Shown here one piece after another: positions 1-54,541 of a stretch of DNA of 54,541 nucleotides. Both the position numbers and the translations under genes were made by a program. The notes beneath the pieces were generated by a model that saw nothing but the letters and a program-made list of their open reading frames with translations, was not told the DNA's origin and did no database searches. The DNA comes from Nitrospirota bacterium (lineage in GTDB: Bacteria; Nitrospirota; Nitrospiria; 2-01-FULL-66-17), in the NCBI GenBank assembly GCA_040757335.1, contig JBFLXB010000024.1, forward strand, positions 1 through 54,541. Reading direction: 5' to 3'. The number at the start of each line of letters is the position of its first letter. The stretch's first letter is position 1.

Positions 1-90
1 AAGCGCACCTTCGGATAGAGCGGTGAGGCCTCCGGGCGAGCGTGGCGCATGCGATCCTCCGGATTATGCGTGGGAATCAGCCGCGCCATC

Positions 91-675
91 TTACCTCATC
101 GCGGGCCTACTGCGGAATCCGGGCTCAATGTTCCGGTGTCGCGGATAACAGGAGCCGATGACCTTCCCTTCCAGCACGTTCAGCGCCGCGAACAGGCACG
201 TGGTGCCGTGGCGCTTGTCGTCATGGGGCATGGTTTGGCAGCGCCCCTTCTTCATCGGCAAGCCGGGCTGCGTCCGGTCCAACGCCTGAACGTGGCTCTT
301 CTCGTCCACGCACAGCACCACCACTTTGTCCGGCGGATTCAGGTACACCCCCACCACGTCCGTCAGTTTCTCGACAAACCGCTTGTCCGTGGACAACTTG
401 AAGGTCTCGACCCGATGGGGTTGAAGCCCGTGCGCGTCCCAGGTCCGTTGCACCGTGGATTTGCCGACCCCCTGGGCTTGGGCCATCGACCGCACGGACC
501 ACTGCGTGGCATCACGCGGCGTCGTGTGGAGCGTCGCCCCGACGATGGCGTTCACCTGGTCCGGCGGCAGCGCCTGCGGACTCGATCCGTGGGGCGCGTC
601 CTCGGCCAAGCCCATCGGCCCCTGTTCCGCGAAACGGGTGTCTACCACGAGGGGGCAGTATTGTAAATATATCAC
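91..675 (-). pseudogene. IS630-family transposase fragment
   Basis: Remnant of a DDE transposase of the IS630 type. The frame holds the central part of the family: a helix-turn-helix stretch (SVRSMAQAQGVGKSTVQRTW), then the first catalytic aspartate in VVVLCVDEKSHVQALDR, then the conserved LFAALNVLEGKVIG block. Similarity to the family begins only around residue 20 and stops near residue 187 at CYPRHRNIEPG, after which the reading becomes unrelated, so the second half with the remaining Asp and Glu is missing and the N-terminus is also cut. The protein is about half the usual ~340 residues. I saw no terminal inverted repeats. The 241 bases up to the next gene hold only a short ACAGT/ACTGT palindrome near 705. 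It marks the edge of an old insertion. Confidence 0.8.
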
Positions 676-916
676 TGGGACACTACACTAGCTATAACCA
701 GTTACACAGTTCACTGTACAGACCTCCCCCGTCCTCTGCCGCACCAGCGGATACGCCGCGACAAGCTCCCGGCGGCCGCCGCGGGCAAAATTTGTCACCG
801 CCTCACCCTCGGGTTACAGGTGTGACTCAGCGCTCAACCGGTGGAGGCCGCGTACGAACCGCCGAAAAGCGTGCCAGCGGGGGCATGGATATTGCGTACC
901 ACAAATAGACTTCTGT

Positions 917-1366
917 ATGCCCCGTTCCGTATCAACGTCTCTCCCGAGTCGCTTGCCGTCCTGGAGTCCCTCCGTTCTGCTCCTCCTCTTGCTTTCGATT
1001 GGCGGGTGCGGCGAGAGTCTGCACGCGGAGCAGGCGGGGGTCTATGTGGACTCGACGACTCAACGGTATCTGAAAGGGGCCTTCGATGAGATGAAGGCCT
1101 GCAGCGGTTTTGAGCAGGGAAGCTTCCAGGAGATGACGGTCGTACTGATGCCACCGATCTTCCCGTGTCCGCATTATGCCGAGGGATGCAGCGGCGAGTA
1201 CATCGCTCCAACCTCGATCAAGGTCGGCAGTCTGGCAGTCTGGAATCACGAAGTGCTTCATTACTTGCTATACCTGAATACCGGATCGGCTGATCCCGGC
1301 CATCAAAACCCTCTATTCGACGCCTGCACGCCGGGCGCACACCAGGCCAAGCCCCTCGCATTTTGA
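917..1366 (+). CDS. small lipoprotein with HExxH metallopeptidase-like motif
   Basis: A 149-residue exported lipoprotein. A long leucine run leads to a lipobox (LSIGGC, Cys31), so the mature protein would be a membrane-anchored domain of about 118 residues. The C-terminal third contains HEVLHYLLYLNTG (residues 111-123), an HExxH zinc-binding motif, followed by GHQNPLFDAC, which could supply the third ligand (His129) and a disulfide. Four cysteines (62, 84, 91, 137) lie in the mature part. I see no strong ribosome binding site before ATG 917, but this start gives the signal peptide. I recognise no named family, and a zinc protease role is inferred from the motif alone. It has no operon partner: about 315 bases separate it from the next gene. 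Confidence 0.65.
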   Translation: MPRSVSTSLPSRLPSWSPSVLLLLLLSIGGCGESLHAEQAGVYVDSTTQRYLKGAFDEMKACSGFEQGSFQEMTVVLMPPIFPCPHYAEGCSGEYIAPTSIKVGSLAVWNHEVLHYLLYLNTGSADPGHQNPLFDACTPGAHQAKPLAF

Positions 1367-1681
1367 CAACCCGTGCGGCGCTCGCCGCTGGCTTTTCCTT
1401 GAGGCGGTAATTCCGTCCGGGTAGAAAATTTCTCCCCTCCGTGTAAATTTTTCTTGACTTAAGCTAAGCCGTTACACTACTCTAGCCTTACTCTTTTATG
1501 GTCTGTCCAGGGCTCTTCCCCTCCGCCCCGGATCAACTGGGTTCCTTTCTCCTATAGTGCACGATTGGTGGGCCGATAGCGTGGGACCATTGGCTCCGTT
1601 TCCGGAGTCACTTTTCAGGCGAAGCGTTCTCTGGTTAGCTTCCCGCCGAGCCGGGACAGTGCGGCACGAGTGCTCTCGAAC
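1367..1681. other. intergenic region upstream of the secreted-protein locus
   Basis: No gene seen. The part around 1420-1500 is clearly more AT-rich than its surroundings and carries the candidate promoter listed separately. The remainder holds no recognisable repeat or RNA gene. Confidence 0.6.
1454..1483 (+). promoter_or_regulatory. candidate sigma70-type promoter
   Basis: TTGACT at 1454-1459 and TACTCT at 1478-1483 with an 18-base spacer, inside the AT-rich part of the gap. It would drive the TPR/FecR/cohesin genes with a leader of about 190 bases. Pattern match only. Confidence 0.35.
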
Positions 1682-3241
1682 ATGAAACGGAGACTCCGCT
1701 CTCGATCCTGTCTGTTTCTGATACTGGGTCTATGGTTCGCCATGTGTACGCCCCGTCCCTTCGCTCAAACTCCGCCGTCGGTTCCGTTTGCGACCTACGA
1801 TCTCTCTCTGACCAAAGGGCTTGCCCTCCTCAACCAAAAAAATTACCAGGACGCGATCGTCGAACTGAGGCGCGCGCTGGCCGTCAAACCGCACGATGTG
1901 CCGGCCACGTACCACCTGGGGGTGGCGCTTCGGAAGGATGGGCAATTTCGCGAAGCGGAGGCGGCGCTGGAGGAGGTCGTGCGACTCGATCCCGCGTTTC
2001 AGCGCGTTCACTTCGAGTTGGGCGCGGTCAAATACGAACTGGGCGACTATAAGGCCGCTCTTCGCGAGATGGACCTAGCCGAGCAAGCCGACCCCGATTC
2101 GGCGCTCACCTATTATTATCAGGGCCTCGCGCTCCACCGCCTCGGTGAGTATGAACGGTCGTCTCCCCGCTTCCTTCGCGCCATCGGTTTAGCTCCCGAG
2201 TTGGGGCTCACGGCGCACTATTACGCCGGCCTGGGGTATTACCGGCTCAACATCTTGGATGAGGCGCGGGACGCCTTTGAGGAAGTCATCCGCATCGACC
2301 CCCACTCGCCGATCGCAGAGTCCGCACGCGACCTCTTGGCACAGATCGAACGTCGCACGCCTGCCAAGCGGTGGTGGAACCTTCTGGCCAGCGCCGCGTA
2401 TCAATACGACACCAACGTCATCTTGTTGCCGGGAGGTTCGGCGCTGCCGGCGGGCATCTCGCGGGAAAGCGACAGTCGGGCGGTCTTCTACGGCCGGGGC
2501 GAGATCCGCTCGCCGGAGCGGCGTCATCTGAGGGCGGGCGCCGCCTATACCGTGTATCAGAGCCTGCACGCGGAGCTCACGGAGTTCAACGTCCAGAGCC
2601 ACCAGGGCGAGGTGTACGCCTCGTACCGCCGCAAGCCGATCACGGTGCGCGTGCCCTACCAGGTCTCCTACTCCTTGGTCGACGGCGAGGAGTTTCTGCT
2701 GACCCACAGCGCCCGACCGACCCTCTCGTTGACGGAGTCCCGCTTTACCGCCACCCAGGTCGAGTACGGATTTTCCGTGAAAGATTTCAGGGAGTCCACG
2801 CGTTTTGTCGGAAACGACGACCGGGACGCCGTCAACCACGCAGCGGGGATCGCCCAAACGCTGATCCTGGGCAAGGGTAACTTGATCCGCGCGGGATACC
2901 GCTACGACACCGAGTTGACGGGGGATTCGCCGACGGAAGATGATTGGGAGTATACCGGTCATCGGATATATGGGAATGTTCGGCTCCCCGTGTACTTCGC
3001 GATCGACCTGGAGGTGGGGGCGGACTACTATCGCCAGCAGTATGAGCACCCCAACTCCCTTTCGGCCCTGGGAATCAACCGGGACGATCGCCTCCAGGCG
3101 TATAACGCAAGCCTGTCCAGAACGTTTCTCGACTGGTTGACGGTGACAATCGAGTATCTCTATACCAACAACGACTCCAACCTCCCGGAGTTTACGTACG
3201 ACCGAGGGGTCTCGTCCGTCATTCTGGCGGGACGGTGGTGA
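1682..3241 (+). CDS. TPR-domain outer-membrane beta-barrel protein
   Basis: A 519-residue exported protein. After a signal peptide (about residues 1-30, ending near RPFAQ) come tetratricopeptide repeats from about 40 to 220, with typical pairs such as YQDAIVELRRALAVKPHD and YKAALREMDLAEQADPDS. Residues 230-519 are rich in alternating aromatic and polar residues and end in tryptophan (VILAGRW), as in an outer-membrane barrel. This layout resembles periplasmic-TPR porins that export polysaccharide or surface proteins (PgaA/BcsC-like or Slam-like), but the substrate cannot be named. ATG 1682 is preferred over the in-frame GTG at 1670 because it starts directly with the basic MKRRLRSRS signal. 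A FecR-domain gene follows after 25 bases, so they are likely co-transcribed. A role in surface display of the neighbouring giant protein is inference. Confidence 0.75.
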   Translation: MKRRLRSRSCLFLILGLWFAMCTPRPFAQTPPSVPFATYDLSLTKGLALLNQKNYQDAIVELRRALAVKPHDVPATYHLGVALRKDGQFREAEAALEEVVRLDPAFQRVHFELGAVKYELGDYKAALREMDLAEQADPDSALTYYYQGLALHRLGEYERSSPRFLRAIGLAPELGLTAHYYAGLGYYRLNILDEARDAFEEVIRIDPHSPIAESARDLLAQIERRTPAKRWWNLLASAAYQYDTNVILLPGGSALPAGISRESDSRAVFYGRGEIRSPERRHLRAGAAYTVYQSLHAELTEFNVQSHQGEVYASYRRKPITVRVPYQVSYSLVDGEEFLLTHSARPTLSLTESRFTATQVEYGFSVKDFRESTRFVGNDDRDAVNHAAGIAQTLILGKGNLIRAGYRYDTELTGDSPTEDDWEYTGHRIYGNVRLPVYFAIDLEVGADYYRQQYEHPNSLSALGINRDDRLQAYNASLSRTFLDWLTVTIEYLYTNNDSNLPEFTYDRGVSSVILAGRW

Positions 3242-3266
3242 ACCCGCTTCACGGAAGGAATATTCG

Positions 3267-4208
3267 ATGATGAGGAATTCGCGAGTGTGGGCGCTGGGCT
3301 TGGGTGCGTTCGTGTTCACCTGGGTCGCGGTGGCCGAGGCCCAGCCGATTTCAAACATCGGCAGCGTGACCGCCGTCCAGCGCCAGGCCAACGTCATGCG
3401 CGCCGGCCGCGTGGAGGTGGAGGTGGTCAAGCTCGGAGGCCCGGTGCTTTTTAAGGATTTCTACGAGACCAAGACCGAGTCCAAACTCAAGCTGTTATTT
3501 CAGGACGACAGCGTTTTAAGCCTGGGCCAAAATACCAGGCTCCGGATCACCGAAAACATCTATGATCCCGGCAAGAACCGACGGAGCACGGTGCTCAACC
3601 TGATCCACGGAACCACCCGGGCGCTGGTGGGCAAGGTTTTCACCGGGGCCGGCTCCAAGTTCGAGATCCATACTCCCACCGCCGCCGCCGCCGCGCGCGG
3701 CACCTATTTCATCGTCTGGACCACGATCGAGAACGGCCAGACGATCACCGGCGTGGTCAACATCGGCGAGACTGGCCGGGTGGTGGTCACCAACCTCAGT
3801 CCCAAGATCCAGGGCGAGGTGGAGTTAGGTCGGCACCAATACACGATGGTGGACGCGGACAGTCCGCCGACCCCGGCCGCTACGATGGACGCCGGACTGA
3901 TGCAAAGCTTGGTGGCCTCGACGCAGGTCGACGATCAGGTGGCCGACAACATCCCCACCGGGATGGAGCTGCCGGGCGCGGACATCTCGATGGATATCGA
4001 TCCTCCCCAGCAGGTCGAGCCCGGCCAGGCCCAGAAGCCGGAGCCCGACTCCGGGGACACGGCGCTTGCCGAAGTCGAGTTGCAGGGCGACGCGACCGAT
4101 TTTCCATCCACCCCGCCCATCTTCGAGCAGCCCGGCGATCGGATGGGAGGGGGTGCCCCGGCCACGTCGTCGCTTTCCACCACCGTGATCTTTCCCGACG
4201 CGCCATGA
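3267..4208 (+). CDS. FecR-domain secreted protein
   Basis: A 313-residue protein with a signal peptide (cleavage near AEAQ, residue 26) and a FecR domain at about residues 40-170. Recognisable parts are VFKDFYETKTESKLKLLF-like spacing, then DDSVLSLGQNTRLRI, then GTTRALVGKVF and the AAARGTYFIVW block. The C-terminal third is acidic and proline-rich with no recognisable fold. A good ribosome binding site (GGAAGGAA at 3253-3260) precedes two adjacent ATGs. In many Gram-negatives such FecR-domain proteins are encoded beside TPR barrels, large repeat proteins and CHASE2 cyclases. All of these occur in this window, the CHASE2 cyclase at 21813. It is not a TonB-linked FecR sigma regulator, because there is no cytoplasmic anti-sigma N-terminus and no sigma gene nearby. 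Confidence 0.8.
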   Translation: MMRNSRVWALGLGAFVFTWVAVAEAQPISNIGSVTAVQRQANVMRAGRVEVEVVKLGGPVLFKDFYETKTESKLKLLFQDDSVLSLGQNTRLRITENIYDPGKNRRSTVLNLIHGTTRALVGKVFTGAGSKFEIHTPTAAAAARGTYFIVWTTIENGQTITGVVNIGETGRVVVTNLSPKIQGEVELGRHQYTMVDADSPPTPAATMDAGLMQSLVASTQVDDQVADNIPTGMELPGADISMDIDPPQQVEPGQAQKPEPDSGDTALAEVELQGDATDFPSTPPIFEQPGDRMGGGAPATSSLSTTVIFPDAP

Positions 4209-4265
4209 TCCTCATATGCAATAAACCACATACCTTAAAAGGTTTAGGCGGTACGGACTAACGCG

Positions 4266-6245
4266 ATGTTTGGTCACAACGGCAAGAGGTGGTGGGCCCC
4301 AATTCCGATGGTGGTGCTTCTCTTGGGGTGTGGTTCGGTCGGCGGCGATCAGCCATCGACCGCACAGGTGGGGGTCACGATGACCATTCCGTCCCTCGAG
4401 ACGGGCGCCCAGGCCGCCCCGACCGCAAACCGGATGGCCCCGGCGCCCCCGTCGGTGGCTACCGTCCGCCTGGTGGTCACCGATGCCGCGGGCACCGAGC
4501 TGGCTTCGGCCACCCGGACCGTCACCCCCGGCGAGACCGTGACGATCGTGCTGGAAGGAGTACCGTCCGGACCGGCGCGCCGAGTGACGGCCACCGCGAG
4601 CGACGCCCAGGGCGCCGTGCTCTTCCAGGGCCAGGGCGGGCCGGTGGATCTGGACCCCGGAGTCCTCACCGAGCTCACCATTCAGATGACCGCAGTGAGG
4701 GTCCCGACCATTACCATCACGCCCCCCGGAGCCGAGGTACCAACCGAAGCAACACAAGCCTTTACCGCTACCGTGACCGGCCTTAGTGACGTCTCGGTGA
4801 GATGGAGCGTCAACGGAGTCGAAGGCGGGTCCGACACGTTCGGACGGATCACGCAGGACAATCCTGCCACGTACACCGCGCCGGTAGAGGTGCCCGTGGA
4901 GCAACCCATTACGATCACGGCCACCGCCGTCGCGGACCAGACCGTATCCGCCACGGTCAGTCTGGTCGTGTTCTCGTCCTCGATCATCCTTGTGGCCGTC
5001 GACGGCGTGGACGGACCCGCCTGCGGCACGCCGAGCAGTCCATGCCGAACGATCACCCAGGGGATGAGCCTCGCGTTGGCCGGACAGACCGTGGTCGTAG
5101 CCCCCGGAACCTATTCGTTCGGGGGGACCGGTGGAGAGCCGGCTCCACTGTTGATGAAGGCCGAGGCGGCGCTCGTCGGTGGGGGATCTAGCATCACAAC
5201 CTTGGATTTTTCAGCCGCGAGTGCGCCGGGAGGAGGCATCGTTACCGCGGACGGGGCGGCACTGGCTGGGTTCACAATCGTCGGGGCCGACAGCGTCCCC
5301 TACCTCGTCGAAATCTTGAACGGGACCCCGCTCATCGCCAGTAACGTTTTCGCCGATCTCGCGGGAGGAGGACGCAACTGCTGTGGGATTGGCATCCGCG
5401 TGGCCGGCACGGGAACGCCGGTGATTGCAAACAACACGTTCGGCCAGGGCTCAGACGTGCTCTCGACGGCCATCCTGATTGAGGAGAGCGCGGTCCCCGT
5501 CGTCGAGGCAAACATCATCCAAGGAAACACGATCGGCATCCACGCTCGCGGAAGTGCGACGCCCACCATTCAAGACAACACGATCGTTGGAAACTTCACC
5601 GGGGTTCAGATCGACGACAGCGCGCTTGCGGATCTCGGTGGAGGAGCCGGTGGAAGCGCAGGAGGCAACACCCTGAGTTGTAATACCGACGCGGATCTGG
5701 TCTACAACAGAAATACCGGAACCGTCTCGGCTCGAAACAACGTGTGGGACCACGTCCCACCCACCGAAGCGTTCATCGGCGCACCATCGCCCCCCGGCAT
5801 TGATATCCTGCTCGGTGACGCCAGCGCCGACACCACGGGCGCGGCGCTCGTGACTTCTCCCTGCAACACGACCAGCACCGTCACCATTGCGCTCACCGGT
5901 CCGAGTGGGACCAGGATCGGCGGCGTGGATCTGAGCATGGACTACGACGAGAGCCTGGTGGCGTTCAGCACGGCGGTTGCAAGCGGCGCCGCAAGTGGGG
6001 TTGAACCTGTGGTCAACGATGATCCGTCACTTACCAACCGTTTGGTAGTCGTCGGGCTGGTTGCTCCCAATGGATTCACCATCGACGGAAGCCCGACGGA
6101 AATCCTCACGCTGACTTTTCAGAATGTGGCCAATGGCCTGCCCTCTGAGGCGACGTATCAACCGGTCACGTTGATTGAGGTATCCGACTTGAGTGGCGCA
6201 CCCATCACGGGGGTCTCGGCCAGCCTCACCATAACGAATCGGTAG
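4266..6245 (+). CDS. lipoprotein with beta-helix and C-terminal cohesin-like domain
   Basis: A 659-residue lipoprotein with lipobox LLLGC (Cys22). Residues about 40-140 form a beta-rich domain (ATVRLVVTDAAGTELASATR onward) and 145-238 an Ig-like domain. Residues 240-530 form a DUF1565-type parallel beta-helix with many ANTFGQGSDV / IIQGNTIGIHARG / IQDNTIVGNFTGV rungs. The last about 122 residues look like a cohesin domain: GGVDLSMDYDESLVAFSTA, then NRLVVVGLVAPNGFTIDG, then EILTLTF, then a strand ending SLTITNR. The beta-helix is paralogous to one in the giant protein at 6908 (shared PCRTxTQG, AGQTV and SFGxxGxEP). Membrane anchoring plus a cohesin would make it a surface receptor for the dockerin-bearing neighbour. 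The fold calls are pattern-based, and the binding is inference. The ribosome binding site is weak. Confidence 0.7.
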   Translation: MFGHNGKRWWAPIPMVVLLLGCGSVGGDQPSTAQVGVTMTIPSLETGAQAAPTANRMAPAPPSVATVRLVVTDAAGTELASATRTVTPGETVTIVLEGVPSGPARRVTATASDAQGAVLFQGQGGPVDLDPGVLTELTIQMTAVRVPTITITPPGAEVPTEATQAFTATVTGLSDVSVRWSVNGVEGGSDTFGRITQDNPATYTAPVEVPVEQPITITATAVADQTVSATVSLVVFSSSIILVAVDGVDGPACGTPSSPCRTITQGMSLALAGQTVVVAPGTYSFGGTGGEPAPLLMKAEAALVGGGSSITTLDFSAASAPGGGIVTADGAALAGFTIVGADSVPYLVEILNGTPLIASNVFADLAGGGRNCCGIGIRVAGTGTPVIANNTFGQGSDVLSTAILIEESAVPVVEANIIQGNTIGIHARGSATPTIQDNTIVGNFTGVQIDDSALADLGGGAGGSAGGNTLSCNTDADLVYNRNTGTVSARNNVWDHVPPTEAFIGAPSPPGIDILLGDASADTTGAALVTSPCNTTSTVTIALTGPSGTRIGGVDLSMDYDESLVAFSTAVASGAASGVEPVVNDDPSLTNRLVVVGLVAPNGFTIDGSPTEILTLTFQNVANGLPSEATYQPVTLIEVSDLSGAPITGVSASLTITNR

Positions 6246-6250
6246 CCCCG

Positions 6251-6266
6251 TGTGTGCGGCGTCACA
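6251..6266. promoter_or_regulatory. candidate CRP-type operator
   Basis: TGTGT-GCGGCG-TCACA matches the TGTGA-N6-TCACA consensus of CRP-family dimers at 9 of 10 positions. It sits between the stop of the cohesin lipoprotein gene and the start of the small cohesin gene at 6343. A Crp-like regulator and two cyclases are encoded about 10 kb downstream, which makes it plausible. A chance match is possible. Confidence 0.4.
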
Positions 6267-6342
6267 TCGACCCTGTGATGGACGACCGGGACTGAACATG
6301 CCCTTTGGTGTAGCGTAACGCCTCGAACCAAGGTGTAATCGC

Positions 6343-6804
6343 ATGACCTCTCAACCATCACAATCCGCAATGTTTCGGCGATCGAGAGGCTGGTGTGCCC
6401 TGTGGGCGGCATTGGTGCTCGGCGTCGCCGCTCTCGTTGTGGGACCTTCGAGCGCCGCGGCGGAGACGGTGATCGTCGAAGTGACCGGCGCGCCGCTGAT
6501 CGGGAGCGTGGCGCTGACGGTGGGGTTTGATCAGCGCCTCGTGGCGTTTGAGGGCGCGACCGCGAGCGGGGCGGCCGCCGGCGCGCTGACAGTGGTGAAC
6601 CCTCAGCCCGGACAGGGCTGGGTCAAGGTCGGCATGATCAAGGCCGATGGTTTTGGGTCGGGGGAGATCTTGCGGTTGACGTTCCGGACGCTGGGAACTG
6701 AAGCGCAGGCTGCGGGCGTCTATCCCGTCCAAGCCTTGACGGTCACCGATCTCTCGGGACGCCCCCTGCCGGCGGCCCGCGCCGTCGTGTCCGTGTCTCG
6801 CTGA
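6343..6804 (+). CDS. small secreted cohesin-like domain protein
   Basis: A 153-residue exported protein consisting of a signal peptide (about 1-40, ending SSAAAE) and one cohesin-like domain of about 112 residues. That domain contains GSVALTVGFDQRLVAFEGAT, then GQGWVKVGMIKADGFGSGEI, then LRLTFRTLGTEAQ, then VYPVQALTVTDLSGRPL. It aligns by eye with the C-terminal domain of the preceding lipoprotein. An AAGGTG ribosome binding site lies 7 bases before ATG 6343. With no anchor of its own it could act as a soluble adaptor or be retained by another surface protein. It lies directly before the dockerin-bearing giant, which is the main reason to think the three proteins work together. A generic secreted Ig-like protein is the alternative. 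Confidence 0.65.
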   Translation: MTSQPSQSAMFRRSRGWCALWAALVLGVAALVVGPSSAAAETVIVEVTGAPLIGSVALTVGFDQRLVAFEGATASGAAAGALTVVNPQPGQGWVKVGMIKADGFGSGEILRLTFRTLGTEAQAAGVYPVQALTVTDLSGRPLPAARAVVSVSR

Positions 6805-6806
6805 AA

Positions 6807-6835
6807 TATAGGGGCGGGTTCAGACTCGCCCTATA
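6807..6835 (+). terminator. hairpin after the small cohesin gene
   Basis: TATAGGGGCGGG and CTCGCCCTATA pair with one bulged G around a six-base loop, three bases after the stop codon of the 6343 gene. There is no T-run after it, so it may attenuate or stabilise rather than terminate fully. Confidence 0.4.
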
Positions 6836-6907
6836 GGCTGTCCGACAACGCCGCAGCCCCCTTTCCTGGACAGTGGCCCGGGATTCGATCCTCGTAAAGG
6901 TGTTCAT

Positions 6908-9900
6908 ATGAAACCAGTCACGCGCATCGTGAACCTCTCCGGTTCTTCCCTGGTCGCTTTCGCGCTCGGGGCGTTGATCGGTCTTCCAAATCAGGCCTTG
7001 GGCGCTGTCCCCGGGGACATCTCCCCGGCCGGGGCGCCGGATGGCGTGATCACCATGCCCGACGCGCTCCGCGCCCTGCGCATGGTCGTGGGCCTGGAGA
7101 CGCCGACTCCCGAAGAACGCGTCACCGGCGATGTGGCGCCGCTCCTGGTGAATGGTGGGCAGGTGGCGCTCGATGCCAATGGCCAGGTGCTGTCCACCCC
7201 GGATGGCCGCATCGGCATCGGTGACGCGGTGGTGCTGGCGCGCGCCGGCGTCGGGCTCATCCGTCTCCCGGAAATCAGCCCGCTCGCCGCGGCGCGGGCC
7301 GGGCACACCGCCACGCTCCTCCCCAACGGACAGGTGCTGATCACGGGAGGGGACGGCGGCGCCGGACCACTGCCCACCGTGGAGTGCTTCGATTCCGCCA
7401 CGCGCGCGTTCAGCCCCACGAGCGGCGGGCTCACCACCGCGAGAACCCAGCACACCGCGACCCTGCTCCCCGATCAGAACACCCTGCTGGTGGCAGGACG
7501 GGACTCGGCCGGCCCCACGCCGTCGCTCGACCAGATTCGCTTGTGCGGCGCCCCCACCAGCCTCTCCGCCACGTTGATCGCCCGCGAGGAGCACGCCGCC
7601 GTGCTCTTGGCCGACGGCACCCTGTTGATCACCGGCGGGCACAATGCCGACGGAGCGATCCTGGCCACCGCCGAGCGCTACAACCCGCGCACCCGGACCT
7701 TCACCCCACTGGAACCGATGACCAGCGCCCGAGCCGGCCACAGCGCCACGCTGTTGTCCGACGGCATGGTCTTGATCGTTGGTGGAGTGACGTCGGACAC
7801 GTCCGGCAACTCGGTTGTCGTGGCATCCGCCGAGCGGTTCGACCCGACCACCGGCGTGTTCACGCCCCTCTCGACGCCCTTGCCCACGCCCCGCGCGGGC
7901 CATACCGCGACGCTCTTGCCTGACGGCCGGGTGCTGATCCTGGGCGGTGCGGACGCCACCCCGACGGTCCTCGCCTCGGCAGACATCTTCGATCCCTCGT
8001 CGGGATCATTCAGCGCGTCGCCGTTCGTTCTCCGCGAGGCGCGGGCCGACCACAGCGCCACGTTCTTACCGGATGGGCGGCTCTTGGTCGTCGGTGGCCG
8101 GAATGCCGCGGGCCCCCTGGTCTCGACCGAGCTGATCGGGCCGCAGGCCGACGCCACGGCGCCCACCGTGCTCGCCGTCATCCCACCCGACGGCGCGACC
8201 GGCGTCGCTCCCGATTCGATGGTCGCCGTCCATTTTTCCGAGCCGCTTCGCACGACGTCGGTTTCGAATGCCACGGTGGGGCTTGTCCCGGAGGCGAGCC
8301 CCACGAGCCGAGTCGACGGGACGGTGACCCCGGCCGAGTCCGGCCTGCTGGCGTTCTTCACCCCCAGCGCGCCGCTTGAGCCCGGCACCACGTATACGCT
8401 CACGCTGGGACCCGGGATCTCGGACACGGCGGGCAAGCCGCTCGCCACCACGACCCAGAGCTTTACAACCAATCATCCGCCCGTGCTGGCGCCGATCGGC
8501 AACCGGGTAGTCAACGAGGGGCAGGTCCTGCAGGTCACGCTGAGCGCGACGGACGTCGACGGCGATGAGCTGACGGTTTCGGCCGTTGACCTTCCCCAAG
8601 GAGCGACGTTCGATCCCGCGATCCGGACCTTTAGTTGGACTCCAGGATTCTCCGTCTCGTCGCCGACTGCCAACAACTTCTTCGATGTACTCTTCACGGT
8701 GTCGGACGGCCAGGTCGGCGGAACGGACAGCGAGACCGTGCGGATAACGGTGAACGACGTGACCACGCTGACCGGAATCACCGTTACCCCGGCCAATCCG
8801 ACCATCAACGTCGGCGGAAGCCAACAGTTCACCGCCACGGGCAGCTTCAATGATGGATCGACCCAAGCGCTGACCAACGTGCTCTGGTCCAGTGATTCCG
8901 CTGCGGCCACGATCACCAATGACGGCCTGGCTACAGGGCGTGTTGCGGGGAGCGCCCTGATCACCGCCACCTCGGGCAGTGTGAGCGGGAGCACCACCCT
9001 CACCGTCGCGAACCGCTCTCCCCTCGCCAACGCGGGGCCCGACCAGACCGCGGAAGCCACATCGCCTACAGGGGCGACGGTCACATTGGACGGCTCGGGA
9101 TCGACGGATCCCGACGGTGATTCACTGAGCTACTCCTGGGCCGAGGCCGGCGACGTCGTCGCCACCGGCTCCACGCCCACCGTCCCGTTCTCGCTGGGCA
9201 GCCATACCATCACGCTGACCGTGGCGGATCCGACAGGGGCAACCGGCACCGACACCGTCGTCATCACCGTCCGGGATACCACGCCTCCCGTGCTCGCGAA
9301 CGTCCCCACCAATCAGACGGCGACGGCGACGAGCCCGAGCGGCGCGCTGGTCGAGTACCCGTCTCCCACTGCGAGCGACGCGGTCAGCGGCACGCTCCCC
9401 GTCTCGTGCGATCCGCCGTCCGGCACCACATTCCCCCTTGGCGCTACCACGGTAACCTGCACGGCCACCGATGGGGCCGGCAATGTTGGCCGGGCGTCCT
9501 TCACCGTGACCGTGGTCACGCCCACCACCCTTGCGGTGACCGTGCTCGGGGGTGGCCCCACCGGCCACGATCCGCTGCCGGGCGTCCGCGTGCTCCGACA
9601 CGATCCGGCCACCGGCGCGTTGCTCGGCGATCTCCTGACCAATGCGAGCGGCGTGGCAGACTTCGGGGACATCGGCGCCACCCGGGCCACGATCTCGATC
9701 GTGACCACGCGCGCGCAGAGCACACCTCCGAGCCACGACATCTTCACCTACGTGGATGTGCCGGCCGGCGCCCTTGTGGCCGACGCGAACGTGAACAACG
9801 GGCTCGACCGCCCGGTGCTCGCCAATGTAGACGCGACGCTGTTGAACCTGCCGCAAGGCTCGGTATTCGCCAACCTGTTTGCCGGCGGGTTCACCTCCAG

Positions 9901-12900
9901 CGGCGCTCTCGTGCAGAACGGCTCGGCGCAGTTCCCCGCATATCCGATCGACCAGTTCCAGAGCGACCTGAAGTTCAGCCTGCTCGGTGCGGCGATTGAC
10001 GCGACGGGTGCGGTGGTGGGATGTGGCTCGTTGGTCGACCTGGATCCCCAGACCTCAGGCAGCGCCGCCGTGTCGATCGACGCCGCCGTCGCTCCCGGTC
10101 TCATCCCCTTCACCGCCTCGGAGCCGGCGATCTTCGAAGGGCTCACGATGTTACGGAGAGGCCTGGTGTGGAACCTCTTCAATTTTGGTGGTCAAGGGGG
10201 CCCGGCCACGTCGGGTACGCTGGCCGTGTGTCCGTTGCAGGACGGCGAGCGATTCGAGCTTTCGTTCCGGGCGCTCGAAACGGCGACGTCGTCGTCGCGC
10301 GGCATCAGCCTGACCTCGTCAGTCCTGCCGGAAGCACTGGACGTCACCCTGCCCGCGCTCTCGATCGATACGCTCGGGCGCAGCACGGACGGTCGCACCA
10401 TTAACTGGCAAATCTCCGGTGCGGACGCCGGCCAGCTCGACGTGGCGTACACGGAGCTGAACTGGGCCGGCACGGCCGCAGAGTACCGCTGGGGCCTGGT
10501 CGCTCCCCAGACCGCAACCGAGGTCTTGCTCCCGTCGCTGCCCGCGGACCTGGCCGACCGAGTGCCGCCAGCGACCGGCACCGGACTGTTTTTGTATCTG
10601 GGTGGATTCGATACGATCACCGGGTTTGACGATCTCGTGAGCCAGGTCTCGGCCGACCGCGGTGACTTCGACGCGACCTTCCTGCGAGCCGCCCAGGAGA
10701 TCAATGTCGAACGCTCAAGCCGCTTGCTCGCCGTGACGGTCGAGGGGACGGGTTCGGGCCGGGTGGTCTCCGAGCCTGCGGCAATCGACTGCGGAACGGT
10801 CTGCACCGCCAACCTCCCAGGGGACACGCTGATCACCCTGACCGCCACCCCCGACCCCGGTTCCAGCTTTATCACCTGGGAAGGCAACGTGGGCTGTGGC
10901 AGCCAGAACCCCTGCACCTTCCGCCTGCTGGATGACGTGACGAGCGTCACCGCAACATTCGAGACGATCCCCAATCGGATCCCAGTCGCCGATGCCGGAC
11001 CTGATCAGGTCGTGGAAGCCACGTCGCCCGCAGGCGCCTCGGTCACGCTGGACGGCTCGGGGTCCACCGATCCAGACGGTGATCCGCTGACGTATACCTG
11101 GAGGGATGCCGCAGGCGGTACCATCGAGACCGGGGTCTCTCCCACGCTCATCCTGCCGCTCGGCAGCCATACCATCACGCTGACCGTCACCGATCCCACA
11201 GGCGCGACCGGCAATGACGAGGTCATCATCACCGTCCAAGACACCACGCCGCCGGACACGATCATCGACAGCGGCCCAGCGGATACCCTGCTTATCACTG
11301 CCACGTTCACCTTCCACTCCACTGAAACCGGAAGCACGTTCGTGTGCGAACTGGACGACGGCCTCCTTGTCGCCTGCGCCAGCCCGGTGACGTACACCGA
11401 TTTGGCCGAAGGCCCGCATACCTTCATGGTCCGGGCGACCGACCCCTCGGAAAATCCGGACCCCACACCGGCCACGCACAACTGGACGGTGATTCCGTCC
11501 ACGATCTTTGTCGACGGAACCACCGGGATCGACAGCTCCACCTGCGGCACGCAAGCCGAGCCCTGCAGGACCGTGACCCAAGGTCTCGTCCGCGCCGTCG
11601 CGGGGCAGACCGTTTCCGTGGCGGCTGGATCTTACAGTTTCGGCAATATCGGAGAAGAGCCCCTTCCACTTGCCGTGAAATCTGGGGTGGCCCTCGTTGG
11701 GGCCGGCGCCGACTCAACCTTCCTGGATTTCAACAGTACGCAGGGCAACAACCCCGATATCGGAATCACGATGGCGGATCAGGCCACACTCTCTGGCTTT
11801 ACCTTTCGTGTAAATGATTACTTCGATTACCTCATCGACCTCGTAAATGTGAGCATCTTCGGCACCACAACGATTCGGGACAACCTTTTTGTGGACCTCA
11901 ACTGTGCCCGTTGCCTGACCGTCGCGATACGCGTCCGCGGGGGGGGAGAGGTCCCGCCGTCTCCCGTGATTAGCGGCAATATTTTCGGCCGTGTTGACGA
12001 GTTTGGCAATTCCGAGGGTTTTCTCACCGCCCTGCTCGTCGAAGTCTTCGCTAATCCACGAGTGGTGGCCAATACCTTCATAGGAAACGACACGGGGATC
12101 CGTACCGACCTTGGCGCGATGCCGATCATTGAAGGCAACACGCTCATCGGAAACTATGTCGGGATCTCTCTCGACAAAGAACCCAATCTTGTGGGAGGCG
12201 GCGTCGGCGCAAGCAACGGTGGTAATACTCTTGGCTGCAACCGGGACGCCGACATGGTCAACAATACGCCCAATGCCATCTCGGCTCGGAATAACGCCTG
12301 GGATCATGTCCCACCAACCACCGGGAGTGTCTTGGGAAACGGGGTCGACATCGCCAATACCTCGCAAGGAAGCGTCGATGCCACCGGGGCCACCCAACAG
12401 ACCACGTGTTTTAATCTCGTCGTGGTCACGGCAGGAAGCGGCAGCGGGTCCGTCGGCGTAGAACCCGGAGGGATCGGCTCTGGCTCAAACGGCTCCACGT
12501 TCTTCATCGCCGGGACCGCCGTTACGTTGACGGCCTTCCCCAACACCGGGTCGGTGTTCGCCGGGTTCAGCGGAGGGTGCGCCAGTACCGCCACGACCTG
12601 CACCTTCACGATTACGCAAGACACGGTGGTCACCGCCACCTTCAACAATTCCACGCCGACGATTACGAGCGTGAACCCGACCCCGGTGACGTTCGGAGTC
12701 ACGCCCAGCGGTGCGGTAACGATCGATGGGGCGAACTTCGTCGTGGGGGCGACGATCACTGTGGGTGGCCTTTCTGGGCCAACTGTGGCGGGCAGCACCG
12801 CGAGCGCCTCGACGCCGTTTGTGTTCGTCGACAGCACGCGATTAAGGTTTTATTGGCCCAACACCTCCTTAACCCCGGGTAGTTATGGAGTGCGGGTCAC

Positions 12901-14827
12901 CAACCCGACTGCCGCAGGGGGCCTGTCGACTACGTTGGCGAACGGCTTTACCGTCAACGCGGCCCAGCCGACGATTGCGAGCGTGTCGCCCTCCTCGGTA
13001 ACGTTCGGCGTCGATCCGAGCCGGTCGGTGACGATCCTGGGCTCCAACTTCGTCCTGGGGGCGACGATCACCGTGGGGACTCTCACCGGCGCGACCGTCT
13101 CGGGGACAACCGCAACAGCGGGGACACCATACGTGTACGTGAGCGATAATCAAGTCCAGTTTTACTGGCACAACACCACGCTCGCCCCGGGGGTGTACGA
13201 CGTGGTGGTGACCAACCCCGTTGCCTCTGGAGGGTTGGCGGCGACTCTGACGAACGGCTTTACGGTTATTCAGAGCTTTACCCTCACATTGACCAAGACA
13301 GGGCCTGGGACGGGGACGGTGTCGAGCAGCCCGCAGGGGGTCAACTGTGGGACAGCCTGCACCAGCCAGTCCTTTACCTTTAGCGGCGGCACCGTGGTCA
13401 ACCTCTCCGCCAGCCCGTTAGCCGGGTCGAATCTCATGGGGTGGAGCGGCGCCTGTCTCGGAACAGGAATCTGCTCCGTAACCATGGACGCGAACAGGTC
13501 GGTGGCGGCACACTTCAACCTGCAGGCGGTCCAGATCAGCACCGGCCAAGCTCATTCCTGCGCGCTTATATCAAATGGAACGATTAAGTGCTGGGGGAGC
13601 AACTCCAGTGGCCAAGTTGGAGGCCCATCCCTTTCCACCGTGACCGGAATCACTACCGCCACGTCTGTTGAGGCTGGAGCGAGTCACACTTGCGCCCTTC
13701 TGGCGAACCGCACCGTCCAATGTTGGGGATCAAATAGTAGCGGGCAACTGGGCGACGGGACCACCGGCGGCTCTACTACCACTCCGGTGACGGTCAGCGG
13801 CATTTCAAATGCCGTAGCGATTTCCTCCGGCGGAAGTCACACCTGCGCGGTGCTATCGACGGGGGCGGTGCAATGCTGGGGCTTGGGAACCAGCGGTCAA
13901 CTCGGCAACAATGCGTTCAATAATTCCGCGACCTCTGTCACGGTGTCCGGAATCACGACTGCCGTGGCCGTGTCGGCCGGAGGGGCGCACAGTTGTGCCG
14001 TTTTATCGACTGGGGCGGTGCAATGCTGGGGGAGCAACGGCTCCGGTCAATTGGGGAGTCCAACCGCCAGCAGCGGGGCATCCCCAGTACCGCTTACGGT
14101 CAGCGGCATCTCAACTGCAGTCGCGGTCTCAGCCGATAACGCCCACACCTGCGCAACCCTATCGAGTGGCGCAGTCCAATGCTGGGGATCGAACAGTAGC
14201 GGCCAGTTGGGCAACGGGACCACCGGCGGTTCCTCTACTTCGCCAGTGACGGTCAGTGGTATCTCAACTGCAGTGGCGGTCTCAGCCGGTAACGCCCACA
14301 CCTGCGCATCCCTGTCGAGTGGGGCTGTATCATGCTGGGGGGACAACGATTCGGGGAAATTGGGTAACGGAGACGAAACGTTGACAGACCGCGCAAGTCC
14401 CGTTGGGGTTTCGGGCATTTTCACCGCCACTGCCGTGGCCGCTGGCGGAAGCCACAGCTGCGCCGTGAGGTCTGACGGGAGAGTTCAGTGCTGGGGCTCG
14501 GGAGGCTTCGGTCAGCTCGGCAACCAACTTGCCGGTGGCTTCTTCTTCACATCGCCCGTGGGAGTCATCAGTCTATTCGGCTTTACTCTCACCGTTGACC
14601 GGTCGGCGTCTGGGGTAACCATCACGTCGTTCCCCTTCGGGATCGGCTGCTCTGACGTGTTTGGTGGCCCGACAACCGTGACGTGCGCGGCCTCGTTCCT
14701 GAGTGGGACCAGGGTGACGCTCTATGCAAGACAGACCGCAAATCCAGCAGACAACGTGGCTTTCCGGCAATTAACCGTTGGCGGGGATACAACAGTCACC
14801 GTCACGCGGTCTGATCTTCCGTTCTAA
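6908..14827 (+). CDS. giant secreted multidomain protein with N-terminal dockerin-like module
   Basis: A 2639-residue exported protein. Residues 1-33 are a signal peptide. Residues 34-118 look like a dockerin: two calcium-loop/helix repeats, GDISPAGAPDGVITMPDALR and a second GDVAP with PDGRIGIGDAVVLARAGVG. About 120-415 are kelch-type repeats (RAGHTATLLPNGQVLITGG). They are followed by a Big_5/SbsA Ig-like domain (415-522), a cadherin-like/putative Ig domain (523-617), Big_2 (618-702), PKD (703-790) and HYR (791-870). A carboxypeptidase-regulatory-like stretch and unassigned region lie at about 873-1270, then a bacterial repeat domain (about 1272-1352), a second PKD (1358-1446) and an Ig-like domain (1448-1530). 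The remainder is a DUF1565 beta-helix (1532-1835), two IPT/TIG domains (about 1916-2123) and seven RCC1-type repeats (about 2207-2555). A good AAAGGTG site precedes ATG 6908. A surface or matrix adhesin held by neighbouring cohesins is inferred. No catalytic domain is recognised. Confidence 0.8.
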   Translation: MKPVTRIVNLSGSSLVAFALGALIGLPNQALGAVPGDISPAGAPDGVITMPDALRALRMVVGLETPTPEERVTGDVAPLLVNGGQVALDANGQVLSTPDGRIGIGDAVVLARAGVGLIRLPEISPLAAARAGHTATLLPNGQVLITGGDGGAGPLPTVECFDSATRAFSPTSGGLTTARTQHTATLLPDQNTLLVAGRDSAGPTPSLDQIRLCGAPTSLSATLIAREEHAAVLLADGTLLITGGHNADGAILATAERYNPRTRTFTPLEPMTSARAGHSATLLSDGMVLIVGGVTSDTSGNSVVVASAERFDPTTGVFTPLSTPLPTPRAGHTATLLPDGRVLILGGADATPTVLASADIFDPSSGSFSASPFVLREARADHSATFLPDGRLLVVGGRNAAGPLVSTELIGPQADATAPTVLAVIPPDGATGVAPDSMVAVHFSEPLRTTSVSNATVGLVPEASPTSRVDGTVTPAESGLLAFFTPSAPLEPGTTYTLTLGPGISDTAGKPLATTTQSFTTNHPPVLAPIGNRVVNEGQVLQVTLSATDVDGDELTVSAVDLPQGATFDPAIRTFSWTPGFSVSSPTANNFFDVLFTVSDGQVGGTDSETVRITVNDVTTLTGITVTPANPTINVGGSQQFTATGSFNDGSTQALTNVLWSSDSAAATITNDGLATGRVAGSALITATSGSVSGSTTLTVANRSPLANAGPDQTAEATSPTGATVTLDGSGSTDPDGDSLSYSWAEAGDVVATGSTPTVPFSLGSHTITLTVADPTGATGTDTVVITVRDTTPPVLANVPTNQTATATSPSGALVEYPSPTASDAVSGTLPVSCDPPSGTTFPLGATTVTCTATDGAGNVGRASFTVTVVTPTTLAVTVLGGGPTGHDPLPGVRVLRHDPATGALLGDLLTNASGVADFGDIGATRATISIVTTRAQSTPPSHDIFTYVDVPAGALVADANVNNGLDRPVLANVDATLLNLPQGSVFANLFAGGFTSSGALVQNGSAQFPAYPIDQFQSDLKFSLLGAAIDATGAVVGCGSLVDLDPQTSGSAAVSIDAAVAPGLIPFTASEPAIFEGLTMLRRGLVWNLFNFGGQGGPATSGTLAVCPLQDGERFELSFRALETATSSSRGISLTSSVLPEALDVTLPALSIDTLGRSTDGRTINWQISGADAGQLDVAYTELNWAGTAAEYRWGLVAPQTATEVLLPSLPADLADRVPPATGTGLFLYLGGFDTITGFDDLVSQVSADRGDFDATFLRAAQEINVERSSRLLAVTVEGTGSGRVVSEPAAIDCGTVCTANLPGDTLITLTATPDPGSSFITWEGNVGCGSQNPCTFRLLDDVTSVTATFETIPNRIPVADAGPDQVVEATSPAGASVTLDGSGSTDPDGDPLTYTWRDAAGGTIETGVSPTLILPLGSHTITLTVTDPTGATGNDEVIITVQDTTPPDTIIDSGPADTLLITATFTFHSTETGSTFVCELDDGLLVACASPVTYTDLAEGPHTFMVRATDPSENPDPTPATHNWTVIPSTIFVDGTTGIDSSTCGTQAEPCRTVTQGLVRAVAGQTVSVAAGSYSFGNIGEEPLPLAVKSGVALVGAGADSTFLDFNSTQGNNPDIGITMADQATLSGFTFRVNDYFDYLIDLVNVSIFGTTTIRDNLFVDLNCARCLTVAIRVRGGGEVPPSPVISGNIFGRVDEFGNSEGFLTALLVEVFANPRVVANTFIGNDTGIRTDLGAMPIIEGNTLIGNYVGISLDKEPNLVGGGVGASNGGNTLGCNRDADMVNNTPNAISARNNAWDHVPPTTGSVLGNGVDIANTSQGSVDATGATQQTTCFNLVVVTAGSGSGSVGVEPGGIGSGSNGSTFFIAGTAVTLTAFPNTGSVFAGFSGGCASTATTCTFTITQDTVVTATFNNSTPTITSVNPTPVTFGVTPSGAVTIDGANFVVGATITVGGLSGPTVAGSTASASTPFVFVDSTRLRFYWPNTSLTPGSYGVRVTNPTAAGGLSTTLANGFTVNAAQPTIASVSPSSVTFGVDPSRSVTILGSNFVLGATITVGTLTGATVSGTTATAGTPYVYVSDNQVQFYWHNTTLAPGVYDVVVTNPVASGGLAATLTNGFTVIQSFTLTLTKTGPGTGTVSSSPQGVNCGTACTSQSFTFSGGTVVNLSASPLAGSNLMGWSGACLGTGICSVTMDANRSVAAHFNLQAVQISTGQAHSCALISNGTIKCWGSNSSGQVGGPSLSTVTGITTATSVEAGASHTCALLANRTVQCWGSNSSGQLGDGTTGGSTTTPVTVSGISNAVAISSGGSHTCAVLSTGAVQCWGLGTSGQLGNNAFNNSATSVTVSGITTAVAVSAGGAHSCAVLSTGAVQCWGSNGSGQLGSPTASSGASPVPLTVSGISTAVAVSADNAHTCATLSSGAVQCWGSNSSGQLGNGTTGGSSTSPVTVSGISTAVAVSAGNAHTCASLSSGAVSCWGDNDSGKLGNGDETLTDRASPVGVSGIFTATAVAAGGSHSCAVRSDGRVQCWGSGGFGQLGNQLAGGFFFTSPVGVISLFGFTLTVDRSASGVTITSFPFGIGCSDVFGGPTTVTCAASFLSGTRVTLYARQTANPADNVAFRQLTVGGDTTVTVTRSDLPF
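13526..14570 (+). repeat. RCC1-type tandem repeats inside the giant protein gene
   Basis: About seven units of roughly 150 bases, each encoding a version of AVSAGGAHSCAVLSTGAVQC followed by WGSNxSGQLG. Units starting at 14097 and 14250 are almost identical at the DNA level and exactly 153 bases apart, which points to recent in-frame duplication. Confidence 0.85.
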
Positions 14828-15023
14828 CGGAAGCGCGAAAGAATACCGGCTGCCTCCTCTAGTAGAGTGGGCGCTCACGATTTATCACGCCGCAGTGTTG
14901 GGCATTTGTCATAGTTCGGTCATCGAATCTTCACATGAGCTTGAGGAAGAATCCTTGGGAGGTTGGTCCCGACTATGGGAGGCAAGCGGCCTCGATCATC
15001 ACTCGTTCACCGAAAGGAAACCT

Positions 15024-15563
15024 ATGCGTACGATGAGGAGAATTGTCTGGCTACTCGTATTGGGGTTGATCATGAGCGCGTCCCCGGCAGCGGCGGGCGA
15101 CAAGGAGAAGACCGCGCTGAAGTTTACGGCCGGCGTATTGAGCGGCGACGCGCAGGGGCATGGCCGGGTGGAATTTGAGAACGGGGCTGTGAGTGGCAAG
15201 ATCTCGGCCAAGGATCTCCCTGCCCTCCCGACAGGGCAGTTCTACGTGGCCTGGTACACCAATATCGAAAACGGCAACGCCGCGTTCCTCGGCGCATTGG
15301 TGAGCCATGACTCGATTCTGTTTACTGAGGACGAATCCGAAGGCGCGCTGCGGTTCTCGGCCGACGCCTACACTGTGCACCTGCCGTTCCCAGGGACGGG
15401 CGACTTGGTCGGCCAGCCCATTTATCCCGCGTCACCGGGGGGGAATCAGATCGTCGTGTTGGTGGAGCGAGCCATCAACGGGAGGACGCCCGCGCCCATC
15501 AACCCGCCGGCGAGTTTTCCGCCCGGGCCGGTGGAATCCGCCGTGTTGGTCGTGAACTTCTAG
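15024..15563 (+). CDS. small exported protein of unknown function
   Basis: A 179-residue protein with a clear signal peptide (MRTMRRIVWLLVLGLIMSAS, cleavage near AAAG). The mature part is beta-rich, with GHGRVEFENGAVSGKISAKD, then FYVAWYTNIENGNAAFLGAL and NQIVVLVERAINGRTP. I do not recognise the family. ATG 15024 is chosen because GAAAGGAAA (15012-15019) precedes it and the signal peptide starts there, although the frame stays open for 246 more bases upstream. It has its own strong terminator. A decayed copy of its 3' half lies at 16492-16735, so the gene was once duplicated around the cNMP gene. The 196 bases separating it from the giant gene show no other feature. Confidence 0.75.
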   Translation: MRTMRRIVWLLVLGLIMSASPAAAGDKEKTALKFTAGVLSGDAQGHGRVEFENGAVSGKISAKDLPALPTGQFYVAWYTNIENGNAAFLGALVSHDSILFTEDESEGALRFSADAYTVHLPFPGTGDLVGQPIYPASPGGNQIVVLVERAINGRTPAPINPPASFPPGPVESAVLVVNF

Positions 15564-15576
15564 AGTTTGACCCATA

Positions 15577-15607
15577 GCGAGGAGGGCACGGAGCGTGCCC
15601 TCCTCGC
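15577..15607 (+). terminator. strong hairpin terminator
   Basis: A perfect 14-bp stem (GCGAGGAGGGCACG at 15577-15590 with CGTGCCCTCCTCGC at 15594-15607) and a GAG loop, 14 bases after the stop codon of the 15024 gene. No T-run follows, but the stem is very stable and separates the secreted-protein locus from the next transcript. Confidence 0.7.
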
Positions 15608-15654
15608 GGTAACCGAAGGCAACACCGCAACGACGCTACAAGCTCAAACCCGGG

Positions 15655-15773
15655 CTTGACAAAGCCCATTCGGTCGTAGTAAGAAGCAGTTCCATTTGTG
15701 TCACCTCATCCGGGGCACACGTGTTCCTACAATCTTCGACATTCACGATCGACCATCGCAAATCGATGGCCCC
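15655..15773 (+). promoter_or_regulatory. conserved ~120-nt intergenic element, copy 1
   Basis: This non-coding stretch shares five ordered blocks with 50289-50410 on the other strand: CTTGACAAAG, CGGTCGTAGTAAG, TTTGTGTCACCT, AATCTTCGAC with TTCACGATCG one base later, and CAAATCGATGG. It starts with a -35-like TTGACA and ends 131 bases before the cNMP gene at 15904. As RNA it could form GGGCUU-GACA-AAGCCC at the 5' end and CCAUCG-CAAAU-CGAUGG near the 3' end. It may be a duplicated promoter-leader, a structured leader RNA or small RNA, or a small repeat. The nature is open; the conservation is plain. Confidence 0.75.
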
Positions 15774-15903
15774 TCCCCTGCCGCTCATAAGCGGACTCAA
15801 AAATGAGTCTGACGGAACTTCCATGAAACGGTCGCTAAACCGCGTATCTGGTTGCAGAATGCTGCGTTAGTCGTATTCACCCAAACCGGACGGAGGTGCT
15901 GCC

Positions 15904-16497
15904 GTGGATCAGACAATCGTGAGAAGCGAGAAGTACGAAAACGGGAAGACGATTATCGAGGAAGGAACCTGGGCCTTTTCCGCGTACATTATCAAGTCCG
16001 GTAAGGTCAAACTCTGGAAAGTAGTCAATGGAAAGCAAGTCCAATTCGGCACCTTGAACGAAGGCGAGATCTTCGGAGACATGGCCTTCTTGGGCGGCTC
16101 AAAGCGCACCGCTTCGGCAACCGCTGAAGGTCCGGTGGAAGTCGGGGTGATTTATCAAGACATGTTTATGGACGCGTTGCATAATCTCCCAGAAGATCTG
16201 CGCCACAAGGCCCAGCTTCTCGTCAGCGATTTGAGTGGGCTTACCGATATCTACGCCCGGTTGACCAGCGCGCTCCAGGACGCAAAAGAGATCAAGGCGA
16301 GGATGGAAGACTTCAAATCGCTTGAAAAACAGTTCGAGAAGGCGCCCGAATATCTGCGTGCGGTGCTAGTCGCCTTGATACGGCGTCTTCATGGGGCCAT
16401 CGAAGGCTGTGCAAAGCTGGCAGCCGAGATCGACTCCGGGAACAAATCGGTCGACTCACTCGCAGCCCCGCCTCGGCTGGCGGCCGTGGGGCACTGA
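15904..16497 (+). CDS. cyclic-nucleotide-binding domain protein
   Basis: A 197-residue cytoplasmic protein with one cNMP-binding domain at about residues 8-115 (GTWAFSAYIIKSGKVKLWKV, then GEIFGDMAFLGGSKRTASAT). In the phosphate-binding cassette the arginine is kept but the usual glutamate is aspartate (FGDMA), so ligand binding may be altered. Residues 120-185 are helical with coiled-coil character. There is no DNA-binding domain. Start is GTG 15904, 6 bases after GGAGGT (15892-15897). The last residues (about PPRLAAVGH) are encoded where a decayed gene copy begins, so the original C-terminus may have been replaced. A conserved 120-nt element lies upstream. It may act as a cyclic-nucleotide sink or as a regulatory subunit for an unknown partner. 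Confidence 0.8.
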   Translation: MDQTIVRSEKYENGKTIIEEGTWAFSAYIIKSGKVKLWKVVNGKQVQFGTLNEGEIFGDMAFLGGSKRTASATAEGPVEVGVIYQDMFMDALHNLPEDLRHKAQLLVSDLSGLTDIYARLTSALQDAKEIKARMEDFKSLEKQFEKAPEYLRAVLVALIRRLHGAIEGCAKLAAEIDSGNKSVDSLAAPPRLAAVGH

Positions 16498-16735
16498 TCA
16501 ACCAGGTCTCGATTCTCTTTTCCGAAGACGAAACCGCGGCACGTTGCAGTTCTCGGCAAACGCCTATGGTGTGACCTGCCATTCGCGGGACGGGCGACAA
16601 GTCCAGCCCGTTTACCGCGTCACGGGGGCGGAACCAGATCGTCGTGTTGGTGGAGCGAGCCATCAGCGGGAGGACCTCTGTGTCCATCAATCCGCCAGCG
16701 AGCTTCCACCCGGCCAGGCGGAATTTTGCTTGATC
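16492..16735 (+). pseudogene. decayed copy of the 3' half of the 15024 gene
   Basis: The DNA closely follows bases 15296-15545 of the exported-protein gene. Shared runs include CTCGATTCT, then a long run ending in TCGTCGTGTTGGTGGAGCGA, then CCATCAACGGGAGG / CCATCAGCGGGAGG, then AATCCGCCAGCGAG. Frameshifting losses (for example around 16535 and 16575) remove the reading frame. It has no start codon or signal region. It adjoins, and slightly overlaps, the end of the cNMP gene. Confidence 0.85.
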
Positions 16736-16781
16736 GGGATCGTGTACCGTGCTATGGTGTTCGCTCTCGGCGAGGACAACT

Positions 16782-17474
16782 ATGTCCCGAGCCCTCCAGA
16801 AAGTCGCCTTTCTTCGCCAAACGACGTTGTTCTCCGAGCTTCCCTCGAACGACCTGGAGGCGCTCTCGCTTCGTGTCCGGGAGCGCACCTACCGAAGGCA
16901 CGAAACGGTATTCCACCTCGACGATCCGGGTACCGCCCTTCTGTTGATCCGGACCGGCCGGGTCAAGGTCACGCTGACCAGTAAGGAAGGAAAAGAGATC
17001 ATCCTCCGCATCGCGGGGCCGGGCGAGATCGTCGGGGAAGTGGCCCTGTTGGACGGCCAGCCCCGCTCCGCGACGGTCGTGGCGCTGGAGAAGATCGAGG
17101 TCTTTCTCCTTGACCGGGACGCCTTGATCGAATTCATCAGCCAACACCCCAATGCCGCACTCAGGCTGCTGGCGGTGTTGAGTTGGACCATTCGCCGAGC
17201 CAACGACCGGATCGGCACGCTCGCGTTCGCCGACGCATATGGAAAGGTGGCTCAGGTCCTGCTCGATCTCGTCAAAAAACACGGGCAGGCGAACGGGACC
17301 GGTATCGAGGTCGCCGTCGATCTCACCAGGCAGGAGATGGCGTCGCTGGCCGGCGTCTCGAGGGAAACCTTTACGCGCATCCTGAAACTCTACGAACAGG
17401 CCGGATTACTCAAGGTCGACCGGCGTTGTCTCCACATCCTTTCCAAGGACCGCTTGAGCCTCGAGGTGCTCTGA
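16782..17474 (+). CDS. Crp/Fnr-family transcriptional regulator
   Basis: A 230-residue regulator with the full CRP layout: cNMP-binding beta-roll (about residues 15-125), a long dimerisation helix, and a C-terminal winged helix (about 150-225) with recognition segment DLTRQEMASLAGVSRETFTR. The phosphate-binding cassette VGEVALLDGQPRSATV keeps both the glutamate and the arginine needed for cyclic nucleotide, and there is no FNR-type N-terminal cysteine cluster. It is therefore more likely a cyclic-nucleotide sensor than an oxygen sensor. ATG 16782 is preferred to the upstream in-frame ATG 16749, as MSRALQKVAFLRQTTLFSEL matches the usual N-terminus. A CRP-type palindrome at 17511 lies between it and the next gene. 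Two cyclases and a phosphodiesterase follow downstream. Confidence 0.88.
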   Translation: MSRALQKVAFLRQTTLFSELPSNDLEALSLRVRERTYRRHETVFHLDDPGTALLLIRTGRVKVTLTSKEGKEIILRIAGPGEIVGEVALLDGQPRSATVVALEKIEVFLLDRDALIEFISQHPNAALRLLAVLSWTIRRANDRIGTLAFADAYGKVAQVLLDLVKKHGQANGTGIEVAVDLTRQEMASLAGVSRETFTRILKLYEQAGLLKVDRRCLHILSKDRLSLEVL

Positions 17475-17510
17475 CCGAGCGCGTCGCGATTGCCCCTTCG
17501 AGGGACGGGC

Positions 17511-17526
17511 CGTGATTCGGGTCACA
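17511..17526. promoter_or_regulatory. candidate CRP-type operator
   Basis: CGTGA-TTCGGG-TCACA fits TGTGA-N6-TCACA at 9 of 10 positions. It lies 37 bases after the stop of the Crp-family gene and 110 bases before the nucleotidyltransferase start, a sensible place for regulation of the latter. Confidence 0.5.
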
Positions 17527-17635
17527 GCCCTGCTGTGAGCGGCGATGCCGTTTTCCCCCTCGCGTCGCGATACAAGGGAGGAGGGCAACCGTGCTACTCG
17601 GAAAGCGCATCGTTTCTGGCCTTAAGGAGGAGAAC

Positions 17636-18595
17636 ATGACGACGGGGGGGTTGTGGGGCGTGGTGTTGGCGGGGGGCGAGGGCACCCGGGTTCGCCCGCT
17701 GGTCGATCGACTCGGGGGTGGACGCTGTCCCAAGCAGTATTTCGCGTTCACGGGCACGCGCTCGATGCTCCAGCACACGTTGGACCGAATCGATCCGTTG
17801 ATCCCCATGGATCGCGTCTTCACGGTCGTCCTTCCCACGCACCTGGATTACGTGCGCGCCCAGTTGACCGACCGTCCCGCCGACCGCATCGTGGTGCAGC
17901 CCGAAAATCGCGAGACCGCGCCCGGCATCCTCCTCCCGCTCACCCACATCCTGGCGCGAGATCCCGATCCAGTGGTCGCGGTCTTTCCCTCCGACCACTT
18001 CGTACTCGAGGTGGATACGCTCCTGCGCTATATCCGAGCCGCCGAGCGCGTGCTGCGTGATCACCCCGACCACCTCCTCCTCCTCGGCGTCGGCGGCGAT
18101 GGGCCCGAGGCTGATTATGGGTGGATCAGCCCCGGAAGGCTGGTCGCGTGTGCGGACGGCGTGGAGGCCCGAGCGGTCGGCGGATTCGTCGAGAAGCCGC
18201 CGCCCGCGAGGGCTCGTCGGCTCTTCGTCGCGGGAGCGCTGTGGAACACGATGATCGTCGTCACGCGGGGCCAGACCCTGCTTGAGATGGCCCGCCGCTC
18301 GTTCCCTCGTCTGTACGCCCAATTCGGACGTATCCGCCGCGCGATGGGAACCGCCGATGAGACCGCGGTGATCCGGGCGGTCTACCGCCGGATGGACACC
18401 GTCAACTTCTCACGTGACCTCCTGGAGCGTCACCCCGACCGGACGCTCGTCATCCCGATGCGCGGGGTCTCGTGGAGCGACTGGGGCAGCGAACGCCGCA
18501 TTCTCGACACATTGGCGCGGACCGGCCTGCGTCTGGCCGGCGCGATCCCGGGCATGGCGGCGACGCCATCTCCCACCCTGACCGCCTCCCTGTGA
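17636..18595 (+). CDS. mannose-1-phosphate guanylyltransferase-like nucleotidyltransferase
   Basis: A 319-residue cytoplasmic sugar-phosphate nucleotidyltransferase. The N-terminal signature LAGGEGTRVRPLV with CPKQYFAF, then VVQPENRETAPGILLPL, the metal site FPSDHFV and the C-terminal WSDWGSERRIL match the GDP-mannose pyrophosphorylase group (mannose-1-phosphate plus GTP to GDP-mannose). It is a little shorter than the usual ~350 residues and lacks the isomerase domain of the long forms. ATG 17636 follows an ideal AAGGAGG (17624-17630) by 5 bases, so the longer frame from 17591 is rejected. It stands between the Crp gene and the cyclases, and a link to surface polysaccharide is plausible. Another nucleotide sugar is possible. 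Confidence 0.75.
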   Translation: MTTGGLWGVVLAGGEGTRVRPLVDRLGGGRCPKQYFAFTGTRSMLQHTLDRIDPLIPMDRVFTVVLPTHLDYVRAQLTDRPADRIVVQPENRETAPGILLPLTHILARDPDPVVAVFPSDHFVLEVDTLLRYIRAAERVLRDHPDHLLLLGVGGDGPEADYGWISPGRLVACADGVEARAVGGFVEKPPPARARRLFVAGALWNTMIVVTRGQTLLEMARRSFPRLYAQFGRIRRAMGTADETAVIRAVYRRMDTVNFSRDLLERHPDRTLVIPMRGVSWSDWGSERRILDTLARTGLRLAGAIPGMAATPSPTLTASL

Positions 18596-18642
18596 CGCTG
18601 ATCGGTCAATAGGGATCCATCTGCCGCGTTGTGACGGCGGAT

Positions 18643-18672
18643 TTGACAGCGGCCGTTTATTCCCGCTACCAT
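18643..18672 (+). promoter_or_regulatory. candidate sigma70-type promoter for the cyclase gene
   Basis: TTGACA at 18643-18648 and TACCAT at 18667-18672 with an 18-base spacer. Transcription would begin near 18680, after the first possible ATG (18671), which supports ATG 18755 as the real start of the next gene. Confidence 0.5.
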
Positions 18673-18754
18673 GGCCTTCTACACCAACACGCCGGTGTTC
18701 CGTGAGTCGTGGGTTCGGCCCGCGGCAACCGCCGGCGCTCGCAGAGGTCATGCC

Positions 18755-21613
18755 ATGACGGGTGAAGACCAGAGCGCCGAGACCAGGAAACTCGGGAGCT
18801 ACCTTGACTGCCCGCCGGAGGCCATCGACCGAGTCATCTCCTACCAACAACAGCTCGCTGCGGAGGGCGTGAATAAACCCTTGGGACGTTTGCTCGTGGA
18901 GTGTCGGACGGTCTCCACCCAATCGATCGAGACCGCCCTCCGCGACCAACGGGTGGACCGCCTCCGAGGCTGCTGGCTCTTCTCCGAACTGGACGACGAC
19001 GAACTGCGGGCGCTCGCACCCCTCGTGCATGAACAGAGCATTCCCCCAGGCGAGGAGTTTCTGAGCCAAGACCGGCTCGGTGACGGCTTGTACGTCCTGG
19101 CATCGGGCCGCGCCCTGGTGTTTCGGCGGGAGGACGATGGGCAAGACCTCACGCTCGATACGATCGGCCCGGGCGAGAGCGTGGGTGAAATGGGGTACTT
19201 CTCCAGCGGCCGGCGGTCGGCCTCGGCCCGCGCCATCGAGGAGCTCCAGGTCCTTCGGATGGCCTACACCGAGCTTGATCAGGCCATCGATGCTGCTCCT
19301 CGCCTCGCTCGACGCCTGCTCGAGCTGGTAACCGGCCGGTTGCGTCGGCTCAACCTCCGCTTCCAGGACGTCACCCACACCAGCCGGGACGCCGAACACT
19401 CGCTCAAGGGCCTCCAGAGTTTCCTCGACCTCTCAGAGGTCTTGGCCCTTCGGATGGATATCGAGGGCCTGATCGACCGGGTCGTCCGGACCGCCAGCCA
19501 GGTCATGCACGCCGAGCGAGCCTCGCTCTTTTTGATCGACGCGGCAACCGGCGAGTTGTGGTCCAAGGTCGCCGAGGGCGAGGAGCGGCGCGAAATCCGC
19601 TTCCCCATCGGCGCCGGGGTGGCCGGCTGGGTCGCCCAGCACGACCAGGTGTTGAATATCGCCGACGCGTATGAGGACGCCCGCTTTAACCAGGCGGTGG
19701 ACCTCGCCACAGGGTATCGCACGCGCTCGATCCTCTGCGGGCCGGTGAAGAACCTCCAGGGGGAGCCGATCGGGGTCATCCAGGTCATCAACAAGCAGGG
19801 GGGGGGATTCGGACCGGACGACGAGCTGCTGTTTCGGGCATTCGCCTACCAGACCACGATTGCACTGGAAAACTTCTCGCTCTACCGCAAAATGCGCGCC
19901 AGCCATGAGAAGATGGCGATCCTGCTCGACGTGGCCACCTCCGTGGCCCAGACCCTCGACCTCGATGTCCTGGTGGCCAAGATCATCCACAAGGTCTCGG
20001 ACCTCTTGGACGCCGAGCGCAGCACGCTGTTTTTGGTCGACCCCGAAACCGACGAGCTGTGGTCGAAGGTCGCCGAGGGCAGCGGCGAGTCCGAGATCCG
20101 GTTCCCCCGCTCCCTTGGCCTGGCGGGAACCGTGGCCACCACCGGTGAGATCGTCAACATCGAGGACGCCCACCGCGATCCGCGGTTTAACGCCGCGATC
20201 GACAAGCAGACGGGGTTTCGGACTCGCTCGGTGTTGTCGGTGCCGGTGCGCAACCGCGAGGGGACGATCATCGGCGTGACCCAGGCCATCAACAAACGCC
20301 GGGGCGTGTTCGACCGTCACGACGAAGATCTCCTCCAGGCCCTGGCGTCGCAGATCGCAGTCGCCATCGAGAACTCCCAGCTCTACCAGCGCACCGTCGG
20401 CATGAAGCGGTACCTGGAGAGCGTGCAAGAGAGCATCTCCAACAGCATCCTCACGCTCGACAACGCCTATCGCGTGGTGACCGCCAACCGCGCGGCGCTG
20501 AAGATGCTCGGAGAACCGACGGAGACTATCCTTAAACAGGATATTCGGCAGTTACTGTGCATGGGGAACGACTATCTCATCCGCCTCATCGACCAGGTCT
20601 ACGCCACCCGCCGAGCCCTGGTCGAGTATGACGTCGACCTCAACTTTCTGGGGGGACGCGTGGCCTCGTCGAATCTCAACTTCCTTCCCCTTCTCGATCA
20701 TCAAGGTCAACACCAGGGCGTGATTCTGATTTTCGAGGACATCAGCCGCGAAAAACGCGTGAAGTCCACGTTGATCCGGTACATGGCCAAGGACATCGCC
20801 GAGCGGGTGCTCGATGATCCCAACCAATCCGCCTTGGGCGGCACCCGCAACAAGGCCACGATTCTGTTCTCGGATATTCGAGGGTTCACCACGCTGGCGG
20901 AAGGATTGACCGCCGAGCAAACGGTTGAACTACTCAACGAGTATTTCGGCCGAATGGTCGACGTCGTCTTCCGCCAACGGGGCGTGCTGGACAAGTACAT
21001 CGGCGACGCCTTGATGGCGGTTTTCGGCGTGCCTTACCAGCATCCGGATGACCCCGAGCGCGCCGTCCAGGCCGCGATCGAGATGCTCGGCGCGCTCGAC
21101 GAGCTGAACACGCAACGGAGAGCCGCGGACCTGGAGCCGATCGAGATCGGCATCGGCATCAACACCGATGAGGTCGTCTCGGGCAACATCGGATCCCAGA
21201 AACGGATGGACTTCACCGTCATCGGCGACGGAGTCAATCTTGCCTCGAGGCTGGAGGGTTTAAACAAACTGTACGGGACGCGGATCTTGCTCAGCGAATC
21301 CACTCATCGCGAAATGGGGAAGCGATTTGTGGTCCGCCCCATCGACCACGTGCTGGTCAAGGGCAAACACCAACCGACACAGATCTTCGAGGTGCTCGGC
21401 GAACGCGGCTATCATCTGTCTCGGTCGGAGGAGCTGTTCTGCGAGGGACTCACCGCCTACCGTCGACGGAACTTCGCGAAGGCACGGTCGCTGTTTGAGC
21501 AGGGCGCCAAGAACGACCCGCCATGCTCGGTCTTCGCGGCCCGGTGCGAGCACCTTCTCCGCGAGCCTCAACCGCCGGATTGGGACTTGGTATGGGTGTG
21601 CGAGGCGAAATAG
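18755..21613 (+). CDS. cNMP-GAF-GAF-PAS class III adenylate cyclase
   Basis: A 952-residue soluble sensor cyclase. An N-terminal helical region is followed by a cNMP-binding domain (about 65-190) with an intact cassette ([16 protein letters not shown]). Two GAF domains follow (about 240-390 and 410-560), both with the LWSKVAEG and PVRN/PVKN motifs, then a PAS-like segment (about 565-680) and a class III cyclase domain (about 690-870). The cyclase keeps the metal aspartates (FSDIRGFT and [11 protein letters not shown]), the adenine-selecting lysine (DKYIGD) and aspartate (MDFTVIGDG), and the [10 protein letters not shown] Asn/Arg pair, so ATP to cAMP is the expected reaction. About 80 C-terminal residues are helical. 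ATG 18755 follows AGAGGT by 6 bases. Having its own cNMP domain suggests feedback by its product. Confidence 0.88.
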
Positions 21614-21812
21614 ACCTCGCCGGTCCATGAGCGGTCGTCTGCGGCGTTGCCGCTGCGGGAATCCCTCGTCACGTAGAACCCAGTACGCTCCGGAGGGAGC
21701 CCTTGCGGCGTCTTGCATCCGGCCGCCCCTGAACAGACTCGAACGGCCCAATACCGGGGAAGATTCCTAACCGTCCTCTTCCCCGCCCATCGGCCGACCA
21801 GGATACCCGTCA

Positions 21813-23993
21813 GTGAATCTCCTTAAACCGGTACGACACACGACGTCACGTGACCGACGGGTTGCGCGATGGGCCTGGGGCTTGAGCGCTGCTATCACGC
21901 TCGTGTTTGCCCTCGTCGAGGTGGCTCGTCCTCCGGTGATTCGTGACGTGGCCGATCTGCTCGAGATGAAGACGCTCGACATTCGGTTCCGTCTCCGATA
22001 CGCCCATCGCGGCGCCGAGCAGCGCCCCGACGACGTGGTCATTGTAGGGATCGATGAGGCCAGCTTGGCCGCCGTCGGCCGCTGGCCGTGGCCGCGCGCC
22101 GAGATGGCGCGTCTGGTCGATGCCATCGCCGCCGGCCATCCCCGGGCCGTCGCCCTTGACATTCTGTTCGCCGAGCCCGAGGTCTCCGAGTCGGCGCGAA
22201 CGATCGAGGCGGTGCGGCGCGACTACGCGGCGCTCGGCTCGCCGGATCCCCGATTGCTCGACGTCATCGGCCGTCGCGCGATCGAAGGAGATGCCGACCT
22301 CCGGTTCGCCGACGCGCTGGGCCGCGCGGGCCGCACGGTGTTGCCGGTGGCCCTGGTGGTCCCTCCCACATACCAGACCGATCCCGCGGGCCCTCCACCG
22401 GACGCGCCCCCGGTCGTGGTCGAGTCATCGTTCGGTCTGGTCAAGGCGGCGAGCCGGGCCTCGCTGTTCCGGCCAATCGAGGCCGAAGCGATGATCGCGC
22501 CGATCGAGCCGCTGGCTCGGGCGGCCAGCGCGCTGGGGCACGTGTACTACCAGCCAGACCTCGACGGCGTGCTGCGTTGGGAATACCTGATGCTGCAATA
22601 CGGCGACGAGTACTACCCGTCGTTCGGGCTCCAGATTGCTCGCGCAGCGCTGGGACTTCCCCGCGAGGCGATGCGGCTGGTGGTCGGGGAGGCCATCGAG
22701 CTGGGGGCGATCCGGATCCCGACCGACGAACGCGGCAGGGTGCTGATCAACTACGAAGGCCGCGAGGGCGAGTTTCTCACCATCCCGGCGATCGAGGTTC
22801 TCAGCCGACCCGAGGCGGCCGAACAGTTTCGGGACCGAATCGTCCTGGTCGGCGCGACCGCGCTCGGCACGCACGACATCAAAGTGACGCCGCTGTCGGC
22901 CAACCTCCCCGGCGTGGAGAAGAATGCCACGGTGGTGCACAACCTCCTGCATGGGAACGTCCTGCGCCGGACCGACGCCATGAAACTGCTGGACGCGGGC
23001 TTCGTGCTGATCTTCGGCGCCTCCCTAGGCATGATCCTGCCGCGAGTCAGCGCGTTGCGTGGGGTCTCGGTCGCCGCGGGACTGCTGCTCGGTTACGGCC
23101 TGATCGCCCAGGCGTTCTTTGAACTTGGCGGGCTCTGGATCAATGTCCTCTATCCGTCCATGACGATCGTGCTCTGCTACACCGGGCTGACCGTCCTCCG
23201 CTTTATGACCGAGGAACGGCGCGCGCAGGAGATCCGCCGCCTCTTCGCAAGCTACGTCAGCCCCAAGATGGTCGCGGAGTTGGTCAAGGATCCGGATAAG
23301 GCGAAGCTCGGCGGCCAGCGAAAGGAACTGACCGTGATGTTCTCGGACGTGCGCGGGTTCACCAACTTCTCGGAACAGAACCCGCCGGAGCGGGTGGTGG
23401 CGATCCTCAACGAATACCTCACCGCCATGACCGAGGTCGTCTTCCGTTGGGACGGCACGCTGGACAAGTTCATCGGGGACGCGATCATGGCATTTTGGGG
23501 AGCGCCGGTCGACCAACCCGATCACGCGGAGCTCGCCGTCCGGTGCGCCCTGGACATGCGGCGGCGCCTGGCCGAACTCCAAGCCGCGTGGCGCGCCGCC
23601 GGCACGCCCCAGCTTAACGCCGGTATCGGGATCAACACCGGCGAGATGGTCGTCGGCAACACCGGCGCGGAGGGGAAGAAAATGGACTACACGGTCATCG
23701 GCGACCACGTGAATCTGGCCGCCCGGGTCGAATCGCTCACCAGAAAATACAATGCCGGAATCCTCGTCAGCGACTCGACCTACCGGAAGATCAAGGACCT
23801 CGTGCTCATCGCGGAACGCCATCAGCCCGAGCGGCGACGGCTCGCCCAGCCGATTATCCACCCGAACCGAAGAACCGGGCCCATGGCCGTCGGGCACGTC
23901 ACCTTCACCCCGTTGGGAGAGGTGGAAGTGAAGGGCCGAGCCCAGCCGGTGGGGCTGTACGAGGTCATCGACGCACGGAAGGAGCCATCGTGA
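21813..23993 (+). CDS. CHASE2-domain class III adenylate cyclase
   Basis: A 726-residue membrane sensor cyclase. One N-terminal membrane helix (about 20-40) leads to an extracytoplasmic CHASE2 domain (about 45-380, with DDVVIVGIDEASLAAVGRWP and FRDRIVLVGATALGTHDIK). Three membrane helices (about 390-460) and a cytoplasmic cyclase domain (about 490-720) follow. Catalytic features are present: FSDVRGFTNFSE, KFIGDAIMAFWG, the adenine-type MDYTVIGD, and HVNLAARVESL. The start is GTG 21813 with AGGA upstream. CHASE2 cyclases often pair with FecR-domain proteins, and one lies at 3267. The phosphodiesterase gene starts inside its stop codon (GTGA overlap), so synthesis and breakdown are translationally coupled. 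The stimulus sensed is unknown. Confidence 0.9.
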   Translation: MNLLKPVRHTTSRDRRVARWAWGLSAAITLVFALVEVARPPVIRDVADLLEMKTLDIRFRLRYAHRGAEQRPDDVVIVGIDEASLAAVGRWPWPRAEMARLVDAIAAGHPRAVALDILFAEPEVSESARTIEAVRRDYAALGSPDPRLLDVIGRRAIEGDADLRFADALGRAGRTVLPVALVVPPTYQTDPAGPPPDAPPVVVESSFGLVKAASRASLFRPIEAEAMIAPIEPLARAASALGHVYYQPDLDGVLRWEYLMLQYGDEYYPSFGLQIARAALGLPREAMRLVVGEAIELGAIRIPTDERGRVLINYEGREGEFLTIPAIEVLSRPEAAEQFRDRIVLVGATALGTHDIKVTPLSANLPGVEKNATVVHNLLHGNVLRRTDAMKLLDAGFVLIFGASLGMILPRVSALRGVSVAAGLLLGYGLIAQAFFELGGLWINVLYPSMTIVLCYTGLTVLRFMTEERRAQEIRRLFASYVSPKMVAELVKDPDKAKLGGQRKELTVMFSDVRGFTNFSEQNPPERVVAILNEYLTAMTEVVFRWDGTLDKFIGDAIMAFWGAPVDQPDHAELAVRCALDMRRRLAELQAAWRAAGTPQLNAGIGINTGEMVVGNTGAEGKKMDYTVIGDHVNLAARVESLTRKYNAGILVSDSTYRKIKDLVLIAERHQPERRRLAQPIIHPNRRTGPMAVGHVTFTPLGEVEVKGRAQPVGLYEVIDARKEPS

Positions 23994-24754
23994 ACATACG
24001 GGTTTTGGGGTGCCACGGGGCCGAGCTCGCGCACCGCGACACATGCGGGTTTCTCATCAATGACACGGTCTTGCTCGACGCGGGAACGATCTGCTCCGCG
24101 CTGACGCTGACCGAGCAACGGAACATTCGGGCGATCTTGATCTCGCACATCCACGCCGACCACATCAAGGGACTGCCGTTTCTGTCCGAAAACGTGATCG
24201 GCGAGCCGGGGCCCCCGATCGTGATCTATGGCCTCGAGCCCGTGCTCGAGGGCCTGCACCGCTACCTGTTCAACGACCACCTCTGGCCCGACTTCACCCG
24301 CATTCCGGCCTCGAACCCGCTGTTTCGGTTGCAGCCGATGGCCGAGGGCGAGACGGTCCAGATCGAAGGGCTGGCCGTGCAGGCGTTCGCGGTCAACCAC
24401 ACCATACCGTGCGCCGGGTTTGTGATTCGCCGCTCCAGGACCGCGTTCCTCTACAGCGGGGACACGTACCAGACCGAGCGGATCTGGCACGTCGCGGCCC
24501 AGACACCGGACCTCAAGGCCGCGATGATCGAGACCTCGTTCCCCAACGCGCTCGACGATCTGGCTCGGCGCAGCAAGCACCTCACCCCCGCCCTGCTCGC
24601 GCAGGAATTCGCGAAGCTGGGCCGTCCCGAGCTGCCGTTGTACATCTATCACATGAAGCCCCGGTACCTGGACACGATCCGCCGCGAGCTCGACGCGCTG
24701 GGGATCAAGAATCTGGAGGTTTTGGCAGATGGCCAAGTCTTCGAAATCGCCTGA
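23990..24754 (+). CDS. class II 3',5'-cyclic-nucleotide phosphodiesterase (metallo-beta-lactamase fold)
   Basis: A 254-residue cytoplasmic enzyme expected to hydrolyse cAMP to AMP. The metal-binding stretch ISHIHADHIKGLPFLSEN closely matches the class II phosphodiesterase signature (HxHLDHxxG). Further ligands lie at AVNHTIP, LYSGDTYQT and YHMKP. The length is in the family range. The start GTG 23990 overlaps the cyclase stop by 4 bases, with GGAAGGAG just upstream. It in turn overlaps the next gene by 26 bases. Its position behind a cyclase is the best evidence for substrate. A general metallo-hydrolase is the alternative. Confidence 0.8.
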   Translation: MNIRVLGCHGAELAHRDTCGFLINDTVLLDAGTICSALTLTEQRNIRAILISHIHADHIKGLPFLSENVIGEPGPPIVIYGLEPVLEGLHRYLFNDHLWPDFTRIPASNPLFRLQPMAEGETVQIEGLAVQAFAVNHTIPCAGFVIRRSRTAFLYSGDTYQTERIWHVAAQTPDLKAAMIETSFPNALDDLARRSKHLTPALLAQEFAKLGRPELPLYIYHMKPRYLDTIRRELDALGIKNLEVLADGQVFEIA

Positions 24755-26744
24755 CCCCCTCGGCGACCCCGCGCAGATCGAAATCGGGCCCGAGGTGTTG
24801 GGCGACTATGAGGCCGCCTCGCGCCGGGAGTGGCTCGTCACCAACGGGATCGGAGGCTATGCCTCGGGCTCCCTCGCCGGATCCAACACCCGCCGCTACC
24901 ACGGGCTGCTGGTGGCCGCGCTCACGCCCCCGACCGGGCGCGTCGTGACCTTGAGCAAGCTGGAGGAGACCCTCTCGGTCGGCGGGGAGTCGTTCGCGCT
25001 GAGCACGAATCAATATCCGGGAACGATCTGGCCCCAGGGCTATCGCCTGCTGGCGGCGTTCCGGCGGTTTCCCGCGCCCACCTTCGTGTACCGGCCGCGC
25101 GAGGGCGTGGAGCTGGAGAAGGCGATCTGGATGATCCCTGGAAGGAATACGACCGTGGTTCGGTATACCCTGCGAGCCGCCCCGTGGCCGGTCGCGATCA
25201 GCTTCGTGCCGCTGGTCGCGTGGATCGACTACCACGCCCAGTTTCACCGGCGCGAGGGCTTCCCCTTTGCCTGGTCCTGGCAGGAGCCCGAGTGTTGTCT
25301 CGTCGCCTATCAAGGCACCCCGCCGTTGCGGATCGTGGCGCCACGCGCTCGCTTCATCGCCGGCGCGGCGTGGTATGACAACGTCGAGCACTTGCGCGAG
25401 CTGGAGCGAGGGCTTGACTTTCGGGGCGACCTCTACGCCCCGGGTTCGTTCGAGGCGCGGCTCTCGCCCGGCGAGAGCCTGACCGTCACCGCCACGATCG
25501 AGACGACAGCCGCTCCTCTCACCGAGGCCGAGTTGGCCGAGCGCCAACGCCGGTTGATCGCTCTGGCTGGCCTCTCCGATCCGTTCGGCCAACAGCTCGT
25601 GCTTGCCGCCGACCAGTTCGTGGTCCACGTTCCCGAGACACCGGCGATCCGCTCCACGATCATCGCGGGGTATCCCTGGTTCACCGACTGGGGGCGCGAT
25701 ACCATGATCTCGCTCCCAGGCCTGTGCTTGGCCACCGGCCGACCCGAGGTGGCGCGCGATATCCTGGCGGCGTTCGCGGGCTTTGTGAGCCGTGGCATGC
25801 TGCCCAACCGCTTTCCGGACGTCGGCTCCGAGCCCGAATACAACACCGTGGACGCCACCCTCTGGTACGTCCACGCGGTCTACCGCTACCTCGAGGTCAC
25901 GGGTGATGCCGTTTTCGTTCGCACCCTGATGCCGACGCTGGACGCCATTATCGAGCATCACCTCGCGGGCACGCGCTACCACATCAAGGGGGATGCCGAT
26001 GGCCTGCTCGCGTCGGGGGCCGACGGTGTTCAACTGACGTGGATGGATGCCAAGGTGGGTGATTACGTCGTCACGCCACGACGCGGCAAGGCGGTGGAAA
26101 TCTGCGCCCTCTGGTACAACGCGCGCTGCATCATGGCCGAGCTAGCGGAGCGGTTCGGGCAGCGCGACATCTCCCACGGCCGCGCGGCGGCCCAGACCCG
26201 CGCTTCGTTCGCCCAATTTATCAGGCCGGACGGCCACGGCCTCTTCGACGTGATCGAAGGCTCCACGGAGACCGATGACTCGATCCGGCCCAACCAGATC
26301 TTCGCGGTCAGTCTGCCCTTCTCGCCACTGGACGACGAGGTGGCTCGCCGCGTGGTCGACACCGTGGCACGCCACCTGCTCACCCCCTACGGGCTGCGCA
26401 CGCTCTCGCCAAAGGACCCCCACTACCGCGGCCGCTGCGAGGGCGACGCGTGGCAGCGGGACTGCGCCTACCACCAGGGCACGGTCTGGCCGTGGCTCCT
26501 GGGTCCGTTCATCGACGCCCACCTGCGCGTGTACCGCGATCCGAAGGCTGCGCGCGAGTTGCTCACTCCCCTCCGCGAGCACCTGAGGCAGGCCGGGATC
26601 GGGACCATCTCCGAGATCTTCAACGGAGCTGCCCCATTCGCGCCGGGCGGCTGCATCGCCCAGGCGTGGAGCGTGGCCGAGATCCTGCGTGTCTGGAAGC
26701 GACTGGCCCTACCCGATCCTCAAGACAACGGTAACGACGGCTAA
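24729..26744 (+). CDS. glycogen debranching enzyme (amylo-alpha-1,6-glucosidase, GH133-like)
   Basis: A 671-residue cytoplasmic enzyme that hydrolyses the alpha-1,6 branch points of glycogen. The N-terminal domain (about 20-270) has the family start REWLVTNGIGGYASGSLAG and NTRRYHGLLVAAL. The C-terminal (alpha/alpha)6 barrel (about 290-665) contains YPWFTDWGRDTMISLPG, the YNTVDATLWYVHAV block, LLASGADGVQLTWMDAK and the C-terminal EIFNGAAPFAPGGCIAQAWS. The ATG lies 8 bases after GGAGG (24716-24720) and overlaps the phosphodiesterase gene by 26 bases. That places it in the cyclic-nucleotide operon although its substrate links it to the glucoamylase at 40134. No terminator is evident in the 41 bases before the convergent - strand cluster. 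Confidence 0.9.
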   Translation: MAKSSKSPDPLGDPAQIEIGPEVLGDYEAASRREWLVTNGIGGYASGSLAGSNTRRYHGLLVAALTPPTGRVVTLSKLEETLSVGGESFALSTNQYPGTIWPQGYRLLAAFRRFPAPTFVYRPREGVELEKAIWMIPGRNTTVVRYTLRAAPWPVAISFVPLVAWIDYHAQFHRREGFPFAWSWQEPECCLVAYQGTPPLRIVAPRARFIAGAAWYDNVEHLRELERGLDFRGDLYAPGSFEARLSPGESLTVTATIETTAAPLTEAELAERQRRLIALAGLSDPFGQQLVLAADQFVVHVPETPAIRSTIIAGYPWFTDWGRDTMISLPGLCLATGRPEVARDILAAFAGFVSRGMLPNRFPDVGSEPEYNTVDATLWYVHAVYRYLEVTGDAVFVRTLMPTLDAIIEHHLAGTRYHIKGDADGLLASGADGVQLTWMDAKVGDYVVTPRRGKAVEICALWYNARCIMAELAERFGQRDISHGRAAAQTRASFAQFIRPDGHGLFDVIEGSTETDDSIRPNQIFAVSLPFSPLDDEVARRVVDTVARHLLTPYGLRTLSPKDPHYRGRCEGDAWQRDCAYHQGTVWPWLLGPFIDAHLRVYRDPKAARELLTPLREHLRQAGIGTISEIFNGAAPFAPGGCIAQAWSVAEILRVWKRLALPDPQDNGNDG

Positions 26745-26785
26745 TCGTCTCTCCCGGCATGTCTTGAGCACGCGCCTCGGGTCGG

Positions 26786-27553
26786 TCAGATCCCCGCATA
26801 CCACTCGTAGCCTTGGTCCTCCCAGTACCCGCCCTTGCCGCCGGCGATGTGGTCGAAGCGGTCCGTCAATTCGATGCGCATCACGTACTTGGCCATCTTG
26901 TAGCCAAGCTGGCGCTCGACGCGCAGCCGAACCGGCGCGCCGTTGGGGATCGGCAGGGGCGCGTCGTTGAGTTCGTAGGCGAGGATCGTCTGCGGGTGGA
27001 ACGCGTCGTCGAAGTCGATGCTCTCGTAATAGTAGTGCCCGTCTTCGTCGGGGTCGGCGCACGAGAACACGACGTAGCGCGCCGCCGGGAGCGGTTTGGC
27101 GCGGACGAGCACCTCGCTGAGCGTGACGCCCTTCCACTTCGCGATGGCGCTCCACCCCTCCACGCAGTCGTGCCGGGTGATCTGGGTGCGCGACGGTAGG
27201 CCGCGCAGCTCGGCCAGCGAAAACTCGGTCGGTCGCTCGACCAGACCGCCGATGGTCAGCCGCCAGTCCGCGAAGTCGTTCGCCGCCAGCGCCCGGTACA
27301 CCGGATCTTCGGGATCGGTGTTGCCGTTCGTGGGGAAGACCGGCGACCGATCGGCTTCGGTGTATTCCTTGGCCATCGCCCGCCGTGGCGTGATCGCGCG
27401 CTGGACGCCACGGGTGAGGGTCTCGGCCCGGCCGAGCAGCCTCGGGAACCAGTCGGCTCGGGACAAGCTGTCGCAGCCAGCAAGCAGCATGACGGTTGCG
27501 GCCTGAGCGGCGCGGACGACAAATCGGCGGCGTGATAGGTCACCGTTGGTCAT
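26786..27553 (-). CDS. exported molybdopterin-dependent oxidoreductase (sulfite-oxidase/YedY-like)
   Basis: A 255-residue protein with a twin-arginine signal (SRRRFV) followed by LLAGC (Cys27), so it may be a Tat-exported lipoprotein. Residues about 95-240 form the sulfite-oxidase-type molybdopterin fold. The cysteine in RHDCVEGWSAIAKWKG (Cys130) is the expected molybdenum ligand, and FSCADPDEDGHYYYESID and PVRLRVERQLGYKMAKYV are conserved. It overlaps the cytochrome b gene by 14 bases, and that membrane protein is its likely electron partner, as with MsrP/MsrQ-type pairs, although the partner here is a different cytochrome. The substrate is unknown. It closes the long sugar-metabolism cluster. 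Confidence 0.85.
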   Translation of the reverse strand: MTNGDLSRRRFVVRAAQAATVMLLAGCDSLSRADWFPRLLGRAETLTRGVQRAITPRRAMAKEYTEADRSPVFPTNGNTDPEDPVYRALAANDFADWRLTIGGLVERPTEFSLAELRGLPSRTQITRHDCVEGWSAIAKWKGVTLSEVLVRAKPLPAARYVVFSCADPDEDGHYYYESIDFDDAFHPQTILAYELNDAPLPIPNGAPVRLRVERQLGYKMAKYVMRIELTDRFDHIAGGKGGYWEDQGYEWYAGI

Positions 27554-28379
27554 GAGACTCCTCCTCGGGCGCGCGATACCACCCGACCACCATCGATCGC
27601 AGATTGTTCCACAGGCCCGTCGTCGCCACCATCAGCACGTGGACCAGGGTGTATCCGATGAACGCGAAACAGGCGATGAAGTGGATCGTGCGGGCGGATT
27701 GGCGCCCGCCGAAGAGCGTCAGCAACGCCGGAAACGCCGCGTCCATCCGGGGCGACATCGCCAGGCCGGTCAGCACGATCAACACCCCCAGCCCGAAGAC
27801 CACGCCGCTGTAGGCTAGCTTCTGCAGGACATTGTAGCCGGCCGTGACGTCGTCCGGGGCATGTCGAAACAGCACATGGTCCTTGAGCGAGCGGCCGAGT
27901 CCGCGGAGGTCTCGCCAACGCGGGAGGAGGTCCTTGGTCAGGTGCCGGCTGAGCAGCGCATAGGCCACGAATATGACGCCGTTGAGCACGAAGAGCCAGG
28001 CGAAAAACAGGTGCCAGCGCCGGCCCATGGCGAGCCACTGGCTGCTGGGCAGCGTGAGCCACGAGGGAAATCCCCGACGCCTGATCTCGCCGGAGCCGTC
28101 TTCCGAGACGCCGAAGAGGCCGGTGGTGTCGAACTCGCGCCCAAGAATCGTCGTGATACCTCTGAGTTCCCCGTCGCGCACCGCCCGCATCGAGAGGACG
28201 GCTTGCTCGGGATCCGAGCGGTCCCCCCAGTACAGCGCCGGGTGGGCATTGAAGATCTGAAAACCGCTCATGATCAGGATGGGCAGGCAGAGGACGTTGA
28301 TCCAGTGGCCGAGGCGAATCGGCAGGGAGTGCCGGTAGACCATCCCACCCAGGCTTGTTTTCTTAGATCCGAAGGGCAT
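27540..28379 (-). CDS. membrane cytochrome b (b561/thiosulfate-reductase type)
   Basis: A 279-residue integral membrane protein with about four helices and histidines placed as haem ligands: YRHSLPIRLGHWINVL, RRWHLFFAWLFVLNG, and RTIHFIACFAFIGYTLVHVLMV. An extra loop of about 80 residues follows the first helix. It should pass electrons between the quinone pool and the molybdopterin protein encoded directly after it. ATG 28379 is chosen over a TTG 15 bases upstream; a third option is ATG 28343 (MVYRHS). The gene begins inside the last 17 bases of the glucokinase gene. Confidence 0.82.
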   Translation of the reverse strand: MPFGSKKTSLGGMVYRHSLPIRLGHWINVLCLPILIMSGFQIFNAHPALYWGDRSDPEQAVLSMRAVRDGELRGITTILGREFDTTGLFGVSEDGSGEIRRRGFPSWLTLPSSQWLAMGRRWHLFFAWLFVLNGVIFVAYALLSRHLTKDLLPRWRDLRGLGRSLKDHVLFRHAPDDVTAGYNVLQKLAYSGVVFGLGVLIVLTGLAMSPRMDAAFPALLTLFGGRQSARTIHFIACFAFIGYTLVHVLMVATTGLWNNLRSMVVGWYRAPEEESHDQR

Positions 28380-29346
28380 AGTGGGCCGCGCCAAGGAGCG
28401 GGGCTTTGGTATTAAGGACCACAGTGACGGGGATCGACCGCAGCAGCTCGGTGTACCGACCCTTGGCCAGGTACGACCGGGTGAACGTCCCGTCCGCTAA
28501 CTTATCGAGCAACTTGGGCGCGATCCCTCCGCCCAGGTAAACTCCACCGCGCGCCAGGACCTTGAGGGCGAGGTTGCCGGCCTCGGCGCCGTAGATCGAG
28601 GCGAACAGGTCGAGGGCTTCGACGCACAGCGCGTGGCCGCGCGCCAACCCCACGTCCCCAATGACCGCACCGGGATTTCCCGCGTCCACCCGTTCGCGGA
28701 GCCATGCGGGCTCGGGGACGCCCGAGGTTTCGCGGAGGAACCTGTAGATATTGAAGAGGCCGGGGCCTGAGAGCACCCGCTCGTAGCTCACGTGGCCGAA
28801 CTCAGCTCGGAGGAAGCGCAACAGCTCGATCTCGCGATCGGTCTGGGGCGCGAAGTCGGCATGCCCGCCCTCGGAGGCGATCGGCGCGTATTCCTTCCCA
28901 TCCCAGTGGAGCACGGCTTCACCTAACCCCGTGCCGGCCGCCAGCACGGCGATGTGACCGCAGGGCCGTGTCGGTGCTCCTTCGTGAAGCACGGCCATGT
29001 CTGGTTTCTCGAGGAAGAGCATGCCGAACGCCGCGGCTTCAAGGTCGTTAAGGAGCTTGACCTTGGGCACGGCAAGGTCTTTGGCAAGCTGGCGCTCATC
29101 CAGGAACCAGGGGAGGTTGGTGGTCCGACACTGTCCGTCGCGCACGGGTCCGGCCACGCCAAAGCAGGCCGCGGTGAGCTCACCGGAAGCCACGGCGCCA
29201 AACACGAACTGGCCGAGGAGGTCTTCAAATCGGCCCGCCTCCCGGCTGGGAAACACGGCCTCGCGTACCACCTCCAAGCGGTCCCTCTCACTCCGGTAGA
29301 GCGCCAGCACGGTCTTGGTACCGCCGATGTCACCCGCTAAGATCAC
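28363..29346 (-). CDS. glk: glucokinase
   Basis: A 327-residue cytoplasmic kinase of the Glk family (ATP plus glucose to glucose-6-phosphate). Seen are the ATP-binding LAGDIGGTKTVLALY, LLNDLEAAAFG with the catalytic aspartate, AVLAAGTGLGEAVLHW, and SEGGHADFAP for glucose binding. The start is GTG 29346, 12 bases after the aldolase stop. It would phosphorylate glucose released by the glucoamylase of the same cluster and supply the dehydrogenase encoded upstream. Confidence 0.92.
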   Translation of the reverse strand: MILAGDIGGTKTVLALYRSERDRLEVVREAVFPSREAGRFEDLLGQFVFGAVASGELTAACFGVAGPVRDGQCRTTNLPWFLDERQLAKDLAVPKVKLLNDLEAAAFGMLFLEKPDMAVLHEGAPTRPCGHIAVLAAGTGLGEAVLHWDGKEYAPIASEGGHADFAPQTDREIELLRFLRAEFGHVSYERVLSGPGLFNIYRFLRETSGVPEPAWLRERVDAGNPGAVIGDVGLARGHALCVEALDLFASIYGAEAGNLALKVLARGGVYLGGGIAPKLLDKLADGTFTRSYLAKGRYTELLRSIPVTVVLNTKAPLLGAAHYALRI

Positions 29347-29358
29347 GGCGTCCCGGCC

Positions 29359-30285
29359 TCACGCCGCCGCATCGGCGTAGATCTTCATCATCTCGGTCAG
29401 CAATCGGATCGCGTCGCCCCGGGGTCGCTGGAAGGCGTTGCGCCCAATGATCGACCCGAAGCCGCCGCCGCCGCGGATCGCCCGCGCCTCATCGAGCACC
29501 GCCGCATCGCTCTCTTTGGTCGCCCCGCCGGAAAAGATGACGACGCGCCGGCCGTCGAACGTGCTCTGGACCACGTGGCGCACCCGATCGGCCAACGTCG
29601 CCACCGGGATCTTGGTTCGCTCGTAGACTTTCTTGGCCTCCGGCTGCTCGAGGTGCGCGGACGGGAGTTTGACCTTGACGATGTGAGCGCCCAATTGCGC
29701 CGCGATCTGGGCGGCGTACGCGATTACATCGATTGCCGTCTCGCCTTCCTTGCTCAGCGTCGAGCCGCGCGCATAGGACCAGACCACCGCCACCAGCCCC
29801 GCGGCCTTGGCCTCCGCGACGATCTCGCGGAGCTGCTGGTACATCTCGGTGCGGTGCGCCGAGCCAGGGTAAATCGTGAACCCCACCCCCACGCAGCCCA
29901 GTCGCTGGGCGTCCCGCACCGAGGCGGTGACCGCCGAAATGGGATCATTCTCGTCTTGGAGCACGTCGTGGTTGTTGAGCTTTAAGATCAAGGGGATCTC
30001 GCCGGGAAATTCGGCGGCGACCGCTTCGATGAAGCCGAGCGGCGCGGCGTAGGCGTTGCATCCCGACTCGATCGCGAGCTCGAAATGGTAGCGGGGGTCG
30101 TACGCGGGGGGGTTGACGGCGAAGCTGCGGGCCGGACCGTGCTCGAAGCCCTGATCCACCGGCAGGATCAGCAACCGGCCGGTCCCGGCCAGCCGCCCGT
30201 GATTGAGCAACCGAGCCAGGTTGGTGAGCGTTCCGGGACTATCGCTGCCGTACCATCCCAAAATTTCTCGAACAGGTTTCTTCAT
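29359..30285 (-). CDS. fbaB: class I fructose-bisphosphate aldolase (DhnA/archaeal type)
   Basis: A 308-residue cytoplasmic aldolase of the DhnA type. LLILPVDQGFEHGPARSF, the Schiff-base lysine region AHIVKVKLPSAH, and VVIFSGGATKE with GGGGFGSIIGRNAFQRP for phosphate binding are all present. ATG 30285 (MKKPVREIL) follows AAAGGAGG by 5 bases, so the 48 residues the open frame would add are rejected. In this setting, beside fructose bisphosphatase and without phosphofructokinase, it most likely runs towards fructose-1,6-bisphosphate from triose phosphates. Confidence 0.9.
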   Translation of the reverse strand: MKKPVREILGWYGSDSPGTLTNLARLLNHGRLAGTGRLLILPVDQGFEHGPARSFAVNPPAYDPRYHFELAIESGCNAYAAPLGFIEAVAAEFPGEIPLILKLNNHDVLQDENDPISAVTASVRDAQRLGCVGVGFTIYPGSAHRTEMYQQLREIVAEAKAAGLVAVVWSYARGSTLSKEGETAIDVIAYAAQIAAQLGAHIVKVKLPSAHLEQPEAKKVYERTKIPVATLADRVRHVVQSTFDGRRVVIFSGGATKESDAAVLDEARAIRGGGGFGSIIGRNAFQRPRGDAIRLLTEMMKIYADAAA

Positions 30286-30370
30286 CGGAACCTCCTTTCC
30301 TCGCTTGCGAAGCGCAACGTAGGCGCGCTGTGTGCGCCGAGGCTGCGAGACGGTGTTGATTGGTATCCGA

Positions 30371-31384
30371 CTAACGGCGTCCTTGGTAAAAGTCCTCCGC
30401 CAGCGTGACGTCATCGGCGCTCCCGACAATCAAGGGCACGCGCTGATGGTAGGTCGACGGCTGAATATCCAGGGTTCGCATGTCCCCCGTGCTGGCTCGC
30501 CCTCCGGCGGTCTCGGTGATCAACGCCATCGGCGCCGCTTCATAGAGCAGCCTTAATTTTCCGGTCGGCCGTTTGGGATCGTCCGCGTCGGCCGGGTAGA
30601 GGTAGATGCCTCCCTCCAACAGCGTCCGGTGAAAATCGGCGACCAGCGACCCGGCGTAGCGCAGTGAGTAGGGCCGTCCCGACGGCTGATCCACCGCCCG
30701 CAGATAATCGACCACCCGCCGCGTCTGCGGGTGCCATCGATGGTAGTGCCCCTCGTTCACGCTGTAGGTGTCGCCGCGCTTGGGAATCCGAATCGCCCGG
30801 TGCGAGAGGAGAAACTCCCGCGTGTGGGGGTCCAAAATGAAGGCATCGACGGTACGACCGGTGGTATAGACGAGCACGGTGCTGGGTCCGTACATCACGT
30901 ATCCCGCGGCGATCTGTTCGGTGCCCTTGCGCAACACGTCCGACGGGATATGCCTGCTCTCTCGGCCCCGCCGGCTGCGCACGGAGAAGATAGTGCCGAC
31001 GATCCCGTTGACGTCGATGTTCGAGGAACCATCGATCGGGTCGAAGCAGACCACGTACCGTCCCCGCTCGCAGGATTCGGCGAAGTGGAGCGGCTCCTCC
31101 ATCTCCTCCGACACCAGGGTACAGGCGGCTCCGCTCTCTTGGAGCATCTCCACGAAGACGTCGTTGGACCACTGGTCGAGCTTCTTGACCTGCTCTCCTT
31201 GCACGTTCACCAATCCGGTCGAGCCCAGCCGGTTGACCAACCCCGCCTGGTTGAGCTCCCGCGCGATGACGTTGGCCGCCAAGCTGATCTGAGTCATGAG
31301 CGCGGTGAACTCACCGGTCGCCGAGGTGAAGGCCTCCTGCTCGGACAAGACATGGCGAACGAACGTCATCTTGGCATGCCCCAT
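30371..31384 (-). CDS. fbp: fructose-1,6-bisphosphatase class I
   Basis: A 337-residue cytoplasmic enzyme (fructose-1,6-bisphosphate to fructose-6-phosphate). The metal site FDPIDGSSNIDVNGIVGTIF, TLVSEEMEEPLHF and the substrate site LRYAGSLVADFHRTLLEGG with YPADADDPKRPTGKLRLLYE are intact, and the length is normal. The ATG lies 3 bases after the lactonase stop, with GGGGG as ribosome site in the end of that gene. The 85-base gap before the aldolase gene holds only its Shine-Dalgarno. Confidence 0.93.
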   Translation of the reverse strand: MGHAKMTFVRHVLSEQEAFTSATGEFTALMTQISLAANVIARELNQAGLVNRLGSTGLVNVQGEQVKKLDQWSNDVFVEMLQESGAACTLVSEEMEEPLHFAESCERGRYVVCFDPIDGSSNIDVNGIVGTIFSVRSRRGRESRHIPSDVLRKGTEQIAAGYVMYGPSTVLVYTTGRTVDAFILDPHTREFLLSHRAIRIPKRGDTYSVNEGHYHRWHPQTRRVVDYLRAVDQPSGRPYSLRYAGSLVADFHRTLLEGGIYLYPADADDPKRPTGKLRLLYEAAPMALITETAGGRASTGDMRTLDIQPSTYHQRVPLIVGSADDVTLAEDFYQGRR

Positions 31385-31387
31385 CGT

Positions 31388-32152
31388 TTATCCCCCTCGC
31401 ACCGGTCGTAAACCGGCCGCGGCATCCCGATCCACCAGCCAGAGCATCTTCCCCGTCGTCGGGCGAATCGACTGGGCCGGAAGCCGCTCCGGATCCCACG
31501 GGCCTTCGAGGACCTGCGCCAAGGTCTGGGCTTTCTCGGCTCCGGCCGCCAGCACGATCACCCACGAGGCCCGGTTGATGATTGGAATGGTCAGGGTCAG
31601 CCGATGGGCTCCGAGCTTGAACACGGGATTGGCGACCACCCATCGGACGGTTTCCATCAGAGCCGGGGTCTCCGGGAAGAGCGAGGCGGTGTGCCCGTCC
31701 GACCCCATCCCGAGCAATACCAGGTCGAAAGACGGGGGAACGGTCCGAGTTCCCCAGTTGAAATGCCGCCGGATATCAGCCTCGTACTCGCGGGCCGCGG
31801 CATCGGGATCGCTCGACTCGCCGCGCATCCGGTGGACGTGGGTCTCGATGATGCCCAGCGGGGCGAGCAAGGTCTCGCGAGCCGTTCGATAGTTACTGTC
31901 GGGATCATCCGGACCGACGCACCGCTCGTCCCCCCAGAAGAAATGGACGCGGTTCCAGAACCCATCGGACCGAACCCCATCGCGCGCCGGGATGTCGTAC
32001 AGTCGCTTGGGCGTCGATCCCCCCGACGGCACCAGCCGAAACTCCCTTCCCGTTCCCAACACCTCCTCGGCGATCTTCGTGATTTGGACGGCCGCCTCGC
32101 GGGCCACGTCTTCGGGCCCGGAGAGCACGAGTCGGTCCGACGGGCGTATCAT
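31388..32152 (-). CDS. pgl: 6-phosphogluconolactonase
   Basis: A 254-residue cytoplasmic enzyme (6-phosphogluconolactone to 6-phosphogluconate). The typical FRLVPSGGSTPKRLYDI, FFWGDERCVGPDDPDSNY and LVLLGMGSDGHTASLFP blocks are present. It lies between the glucose-6-phosphate dehydrogenase gene (48 bases upstream) and fbp, so consecutive pathway steps are adjacent. Confidence 0.92.
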   Translation of the reverse strand: MIRPSDRLVLSGPEDVAREAAVQITKIAEEVLGTGREFRLVPSGGSTPKRLYDIPARDGVRSDGFWNRVHFFWGDERCVGPDDPDSNYRTARETLLAPLGIIETHVHRMRGESSDPDAAAREYEADIRRHFNWGTRTVPPSFDLVLLGMGSDGHTASLFPETPALMETVRWVVANPVFKLGAHRLTLTIPIINRASWVIVLAAGAEKAQTLAQVLEGPWDPERLPAQSIRPTTGKMLWLVDRDAAAGLRPVRGG

Positions 32153-32200
32153 GGGTTCGGTCTGTATGGATCGTCGTGCAACGGGAGAGACATCATCCCG

Positions 32201-33748
32201 TTACAGCATCCTCCACCGGCTCCCGTCCTGCTCGATCAATCGATCGGCCTCCACCGGCCCCCAGCTTCCGGCGCTGTACTCGGGAAGCCATTTGGACCCT
32301 TGTTGTCGCCACCCCTCCAAGATATCGGTCACCCATCCCCACGCGGCTTCCACCGCGTCTCGCCGCATGAAGAGCGTGGCATCCCCGGCCATCACGTCGA
32401 GCAACAGGCGCTCGTACGCCTCGGGCGAGGCGGCCCCGTAGGCCGTGCCGTATTGGAAATCCATGTCCACCGGATGGATCCGCATCTTCGATCCGGGGAG
32501 TTTCGACGTGATCCGCAGCGAGAATCCCTCCTCGGGTTGAATGCGCAGCGCCAACACGTTGGGTTCCAGCGGCGCGGACGGGCTCGCGTTGAACAGGATT
32601 TTCGGAATGTTCTTGAGCTGCACCGCGATTTCGGTGGCGCGTTTGGGCATGCGCTTGCCGGTGCGCAGATAAAACGGGACGCCCGCCCACCGCCAATTCT
32701 CGACGAACACTTTCAGCGCGACGTACGTCTCGGTGGTGGATTCCGGTTTGACGCCGGCCTCGCGTCGGTATCCCGGAACCTCTGTTCCGTTGAGCAGCGC
32801 CGGGCTGTATTGGGCCCGGACCGTGTACTGGTTGACCAGGCTCCCGGTAATGGGGCGGAGCGACCGGAGCACCTCCAACCTCGCGTTGCGCACCACGTCG
32901 GGGTCGAGCGACCACGGCGGCTCCATGGCCACCAGACAGAGCAGTTGCAGAATATGATTCTGGACCATGTCCCGAAGCGCCCCCGCCTCCTCGTAGTAGA
33001 GGGATCGGGTTCCCACCCCCTCCTCTTCGCTCACCGTGATCTGGACGTGATCGATGTATTTGTGGTTCCACAACGGCTCGAAAATCCCGTTCGCGAATCG
33101 CAGCACCAAGAGGTTCTGCACCGTTTCTTTCCCGAGATAATGGTCGATCCGAAAGACCTGCGTTTCGTCGAACGCCTTGCCCAGAATGGCGTTGATATCC
33201 TGGGCGGACGCGAGGTCGCGGCCGATGGGTTTTTCCACGATCACCCGAGAGAAAGGGCTCGCGCCGTCGACGGGTTGCACCAGTCCCGCCTGCTGGAGGC
33301 CCTGCGACGCCGCGCCGATCAACGTCGGGGGAATGGCGAGGTAGAAGATCCGGTGGCCGGGGAGCGCGAACTCTTGCTCGATCTTCTCAGCGCGGGTTTT
33401 GAGCTCCTGGTAGGTCTTGGGATCTTGGAATGCGCCCGCGAGGTAGAACAGGCGTCGCTCGAATTCGGCCCACCTCTTCTCGTCGATACCCTGCCGGGAA
33501 TGCTTGACGATTCCCTCCCGCGAGACCGATCGAAACTCCTGATCGCTCAGCGGACTATGGCCGATGCCCAACACCGCGTAATTCGCGGGGAGCACCCCGT
33601 CCAGCAACAGGTTGTAGACCGCCGGGATGAGTTTGCGGCGGGCCAGGTCGCCGGATCCGCCGAAGATGACGAGGAGACAGGGTTGCGCCGCGTTCCCCCG
33701 CTTCGAATCCCCGCCAGCCGCCTCACGGCCATCCATCTCTGCCATCAT
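32201..33748 (-). CDS. zwf: glucose-6-phosphate 1-dehydrogenase
   Basis: A 515-residue cytoplasmic enzyme (glucose-6-phosphate to 6-phosphogluconolactone with reduction of NAD(P)). It has the nucleotide-binding IFGGSGDLARRKLIPAVYNL, VEKPIGRDL, the active-site FRIDHYLGKETVQNLLVLRF, and the C-terminal LLLDVMAGDATLFMRRDAVE. The start at 33748, or the next ATG at 33745, follows GGGGAG by 3 or 6 bases and is 19 bases after the gnd stop. The open frame extends 49 residues further into gnd, which is not credible. Confidence 0.93.
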   Translation of the reverse strand: MMAEMDGREAAGGDSKRGNAAQPCLLVIFGGSGDLARRKLIPAVYNLLLDGVLPANYAVLGIGHSPLSDQEFRSVSREGIVKHSRQGIDEKRWAEFERRLFYLAGAFQDPKTYQELKTRAEKIEQEFALPGHRIFYLAIPPTLIGAASQGLQQAGLVQPVDGASPFSRVIVEKPIGRDLASAQDINAILGKAFDETQVFRIDHYLGKETVQNLLVLRFANGIFEPLWNHKYIDHVQITVSEEEGVGTRSLYYEEAGALRDMVQNHILQLLCLVAMEPPWSLDPDVVRNARLEVLRSLRPITGSLVNQYTVRAQYSPALLNGTEVPGYRREAGVKPESTTETYVALKVFVENWRWAGVPFYLRTGKRMPKRATEIAVQLKNIPKILFNASPSAPLEPNVLALRIQPEEGFSLRITSKLPGSKMRIHPVDMDFQYGTAYGAASPEAYERLLLDVMAGDATLFMRRDAVEAAWGWVTDILEGWRQQGSKWLPEYSAGSWGPVEADRLIEQDGSRWRML

Positions 33749-33767
33749 CTTCTCCCCGATCCGAGTG

Positions 33768-34661
33768 TTATTTTCTGACCGCATGTCCCCCGAAGGCGTT
33801 CCGCAGCGCCGCCAGCATCTTTTCGGCGAATGACTCCTCCTGGCGAGAGCGAAACCTGGTGAACAGCGCTGCGGTGAGAGTGGGCACCGGCACATCTTTG
33901 TCGAGCGCGTCGAGGATGGTCCAGCGCCCTTCGCCGGAATCCTGCACGTATCCCTTCAGCTTCTCCAAGCGCGGGTCTTGCGCGAGCGCGCCGGCCGCCA
34001 GTTCCAGCAGCCACGACCGCACCACGCTCCCCTGCATCCAGAGGTTGGCGATCTTGGCCAGGTCCAAGCCGTACTCGCTCTTGGACATCAGCTCGAACCC
34101 CTCGGCGTAGCCCTGCATCATGCTGTACTCGATCCCGTTGTGGACCATCTTCACATAGTGTCCCGCCCCATGGCCCCCCATATACGCCCATCCGTTCTCG
34201 GGCGCCAGGGTCGCAAAGATCGGCTCGAAGCGCCTGACGGTCGCCTCCTCCCCGCCCACCATCATGCAGTAGCCCAGCTTGAGGCCCCAGACGCCGCCGC
34301 TGGTCCCGACATCCACGTAATGAATGCCCTTCTTCTTGAGTTCAGGGGCCCGCCGCACATCGTCGTGGAATTTGGTATTGCCGCCGTCGATGATCGCGTC
34401 ACCGGGCTGGAGCAGCGCCGCCACGGCCTGCACCGTCTCCTCGGTCGGCGCGCCCGATGGGACCATGACCCACACCGCGCGGGGCGCGGCGAGCTTCGAG
34501 ATCATGTCGGCGAGCGACGACGCTGCGACGCATCCCGTCCCTTCCGCCTGCTTGACCAGATCCGTCGTCCGGTCGTACACCACGACGCGGTGCGCGCCGC
34601 GCTGCAACCGCGTGACCATGTTCATGCCCATCTTTCCGAGGCCGACAAATCCGAGTTCCAT
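33768..34661 (-). CDS. gnd: 6-phosphogluconate dehydrogenase, decarboxylating (short form)
   Basis: A 297-residue cytoplasmic enzyme (6-phosphogluconate to ribulose-5-phosphate and CO2). It belongs to the short type, about 300 residues rather than 470, which often prefers NAD. GFVGLGKMGMNMVTRL binds the cofactor, DVGTSGGVWG and the catalytic HYVKMVHNGIEYSMMQ lie mid-protein, and the C-terminus is helical. AAGGATCGGCG precedes the ATG. The next gene, zwf, follows after 19 bases. Confidence 0.92.
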   Translation of the reverse strand: MELGFVGLGKMGMNMVTRLQRGAHRVVVYDRTTDLVKQAEGTGCVAASSLADMISKLAAPRAVWVMVPSGAPTEETVQAVAALLQPGDAIIDGGNTKFHDDVRRAPELKKKGIHYVDVGTSGGVWGLKLGYCMMVGGEEATVRRFEPIFATLAPENGWAYMGGHGAGHYVKMVHNGIEYSMMQGYAEGFELMSKSEYGLDLAKIANLWMQGSVVRSWLLELAAGALAQDPRLEKLKGYVQDSGEGRWTILDALDKDVPVPTLTAALFTRFRSRQEESFAEKMLAALRNAFGGHAVRK

Positions 34662-34700
34662 CGCCGATCCTTTCTTTGAGCGCGAGGGTTCGACCCTCGG

Positions 34701-35153
34701 CTACTTCGACCAGTCGTGCTCCAGTTTCTTCACCTTCTCCAGCCGCCGAACGTGTCGCTCCTCCCCGGTGAAGGTCGCTGCCAGAAAGACCCGCACCAGT
34801 TCCGCAACCAGTTCCGGCCCGACGATACGCGCACCGAGCGTCAACACGTTCATGTCATCGTGCTCCACGCCCTGATGCGCGGAGTACGTGTCGTGGCACA
34901 GTCCGGCTCGGACGCCCCTTATTTTATTGGCCGCCACGCAGGCGCCCACCCCGCTGCCGCACAGGAGCACCGCCCGATCGGCCTTTCGCAAGGAAATCGC
35001 CTCTCCCACCGCCTTGGCGTAATCCGGGTAATCCACCGGCTCGGTCGAGTGGGTACCGAGGTCGAGCGCCTCGTATCCCGTGTTCCGGATGACTTCGATG
35101 ACCACGGCCTTGTGGGGATACCCCCCATGGTCGCATGCGACGGCGATCTTCAC
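34701..35153 (-). CDS. rpiB: ribose-5-phosphate isomerase B
   Basis: A 150-residue cytoplasmic enzyme interconverting ribulose-5-phosphate and ribose-5-phosphate. MKIAVACDHGGYPHK, the active-site LLCGSGVGACVAANKIRGVRA and DDMNVLTLGARIVG match RpiB/LacAB. The start is GTG 35153 with GAAGGA just upstream. No ribulose-5-phosphate 3-epimerase is encoded in the window, so that step must be supplied from elsewhere. Confidence 0.93.
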   Translation of the reverse strand: MKIAVACDHGGYPHKAVVIEVIRNTGYEALDLGTHSTEPVDYPDYAKAVGEAISLRKADRAVLLCGSGVGACVAANKIRGVRAGLCHDTYSAHQGVEHDDMNVLTLGARIVGPELVAELVRVFLAATFTGEERHVRRLEKVKKLEHDWSK

Positions 35154-35191
35154 CGGTCCTTCACCGGCGGTGGGGTCGTTCCGGCCCGCAC

Positions 35192-38038
35192 TTAGAGCGC
35201 CTTGTCCAGGGCCTGTCGGAGGCGCCGCAGTCCGGCGTCGACGTCCGCACCCAGATGGACCCGAATGGCTCGGCGGTCGCGCTTGCTCAGGCTGACGAAA
35301 TCCCCCAGGGCCTGAGCCGCCTTGAGCACGCCGAAGGTATACGGTTCGCCCGGGATCGGCAGATCCTCCGCGTCATCCGCGGTGATCTGGATGAACACGC
35401 CCGAGTTCGGACCGCCCTTGTGGAGCTGCCCCGTCGAATGGAGGAAGCGCGGGCCGTACCCCAGGGTCGTGGCCACCTTCTTCTTTTCGCGGATCTTCAG
35501 CCGCATCTCCTGAAGCGCGCGATGCGCGGCGTCGGTCCGCTCCACGTACGCGGTCAGCGCGACGTAATCGCCCGTCGTGACCCGCGTCAAATGGGCCGCG
35601 AGCGCCGCTTCCAGAGTCGACGTCCCGTCGAGCGCCTTCCGATTGGCGGCGTCGCCGTAGATTCGAACACCGTCGGCGGTGAGAATCGGCTTCTCCTCGA
35701 GCAGCGTGCCGGTCTTCTTGAACTCTTCCAAGAAGCTCTTGGTGTAGTCCTTGCTCTCCTGGACGTTGGGTTGATCGAAGGCATTGATGCCGAGGACCGC
35801 CCCGGCGACCGCGGTCGCCATCTCCCAGAGGAAGAACTCCTCGCCCAGGTTGATCAACTCCGAAAGATCGATGCGGATCACCGGGAAGCCGGCGCGTTCC
35901 AGCGCAGCCACATCCTTGTCCTGTTGAGCGTCCACGCCGGCCGCATACCGGATATACACGAAGAGCCGGTCCATCCCGTAGACGTCCGGGGCCCCGAGCG
36001 GCTCGTCATCGATGGGAACGATCCCCTTGCCTTCCTTGCCGGTGCTCTCGGCGATCAACTGTTCGAACCAGGCGCCCAGGTCGCTGATCGCGGGGGAGGT
36101 GACGAACGTCACCTTGTCCCGCCCCTGCTTGGCCAGTTCACCCAAGGTGACGCCGAGCACCACGCCTGGGTTGTCCTCCGGCGGGACGCAGGAATCGCAG
36201 CTATGGCGCATCCGCTCGGCCCGATAGAGTAAGTGCTCGACGTTCACGCCCATGAGAGCGGCCGGCACGATTCCGAAATTGGAGAGCGCGGAGTATCGTC
36301 CCCCGATCTCGGGAACCCCCGGCAGAATTTCCCGAAATTTGCTTTCCCGGGCCAGATTCTCCAACAGCGAATGGGGGTCGGTGATGGCGATGAAATGGTC
36401 ACCGGCCTGCTCGCCCTTGATCCGCCGCATCCGGTCGAAAAAGTGCTGATAGAAGACGATCGGCTCGGTGGTCGACCCGGACTTGCTGGAGACGATGCAG
36501 AGCGTTTTCGCCAGATCCACCCGCCGCTCGAAGCTCTTGACCTGCGACGGCACGGTGCTGTCCAGCACGTGGAGTTGGGGATAGCCGGGAATCACGCCGA
36601 ACGTCATGCGAAAGACTTCCGGACAGAGGCTGCTCCCCCCCATCCCCAGGAGCAAGAGGTGCTCGAAACCCTCGGCGCGAACCGACTCGACCAATCGCTT
36701 GATCGGCGCCAGCTGGTGCACCTGTTGTTCGGTGATGTGCAACCAGCCCAGGGCGTTGCGGATGATCCGATGGTGCACGGGGTCGCGGTGCCAGAGGCTG
36801 GGGTCTTTGGCCCACAACCGCCGGACGAACCCTTGCTGTCGAAGCTCCTTGAGCTTCTCCGGGATGCCCTTGCCGAACCCGCCCAGCGCGTAGGTCTGCT
36901 GATTGAGCTTGGCGCCGAGCAGCTCTCTCCGCTTCTGACTGACGGTGCTCATGAGCTGGTCGAAGGATTCGACGAAGATTCGGACCCCGTCCGCCAGCAG
37001 CTTGTGCGTGACCTGGGTAAAGTCGATCCCGCACTCGGCCAGGAGACTCATAGTCTCCTTGGCCTCGTCGAGCCCGGTCAGCAGCGTGCCGCTCACCGTG
37101 CCGTGGTCGCGGAAAGCGCTGAACGTCGCCGCGGGGATCGTGTTGACGGTGTCGGGGCCGATCAGCGCGTCGACGTAGTAGGTATCGGAGTAGCGGGGAT
37201 TTTTGGTGCCGGTGCTCGCCCAGAGCAGGCGCTGAACCTTGGCGCCCCTGTTCTGCAGGGCCGCAAATCGCGGGCCGGCGACGATCGCCTCGAATGCGAG
37301 GCGGGCCAGCTTGGCGTTGGCGATGGCCACCTTTCCGATCAGGCTCTGCAACGCCGCCCGCTTCCGGGGATCGGTGGTCCCCTTGATCTTGGCCTCGAGT
37401 TGACTATCGACCAGGCTGTCGATTCGGCTAATAAAGAAGCTGGCGACCGACGCCACCTTGCGCACGTCCCCGCCCTTGGCGGCGAGCTGTTCGAGCCCCG
37501 CGATGTAGGCCCAGGCGACCTGTTCGTAGGCCTCGACGCTGAACAGCAGCGTGACGTTGAGATTGATCCCACGACTCAGCAAGGGTTCGATGGCGAGAAT
37601 CCCTTCGGGGGTTGCGGGGACCTTGATCATGACGTTGTCCCGGCCGACGGCCTTGTGCAGCCGCACCGCCTCTTCGATCGTCCCGGCCGTATTGTGGGCC
37701 AAATCGGGCGAGACCTCCAAGCTGACGTACCCGTCGCGGGTCTCGGTCTTCTGGTAGACCGGATACATCAGGTCGGCCGCGTCCTGGATATCGCGCACCG
37801 CCAACGTCTCGTAAATCTGTTTGACCCCGGTGACGTCGGCGGCGATCTGCTTGAGGGCTTGATTGTAATCGGTGCTGCCGCCGATGGCCTTTTCGAAAAT
37901 CGAGGGATTGGAGGTCACCCCGAGCAACCCGTCCTGATCGATCATCGCCTGCAGTTCGCCCGACGTGATCAAGCCCCGGCGGATGTAGTCGTACCAGGGG
38001 CTCTGCCCGAATGCTTGAAGTCGGACCAGCGGATTCAT
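35192..38038 (-). CDS. bifunctional transaldolase / glucose-6-phosphate isomerase
   Basis: A 948-residue fusion. Residues 1-370 are transaldolase (LLGVTSNPSIFEKAIGGS, and NVMIKVPATPEGILAIEPL with the Schiff-base lysine). Residues about 385-940 are phosphoglucose isomerase (HLLLLGMGGSSLCPEVF, CIVSSKSGSTTEPIVFYQHF, and GVTLGELAKQGRDKVTFV). The fusion is known in several phyla. It joins the rearrangement that yields fructose-6-phosphate with its conversion back to glucose-6-phosphate, the two steps needed to recycle carbon into the oxidative branch. AAGGAGCGCGCC precedes the ATG. Confidence 0.93.
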   Translation of the reverse strand: MNPLVRLQAFGQSPWYDYIRRGLITSGELQAMIDQDGLLGVTSNPSIFEKAIGGSTDYNQALKQIAADVTGVKQIYETLAVRDIQDAADLMYPVYQKTETRDGYVSLEVSPDLAHNTAGTIEEAVRLHKAVGRDNVMIKVPATPEGILAIEPLLSRGINLNVTLLFSVEAYEQVAWAYIAGLEQLAAKGGDVRKVASVASFFISRIDSLVDSQLEAKIKGTTDPRKRAALQSLIGKVAIANAKLARLAFEAIVAGPRFAALQNRGAKVQRLLWASTGTKNPRYSDTYYVDALIGPDTVNTIPAATFSAFRDHGTVSGTLLTGLDEAKETMSLLAECGIDFTQVTHKLLADGVRIFVESFDQLMSTVSQKRRELLGAKLNQQTYALGGFGKGIPEKLKELRQQGFVRRLWAKDPSLWHRDPVHHRIIRNALGWLHITEQQVHQLAPIKRLVESVRAEGFEHLLLLGMGGSSLCPEVFRMTFGVIPGYPQLHVLDSTVPSQVKSFERRVDLAKTLCIVSSKSGSTTEPIVFYQHFFDRMRRIKGEQAGDHFIAITDPHSLLENLARESKFREILPGVPEIGGRYSALSNFGIVPAALMGVNVEHLLYRAERMRHSCDSCVPPEDNPGVVLGVTLGELAKQGRDKVTFVTSPAISDLGAWFEQLIAESTGKEGKGIVPIDDEPLGAPDVYGMDRLFVYIRYAAGVDAQQDKDVAALERAGFPVIRIDLSELINLGEEFFLWEMATAVAGAVLGINAFDQPNVQESKDYTKSFLEEFKKTGTLLEEKPILTADGVRIYGDAANRKALDGTSTLEAALAAHLTRVTTGDYVALTAYVERTDAAHRALQEMRLKIREKKKVATTLGYGPRFLHSTGQLHKGGPNSGVFIQITADDAEDLPIPGEPYTFGVLKAAQALGDFVSLSKRDRRAIRVHLGADVDAGLRRLRQALDKAL

Positions 38039-38067
38039 GGCGCGCTCCTTGTGAGGTCTTTACGTTC

Positions 38068-40137
38068 TCACGTTTTCGCGTGGTGTTTCAACTGCTCCTT
38101 GGCCGCCGCGACGACCCGGTCCGGGGTAAAGCCGAACTTCTTGACCAGTTCTTTCAGCGGGGCCGACGCCCCGAAGGTCTTCATGCCGATCGTCTGGCCG
38201 GTCGTCCCCACGTACCGGGCCCATCCGAAGGTGGACGCCTGCTCCACCGAGACCCGTGCGGTGATCGAAGGAGGAATGACGCTGTCACGATAATCTTGGG
38301 ATTGCTGTTCGAAGAGTTCCCACGACGGCATACTCACCACCCGCGCCTTGATCCCTTCGGATTTGAGCTGCTCGTACGCCTCGACGCAGAGCGAGACCTC
38401 GCTGCCGCTGGCCAGGAGCAAGACGCCGGGTCGTCCGTCGGCGGCGTCCGCCAACACGTAGGCGCCCTTCTCCACCCCCTTGGCCGGGGCGTACACCGAA
38501 CGATCCAGGGTCGGCAGCGCCTGGCGGGAGAGAATCAGTGCGACCGGTTCGTGCCGCAATTGCATGATCACCCGCCAGGCCTCGGCCACCTCGTTGGCGT
38601 CCGCCGGCCGCAGCGTGATCAGGCCGGGGATGGCCCGCAGCGAGGCGAGCTGTTCGATCGGCTGGTGGGTCGGCCCGTCTTCGCCCACCCCGATCGAGTC
38701 GTGCGTGAAGATATAGATCACCGGGATTTCCATGATCGCGCTCAGCCGAATCGCCGGCCGCGAGTAGTCGCTGAAGATCAGAAATCCCGACCCGTAGGGG
38801 CGAATCTTCGACAGCGACAGCCCGTTGAGGATCGAACCCATCGCGTGTTCCCGAATCCCGAAGTGCAGGTTGCGTCCCGCGGGATTCTCGGCCGTGAAAT
38901 CCCCCGCCCCGTCGAACGTCAGCCGGGTCTTGGTCGAGGGGGCCAGATCGGCGGATCCCCCGACCAACCATGGCACGCGTTTGGCGACGGCATTGAGGAC
39001 CTTGGCCGACGCGTCGCGCCCCGCCACCCCCTTCGCGTCCGCCGGAAACGGCGCGATCTCCTGGTCCCAGCCGTCGGGAAGCCGCCGGTGTTGCATCTTG
39101 TCGAGCTGGTCGGCCAGCTGCGGGTTCGCGACCGAGTACTCCTTGAACAGGGCCATCCACGCCTCGCGCAGCTTACGCCCGCGTGTCCCAACCCCGTCCC
39201 GGAAATGCTCCCGCACCCCATCGGGCACCAGGAACTTCGCGTCCTCGGGCCACCCGTAATTGCGCTTGGTCAGTCGAATCTCTTCCTCGCCCAAGGGCTC
39301 GCCGTGGGCGGCGTGCGTGTCCTGCTTATTGGGCGACCCGAACGCGATGTGGCTGTCGACGATGATCAGCGTTGGCCGGTCGGGCGTGTTCTTGAAGGTG
39401 GTGAACGCCCGTTCGAGCATGGCGAGATCGTTGGCGTCGCCCACGCGCGTGACGTTCCAACCGTAGCCGATGAAGCGGGTGGCCACGTCTTCGCTGAACG
39501 CCCACTGGGTGTGGCCTTCGATCGTGATCTTGTTGTTGTCGTAGATCCAGCAGAGGTTGGCGAGCTTGAGGTGGCCGGCGAGCGACGCCGCCTCGCTTGA
39601 TACCCCCTCCATCATGCAGCCGTCGCCGCACAAGGCGTACACGTCGTAGTCGAACATCTCGAAGCCCGGACGGTTGAAGTAGCGAGCCATCCACCGCTGG
39701 GCCGTGGCCATCCCGACGCTGGTCGCCACCCCCTGCCCGAGCGGACCGGTGGTGGTCTCGATGCCGGAGGTCCAGCGGTACTCGGGGTGGCCGGGGCACT
39801 TGCTCTCGAGCTGGCGAAATCGCTTGATGTCATCCAGCGGCACCGACAGCTCGCCGAGTCGCTCGTACTTGCCGTTGACCGCCTTGACCCCGCACAGATG
39901 AAGGATCGAGTAGAGCAGCATCGAGGCGTGGCCGATCGACAGCACGAAGCGATCGCGGTTGGGCCAGATCGGATCGTCCGGGTCGAACCGCAAAAACCGA
40001 TTCCAGAGACAGTACACCACCGGTGCCAAGCCCATCGCGGTGCCGGGGTGGCCCGAGTTGGCCGCCTGCACCGCGTCCATCGCCAGCGTTCGAATGGTGT
40101 TGACGGATTGCCGCTCGAGATCCCCTGTTTGGTTCAT
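38068..40137 (-). CDS. tkt: transketolase
   Basis: A 689-residue thiamine-diphosphate enzyme that moves two-carbon units between sugar phosphates. SGHPGTAMGLAPVVYCLW, the cofactor motif GDGCMMEGVSSEAASLAGH ending in YDNNKIT, IYIFTHDSIGVGEDGPTHQP and the C-terminal EQASTFGWARYVG are all present at full length. Its ATG overlaps the glucoamylase stop by 4 bases (ATGA), and the fusion gene follows after 29 bases. Confidence 0.95.
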   Translation of the reverse strand: MNQTGDLERQSVNTIRTLAMDAVQAANSGHPGTAMGLAPVVYCLWNRFLRFDPDDPIWPNRDRFVLSIGHASMLLYSILHLCGVKAVNGKYERLGELSVPLDDIKRFRQLESKCPGHPEYRWTSGIETTTGPLGQGVATSVGMATAQRWMARYFNRPGFEMFDYDVYALCGDGCMMEGVSSEAASLAGHLKLANLCWIYDNNKITIEGHTQWAFSEDVATRFIGYGWNVTRVGDANDLAMLERAFTTFKNTPDRPTLIIVDSHIAFGSPNKQDTHAAHGEPLGEEEIRLTKRNYGWPEDAKFLVPDGVREHFRDGVGTRGRKLREAWMALFKEYSVANPQLADQLDKMQHRRLPDGWDQEIAPFPADAKGVAGRDASAKVLNAVAKRVPWLVGGSADLAPSTKTRLTFDGAGDFTAENPAGRNLHFGIREHAMGSILNGLSLSKIRPYGSGFLIFSDYSRPAIRLSAIMEIPVIYIFTHDSIGVGEDGPTHQPIEQLASLRAIPGLITLRPADANEVAEAWRVIMQLRHEPVALILSRQALPTLDRSVYAPAKGVEKGAYVLADAADGRPGVLLLASGSEVSLCVEAYEQLKSEGIKARVVSMPSWELFEQQSQDYRDSVIPPSITARVSVEQASTFGWARYVGTTGQTIGMKTFGASAPLKELVKKFGFTPDRVVAAAKEQLKHHAKT

Positions 40138-42164
40138 GGTTGTTTCCCCTTTCGACGCCCGCCGCTCTTGGCCCGTCCCTTCGGAGCCTCGAACGACCGG
40201 TACCTGCTGGCATAGATCAGGGCGGTTTCGACGTACGCGGCGTGGCTCCAGGTCAGCGGCGAGATCGAAACCGGCTCCCCGCTATAGGGATGAAGCTGTT
40301 CGGCCAACACGCCGCTGGGCAGGGCGTGGTTGGCCACCCACTCCAGAATGTCCTTCGGCCGTCGTAAATCATCCCTCGTCTTGGCGGTCTCGATGAACCA
40401 CAGCGCGAGCCACAACGTGCAGATTGGCCAGGGGTTGCCCGCCACGCGACCGATATCGCCGCTCTTCTGATGGTAATAATCGTTTTCATACCGGGCCACC
40501 CCGCCCACCTCGGTCTGAATCCAGAGGCGCTGTTCGATGGCCCGCATGGTATCGACCACTTCCGCCTGATCGGCCGGAAGGACGCCGAACGCAAAGACCC
40601 CGTAGAGGCTACTGTCGATCGTCGGATCCACCGAATACTCATCGCCGGACGTGAAGGTGATCATTCGGGCGAATCGGCCCAGATCCGGCCGGTAGAGGTG
40701 CGTGAGCGCGGCCGCCTTCATCCGCTGCGCGCCCTCGGCACACTGTTTCTCGAGCTCCGCGTCGCCGAACAGGGCGGCGAACCGCGTTCCCGCTTCGAGG
40801 CCGGCGCAGACCGCCGCGGTGGTGAAGGTCAGCACCCCGTACCGTTCCTCCCACAGATCGTAGGATTCCAGCGGCAAACCGGTCCCCCCGTGCCGGTAGG
40901 TCAGCATGAACTTCGACGCCGGACGGATCATCCGGTCATACATCGATTTCGCGAAGGCTCGGTCTCCGGACAGCTCGTAATGCGACCACAGCGCCCAGAG
41001 CACGAGCGCGGTCTCATCTTCCTGGATCGGCAGCTTGGGCACCCCCCCGCGGATCCAGGGATGCCAGGAGCTGCCGAGCGAGCCGTCGGGGTTGTACTTG
41101 TGGAGCAGGTAGCCCTCGGGATAATAGGTGGGCTTGGGCATGAGGCCCGCGCAGAACTCGAAGAACTTCGCGGTCAGATCGTGGTGCCCGGCCAGATCGA
41201 GCGCGTGGGCCACCAGAGCGCCGTCGCGGGGCCACATGTAACTGTAGGTATCCCGGTTGAACATCGACGAATCGCCGTCGTTGGCGGCCAGGATGGCGCC
41301 CCCGTTGTCGATTTGGGTGCGGATGATCAACAGACTCCTGCGGTAGAGCTCCCGCGCCCGGTCGGAGAGGTCGTAGAGTTCCTCCGGGCGTTTGGTCACC
41401 CAGATCCGCCAATGGGTCTCGGTGGAACGCAAGAGCGACGCCGGATCTTGCTGGAGCACCCACGTATTGAGTTCTTTGACTTCGAAATAACCCTGCTCGG
41501 CCGCGATCCAAAACCGGAACCGCACCGTCTCCCCGGCCGGAATCGTCTGGCGAAGGCTGACGGTCGAATCCACCGAGCCCTGAGCGATCGGGTTCATGCC
41601 GAGCTCGCCATCCTCGGCGTCCCGCCAGGTCCCCTCCGCGCCACCGTTTTCCTTCGTCCCGATGGCATACTGGTAGATTCCCTTCCCGTCCTCGCTTCGC
41701 CCGTTGACCAGAAAATAGCGCTTGCCCTTGTAATGAATCAGCACGTCGTTGACGGGCTCGTAATAGGCGGTGTCTCCGCTCTCGGTCTCTCCAATGTGAA
41801 AATCCTGCGAGAAGAGCAAGCGGACGTCTCGGGGGTGATCCCAGTGATTGGTCACCGCGATCGACCGCAGGAAGATGGTTCGTTCGGAGTCGACCCAGTC
41901 GTGGCAGTGGAGCGAGAGCCCGAGATCGCGGTGGCTCAGGTGGACGTCGGTGACCAGCGTATCGGGGAGGTAGGTCATCTTCCGCTCCCACCCCGGGTCG
42001 TGAAACCACGAGAACCGGCCGTTCACCCAGATGCCCACCCGACTGGGATGGCCCACCGTGTTATTGTCGCGCCCCACGCGCGGGAAATAAAAATCCCGCA
42101 CGCAGTAGGCGCCGTCGAAGTTCACCAGCAGCGACCCATTCCCAATCGCCAGATCCCGAGGCAT
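40134..42164 (-). CDS. glucoamylase-type glycoside hydrolase, GH15
   Basis: A 676-residue protein without a signal peptide, so probably cytoplasmic, releasing glucose from alpha-glucans. The N-terminal beta-sandwich (about 1-265) starts MPRDLAIGNGSLLVNFDG. The (alpha/alpha)6 barrel (about 280-660) contains MFNRDTYSYMWPRDGALVAH, the general-acid region PIQEDETALVLWALW and the second carboxylate LAEQLHPYSGEP. It is placed at the head of the pentose-phosphate genes, which suggests that internal glycogen feeds them together with the debranching enzyme at 24729. A trehalase-like GH15 is possible. Confidence 0.88.
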   Translation of the reverse strand: MPRDLAIGNGSLLVNFDGAYCVRDFYFPRVGRDNNTVGHPSRVGIWVNGRFSWFHDPGWERKMTYLPDTLVTDVHLSHRDLGLSLHCHDWVDSERTIFLRSIAVTNHWDHPRDVRLLFSQDFHIGETESGDTAYYEPVNDVLIHYKGKRYFLVNGRSEDGKGIYQYAIGTKENGGAEGTWRDAEDGELGMNPIAQGSVDSTVSLRQTIPAGETVRFRFWIAAEQGYFEVKELNTWVLQQDPASLLRSTETHWRIWVTKRPEELYDLSDRARELYRRSLLIIRTQIDNGGAILAANDGDSSMFNRDTYSYMWPRDGALVAHALDLAGHHDLTAKFFEFCAGLMPKPTYYPEGYLLHKYNPDGSLGSSWHPWIRGGVPKLPIQEDETALVLWALWSHYELSGDRAFAKSMYDRMIRPASKFMLTYRHGGTGLPLESYDLWEERYGVLTFTTAAVCAGLEAGTRFAALFGDAELEKQCAEGAQRMKAAALTHLYRPDLGRFARMITFTSGDEYSVDPTIDSSLYGVFAFGVLPADQAEVVDTMRAIEQRLWIQTEVGGVARYENDYYHQKSGDIGRVAGNPWPICTLWLALWFIETAKTRDDLRRPKDILEWVANHALPSGVLAEQLHPYSGEPVSISPLTWSHAAYVETALIYASRYRSFEAPKGRAKSGGRRKGKQP

Positions 42165-42176
42165 CCGCGCCCTCTC

Positions 42177-44189
42177 TTACAGCGCCTTCAGGAAGTTGAC
42201 CACGTCCTGCTGCTGCGCCTGGGTCAACGCGCGCCACCGGACCATCACGTTTCGCGCTTCGCCCCGGTTCGCGCTGGCCGCCGCCGGGCAGACGTCGGCA
42301 GCCACCGCGCCCGAATAGGTCGGCGTCGGGCACCCGGCTCCCGACGGCGGCAAGTCGTGCAGTTCGATCGCTGCCTCCAACGCCGCGTCGAAGCTGTCCA
42401 CCACCAACGGCACATTCGTTCCTCCATCGCTGCTGGACTCCACCGTTCTCGCCCGGACTCCCCCCCGAGAAAAACTCGAGAGAAAGACTCGAGCATCGTG
42501 CAGGAAGGGAGGGCCGATCACGCCGATCCCCATCAGGGGCGGGGTCCGCCATTCGGTCCCGAACGCCAGCCCCTGGCCGGGAATGGAGAAATCAGCCAGG
42601 TTGCGCTGGATCTCCACGGTGCCCGCCTGAAGCGAGAAGGGCGGCGGAGGAACCGGGTTCGACTTGCCCTGCGGAATTTGCCCCATGTCATGAAGGAGAA
42701 GATCCGAGAAAATCGGGAACCACTTATTCGAGAGATGGCGTCCCCCCACCGCGGCCGGTGACTCCCCCGTCCTCATGATCGGAATATGGCAGCCGACGCA
42801 GTTGACCTTCCGATCGGTCTGATTGATCCCGTGATCGTCCCCGGTCGGCGTCAGGTCCGATCTGAGCCGGCTCCGAAAGGCGGCGAGGTCGACCCCGAAG
42901 AGATCGGCTCCGGTCTCGATGCTCGTGGCCTTTGCGGCGTCGGTGCAGTTGACGCCGTCATTGCCGAAGAGCAGGCACGGATCCAGATCCGGAAGCGAGA
43001 TCATGCGGATCAGCGAGCGGAGATTCAGCACCTCCTCGGCCGTCAGCTCCGGATCAGCCGCCTTGTCGCAGTTGCGGCCGACGTTCTGGTTGTTGTTCTG
43101 CTCGATCGGCGCAAAGGGACTGGTGACCCCGATCTCTCCCTGGGTCCCCCCGATCATGAACTGGAAGAGCGTCGGCCCCGCCGCCCGCAGACCGAACCGG
43201 GACACGCGAATGACCGGGTCCCCTCCCGTGAAGGCGATGTCGGCGCGATTTTCGTTGTGTCGCCCGGAGATGCAGTCGCCGACGCACTCCGGATTGGTGA
43301 CCGAGGGGGCACCAAGGGTCGAGTTATGCCCCTGGACGTCGCTCGGGTCGTCGTTGGCCGCGATATCCCCCGCGTAGATCGCTTCCATGAGCCCGCGCCC
43401 GATGTACGGCGGCGCCGCTCGTTCCCCGATCGCCCTTCGGCCGCCGAGCGCGCTGAGCCCCGTGGTCGGGTTGATCCCTCCCTGAAGGAACGGATCGATC
43501 GATTCCGGGGGGATGACGTCGGGCTCGCAGTCCCCCGTGGCCCGGACGTGCTGGATCGGCCCTCCGAATTCGGCTAGGGGATTGAACGCGCCGGCCGCCG
43601 GGAAGAAATCCCCAAACAGGGTGAAGGCGGCTGTGGGGGGATGCTCCGGATCGTGCTTGCCCGGGCGGGCCGGATTGCTGTTGTTGGCGGTCGCTTTCGT
43701 AATCAGCGAGTGATCCGTCACCCCGGAGCGGGCCGCGCGGGAAGGAGGGGTCGGCTTGGTCCGAAGGGGCGCACCGGAGTTGGAGAGCGTCGGGTCGTCC
43801 GTCGCGAAATCGAGCTGTTCCGCGCTCCGGTGACAACCCAGACAGATGTTCTGGTTGAACACCGGACCCACGCCGTTCTCCTCCGTCCGATCGGTGATAA
43901 AGAAGGTAAGCGCCTTCTGAAACACGGACCGTTCCTCCCCGCTCACACTAGGATAGGCGAGCGCCTCGACGGTGTTGTCCGTCGCGAAGGTCGCACGGGG
44001 AACCCGTTCGACCGGCGCGAGCTTGGAGGTATCCGCGGGCCCCGCGATCCCGGAGAGATCCCGGTCATCCGCAACGCCGACGGTCTCGGTCAGGTTTCCG
44101 CCGGCGTCGCAGCGCACTAAAGCAAAGGTAAAAAGAAGTCCACCCAGTAACCACAGCCCGCTCGAAAACACATCGCGTACACGTTTCAT
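42177..44189 (-). CDS. exported dihaem c-type oxidoreductase (DHOR, thiol-oxidoreductase/peroxidase-like)
   Basis: A 670-residue periplasmic protein. A hydrophobic N-terminus ends ALVRC (Cys27), so lipid anchoring is possible. Two c-type haem motifs are seen: NICLGCH (about residue 115) and VNCVGCH (about 455). The conserved APPYIGRGLMEAIYAGDI and TEWRTPPLMGIGV blocks and the terminal QQQDVVNFLKAL are typical of the dihaem oxidoreductase group related to cytochrome c peroxidases. The substrate is unknown. A strong GGAGGAAGC precedes the ATG. It ends 12 bases before the glucoamylase gene, so it may head the same transcript, an unusual neighbour for central sugar enzymes. Confidence 0.82.
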   Translation of the reverse strand: MKRVRDVFSSGLWLLGGLLFTFALVRCDAGGNLTETVGVADDRDLSGIAGPADTSKLAPVERVPRATFATDNTVEALAYPSVSGEERSVFQKALTFFITDRTEENGVGPVFNQNICLGCHRSAEQLDFATDDPTLSNSGAPLRTKPTPPSRAARSGVTDHSLITKATANNSNPARPGKHDPEHPPTAAFTLFGDFFPAAGAFNPLAEFGGPIQHVRATGDCEPDVIPPESIDPFLQGGINPTTGLSALGGRRAIGERAAPPYIGRGLMEAIYAGDIAANDDPSDVQGHNSTLGAPSVTNPECVGDCISGRHNENRADIAFTGGDPVIRVSRFGLRAAGPTLFQFMIGGTQGEIGVTSPFAPIEQNNNQNVGRNCDKAADPELTAEEVLNLRSLIRMISLPDLDPCLLFGNDGVNCTDAAKATSIETGADLFGVDLAAFRSRLRSDLTPTGDDHGINQTDRKVNCVGCHIPIMRTGESPAAVGGRHLSNKWFPIFSDLLLHDMGQIPQGKSNPVPPPPFSLQAGTVEIQRNLADFSIPGQGLAFGTEWRTPPLMGIGVIGPPFLHDARVFLSSFSRGGVRARTVESSSDGGTNVPLVVDSFDAALEAAIELHDLPPSGAGCPTPTYSGAVAADVCPAAASANRGEARNVMVRWRALTQAQQQDVVNFLKAL

Positions 44190-44253
44190 GCTTCCTCCGC
44201 GTCAGATATCGTCAGCCGATTGTGTGAGTTCGATTCGCACCCGATCCCGTCCG

Positions 44254-45672
44254 TCAAAACGTCCTCACCAGGTCGACAAACCACCGAGTGACCCCATTGT
44301 CCTTCCGGGGAAAGCCTTCGAAATCCAAATACACGGCTTGGAGGATGAGATCGGGCTGGAAGCGATAATTCGCCCCCACCTCGTAGCCTTTATAGGCGGT
44401 TCCCCCGCCGAGGTCCGAGTCGGTAAACGTGGACAGGGTGGCGTCGGCATCGACGTCGCGATAGGTGTACCAGAGGTTGAACGCGCCTACGCTCCCCTGC
44501 CCTCCGCCGCGCAGGCCGGCGGTGATGCCGTACCCCTCGTCATCTTGGCCGACGCTCAGGTTCTGCACATAATCCCCCAACACAAACACTTCGGGCGCTA
44601 GACCGGTAAACGGAAGGCCGATGTGAACCTGGGCCGTCAAATTCACCGGCGTGAACCGGTCGTCGGGGAACCCATCCGCCCCCGGGCCGAAGTTCACGCG
44701 ATTATTGGTCCGCTGCAGGCCTTCACGAACGAGCAGCGCGCTCGTCCCCGGCGCCACAAAACCGCCCGACCCGGGCGTAAAATTCGGCGCACGCAGTCCG
44801 GCGTTCAAATCGTTGTAGTCATAGATAGCGGCGGCCAGCGTGGCCCCAATGGCCTCGGCGTTGACCCGGAGGCGCAGCTGATCGGCCAAGAGGGTGGTAT
44901 CTCCGGTCAAACCCGCGAATCGATCGTCGGTGACCTCGTTGACGATGAAGTATCCCGCCGTATTCTCGATCTGTAGCAAGGAAGACCCGCCAGGGATGGT
45001 GATCTGAAAGATGGCGCCCTCCGGATTGACGTCGTCGTCCCAAACGAGTTCGGAGCGCCAGGAGCCACGGTCACCGCGCCAGAACGGCAGGGGCATCTTC
45101 CCGAGCGTCACGGAGAGCGGGTCAAAAGCCGGGAGAGGTCTGACCACGATATAGGCCTGGTCGAGATTGAACGACTTGGAGCGGAAGGCGTCGCCCAGGC
45201 GGATGAAGGGAGAGGTGGGGTTGGGATTTTCTCCGGTGCTGATCCGGACGCCCGCGGCGACCCGCTGGTGCGGGCTGTATTCCACCGAAAGGCGGACGCG
45301 GGTGCGAAGCCCCTCGATCTCGCCATCCTCCAGCAACAGGTCGGTCTGGTCCTCCAACTCGGTACTGTCGTAGCGCACGGTGACGCTTGCGCCGACTTTG
45401 ACCGGCGATTTCTGGGGCTCCTGGGCGGGCGGAGGCGCCGCCTGCTCGTCCTTTTGGATCTCTTGGACGGCCTGCCGGAGTCGTCCCTGTTCCTCCCGCA
45501 CCTTGGCCAGCTCTTCTTCAAGCTGCCGGATGCGCTCGGTATCGGCGGTCGTTTCTTCAGTCGCCTCAACGGCTTCTGTACCTTCAGGGGGCTCCTGGCT
45601 CCATCCCGGGGCGGTTTGTAGAGACACGCTGAACACCACAGCCACCGCAGTTGCGACACAAGATCTGGTCAT
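44254..45672 (-). CDS. outer-membrane porin with periplasmic coiled coil
   Basis: A 472-residue exported protein. The signal peptide ends near APGWSQ (residue 26). Residues about 40-75 form a coiled coil (TERIRQLEEELAKVREEQGR). The rest is a beta-barrel (SVTVRYDSTELEDQTDLLLE onward) ending in phenylalanine (FVDLVRTF), as required for barrel assembly. It resembles the putative porin family of Porin_5 type. ATG 45672 follows GAGGAGG by 4 bases and is preferred to the frame start at 45732. The transported compound is unknown. Confidence 0.8.
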   Translation of the reverse strand: MTRSCVATAVAVVFSVSLQTAPGWSQEPPEGTEAVEATEETTADTERIRQLEEELAKVREEQGRLRQAVQEIQKDEQAAPPPAQEPQKSPVKVGASVTVRYDSTELEDQTDLLLEDGEIEGLRTRVRLSVEYSPHQRVAAGVRISTGENPNPTSPFIRLGDAFRSKSFNLDQAYIVVRPLPAFDPLSVTLGKMPLPFWRGDRGSWRSELVWDDDVNPEGAIFQITIPGGSSLLQIENTAGYFIVNEVTDDRFAGLTGDTTLLADQLRLRVNAEAIGATLAAAIYDYNDLNAGLRAPNFTPGSGGFVAPGTSALLVREGLQRTNNRVNFGPGADGFPDDRFTPVNLTAQVHIGLPFTGLAPEVFVLGDYVQNLSVGQDDEGYGITAGLRGGGQGSVGAFNLWYTYRDVDADATLSTFTDSDLGGGTAYKGYEVGANYRFQPDLILQAVYLDFEGFPRKDNGVTRWFVDLVRTF

Positions 45673-45769
45673 TAAGCCTCCTCTCCTGCGTGCACCCACA
45701 TCTTGGACTCCGTTCATTTGGCGCTCACCCACGCTTAGACAACCCCGCTCTTCATTCGATCCGCCGCGA

Positions 45770-48451
45770 TCAGCTCAGGTCCGTCGTCGCCTCCACCGTC
45801 ACCGGACGTTTGACCTCCGATATCCGCCCCGCCATCCTCGCTTTAAGGGCGCTCCCCAGATCGCGGTACCCCTCGGCCAGGGTCAGGAATTGATCGCGGG
45901 GGAGCACCACCACGTCCACCGGCGTCAGACACTTGACGGTTGCGGTCCGCGGAGTGTCGGCGAGCAAGGCGATTTCTCCAAAACAGTCCCCGGACTGCAG
46001 TTTCGCGATGTGTTCGGGTCGTCCGTTGGTCTGCCGAAGCACCTCCACCTCGCCCGCGACCAACAGGTAGGCGCAGTCCCCGCGTTCGCCTTCCCGCACG
46101 ATCTCGTCGCCGACCTCGTAGTGAGCCCGGCTGAGTTTTTGGGTCCGCTGCGGGGCCAGCACCACGATGTCATTGCGAAACGGAATGTCGAGGATCCAGT
46201 CGAGTAGGACCCGGACGTTTCGTTCCAGACCCGGGAGGGTGAGCAGACACAGTAAGCGCGACAGGAACCAAGCCGGGAGCCCGGCTAGACGAAGCCCGAG
46301 GAAACGCCCGACCGTGGCGTAGCGGCCCAAGGCGGCCGCATACAGCAAGGGCCTCCGCTCGGACCACCGAAAGAGTGGGTACCCCCGGAGCGTCGCCAGG
46401 GCATTGTAGGCGGCCAGGCGCCCCATCCTGATTTCTCGTCGCGCCAAGAAGGGAGCCGGCTGTGGTGTCCGTGCGCACTCGCCGATCACCGTCACATCCC
46501 TGAGGTCCCGACCGCGCAAAAATTCGTCGACCGGCACCCGGCCATCGGGACTCGCGCCGGGGAGCGCGACCACGACTCGGGGTCTGGTCGTCAACGCGCC
46601 CACCACTAAGCGGCAAGGAATCCGTCGGCCCGACGCCACCACCACCTCCTCGGGCGTTACCGCCGTCACCTTCGTCCCCGTGAAGACCTCGACCCCGATT
46701 TTCTCCAGCCGCCGCTGGGCGGCCGCCCCGATCGCGGCATCGAATTGCGGGATGAGCCGCTCGCTCGCTTCGAAGAGCAGGACCCGCGGTTCACGGCGAT
46801 CGATTCGTGGATACGAGACCAGCGCGCAGTTGATCAGCTCGCGAATCTCGGCGGCGGTCGCGGAACCGCGGAGCCCACCGCCCACCACGCCGAAAACCAG
46901 CAAGGCTCGGCGCTTGGCCGGATCCTCGATGGTCTCGGCCTGTTCCAATCGTTCCAACACCTGCTGGCGAAGAAAGAGCCCATCCCCAATCGTCATCATG
47001 GGCAGCGCGTGTTCGAGGAGGCCAGGTATCCCGGCAAAATTCGCCTCGGCGTCGAGGGCGACGATCAATTGATCATAGTTCAGCGCGACGGGCTCCCCCG
47101 ACACCAGCGTGACCCGCACCGCTTTGCCCGAGTGATCGATCGCGACGACTTCCCCTTGGAGAAACCGCGAACGCGGACAGAGCCGACGGATCGGATTGAC
47201 GATATTCCCCGCTTGGACAGCCCCCCCCACCACCTCCGGGAGGAGCGGCTGAAAGAGAAAATAGCTTTCGCGATGGACCAGGGTAAGTGTGACGTTGGTG
47301 AACTCCCCGAGGAGACGCTCCAATCGCATCGCGCAATGGACCCCGGCGAACCCGCCCCCCAAGATGACGACCCGCGCGGGTTTGTCGGTGGCGACCGGCC
47401 GGCGCCATCGGCCGGCGCCATTGGTGATGAACGACACCAGGAGGCCGTAAAAGATGATGTGCGCAAAGACGCTCTCACCCAGGATGGCGCTGAAAAAGAC
47501 AAAGGCGCAGAACAGGACGACGGAAAGCGGGCGCATCAGCACGCCGGCCATGATGAGGAGGCCCGCCAGCGTCTCGACTAGGGCCATCCAAAGCACGAAC
47601 GTGCCCGGATCGAGCCCCAGGGTCGGCACGTGGTGCAGCTCAATGATGCCCATCATGAGATTGGGTTGGTGATACTTGTACTCCCACCCGAGGTAGGCGA
47701 GGTTGATGCCGGCCATCATGCGCAAAAGCCACTGGGCCCTTCCGCGGGGTTGGTCCGCGAGCCACGCCGCGATCTTTGTGGTTCCGGGAATCGACGGCAT
47801 CGGGATCGCATACGAACCCGCTCCCTGCAAGAGGAGGTACACCGCCGCCCCCCCCACCAACCCGATGTACGCGAGCATCTCCTGGCCGAAGTATCCAAGA
47901 CCCAAGAGACCCAGGACCAAGAGCGCCGCCGCCGCGGCGCGAACATACACCCCCAAGAGCATGCTGAACGCGATGGCCGCCTCGATCCAGGCGATCCATC
48001 CGAAATTAGGCCCCAAGAGCCGGAGTTCGAGGTCCGGCGCCGCCAAGGTGGGCGCCTCCAACAAACCCGTGCCGTGCCGGGGACCCAGCCCGAACGCCCC
48101 CATCCCCAACATCACGAAGAGTGCGATCCGCAGGGCCAGCGACGTATACCCGCCGTACGAGGCCAGCCGAACCTGAAGGTCAGGGAACAGCTCCCGCGCA
48201 CCGGTGTAGTTGAGCAGAATCCACCCCACCAGGAAGAGGGCGGTGAAGGTGAACATGGCGATGTTGGTGGCGCTGAGCTGGGTAAAGATTTCGGGCGGCG
48301 GCTTGGCGTTCCACTCGGCCATCTCTTGCGGAGTCAAGACCCAGCTTTCGTGGGCCGTCGCCGCGACCGGAATGGCCAGCAAGAAACATACGAGCACGAC
48401 CCCCAACAACGATGACACGGTTTGGTATTGGGAACGGAGTGGTGAGGTCAT
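45770..48451 (-). CDS. DoxX-like membrane domain fused to type II NADH dehydrogenase and cNMP domain
   Basis: An 893-residue, three-part membrane protein. Residues 1-35 are a signal or first membrane helix. About 55-365 hold eight or so membrane helices of DoxX-like character (GYTSLALRIALFVMLGMGAF, ALVETLAGLLIMAGVLMRPL). About 375-760 form a type II NADH dehydrogenase: FAD motif VVILGGGFAGVHCAMRLERL, ESYFLFQPLLPEVVGG, second Rossmann segment GVVGGGLRGSATAAEI and TVIGECA. About 770-880 are a cNMP-binding domain with an intact cassette (FGEIALLADTPRTATV). ATG 48451 overlaps the stop of the upstream dehydrogenase by 4 bases. NADH oxidation coupled to quinone reduction and gated by cyclic nucleotide is inferred; the DoxX part could be a quinone-binding partner. 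Confidence 0.82.
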   Translation of the reverse strand: MTSPLRSQYQTVSSLLGVVLVCFLLAIPVAATAHESWVLTPQEMAEWNAKPPPEIFTQLSATNIAMFTFTALFLVGWILLNYTGARELFPDLQVRLASYGGYTSLALRIALFVMLGMGAFGLGPRHGTGLLEAPTLAAPDLELRLLGPNFGWIAWIEAAIAFSMLLGVYVRAAAAALLVLGLLGLGYFGQEMLAYIGLVGGAAVYLLLQGAGSYAIPMPSIPGTTKIAAWLADQPRGRAQWLLRMMAGINLAYLGWEYKYHQPNLMMGIIELHHVPTLGLDPGTFVLWMALVETLAGLLIMAGVLMRPLSVVLFCAFVFFSAILGESVFAHIIFYGLLVSFITNGAGRWRRPVATDKPARVVILGGGFAGVHCAMRLERLLGEFTNVTLTLVHRESYFLFQPLLPEVVGGAVQAGNIVNPIRRLCPRSRFLQGEVVAIDHSGKAVRVTLVSGEPVALNYDQLIVALDAEANFAGIPGLLEHALPMMTIGDGLFLRQQVLERLEQAETIEDPAKRRALLVFGVVGGGLRGSATAAEIRELINCALVSYPRIDRREPRVLLFEASERLIPQFDAAIGAAAQRRLEKIGVEVFTGTKVTAVTPEEVVVASGRRIPCRLVVGALTTRPRVVVALPGASPDGRVPVDEFLRGRDLRDVTVIGECARTPQPAPFLARREIRMGRLAAYNALATLRGYPLFRWSERRPLLYAAALGRYATVGRFLGLRLAGLPAWFLSRLLCLLTLPGLERNVRVLLDWILDIPFRNDIVVLAPQRTQKLSRAHYEVGDEIVREGERGDCAYLLVAGEVEVLRQTNGRPEHIAKLQSGDCFGEIALLADTPRTATVKCLTPVDVVVLPRDQFLTLAEGYRDLGSALKARMAGRISEVKRPVTVEATTDLS

Positions 48452-50103
48452 TGGTGTCCTCTCTCTGGTGGGGAACCCGCGCGTGAGAGCTCCCTCCGCT
48501 GCTGGGCGAGCCGCTCGAAACGCTGGGACAGTTCCGGAAAATACGAGAGCAACGCGGCGAAGTCTCCCCGCCGGACGCTGACGAGGCTCCCATTGGTGCG
48601 GCCGCGCACCGTCGCCGATCGCGACTGCTGCCACAGCAGGGCCATTTCGCCGAAATATTCGCCGGGCCCTAGGGTCGCCAATCGGGCCTCCTGTCCCTGG
48701 TCGTCTTCTTTGAACACGTCCACCTCGCCGTCGGTGATGAGATACATCCGATCCCCAAGCTCGCCCTGCCGGACGATCGTCTCGCCCGCCTCGAACCGCT
48801 CGGTGGCGAAACTTTGGGAGGGTTGGACCTTGAGCTGAACGATATCCGGCGGCATGAGGAGGTCGAGCGCCCAGTCCAGCCCCACGCGCAGTTTTCGTTC
48901 GAGGCCGGGGAGCTTCATGAGGTAGACCGCCCTCCAGATCAGCCATGCGAAAAATCCGGAGAACTTGATCCCGAACACCTCCGCCACCGCGGAGTAATGA
49001 CCCAGCGAACCCAGCTTGCCCAAGCCCGAAAAGACAAACGGGACCTTGTCACCGCCGTGAATGGCGGCGTAAATATTCCGGGCCGCGCACTCCGCCTCTC
49101 GCACCGCAAATTGAGCCGTCGCCGGGGAACGGCCGCCCTTGACGCGATCGGGAATCCAGGCACAGTCCCCCAACGCCCAGACCCCGGGTTGGCCTCTAAC
49201 CTCGAGGAATTCGTCCACCATCACCCGGCCCCGCTTGTCCTTTTCGATCGGCAATCCCATGATCAACGGATGGACCCCGGGGGGCACCGTCGACACCAGG
49301 GTACGGGCCGGGATCTTGCTCCCGTCGGTGAGAAACACTCCTTCAGCGGTAGCCCCCTTGGCTCGGCGGTTCAGCTGAAGCTCGACCCCGCGACGCCGCA
49401 AGAGCCGCTCGGCGTAGGCGGCCAATCCCTCGCTCATTTCTTCGAGGATCCGGGCCCCCTTGTCGATCAACACCACCCGAATGTCCTGGGGCCTCAGGTG
49501 TGTGTAGCTGCGGCCAGCCTCCCGGAGAAAATCGTTCATGGCGGCCGCCACCTCCACCCCAGAAAACCCCCCTCCCACCACGATGTAGGTCAACAGCTGC
49601 TGCCGCAGGCAAGGGTCTTCCTCGATCGCGGCCTCCTCCAGGGTGTGGAGCAGATGATTACGAAGGGCCAGGGCATCGCCGAGGTTCTTGAAGGGAAAGG
49701 CATACTCCTGAAAACCAGGCGATCCGGAAAAGTCGGTGGTGGTCCCGGGCGCCAGAACGAGGTAGTCGTAGCGGATGGATGTCGGCTTGGGGCGAACCCC
49801 GGGGCTGGTGACGATGATTTTTTCATCGAGGTTGATGCTTTGGACCTCACGGGTATAGAGGGTCACCCGCGGGCACAGCTTCCTGATCGGGATCACCACG
49901 TGGGTGAGACCCACGCTGCCGGAAATCACCTCCGGGAGCATGGGTTGAAACACAAAATAGTTCTCCCGATTGATCAGGGCGATCTCCACCCGTTCCCCTC
50001 GGCGGTGCCGGCGCCACAACCGGTCGAGCGCCATGGCGGTATAGACGCCCGAGAATCCTCCTCCGATGATGACGATGCGTCGAGCGGCGGCCTGAGTCGA
50101 CAC
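48448..50103 (-). CDS. type II NADH dehydrogenase with C-terminal cNMP domain
   Basis: A 551-residue peripheral membrane flavoprotein. FAD motif RIVIIGGGFSGVYTAMALDR, then NRENYFVFQPMLPEVISGSV, the NADH motif YIVVGGGFSGVEVAAAM, GVWALGDCAWIPD and the membrane-binding amphipathic region VYLMKLPGLERKLRVGLDW match NDH-2. Residues about 415-540 are an added cNMP domain with Glu and Arg of the cassette present (YFGEMALLWQQSRSATV). The usual enzyme is about 400-450 residues. The start is GTG 50103 with AGAAGG upstream. A perfect 16-bp palindrome and the conserved 120-nt element lie in the leader. It may be the first gene of the transcript. Confidence 0.88.
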   Translation of the reverse strand: MSTQAAARRIVIIGGGFSGVYTAMALDRLWRRHRRGERVEIALINRENYFVFQPMLPEVISGSVGLTHVVIPIRKLCPRVTLYTREVQSINLDEKIIVTSPGVRPKPTSIRYDYLVLAPGTTTDFSGSPGFQEYAFPFKNLGDALALRNHLLHTLEEAAIEEDPCLRQQLLTYIVVGGGFSGVEVAAAMNDFLREAGRSYTHLRPQDIRVVLIDKGARILEEMSEGLAAYAERLLRRRGVELQLNRRAKGATAEGVFLTDGSKIPARTLVSTVPPGVHPLIMGLPIEKDKRGRVMVDEFLEVRGQPGVWALGDCAWIPDRVKGGRSPATAQFAVREAECAARNIYAAIHGGDKVPFVFSGLGKLGSLGHYSAVAEVFGIKFSGFFAWLIWRAVYLMKLPGLERKLRVGLDWALDLLMPPDIVQLKVQPSQSFATERFEAGETIVRQGELGDRMYLITDGEVDVFKEDDQGQEARLATLGPGEYFGEMALLWQQSRSATVRGRTNGSLVSVRRGDFAALLSYFPELSQRFERLAQQRRELSRAGSPPERGHQ

Positions 50104-50129
50104 CCAATAACCTTCTTTCTCTCGGAAGA

Positions 50130-50145
50130 GGCCTCTTAAGAGGCC
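50130..50145. promoter_or_regulatory. perfect 16-bp palindrome in the dehydrogenase leader
   Basis: GGCCTCTTAAGAGGCC, 27 bases before the GTG of the 48448-50103 gene, overlapping a second palindrome (AGAGGCCTCT at 50127-50136). It could be an operator or a leader hairpin near the ribosome binding site. Confidence 0.45.
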
Positions 50146-50288
50146 GTCACCGGACGAGAATGTATCTCAGATGAACTCGAGATACTGCGCCGGTGGTCAC
50201 GCGCAGGCCGTGAGGAAGATCACTCTTGCGGCGGCGGTCATGCTCTGGTTGAGCGCGATACGTTGTCTTTCGATTGCCGTGTGCCGAT
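50146..50288. other. leader between conserved element and dehydrogenase gene
   Basis: No credible gene. An open + strand frame here (50171-50551) has no family resemblance, and the DNA is shared upstream with the regulatory element. Confidence 0.5.
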
Positions 50289-50410
50289 GGAGCCATCGAT
50301 TTGAGTTAGCCGATCGTGAACGTCGAAGATTCGTGGGAAACATGCGTGTCATCCCAGACAAGGTGACACAAAGAGGTTATTCCTTACTACGACCGAAACA
50401 CTTTGTCAAG
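50289..50410 (-). promoter_or_regulatory. conserved ~120-nt intergenic element, copy 2
   Basis: Read on the - strand this carries the same five blocks in the same order as 15655-15773, with small length changes between them. It begins with TTGACA (50409-50404) and ends 186 bases before the GTG of the NDH-2/cNMP gene. As RNA its 5' end can form AAGUGCUU-GACA-AAGUGUUU using G-U pairs, where copy 1 has G-C pairs around the same GACA loop. GUGUCA-N12-UGACAC forms a second stem. Promoter-leader, small RNA or repeat remain open. Confidence 0.75.
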
Positions 50411-50445
50411 CACTTGCTAACAACAGCACTTGCTAGCAACAGCAC
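50409..50445. repeat. 16-bp tandem repeat
   Basis: Two full units (AGCACTTGCTAACAAC at 50409 and AGCACTTGCTAGCAAC at 50425) and a partial third, directly upstream of the -35-like end of the conserved element on the - strand. The position suits repeated binding sites for an activator, or slippage. Confidence 0.7.
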
Positions 50446-50567
50446 GCGCTTGAACGTGAGTTTTGAACTTGAGGACGAATGGGCAACTGCGCGAGTGGAA
50501 CACTTCGGCCGAAACTCCGAGGCGATCGTGGGACCGAAGTCAGCGCGATGACGGCCGCGGCAAAACG

Positions 50568-50603
50568 GATGTGGCGCCTCCTGGTTCCAGGAGGCGCCAC
50601 ATC
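50568..50603 (-). terminator. strong intrinsic terminator
   Basis: A perfect 17-bp inverted repeat (GATGTGGCGCCTCCTGG with its complement, 50568-50584 and 50587-50603). On the - strand it is followed by CCGTTTTG. It lies 19 bases after the stop of the 50622 gene and isolates it from the dehydrogenase leader. Confidence 0.85.
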
Positions 50604-50621
50604 GCCAAACGATATCGCGCC

Positions 50622-50993
50622 TTATTTGCTCATCCCGTCCTGTTTCATCATCCCGTCGCCCTTCATTTCATCCTTCTTCATACCATCCTTCATCATTTCA
50701 TCCTTTTTCATGCCATCCTTCATCATGCCGTCGCCCTTCATGACTTTGATCCAGTTCGCGTGGCTGCTTGGCGTTACATTGGCTGTAACGTGTGCACCGA
50801 CCTTGACCTCACCCTCTTTCTTGGTGCCCTTCGGATCAACGTGGATCGTCTTCATCGACCCATCGCCCATTTTGACAGTGACCATCTCGCCTTCCATCTT
50901 CGTGACTTCGCCCGTGATGTCGTCCATACCCGCCGCAGCCACGCCGCCCCAGATCAACAACACCATCCCCGCCACTATCATCGACTGCTTCAT
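50622..50993 (-). CDS. exported Met-rich MxKDx-repeat protein
   Basis: A 123-residue exported protein. The signal peptide (MKQSMIVAGMVLLIWGGVAA) is followed by a small beta-barrel-like region (about 25-85; ITGEVTKMEGEMVTVKMGDG and VGAHVTANVTPSSHANWIKV). The tail of about 35 residues is built of MMKDG/MKKDE units, as in proteins described as pentapeptide MxKDx repeat. ATG 50993 follows GGAGG by about 10 bases; the open frame extends 34 residues upstream without a signal. Methionine and acidic residues suggest metal (copper or silver) binding in the periplasm, which is inference. It is a single-gene unit with its own terminator. Confidence 0.8.
   Translation of the reverse strand: MKQSMIVAGMVLLIWGGVAAAGMDDITGEVTKMEGEMVTVKMGDGSMKTIHVDPKGTKKEGEVKVGAHVTANVTPSSHANWIKVMKGDGMMKDGMKKDEMMKDGMKKDEMKGDGMMKQDGMSK
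50640..50750 (-). repeat. short tandem repeats encoding the MxKDx tail
   Basis: Degenerate 15-base units, paired into 30-base units, that encode M-x-K-D-x. The two copies around 50665-50725 are nearly identical, a sign of expansion by slippage. Confidence 0.7.
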
Positions 50994-51366
50994 CGCTTGT
51001 TCACCTCCTTTTTCGCCGCCGACCGCAGCGTGGGTCCAGCATATCCAAGTCGATGAGCAAAAGCAAACGGGTGTACTGGCCACGAGCGAACTCAAGGGCT
51101 ACTGGAAAACTGCCGAAACCCAGCCCGCTACGCCGCTCCACGTACCAGCCCAGGGAGGTCAGCTGAGATGCTTGGGCCGTTCCTTTTGAGAGAGGCCGCC
51201 CGGACCAATTCCTGTCGGTATTTGTTACCACCCTGCTACCAACTTCCGTTGATCCACCATGGTTTACGCTGAATGGGTTGGCGAAATTGCTCGCCTGCGC
51301 CCACCCTTCTCTTTCCACCACTTTTCAATCTTTAAACAACGTCCCTATCACCGCCTAAAAACGCGG
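50994..51366. other. intergenic region
   Basis: No gene seen. It contains the ribosome binding site and presumably the promoter of the MxKDx gene, and AT-richer DNA around 51220-51360. The 106-residue frame at 51001-51321 has no recognisable features. Confidence 0.5.
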
Positions 51367-51612
51367 TCAGAGCCGTTCGTCCCCCGACCGCTCAATCAGA
51401 AATAAAACACTCATTTCAGCCGACGTGACCTGAACTGGAATCACCTCCAACACGGTATCCTGAAACTCCGCTTGTTGGACGGCAAACCTTCCTACCCCAT
51501 GAGCCTTTGCCCGAAACGTGATCGAGACGAGCGTTCCGGCACCCGTGATCCCACCGATCAGCCCGAGGCGGGAGAGGCCGATCATGACTCGGCCCATTTC
51601 CTGGTGATCGAC
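51367..51612 (-). pseudogene. C-terminal fragment of a cohesin-like domain
   Basis: About 80 residues read HQEMGRVMIGLSRLGLIGG, GAGTLVSITFRAKAHGVGRF, and PVQVTSAEMSVLFLIE. This follows the second half of the cohesin-like domains at 5872-6242 and 6460-6800 (GxVxVGL, GxGxLxxLTFR, then two closing strands). No signal peptide or first half is found in frame; a stop lies about 50 bases upstream of the matching part. It is taken as a relic of a third cohesin gene rather than a working gene. Confidence 0.5.
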
Positions 51613-51952
51613 GTGAAAACACTTCCTCTCTTGATCACCGCCATCCTAGCGAGCGGGCTCCGCACCAAATCCTTCGGTCTCGGCCAGGACCATCAAGAAT
51701 CTGGCACGACAGCGTGGCCGCTCTATCGGCCACCGTCGACGTCCTCCTGGCTGCGCTGATGGGGTGGGGTCCAGGGGCCGGTGCCCCTGCCGCACGGACT
51801 TGGAGATCGTTTTTCGGGGTTAGAACGGGACCAACAATGCGTCGGCCGCTGCCTCAGGATTCCTGGGACAGCGGCCGGTATGGGAGCGGAACGACGAGGT
51901 GGTTCGGATCAGCCCAGCGGATGACGACGGCCGAGTCGCCGGCTGGAAACGT
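51613..51952. other. intergenic region with an in-frame extension of the toxin gene
   Basis: No complete gene. After the TAG of the DUF5615 gene the same frame stays open on the - strand to 51854 with a protein-like sequence (SAVVIRWADPNHLVVPLPYR). A weak CAGGGGC/GCCCCTG hairpin lies at 51772-51789. Confidence 0.4.
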
Positions 51953-52321
51953 CTACATTCGGATTCGGATGCGGTGCGGCTCGGCCAGCAGGAGCTTGCC
52001 CTTGTAGTGCGACATGTCAGGGTGGCTCGCCACATAGGCCATCACACGCGCCATGATCTTTGGGATCGTCTCCGGATGGTTGTGGACCTGGATCGCCAGG
52101 ATGCCGTGGTAGCGCTCGGGCGGGTAGGTCACGATGTCGGAAAAGTCGCCATTGAGCGAGACCAGGATCGCGTCCAGCCGCACGGCCGTGGCGATGACGA
52201 GGGGATCCGGAGAGTCTGCAGGGACATGATCTTTGAGCCGGTGCACGTCATGCCCCGCATCCCGCAATGTCTGCATGATGTAGTTGGAGACGCAGTGATC
52301 CGCCAGGAACCTCACACTCAT
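51953..52321 (-). CDS. DUF5615 PIN-like toxin
   Basis: A 122-residue protein of the PIN-like DUF5615 family. It opens with VRFLADHCVSNYIMQTLRD, which carries the first conserved aspartate, followed by DPLVIATAVRLDAILVSLNG with a further aspartate, then NGDFSDIVTY, and closes EPHRIRIRM, typical of the family end. It is expected to be an RNase-type toxin. ATG 52321 overlaps the antitoxin stop by 4 bases, and the longer frame from 52573 is rejected. The pairing with DUF433 is a well-known arrangement. Confidence 0.85.
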   Translation of the reverse strand: MSVRFLADHCVSNYIMQTLRDAGHDVHRLKDHVPADSPDPLVIATAVRLDAILVSLNGDFSDIVTYPPERYHGILAIQVHNHPETIPKIMARVMAYVASHPDMSHYKGKLLLAEPHRIRIRM

Positions 52322-52545
52322 GAGGCGACGACTTCGAATTCGGCGAGGTCGCGCGCATAATCCAGGCACGCCGCGATGTGCTGCGTCGTCAGGTCGGGAA
52401 ATTCCCGGATAATCTCCTCCGCCGTCTGCCCAGCGGCTAAATAGCCTAAAATCAAACTGACCGGAATGCGCGTGCCTTTGATGCGGGGCTTGCCCCGGAG
52501 CACATCCGGCGTGCTCTCGATATGCTCTTTCCAGTCGATCGGCAT
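52318..52545 (-). CDS. DUF433 antitoxin
   Basis: A 75-residue protein of the DUF433 family: LRGKPRIKGTRIPVSLILGY, then GQTAEEIIREFPDLTTQHI and ACLDYA. This is a small helix-turn-helix-like fold that usually represses its own operon and neutralises the DUF5615 partner. ATG 52545 follows GAGGAGG by 7 bases. It is the first gene of the pair. Confidence 0.87.
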   Translation of the reverse strand: MPIDWKEHIESTPDVLRGKPRIKGTRIPVSLILGYLAAGQTAEEIIREFPDLTTQHIAACLDYARDLAEFEVVAS

Positions 52546-52572
52546 GGTGTCGCCTCCTCGGACGGTGCGCCA

Positions 52573-52604
52573 CGCCCGGCGGGTGCTGTACGCTCGGCCG
52601 GGCG
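52573..52604. promoter_or_regulatory. inverted repeat in the toxin-antitoxin leader
   Basis: CGCCCGGC and GCCGGGCG, perfect 8-bp arms 16 bases apart, between the candidate promoter and the antitoxin gene. A possible autoregulatory operator. Confidence 0.45.
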
Positions 52605-52613
52605 ATGTGTTAC

Positions 52614-52643
52614 AACCTAGCACGGCAGGCGGCCTCCGGTCAA
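52614..52643 (-). promoter_or_regulatory. candidate promoter of the toxin-antitoxin pair
   Basis: On the - strand, TTGACC and TAGGTT with an 18-base spacer, about 70 bases before the antitoxin ATG. Confidence 0.45.
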
Positions 52644-52663
52644 AACGAGCGCGACTGCCGCAC

Positions 52664-53068
52664 TCAGAACGGCACGTCCGCGTCGTCCACATCCTCCGAA
52701 CTCTCCGGCGACGCCTTTCCGCCTCCATTGCCGTTGCCCTTCCCCAGATAGATGATCCGCTGTGCCGCCACGTACAGCCGCTGGCGTTTCTCTCCGTTCT
52801 CTTTGTCCGTCCACTCGTCCCGCCGCAGTTCGCCATCGACCAGGACCTGCCGTCCCTTGTACAGGTACTGGCCCGCGTGCTCGCCCGGCTTGCCGAAGGA
52901 GCGGACAGACACGAAGGTCACGGCCTCGATAAGTTCTTCGCTCTCCGCTTTGCGGTACTTGCGATTGACCGCCACGCTGAAACTCGCCACGGCGGTTCCC
53001 GAGGGCGTGTATCGGACCTCCGGGTCCTGCGTCAGCCGGCCGAGCATGGTGATTCGACAGTAGTCCAT
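52664..53068 (-). CDS. ssb: single-stranded DNA-binding protein
   Basis: A 134-residue SSB with an OB fold (about 1-105: ITMLGRLTQDPEVRYTPSG, AVASFSVAVNRKY, GQYLYKGRQVLVDGEL). A short glycine-rich linker and the acidic tip DDADVPF follow, the tip being the contact for partner proteins. It is shorter than housekeeping SSBs of about 160-180 residues. ATG 53068 follows AGGAGG by 7 bases. Its company of small unknown genes and a toxin-antitoxin pair suggests an SSB of a mobile element rather than the chromosomal replication copy. Confidence 0.92.
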   Translation of the reverse strand: MDYCRITMLGRLTQDPEVRYTPSGTAVASFSVAVNRKYRKAESEELIEAVTFVSVRSFGKPGEHAGQYLYKGRQVLVDGELRRDEWTDKENGEKRQRLYVAAQRIIYLGKGNGNGGGKASPESSEDVDDADVPF

Positions 53069-53092
53069 GACCAATCCTCCTCTTGGTTAGGA

Positions 53093-53356
53093 TTAGAAGG
53101 CGGACGCCTTCTCCACGTCATCTGGCGCTCGTTTTTCGGGAGCCGCGGTGTCCGGCGCATCGGTGAGGGCCACGCCCAGCCGGCCAGTCTGGCAGCTCCG
53201 CGATGGTCCGTACCGCTCCTCCAACCGTGCGAGGACCATCTCGAGGAATGCCTCGAACGTCATCTGGAACGCGTACTTCTGGTAGAGATCGCCTGAGCGA
53301 TCGAGGAGCTCATCGCTGACGCACACGGTTCGATCTCCTGGACTTCCAACACCCAC
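53093..53356 (-). CDS. small protein of unknown function
   Basis: An 87-residue protein, if started at GTG 53356, which follows AAAGGAGG by 5 bases; a second candidate is GTG 53326 with AGGAG. The central part is helical (YAFQMTFEAFLEMVLARLEERYG) and the tail is charged and proline/alanine-rich. No family recognised. It overlaps the preceding gene by nearly 100 bases in another frame and ends 24 bases before ssb, so it is probably co-transcribed with both. Confidence 0.5.
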   Translation of the reverse strand: MGVGSPGDRTVCVSDELLDRSGDLYQKYAFQMTFEAFLEMVLARLEERYGPSRSCQTGRLGVALTDAPDTAAPEKRAPDDVEKASAF

Positions 53357-53562
53357 GACAGCCTCCTTTTCGCGAGCCAACTCACCTCACCGTCGTCCCA
53401 GCGGACCTGGAACTCGTTTTCGACCAGTTCGCCATCGATCCCGAGCCGTCCGGCCAGCACGGTCCCGGTTCGGCCTTCGCCATCGTGGACCCGATCCCCA
53501 CCCTGGAACGTCACCGACCGCAAGCACCGATCCATCGCCAGTAACCCAGCTACCACGTCCAT
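53260..53562 (-). CDS. small protein with a barrel-like domain
   Basis: A 100-residue protein starting at ATG 53562, 8 bases after GGAGG. Residues 20-75 (GDRVHDGEGRTGTVLAGRLG, FQVRWDDGEVSWLAKRRLSW) look like a small SH3- or Tudor-like barrel of the kind that binds nucleic acid or protein. The last about 22 residues are serine-rich and lie over the start of the next gene, so the working domain probably ends near QEIEP. It is the first gene of the ssb transcript. No named family. Confidence 0.5.
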   Translation of the reverse strand: MDVVAGLLAMDRCLRSVTFQGGDRVHDGEGRTGTVLAGRLGIDGELVENEFQVRWDDGEVSWLAKRRLSWVLEVQEIEPCASAMSSSIAQAISTRSTRSR

Positions 53563-53759
53563 TCGCACGTCCTCCTCCGAGGGATTGAGAGGCTGGTGCG
53601 ACGCCTTGGTACGCTCGAAGCAGCCAAGACGGCCGAGTCCATGCCCATTGATTGGGCCACAACGGATTGCACGAGAGGACCTCCGGGTGGGAGAGGGGTT
53701 TTGCACTTATGGTTCAGGGGGAAGCGTGGGTCGGAATCCTTGCACAGGGGGCTAAGACC

Positions 53760-54272
53760 ATGAGGACATCGAAGCTGTCGCAGGACGTCATCGACGTGTT
53801 GACCCAGCGCGGCTTTGCCGGACGCCGTGTCTACGTACCGGTCGCTGAGTCGAACCGTCCGCCAAACTTGGTAACGATTTTCCTGCCCAAACTGCTCGCC
53901 GAGGTCGAAGCGGACTACGAGCGCCGGGGCGTGACGTTTTTCTCCGAGGGCTCACCCCGGAAGGTCTTCTCCGGGAACTACGGCAAGGGACGAATCGGAG
54001 CGCGGTTCAACCTAACGCCCCGGACGGCGCCAAGTGTGTCCTCCGCAGCCTGGAAACGCTGGCGGAGTGGTTCTCCCGGTCAGAACGGCTCCGCCACGAC
54101 GAGCTCCGTGACCTGGCGGACGTATCTGGAAATCCGGCAACGCCTGCGAGCCGGGGAGGCGGTCGGCCTCGAGGAGTACGTGCGGTACCACAACGCGCCT
54201 GAGGCGCTCCTCGAGCGGGTGAAAGACCTCGCGCAGGCGTCGATCCAGAGCTGTCCGTGGCGGGCTTCCTGA
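53760..54272 (+). pseudogene. unknown gene, probably disrupted by compensating frameshifts
   Basis: The open frame gives 170 residues from ATG 53760 (AGGGGG lies 9 bases upstream). The first about 80 (LSQDVIDVLTQRGFAGRRVY, LPKLLAEVEADYERRG) and the last about 50 (YLEIRQRLRAGEAVGLEEYV, APEALLERVKDLAQ) look like real protein. The middle (about 54012-54120) instead has G/C-rich third positions and a natural helix in another frame (CVLRSLETLAEWFSRSERLR, HDELRDLADV). Two compensating indels would explain this. No family recognised. It may still make a stable but altered protein. Confidence 0.5.
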
Positions 54273-54278
54273 ACAGGT

Positions 54279-54404
54279 TTCATGAAATTTTTCATGAAAA
54301 CAGGCCCCAAAAATCCGATCGGAGAGGAAGTTTCATGAACATGTTCATGAAAGTCGGGCTCACGCAGACGGAAATCCACGATAGTTCATGAACATGTTCA
54401 TGAA
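54279..54404. promoter_or_regulatory. array of three palindromic sites at exact 53-bp spacing
   Basis: Each site holds two copies of the palindrome TTCATGAA, 12 bases start to start. Positions are 54279-54298 (with an ATTT spacer), 54332-54351 and 54385-54404 (both TTCATGAACATGTTCATGAA, itself a perfect palindrome). Site starts are 53 bases apart both times, about five helix turns, while the DNA between sites is not conserved. An inverted repeat GGCTCACG/CGTGAGCC flanks the third site. Operator array or iteron-like replication or partition site are the main options. Confidence 0.85.
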
Positions 54405-54490
54405 CCCGTGAGCCGTCTCCTCACTCTTCCCTGACAGAGGGCTCCACCAAGCGCACCCCGTCATGGTCTGGTCCGCGTCGCAAGGGGGCG

Positions 54491-54541
54491 GGTCAACGGG
54501 TATGGCATCTGACACGGTGTCGAATGCCATGCCCGTTGACC
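54491..54541. repeat. long near-perfect palindrome at the window edge
   Basis: Arms of 25 bases (GGTCAACGGG onward) around a single central base at 54516, with 22 of 25 positions pairing. It may be a terminator-like hairpin, an element end or a recombination site. It reaches the last base of the window and may continue. Confidence 0.75.

Follow-up and report, generated by a model that had tools for sequence, protein, structure and literature searches.

Promoter duplications have reportedly been described among the FixJ-regulated genes of Sinorhizobium meliloti (Ferrieres et al. 2004, doi 10.1099/mic.0.27081-0, cited in PMC7888657). The locus examined here would resemble these rhizobial cases, in which the regulator is known, in that a copied promoter region brings a second operon under the control of the first. 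Two further kinds of system are close to it in other respects: CRP/FNR-type regulons, since one of the two operons concerned includes a gene for a CRP-type regulator whose recognition helix (SRETFTRIL) is canonical, and structured 5' leader RNAs - that is, riboswitches and attenuators - since the element occupies the leader position at an operon head, on the sense strand, and contains predicted hairpins. Our subject is an element of about 120 bases present twice in the window, by which we mean the whole stretch of 54,541 nucleotides that was analyzed. The reading that we favor, and hold to be fairly probable on what the sequence offers, is that the element is a single cis-regulatory cassette, composed of a promoter and a 5' leader, which exists in duplicate and co-controls both operons.

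As delimited by blastn/SW alignment, the whole conserved stretch lies at 15654-15773 on the plus strand (copy 1) and at 50289-50411 on the minus strand (copy 2). Identity between the two copies is about 78%, and when all 3.56 Mb of the genome were searched the second copy was recovered at E = 1.6e-15; 89 of 122 columns match in the local alignment. The alignment score of the two intergenic regions was 101, compared to a maximum of 36 among 500 shuffles. Matches are far from evenly spread: 70 of the 89 fall inside six identical runs of 10 to 15 bases (15, 12, 12, 11, 10 and 10) joined by variable linkers, and none of 20,000 shuffles of the match pattern placed as many columns in runs of at least 10. 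The clumped mismatches and the alignment score relative to shuffles therefore show that the duplication is real and that its blocks are constrained, and exclude both chance and a uniformly decaying copy. As clumped rather than uniform conservation is what sites under constraint are expected to leave, it was counted in favor of the promoter-leader reading. The first-pass annotation had described blocks recurring in the same order on opposite strands, and all those it quoted are present at both places. It had also reported that no open frame is common to the copies, which is borne out: the indels between them, of 1, 1 and 5 bases, shift the blocks into different frames, so that no peptide is common to both, and a shared peptide encoded by the element is ruled out. 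Its third observation, that each copy lies 130 to 190 bases upstream of a gene for a cNMP-domain protein read in the same direction, agrees with the distances measured to the start codons, which are 130 bases for copy 1 (start at 15904, plus strand) and 185 bases for copy 2 (start at 50103, minus strand); a cNMP domain is found in both proteins.

The copies point towards each other from the heads of two long, converging gene clusters, and both are in sense orientation, each between a terminator-like hairpin and an operon head. The hairpin preceding copy 1 is a strong palindrome (15574-15610) closing the upstream gene, 44 bases before the element, and the one preceding copy 2, also belonging to the upstream gene, lies at 50568-50603, about 157 bases away. 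Because each copy directly follows such a hairpin, a promoter is needed between hairpin and operon head. The genes upstream and downstream of copy 1 differ from those around copy 2. The plus-strand run behind copy 1 starts with a cNMP-only protein (15904-16497, plus strand; PF00027, with a homologue 38% identical over 184 aa in G004, a relative from another family), the CRP-family regulator carrying the SRETFTRIL helix (16749-17474, plus strand) and a nucleotidyltransferase, and continues with a cNMP-GAF-PAS-cyclase, a CHASE2-cyclase, a metallo-hydrolase/PDE-II-like protein and a glycogen debranching enzyme. On the minus strand, the first gene behind copy 2 encodes an NDH-2 in which a domain search placed a C-terminal cNMP domain (48448-50103). 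The run comprises two NDH-2 proteins with cNMP domains, a porin, a di-haem peroxidase-like protein, a GH15 enzyme, transketolase, a transaldolase-PGI fusion, 6PGD, G6PD, PGL, FBPase, an aldolase, glucokinase, a cytochrome b561 and a molybdopterin oxidoreductase. Judging from gene order, each run would be one transcript. The same stretch thus stands ahead of two otherwise unrelated operon heads, which is the mark of a duplicated promoter; its regulatory nature is what we infer. The two operons functionally belong together, and this was also counted for the promoter-leader reading.

Several features of these clusters deserve mention in their own right. Two cyclases with different sensor make-up and the PDE-II-like hydrolase form a dense cNMP cassette (18671-24754) adjoining the CRP-type regulator. 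The transaldolase-phosphoglucose isomerase fusion (35192-38038, 948 aa) has a 76% identical counterpart in G004. The open frame of the NDH-2 with a cNMP domain at 45770-48946 shares about 500 bases with the preceding gene, and its similarity to G004 begins only at residue 198, so that its true start is probably further in. Upstream of copy 1, a surface-type protein of 2639 aa (6908-14827) carries Kelch, Ig-like, PKD, DUF1565 and RCC1 repeats. A 16-base tandem repeat (2.3 copies, 50409-50445) adjoins the -35 end of copy 2 only. Finally, a direct repeat of about 230 bases (80%; 15305-15537 and 16502-16724), derived from the 3' end of the upstream gene, flanks copy 1 together with the cNMP-only gene, its second unit (16502-16724) carrying indels; the arrangement suggests that the block holding copy 1 and the cNMP-only gene came in ahead of the CRP gene through recombination or tandem duplication.

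Within the element, a weight-matrix scan for sigma70 sites (background median 6.7, 90th percentile 9.8, 99th percentile 13.1) ranked the same aligned position top in each of the two leaders. The predicted site in copy 1 is TTGACA-N18-TAAGAA, scoring 12.5 (-35 at 15656-15661, -10 at 15680-15685, plus strand), and that in copy 2 is TTGACA-N17-TAAGGA, scoring 10.2 (-35 at 50404-50409, -10 at 50381-50386, minus strand). The -35 is a perfect TTGACA and the spacing is 17 or 18; the -10 is weak, with 3 of 6 matches for TAAGAA, 3 of 6 at most for TAAGGA, and no T at position 6. Owing to these weak -10 hexamers, a stricter promoter scan returned no promoter in either copy. Given the top-ranked aligned sites and the hairpins upstream, blocks 1 and 2 are the probable core promoter, of sigma70 type, block 1 supplying the -35 and the end of block 2 the -10 (TAAG(A/G)A).

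Under the promoter-leader reading, transcripts would start near 15692 and 50374, and their first 80 nt or so would consist of the rest of the element, with a stem-loop made of block 3 and its arm at the 5' end. Block 3, which reads TTTGTGTCACCT in copy 1, spans with its 3' arm 15695-15721 on the plus strand in copy 1 and 50344-50372 on the minus strand in copy 2, and the hairpin is predicted to form at the 5' terminus of both transcripts even though the 3' arms diverge. In copy 1 the stem bases of its 5' arm pair with a probability near 1, leaving one unpaired mismatch base. Compared with shuffled arms the hairpin gave p = 0.04 (copy 1) and p = 0.007 (copy 2), and about 10-12% of random 32-mers from the window fold as well. 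Blocks 4 and 5 would be two more conserved sites in the leader, at about +40 to +80 from the predicted start, and may act as leader RNA or as operator sites. Block 4 reads AATCTTCGACATTCACGATCG in copy 1 (15731-15751, plus strand) and AATCTTCGACGTTCACGATCG in copy 2 (50311-50331, minus strand); block 5 reads CAAATCGATGG in both (15759-15769, plus strand, and 50293-50303, minus strand). A hairpin at block 5 was no better than chance, and sequestration of the ribosome site by block 4, hinted at by the folds, did no better than shuffles or other gene starts. Both operons would then be switched jointly, by one regulator or one leader-dependent control, which would couple cNMP signaling (two cyclases, a phosphodiesterase-like protein, the CRP-type regulator and the cNMP-only protein) to the NDH-2/pentose-phosphate genes.

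Candidate regulator sites were sought in the element itself. Neither copy contains a CRP dyad (TGTGA-N6-TCACA) even with up to 2 mismatches, a pattern scan of the element found no FNR site, and the search for a sigma54 promoter (GG at -24, GC at -12) gave weak matches at 15713 and 50351 that lack the GC. As for the surrounding window, the CRP-type core GTGA-N6-TCAC occurs 6 times where 0.7 are expected; two occurrences are intergenic, one ahead of the nucleotidyltransferase/cyclase genes (17511-17526) and one in the copy-2 leader outside the element (50209-50224), and both are candidate sites for the CRP-type protein of the copy-1 operon. The FNR-like motif TTGAT-N4-ATCAA, with at most 2 mismatches, is found 19 times in the window against 8.4 expected, a count reached by none of 100 shuffles, and most of these lie inside genes.

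A check proposed by the first-pass annotation, a search of the genome and its relatives by BLASTN and covariance model, counted two copies and no more in the 3.56 Mb genome, and none in 269 other Nitrospiria genomes. DNA, covariance-model and single-block searches of the genome agreed on this number, revealing no third or partial copy and no solitary block site above chance. The element was likewise not found in a phylum sample, plasmids or phages, and exact-pattern scans of IMG/VR viral contigs and of 84,980 species genomes did not recover it; six 18-base matches to block 4 in IMG/VR are about the number that we estimate to arise by chance in a collection of that size. A 21-base match in genome G002 was set aside, as its position, at the start of a gene, has a context unrelated to that of the element, and a covariance-model match in L107 has E 0.45. 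Among relatives that share the genes, G004 preserves the gene order of the NDH-2 operon except that GH15 is missing (53-81% protein identity), a synteny counted in favor of the promoter-leader reading, and carries at a separate locus cyclase and PDE genes (57-64% identical) with the 38% identical cNMP-only protein; G040, from another family as well, keeps NDH-2 and one cyclase. The leaders of the orthologues in G004 and G040 do not contain the element, those of NDH-2 having also been searched with filters off. The first-pass annotation had named loss in close relatives keeping the genes as grounds against its proposal. Retention of the genes without the element is indeed seen in G004, which belongs to another family, while the two same-family genomes examined have no NDH-2 gene. 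Within the reach of these comparisons, the element is confined to its lineage; no close relative that has the genes was among them.

These results bear unequally on the functions that could be assigned to the element. The first-pass annotation had offered a duplicated regulatory leader, a small RNA or a dedicated repeat, and the regulatory leader is best supported, by the two copies at operon heads, in sense, with an aligned promoter. Dispersed repeats in dozens of copies irrespective of gene context, which it had named as a contrary outcome, are contradicted by the genome-wide count of two. A plain mobile or neutral repeat without function (MITE-like, or a segmental duplication) is improbable in our view: the element occurs in one genome only, and the decayed 230-base direct repeat shows that the stretch around copy 1 underwent rearrangement, but there are just two copies, neither terminal inverted repeats nor target duplications were seen, divergence is clumped, and both copies occupy an equivalent promoter position, ahead of operons that belong to one cluster. 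A gene for a trans-acting small RNA, in two copies, found no specific support and appears more improbable still; there is weak structure on the sense strand, but neither copy has a sense-direction terminator at its 3' end, and both run into a coding operon and occur in no other context. A duplicated array of DNA operator sites, in which blocks 3 to 5 bind protein at positions overlapping and downstream of the promoter, is a possibility that we regard as less than even; it overlaps our favored reading, from which it differs in that blocks 3 to 5 would act at the DNA level. Block-wise conservation, an inverted TCGRTCGTRR-type motif in blocks 2 and 4, and the CRP-type regulator encoded in the copy-1 operon speak for such an array. 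Against it, the blocks are spaced differently in the two copies, by 1 to 5 bases, which alters the helical phase, a GTGT..ACAC dyad is 23 long in one copy and 24 in the other, and the element offers neither a CRP, an FNR or a good sigma54 site nor solitary counterparts elsewhere above chance.

The whole 120 nt could instead be transcribed, from a start further upstream, as a structured leader RNA resembling a riboswitch or attenuator. We consider this unlikely, as we do the fold proposed for it, which would combine a 5' hairpin GNGCUU-GACA-AAGYNY, a long helix between blocks 2 and 4, and an inner GUGUCACC hairpin. The consensus fold of the core reaches -21.0 kcal/mol, which 2 of 400 column shuffles equal, but the core was picked afterwards from two sequences only, and for the whole alignment 8 of 400 shuffles are as good. 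This support for conserved structure is weak and suggestive, and specific to the sense strand, which stands at z -3.0 compared to +1.4 for the reverse strand, which is worse than its shuffles. Pairing of the first hairpin is kept through changes of G-C to G-U, G-C to U-G and G-C to G-U, so that one pair is altered on both sides, in two sequences only; the single-base indels lie in a junction and a loop, and the 5-base indel inside the inner hairpin. On the other hand, the fold of copy 2 by itself is no better than those of shuffled sequences, the search of Rfam 15 gave no match at gathering score, there are no further copies for covariation, and the sigma70 weight-matrix scan finds no better promoter in the 44 bases that separate the upstream hairpin from copy 1. 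A leader of this kind is also hard to reconcile with transcription starting inside the element. Still more doubtful is that it represents an undescribed class of structured leader RNA, ligand- or protein-bound, linked to cNMP or redox state and used twice; were this true, the class would be the means by which a Nitrospiria lineage couples its cyclic-nucleotide signaling with NDH-2 and the oxidation of sugars.

The promoter-leader reading has its own difficulties, all of which were counted against it. A promoter alone leaves conservation as far as +80 unexplained, the -10 hexamers are weak, the element contains no nameable regulator site, and the equivalents in G004 and G040 lack it; moreover, the -35 and the spacer, which the predicted promoter would leave untranscribed, take part in the conserved sense-strand pairing given by alifold. 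With these points weighed, the element is real and probably regulatory, and if the promoter-leader reading is true, its 120 or so bases in two copies provide a concrete handle for finding the regulator.

Set beside known systems, the element departs from each. It lacks a GTGA-N6-TCAC box of the kind that a CRP/FNR-type regulon would call for, the nearest being that at 50209-50224, outside the element, and unlike established structured 5' leader RNAs it has neither an Rfam match nor a covariation set, being represented by two sequences only. Compared to the FixJ promoter duplications, conservation here seems to reach about 80 bases beyond the predicted start, and the copies are only two, both in one cluster. 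Promoter duplication is a known kind of event; this particular element is an orphan, and it stands out by how far conservation reaches beyond the predicted start and by the gene cluster served: if our reading is true, a copied control region links a dense cNMP-signaling cassette with an operon for respiration and sugar oxidation in a lineage of uncultured Nitrospiria.
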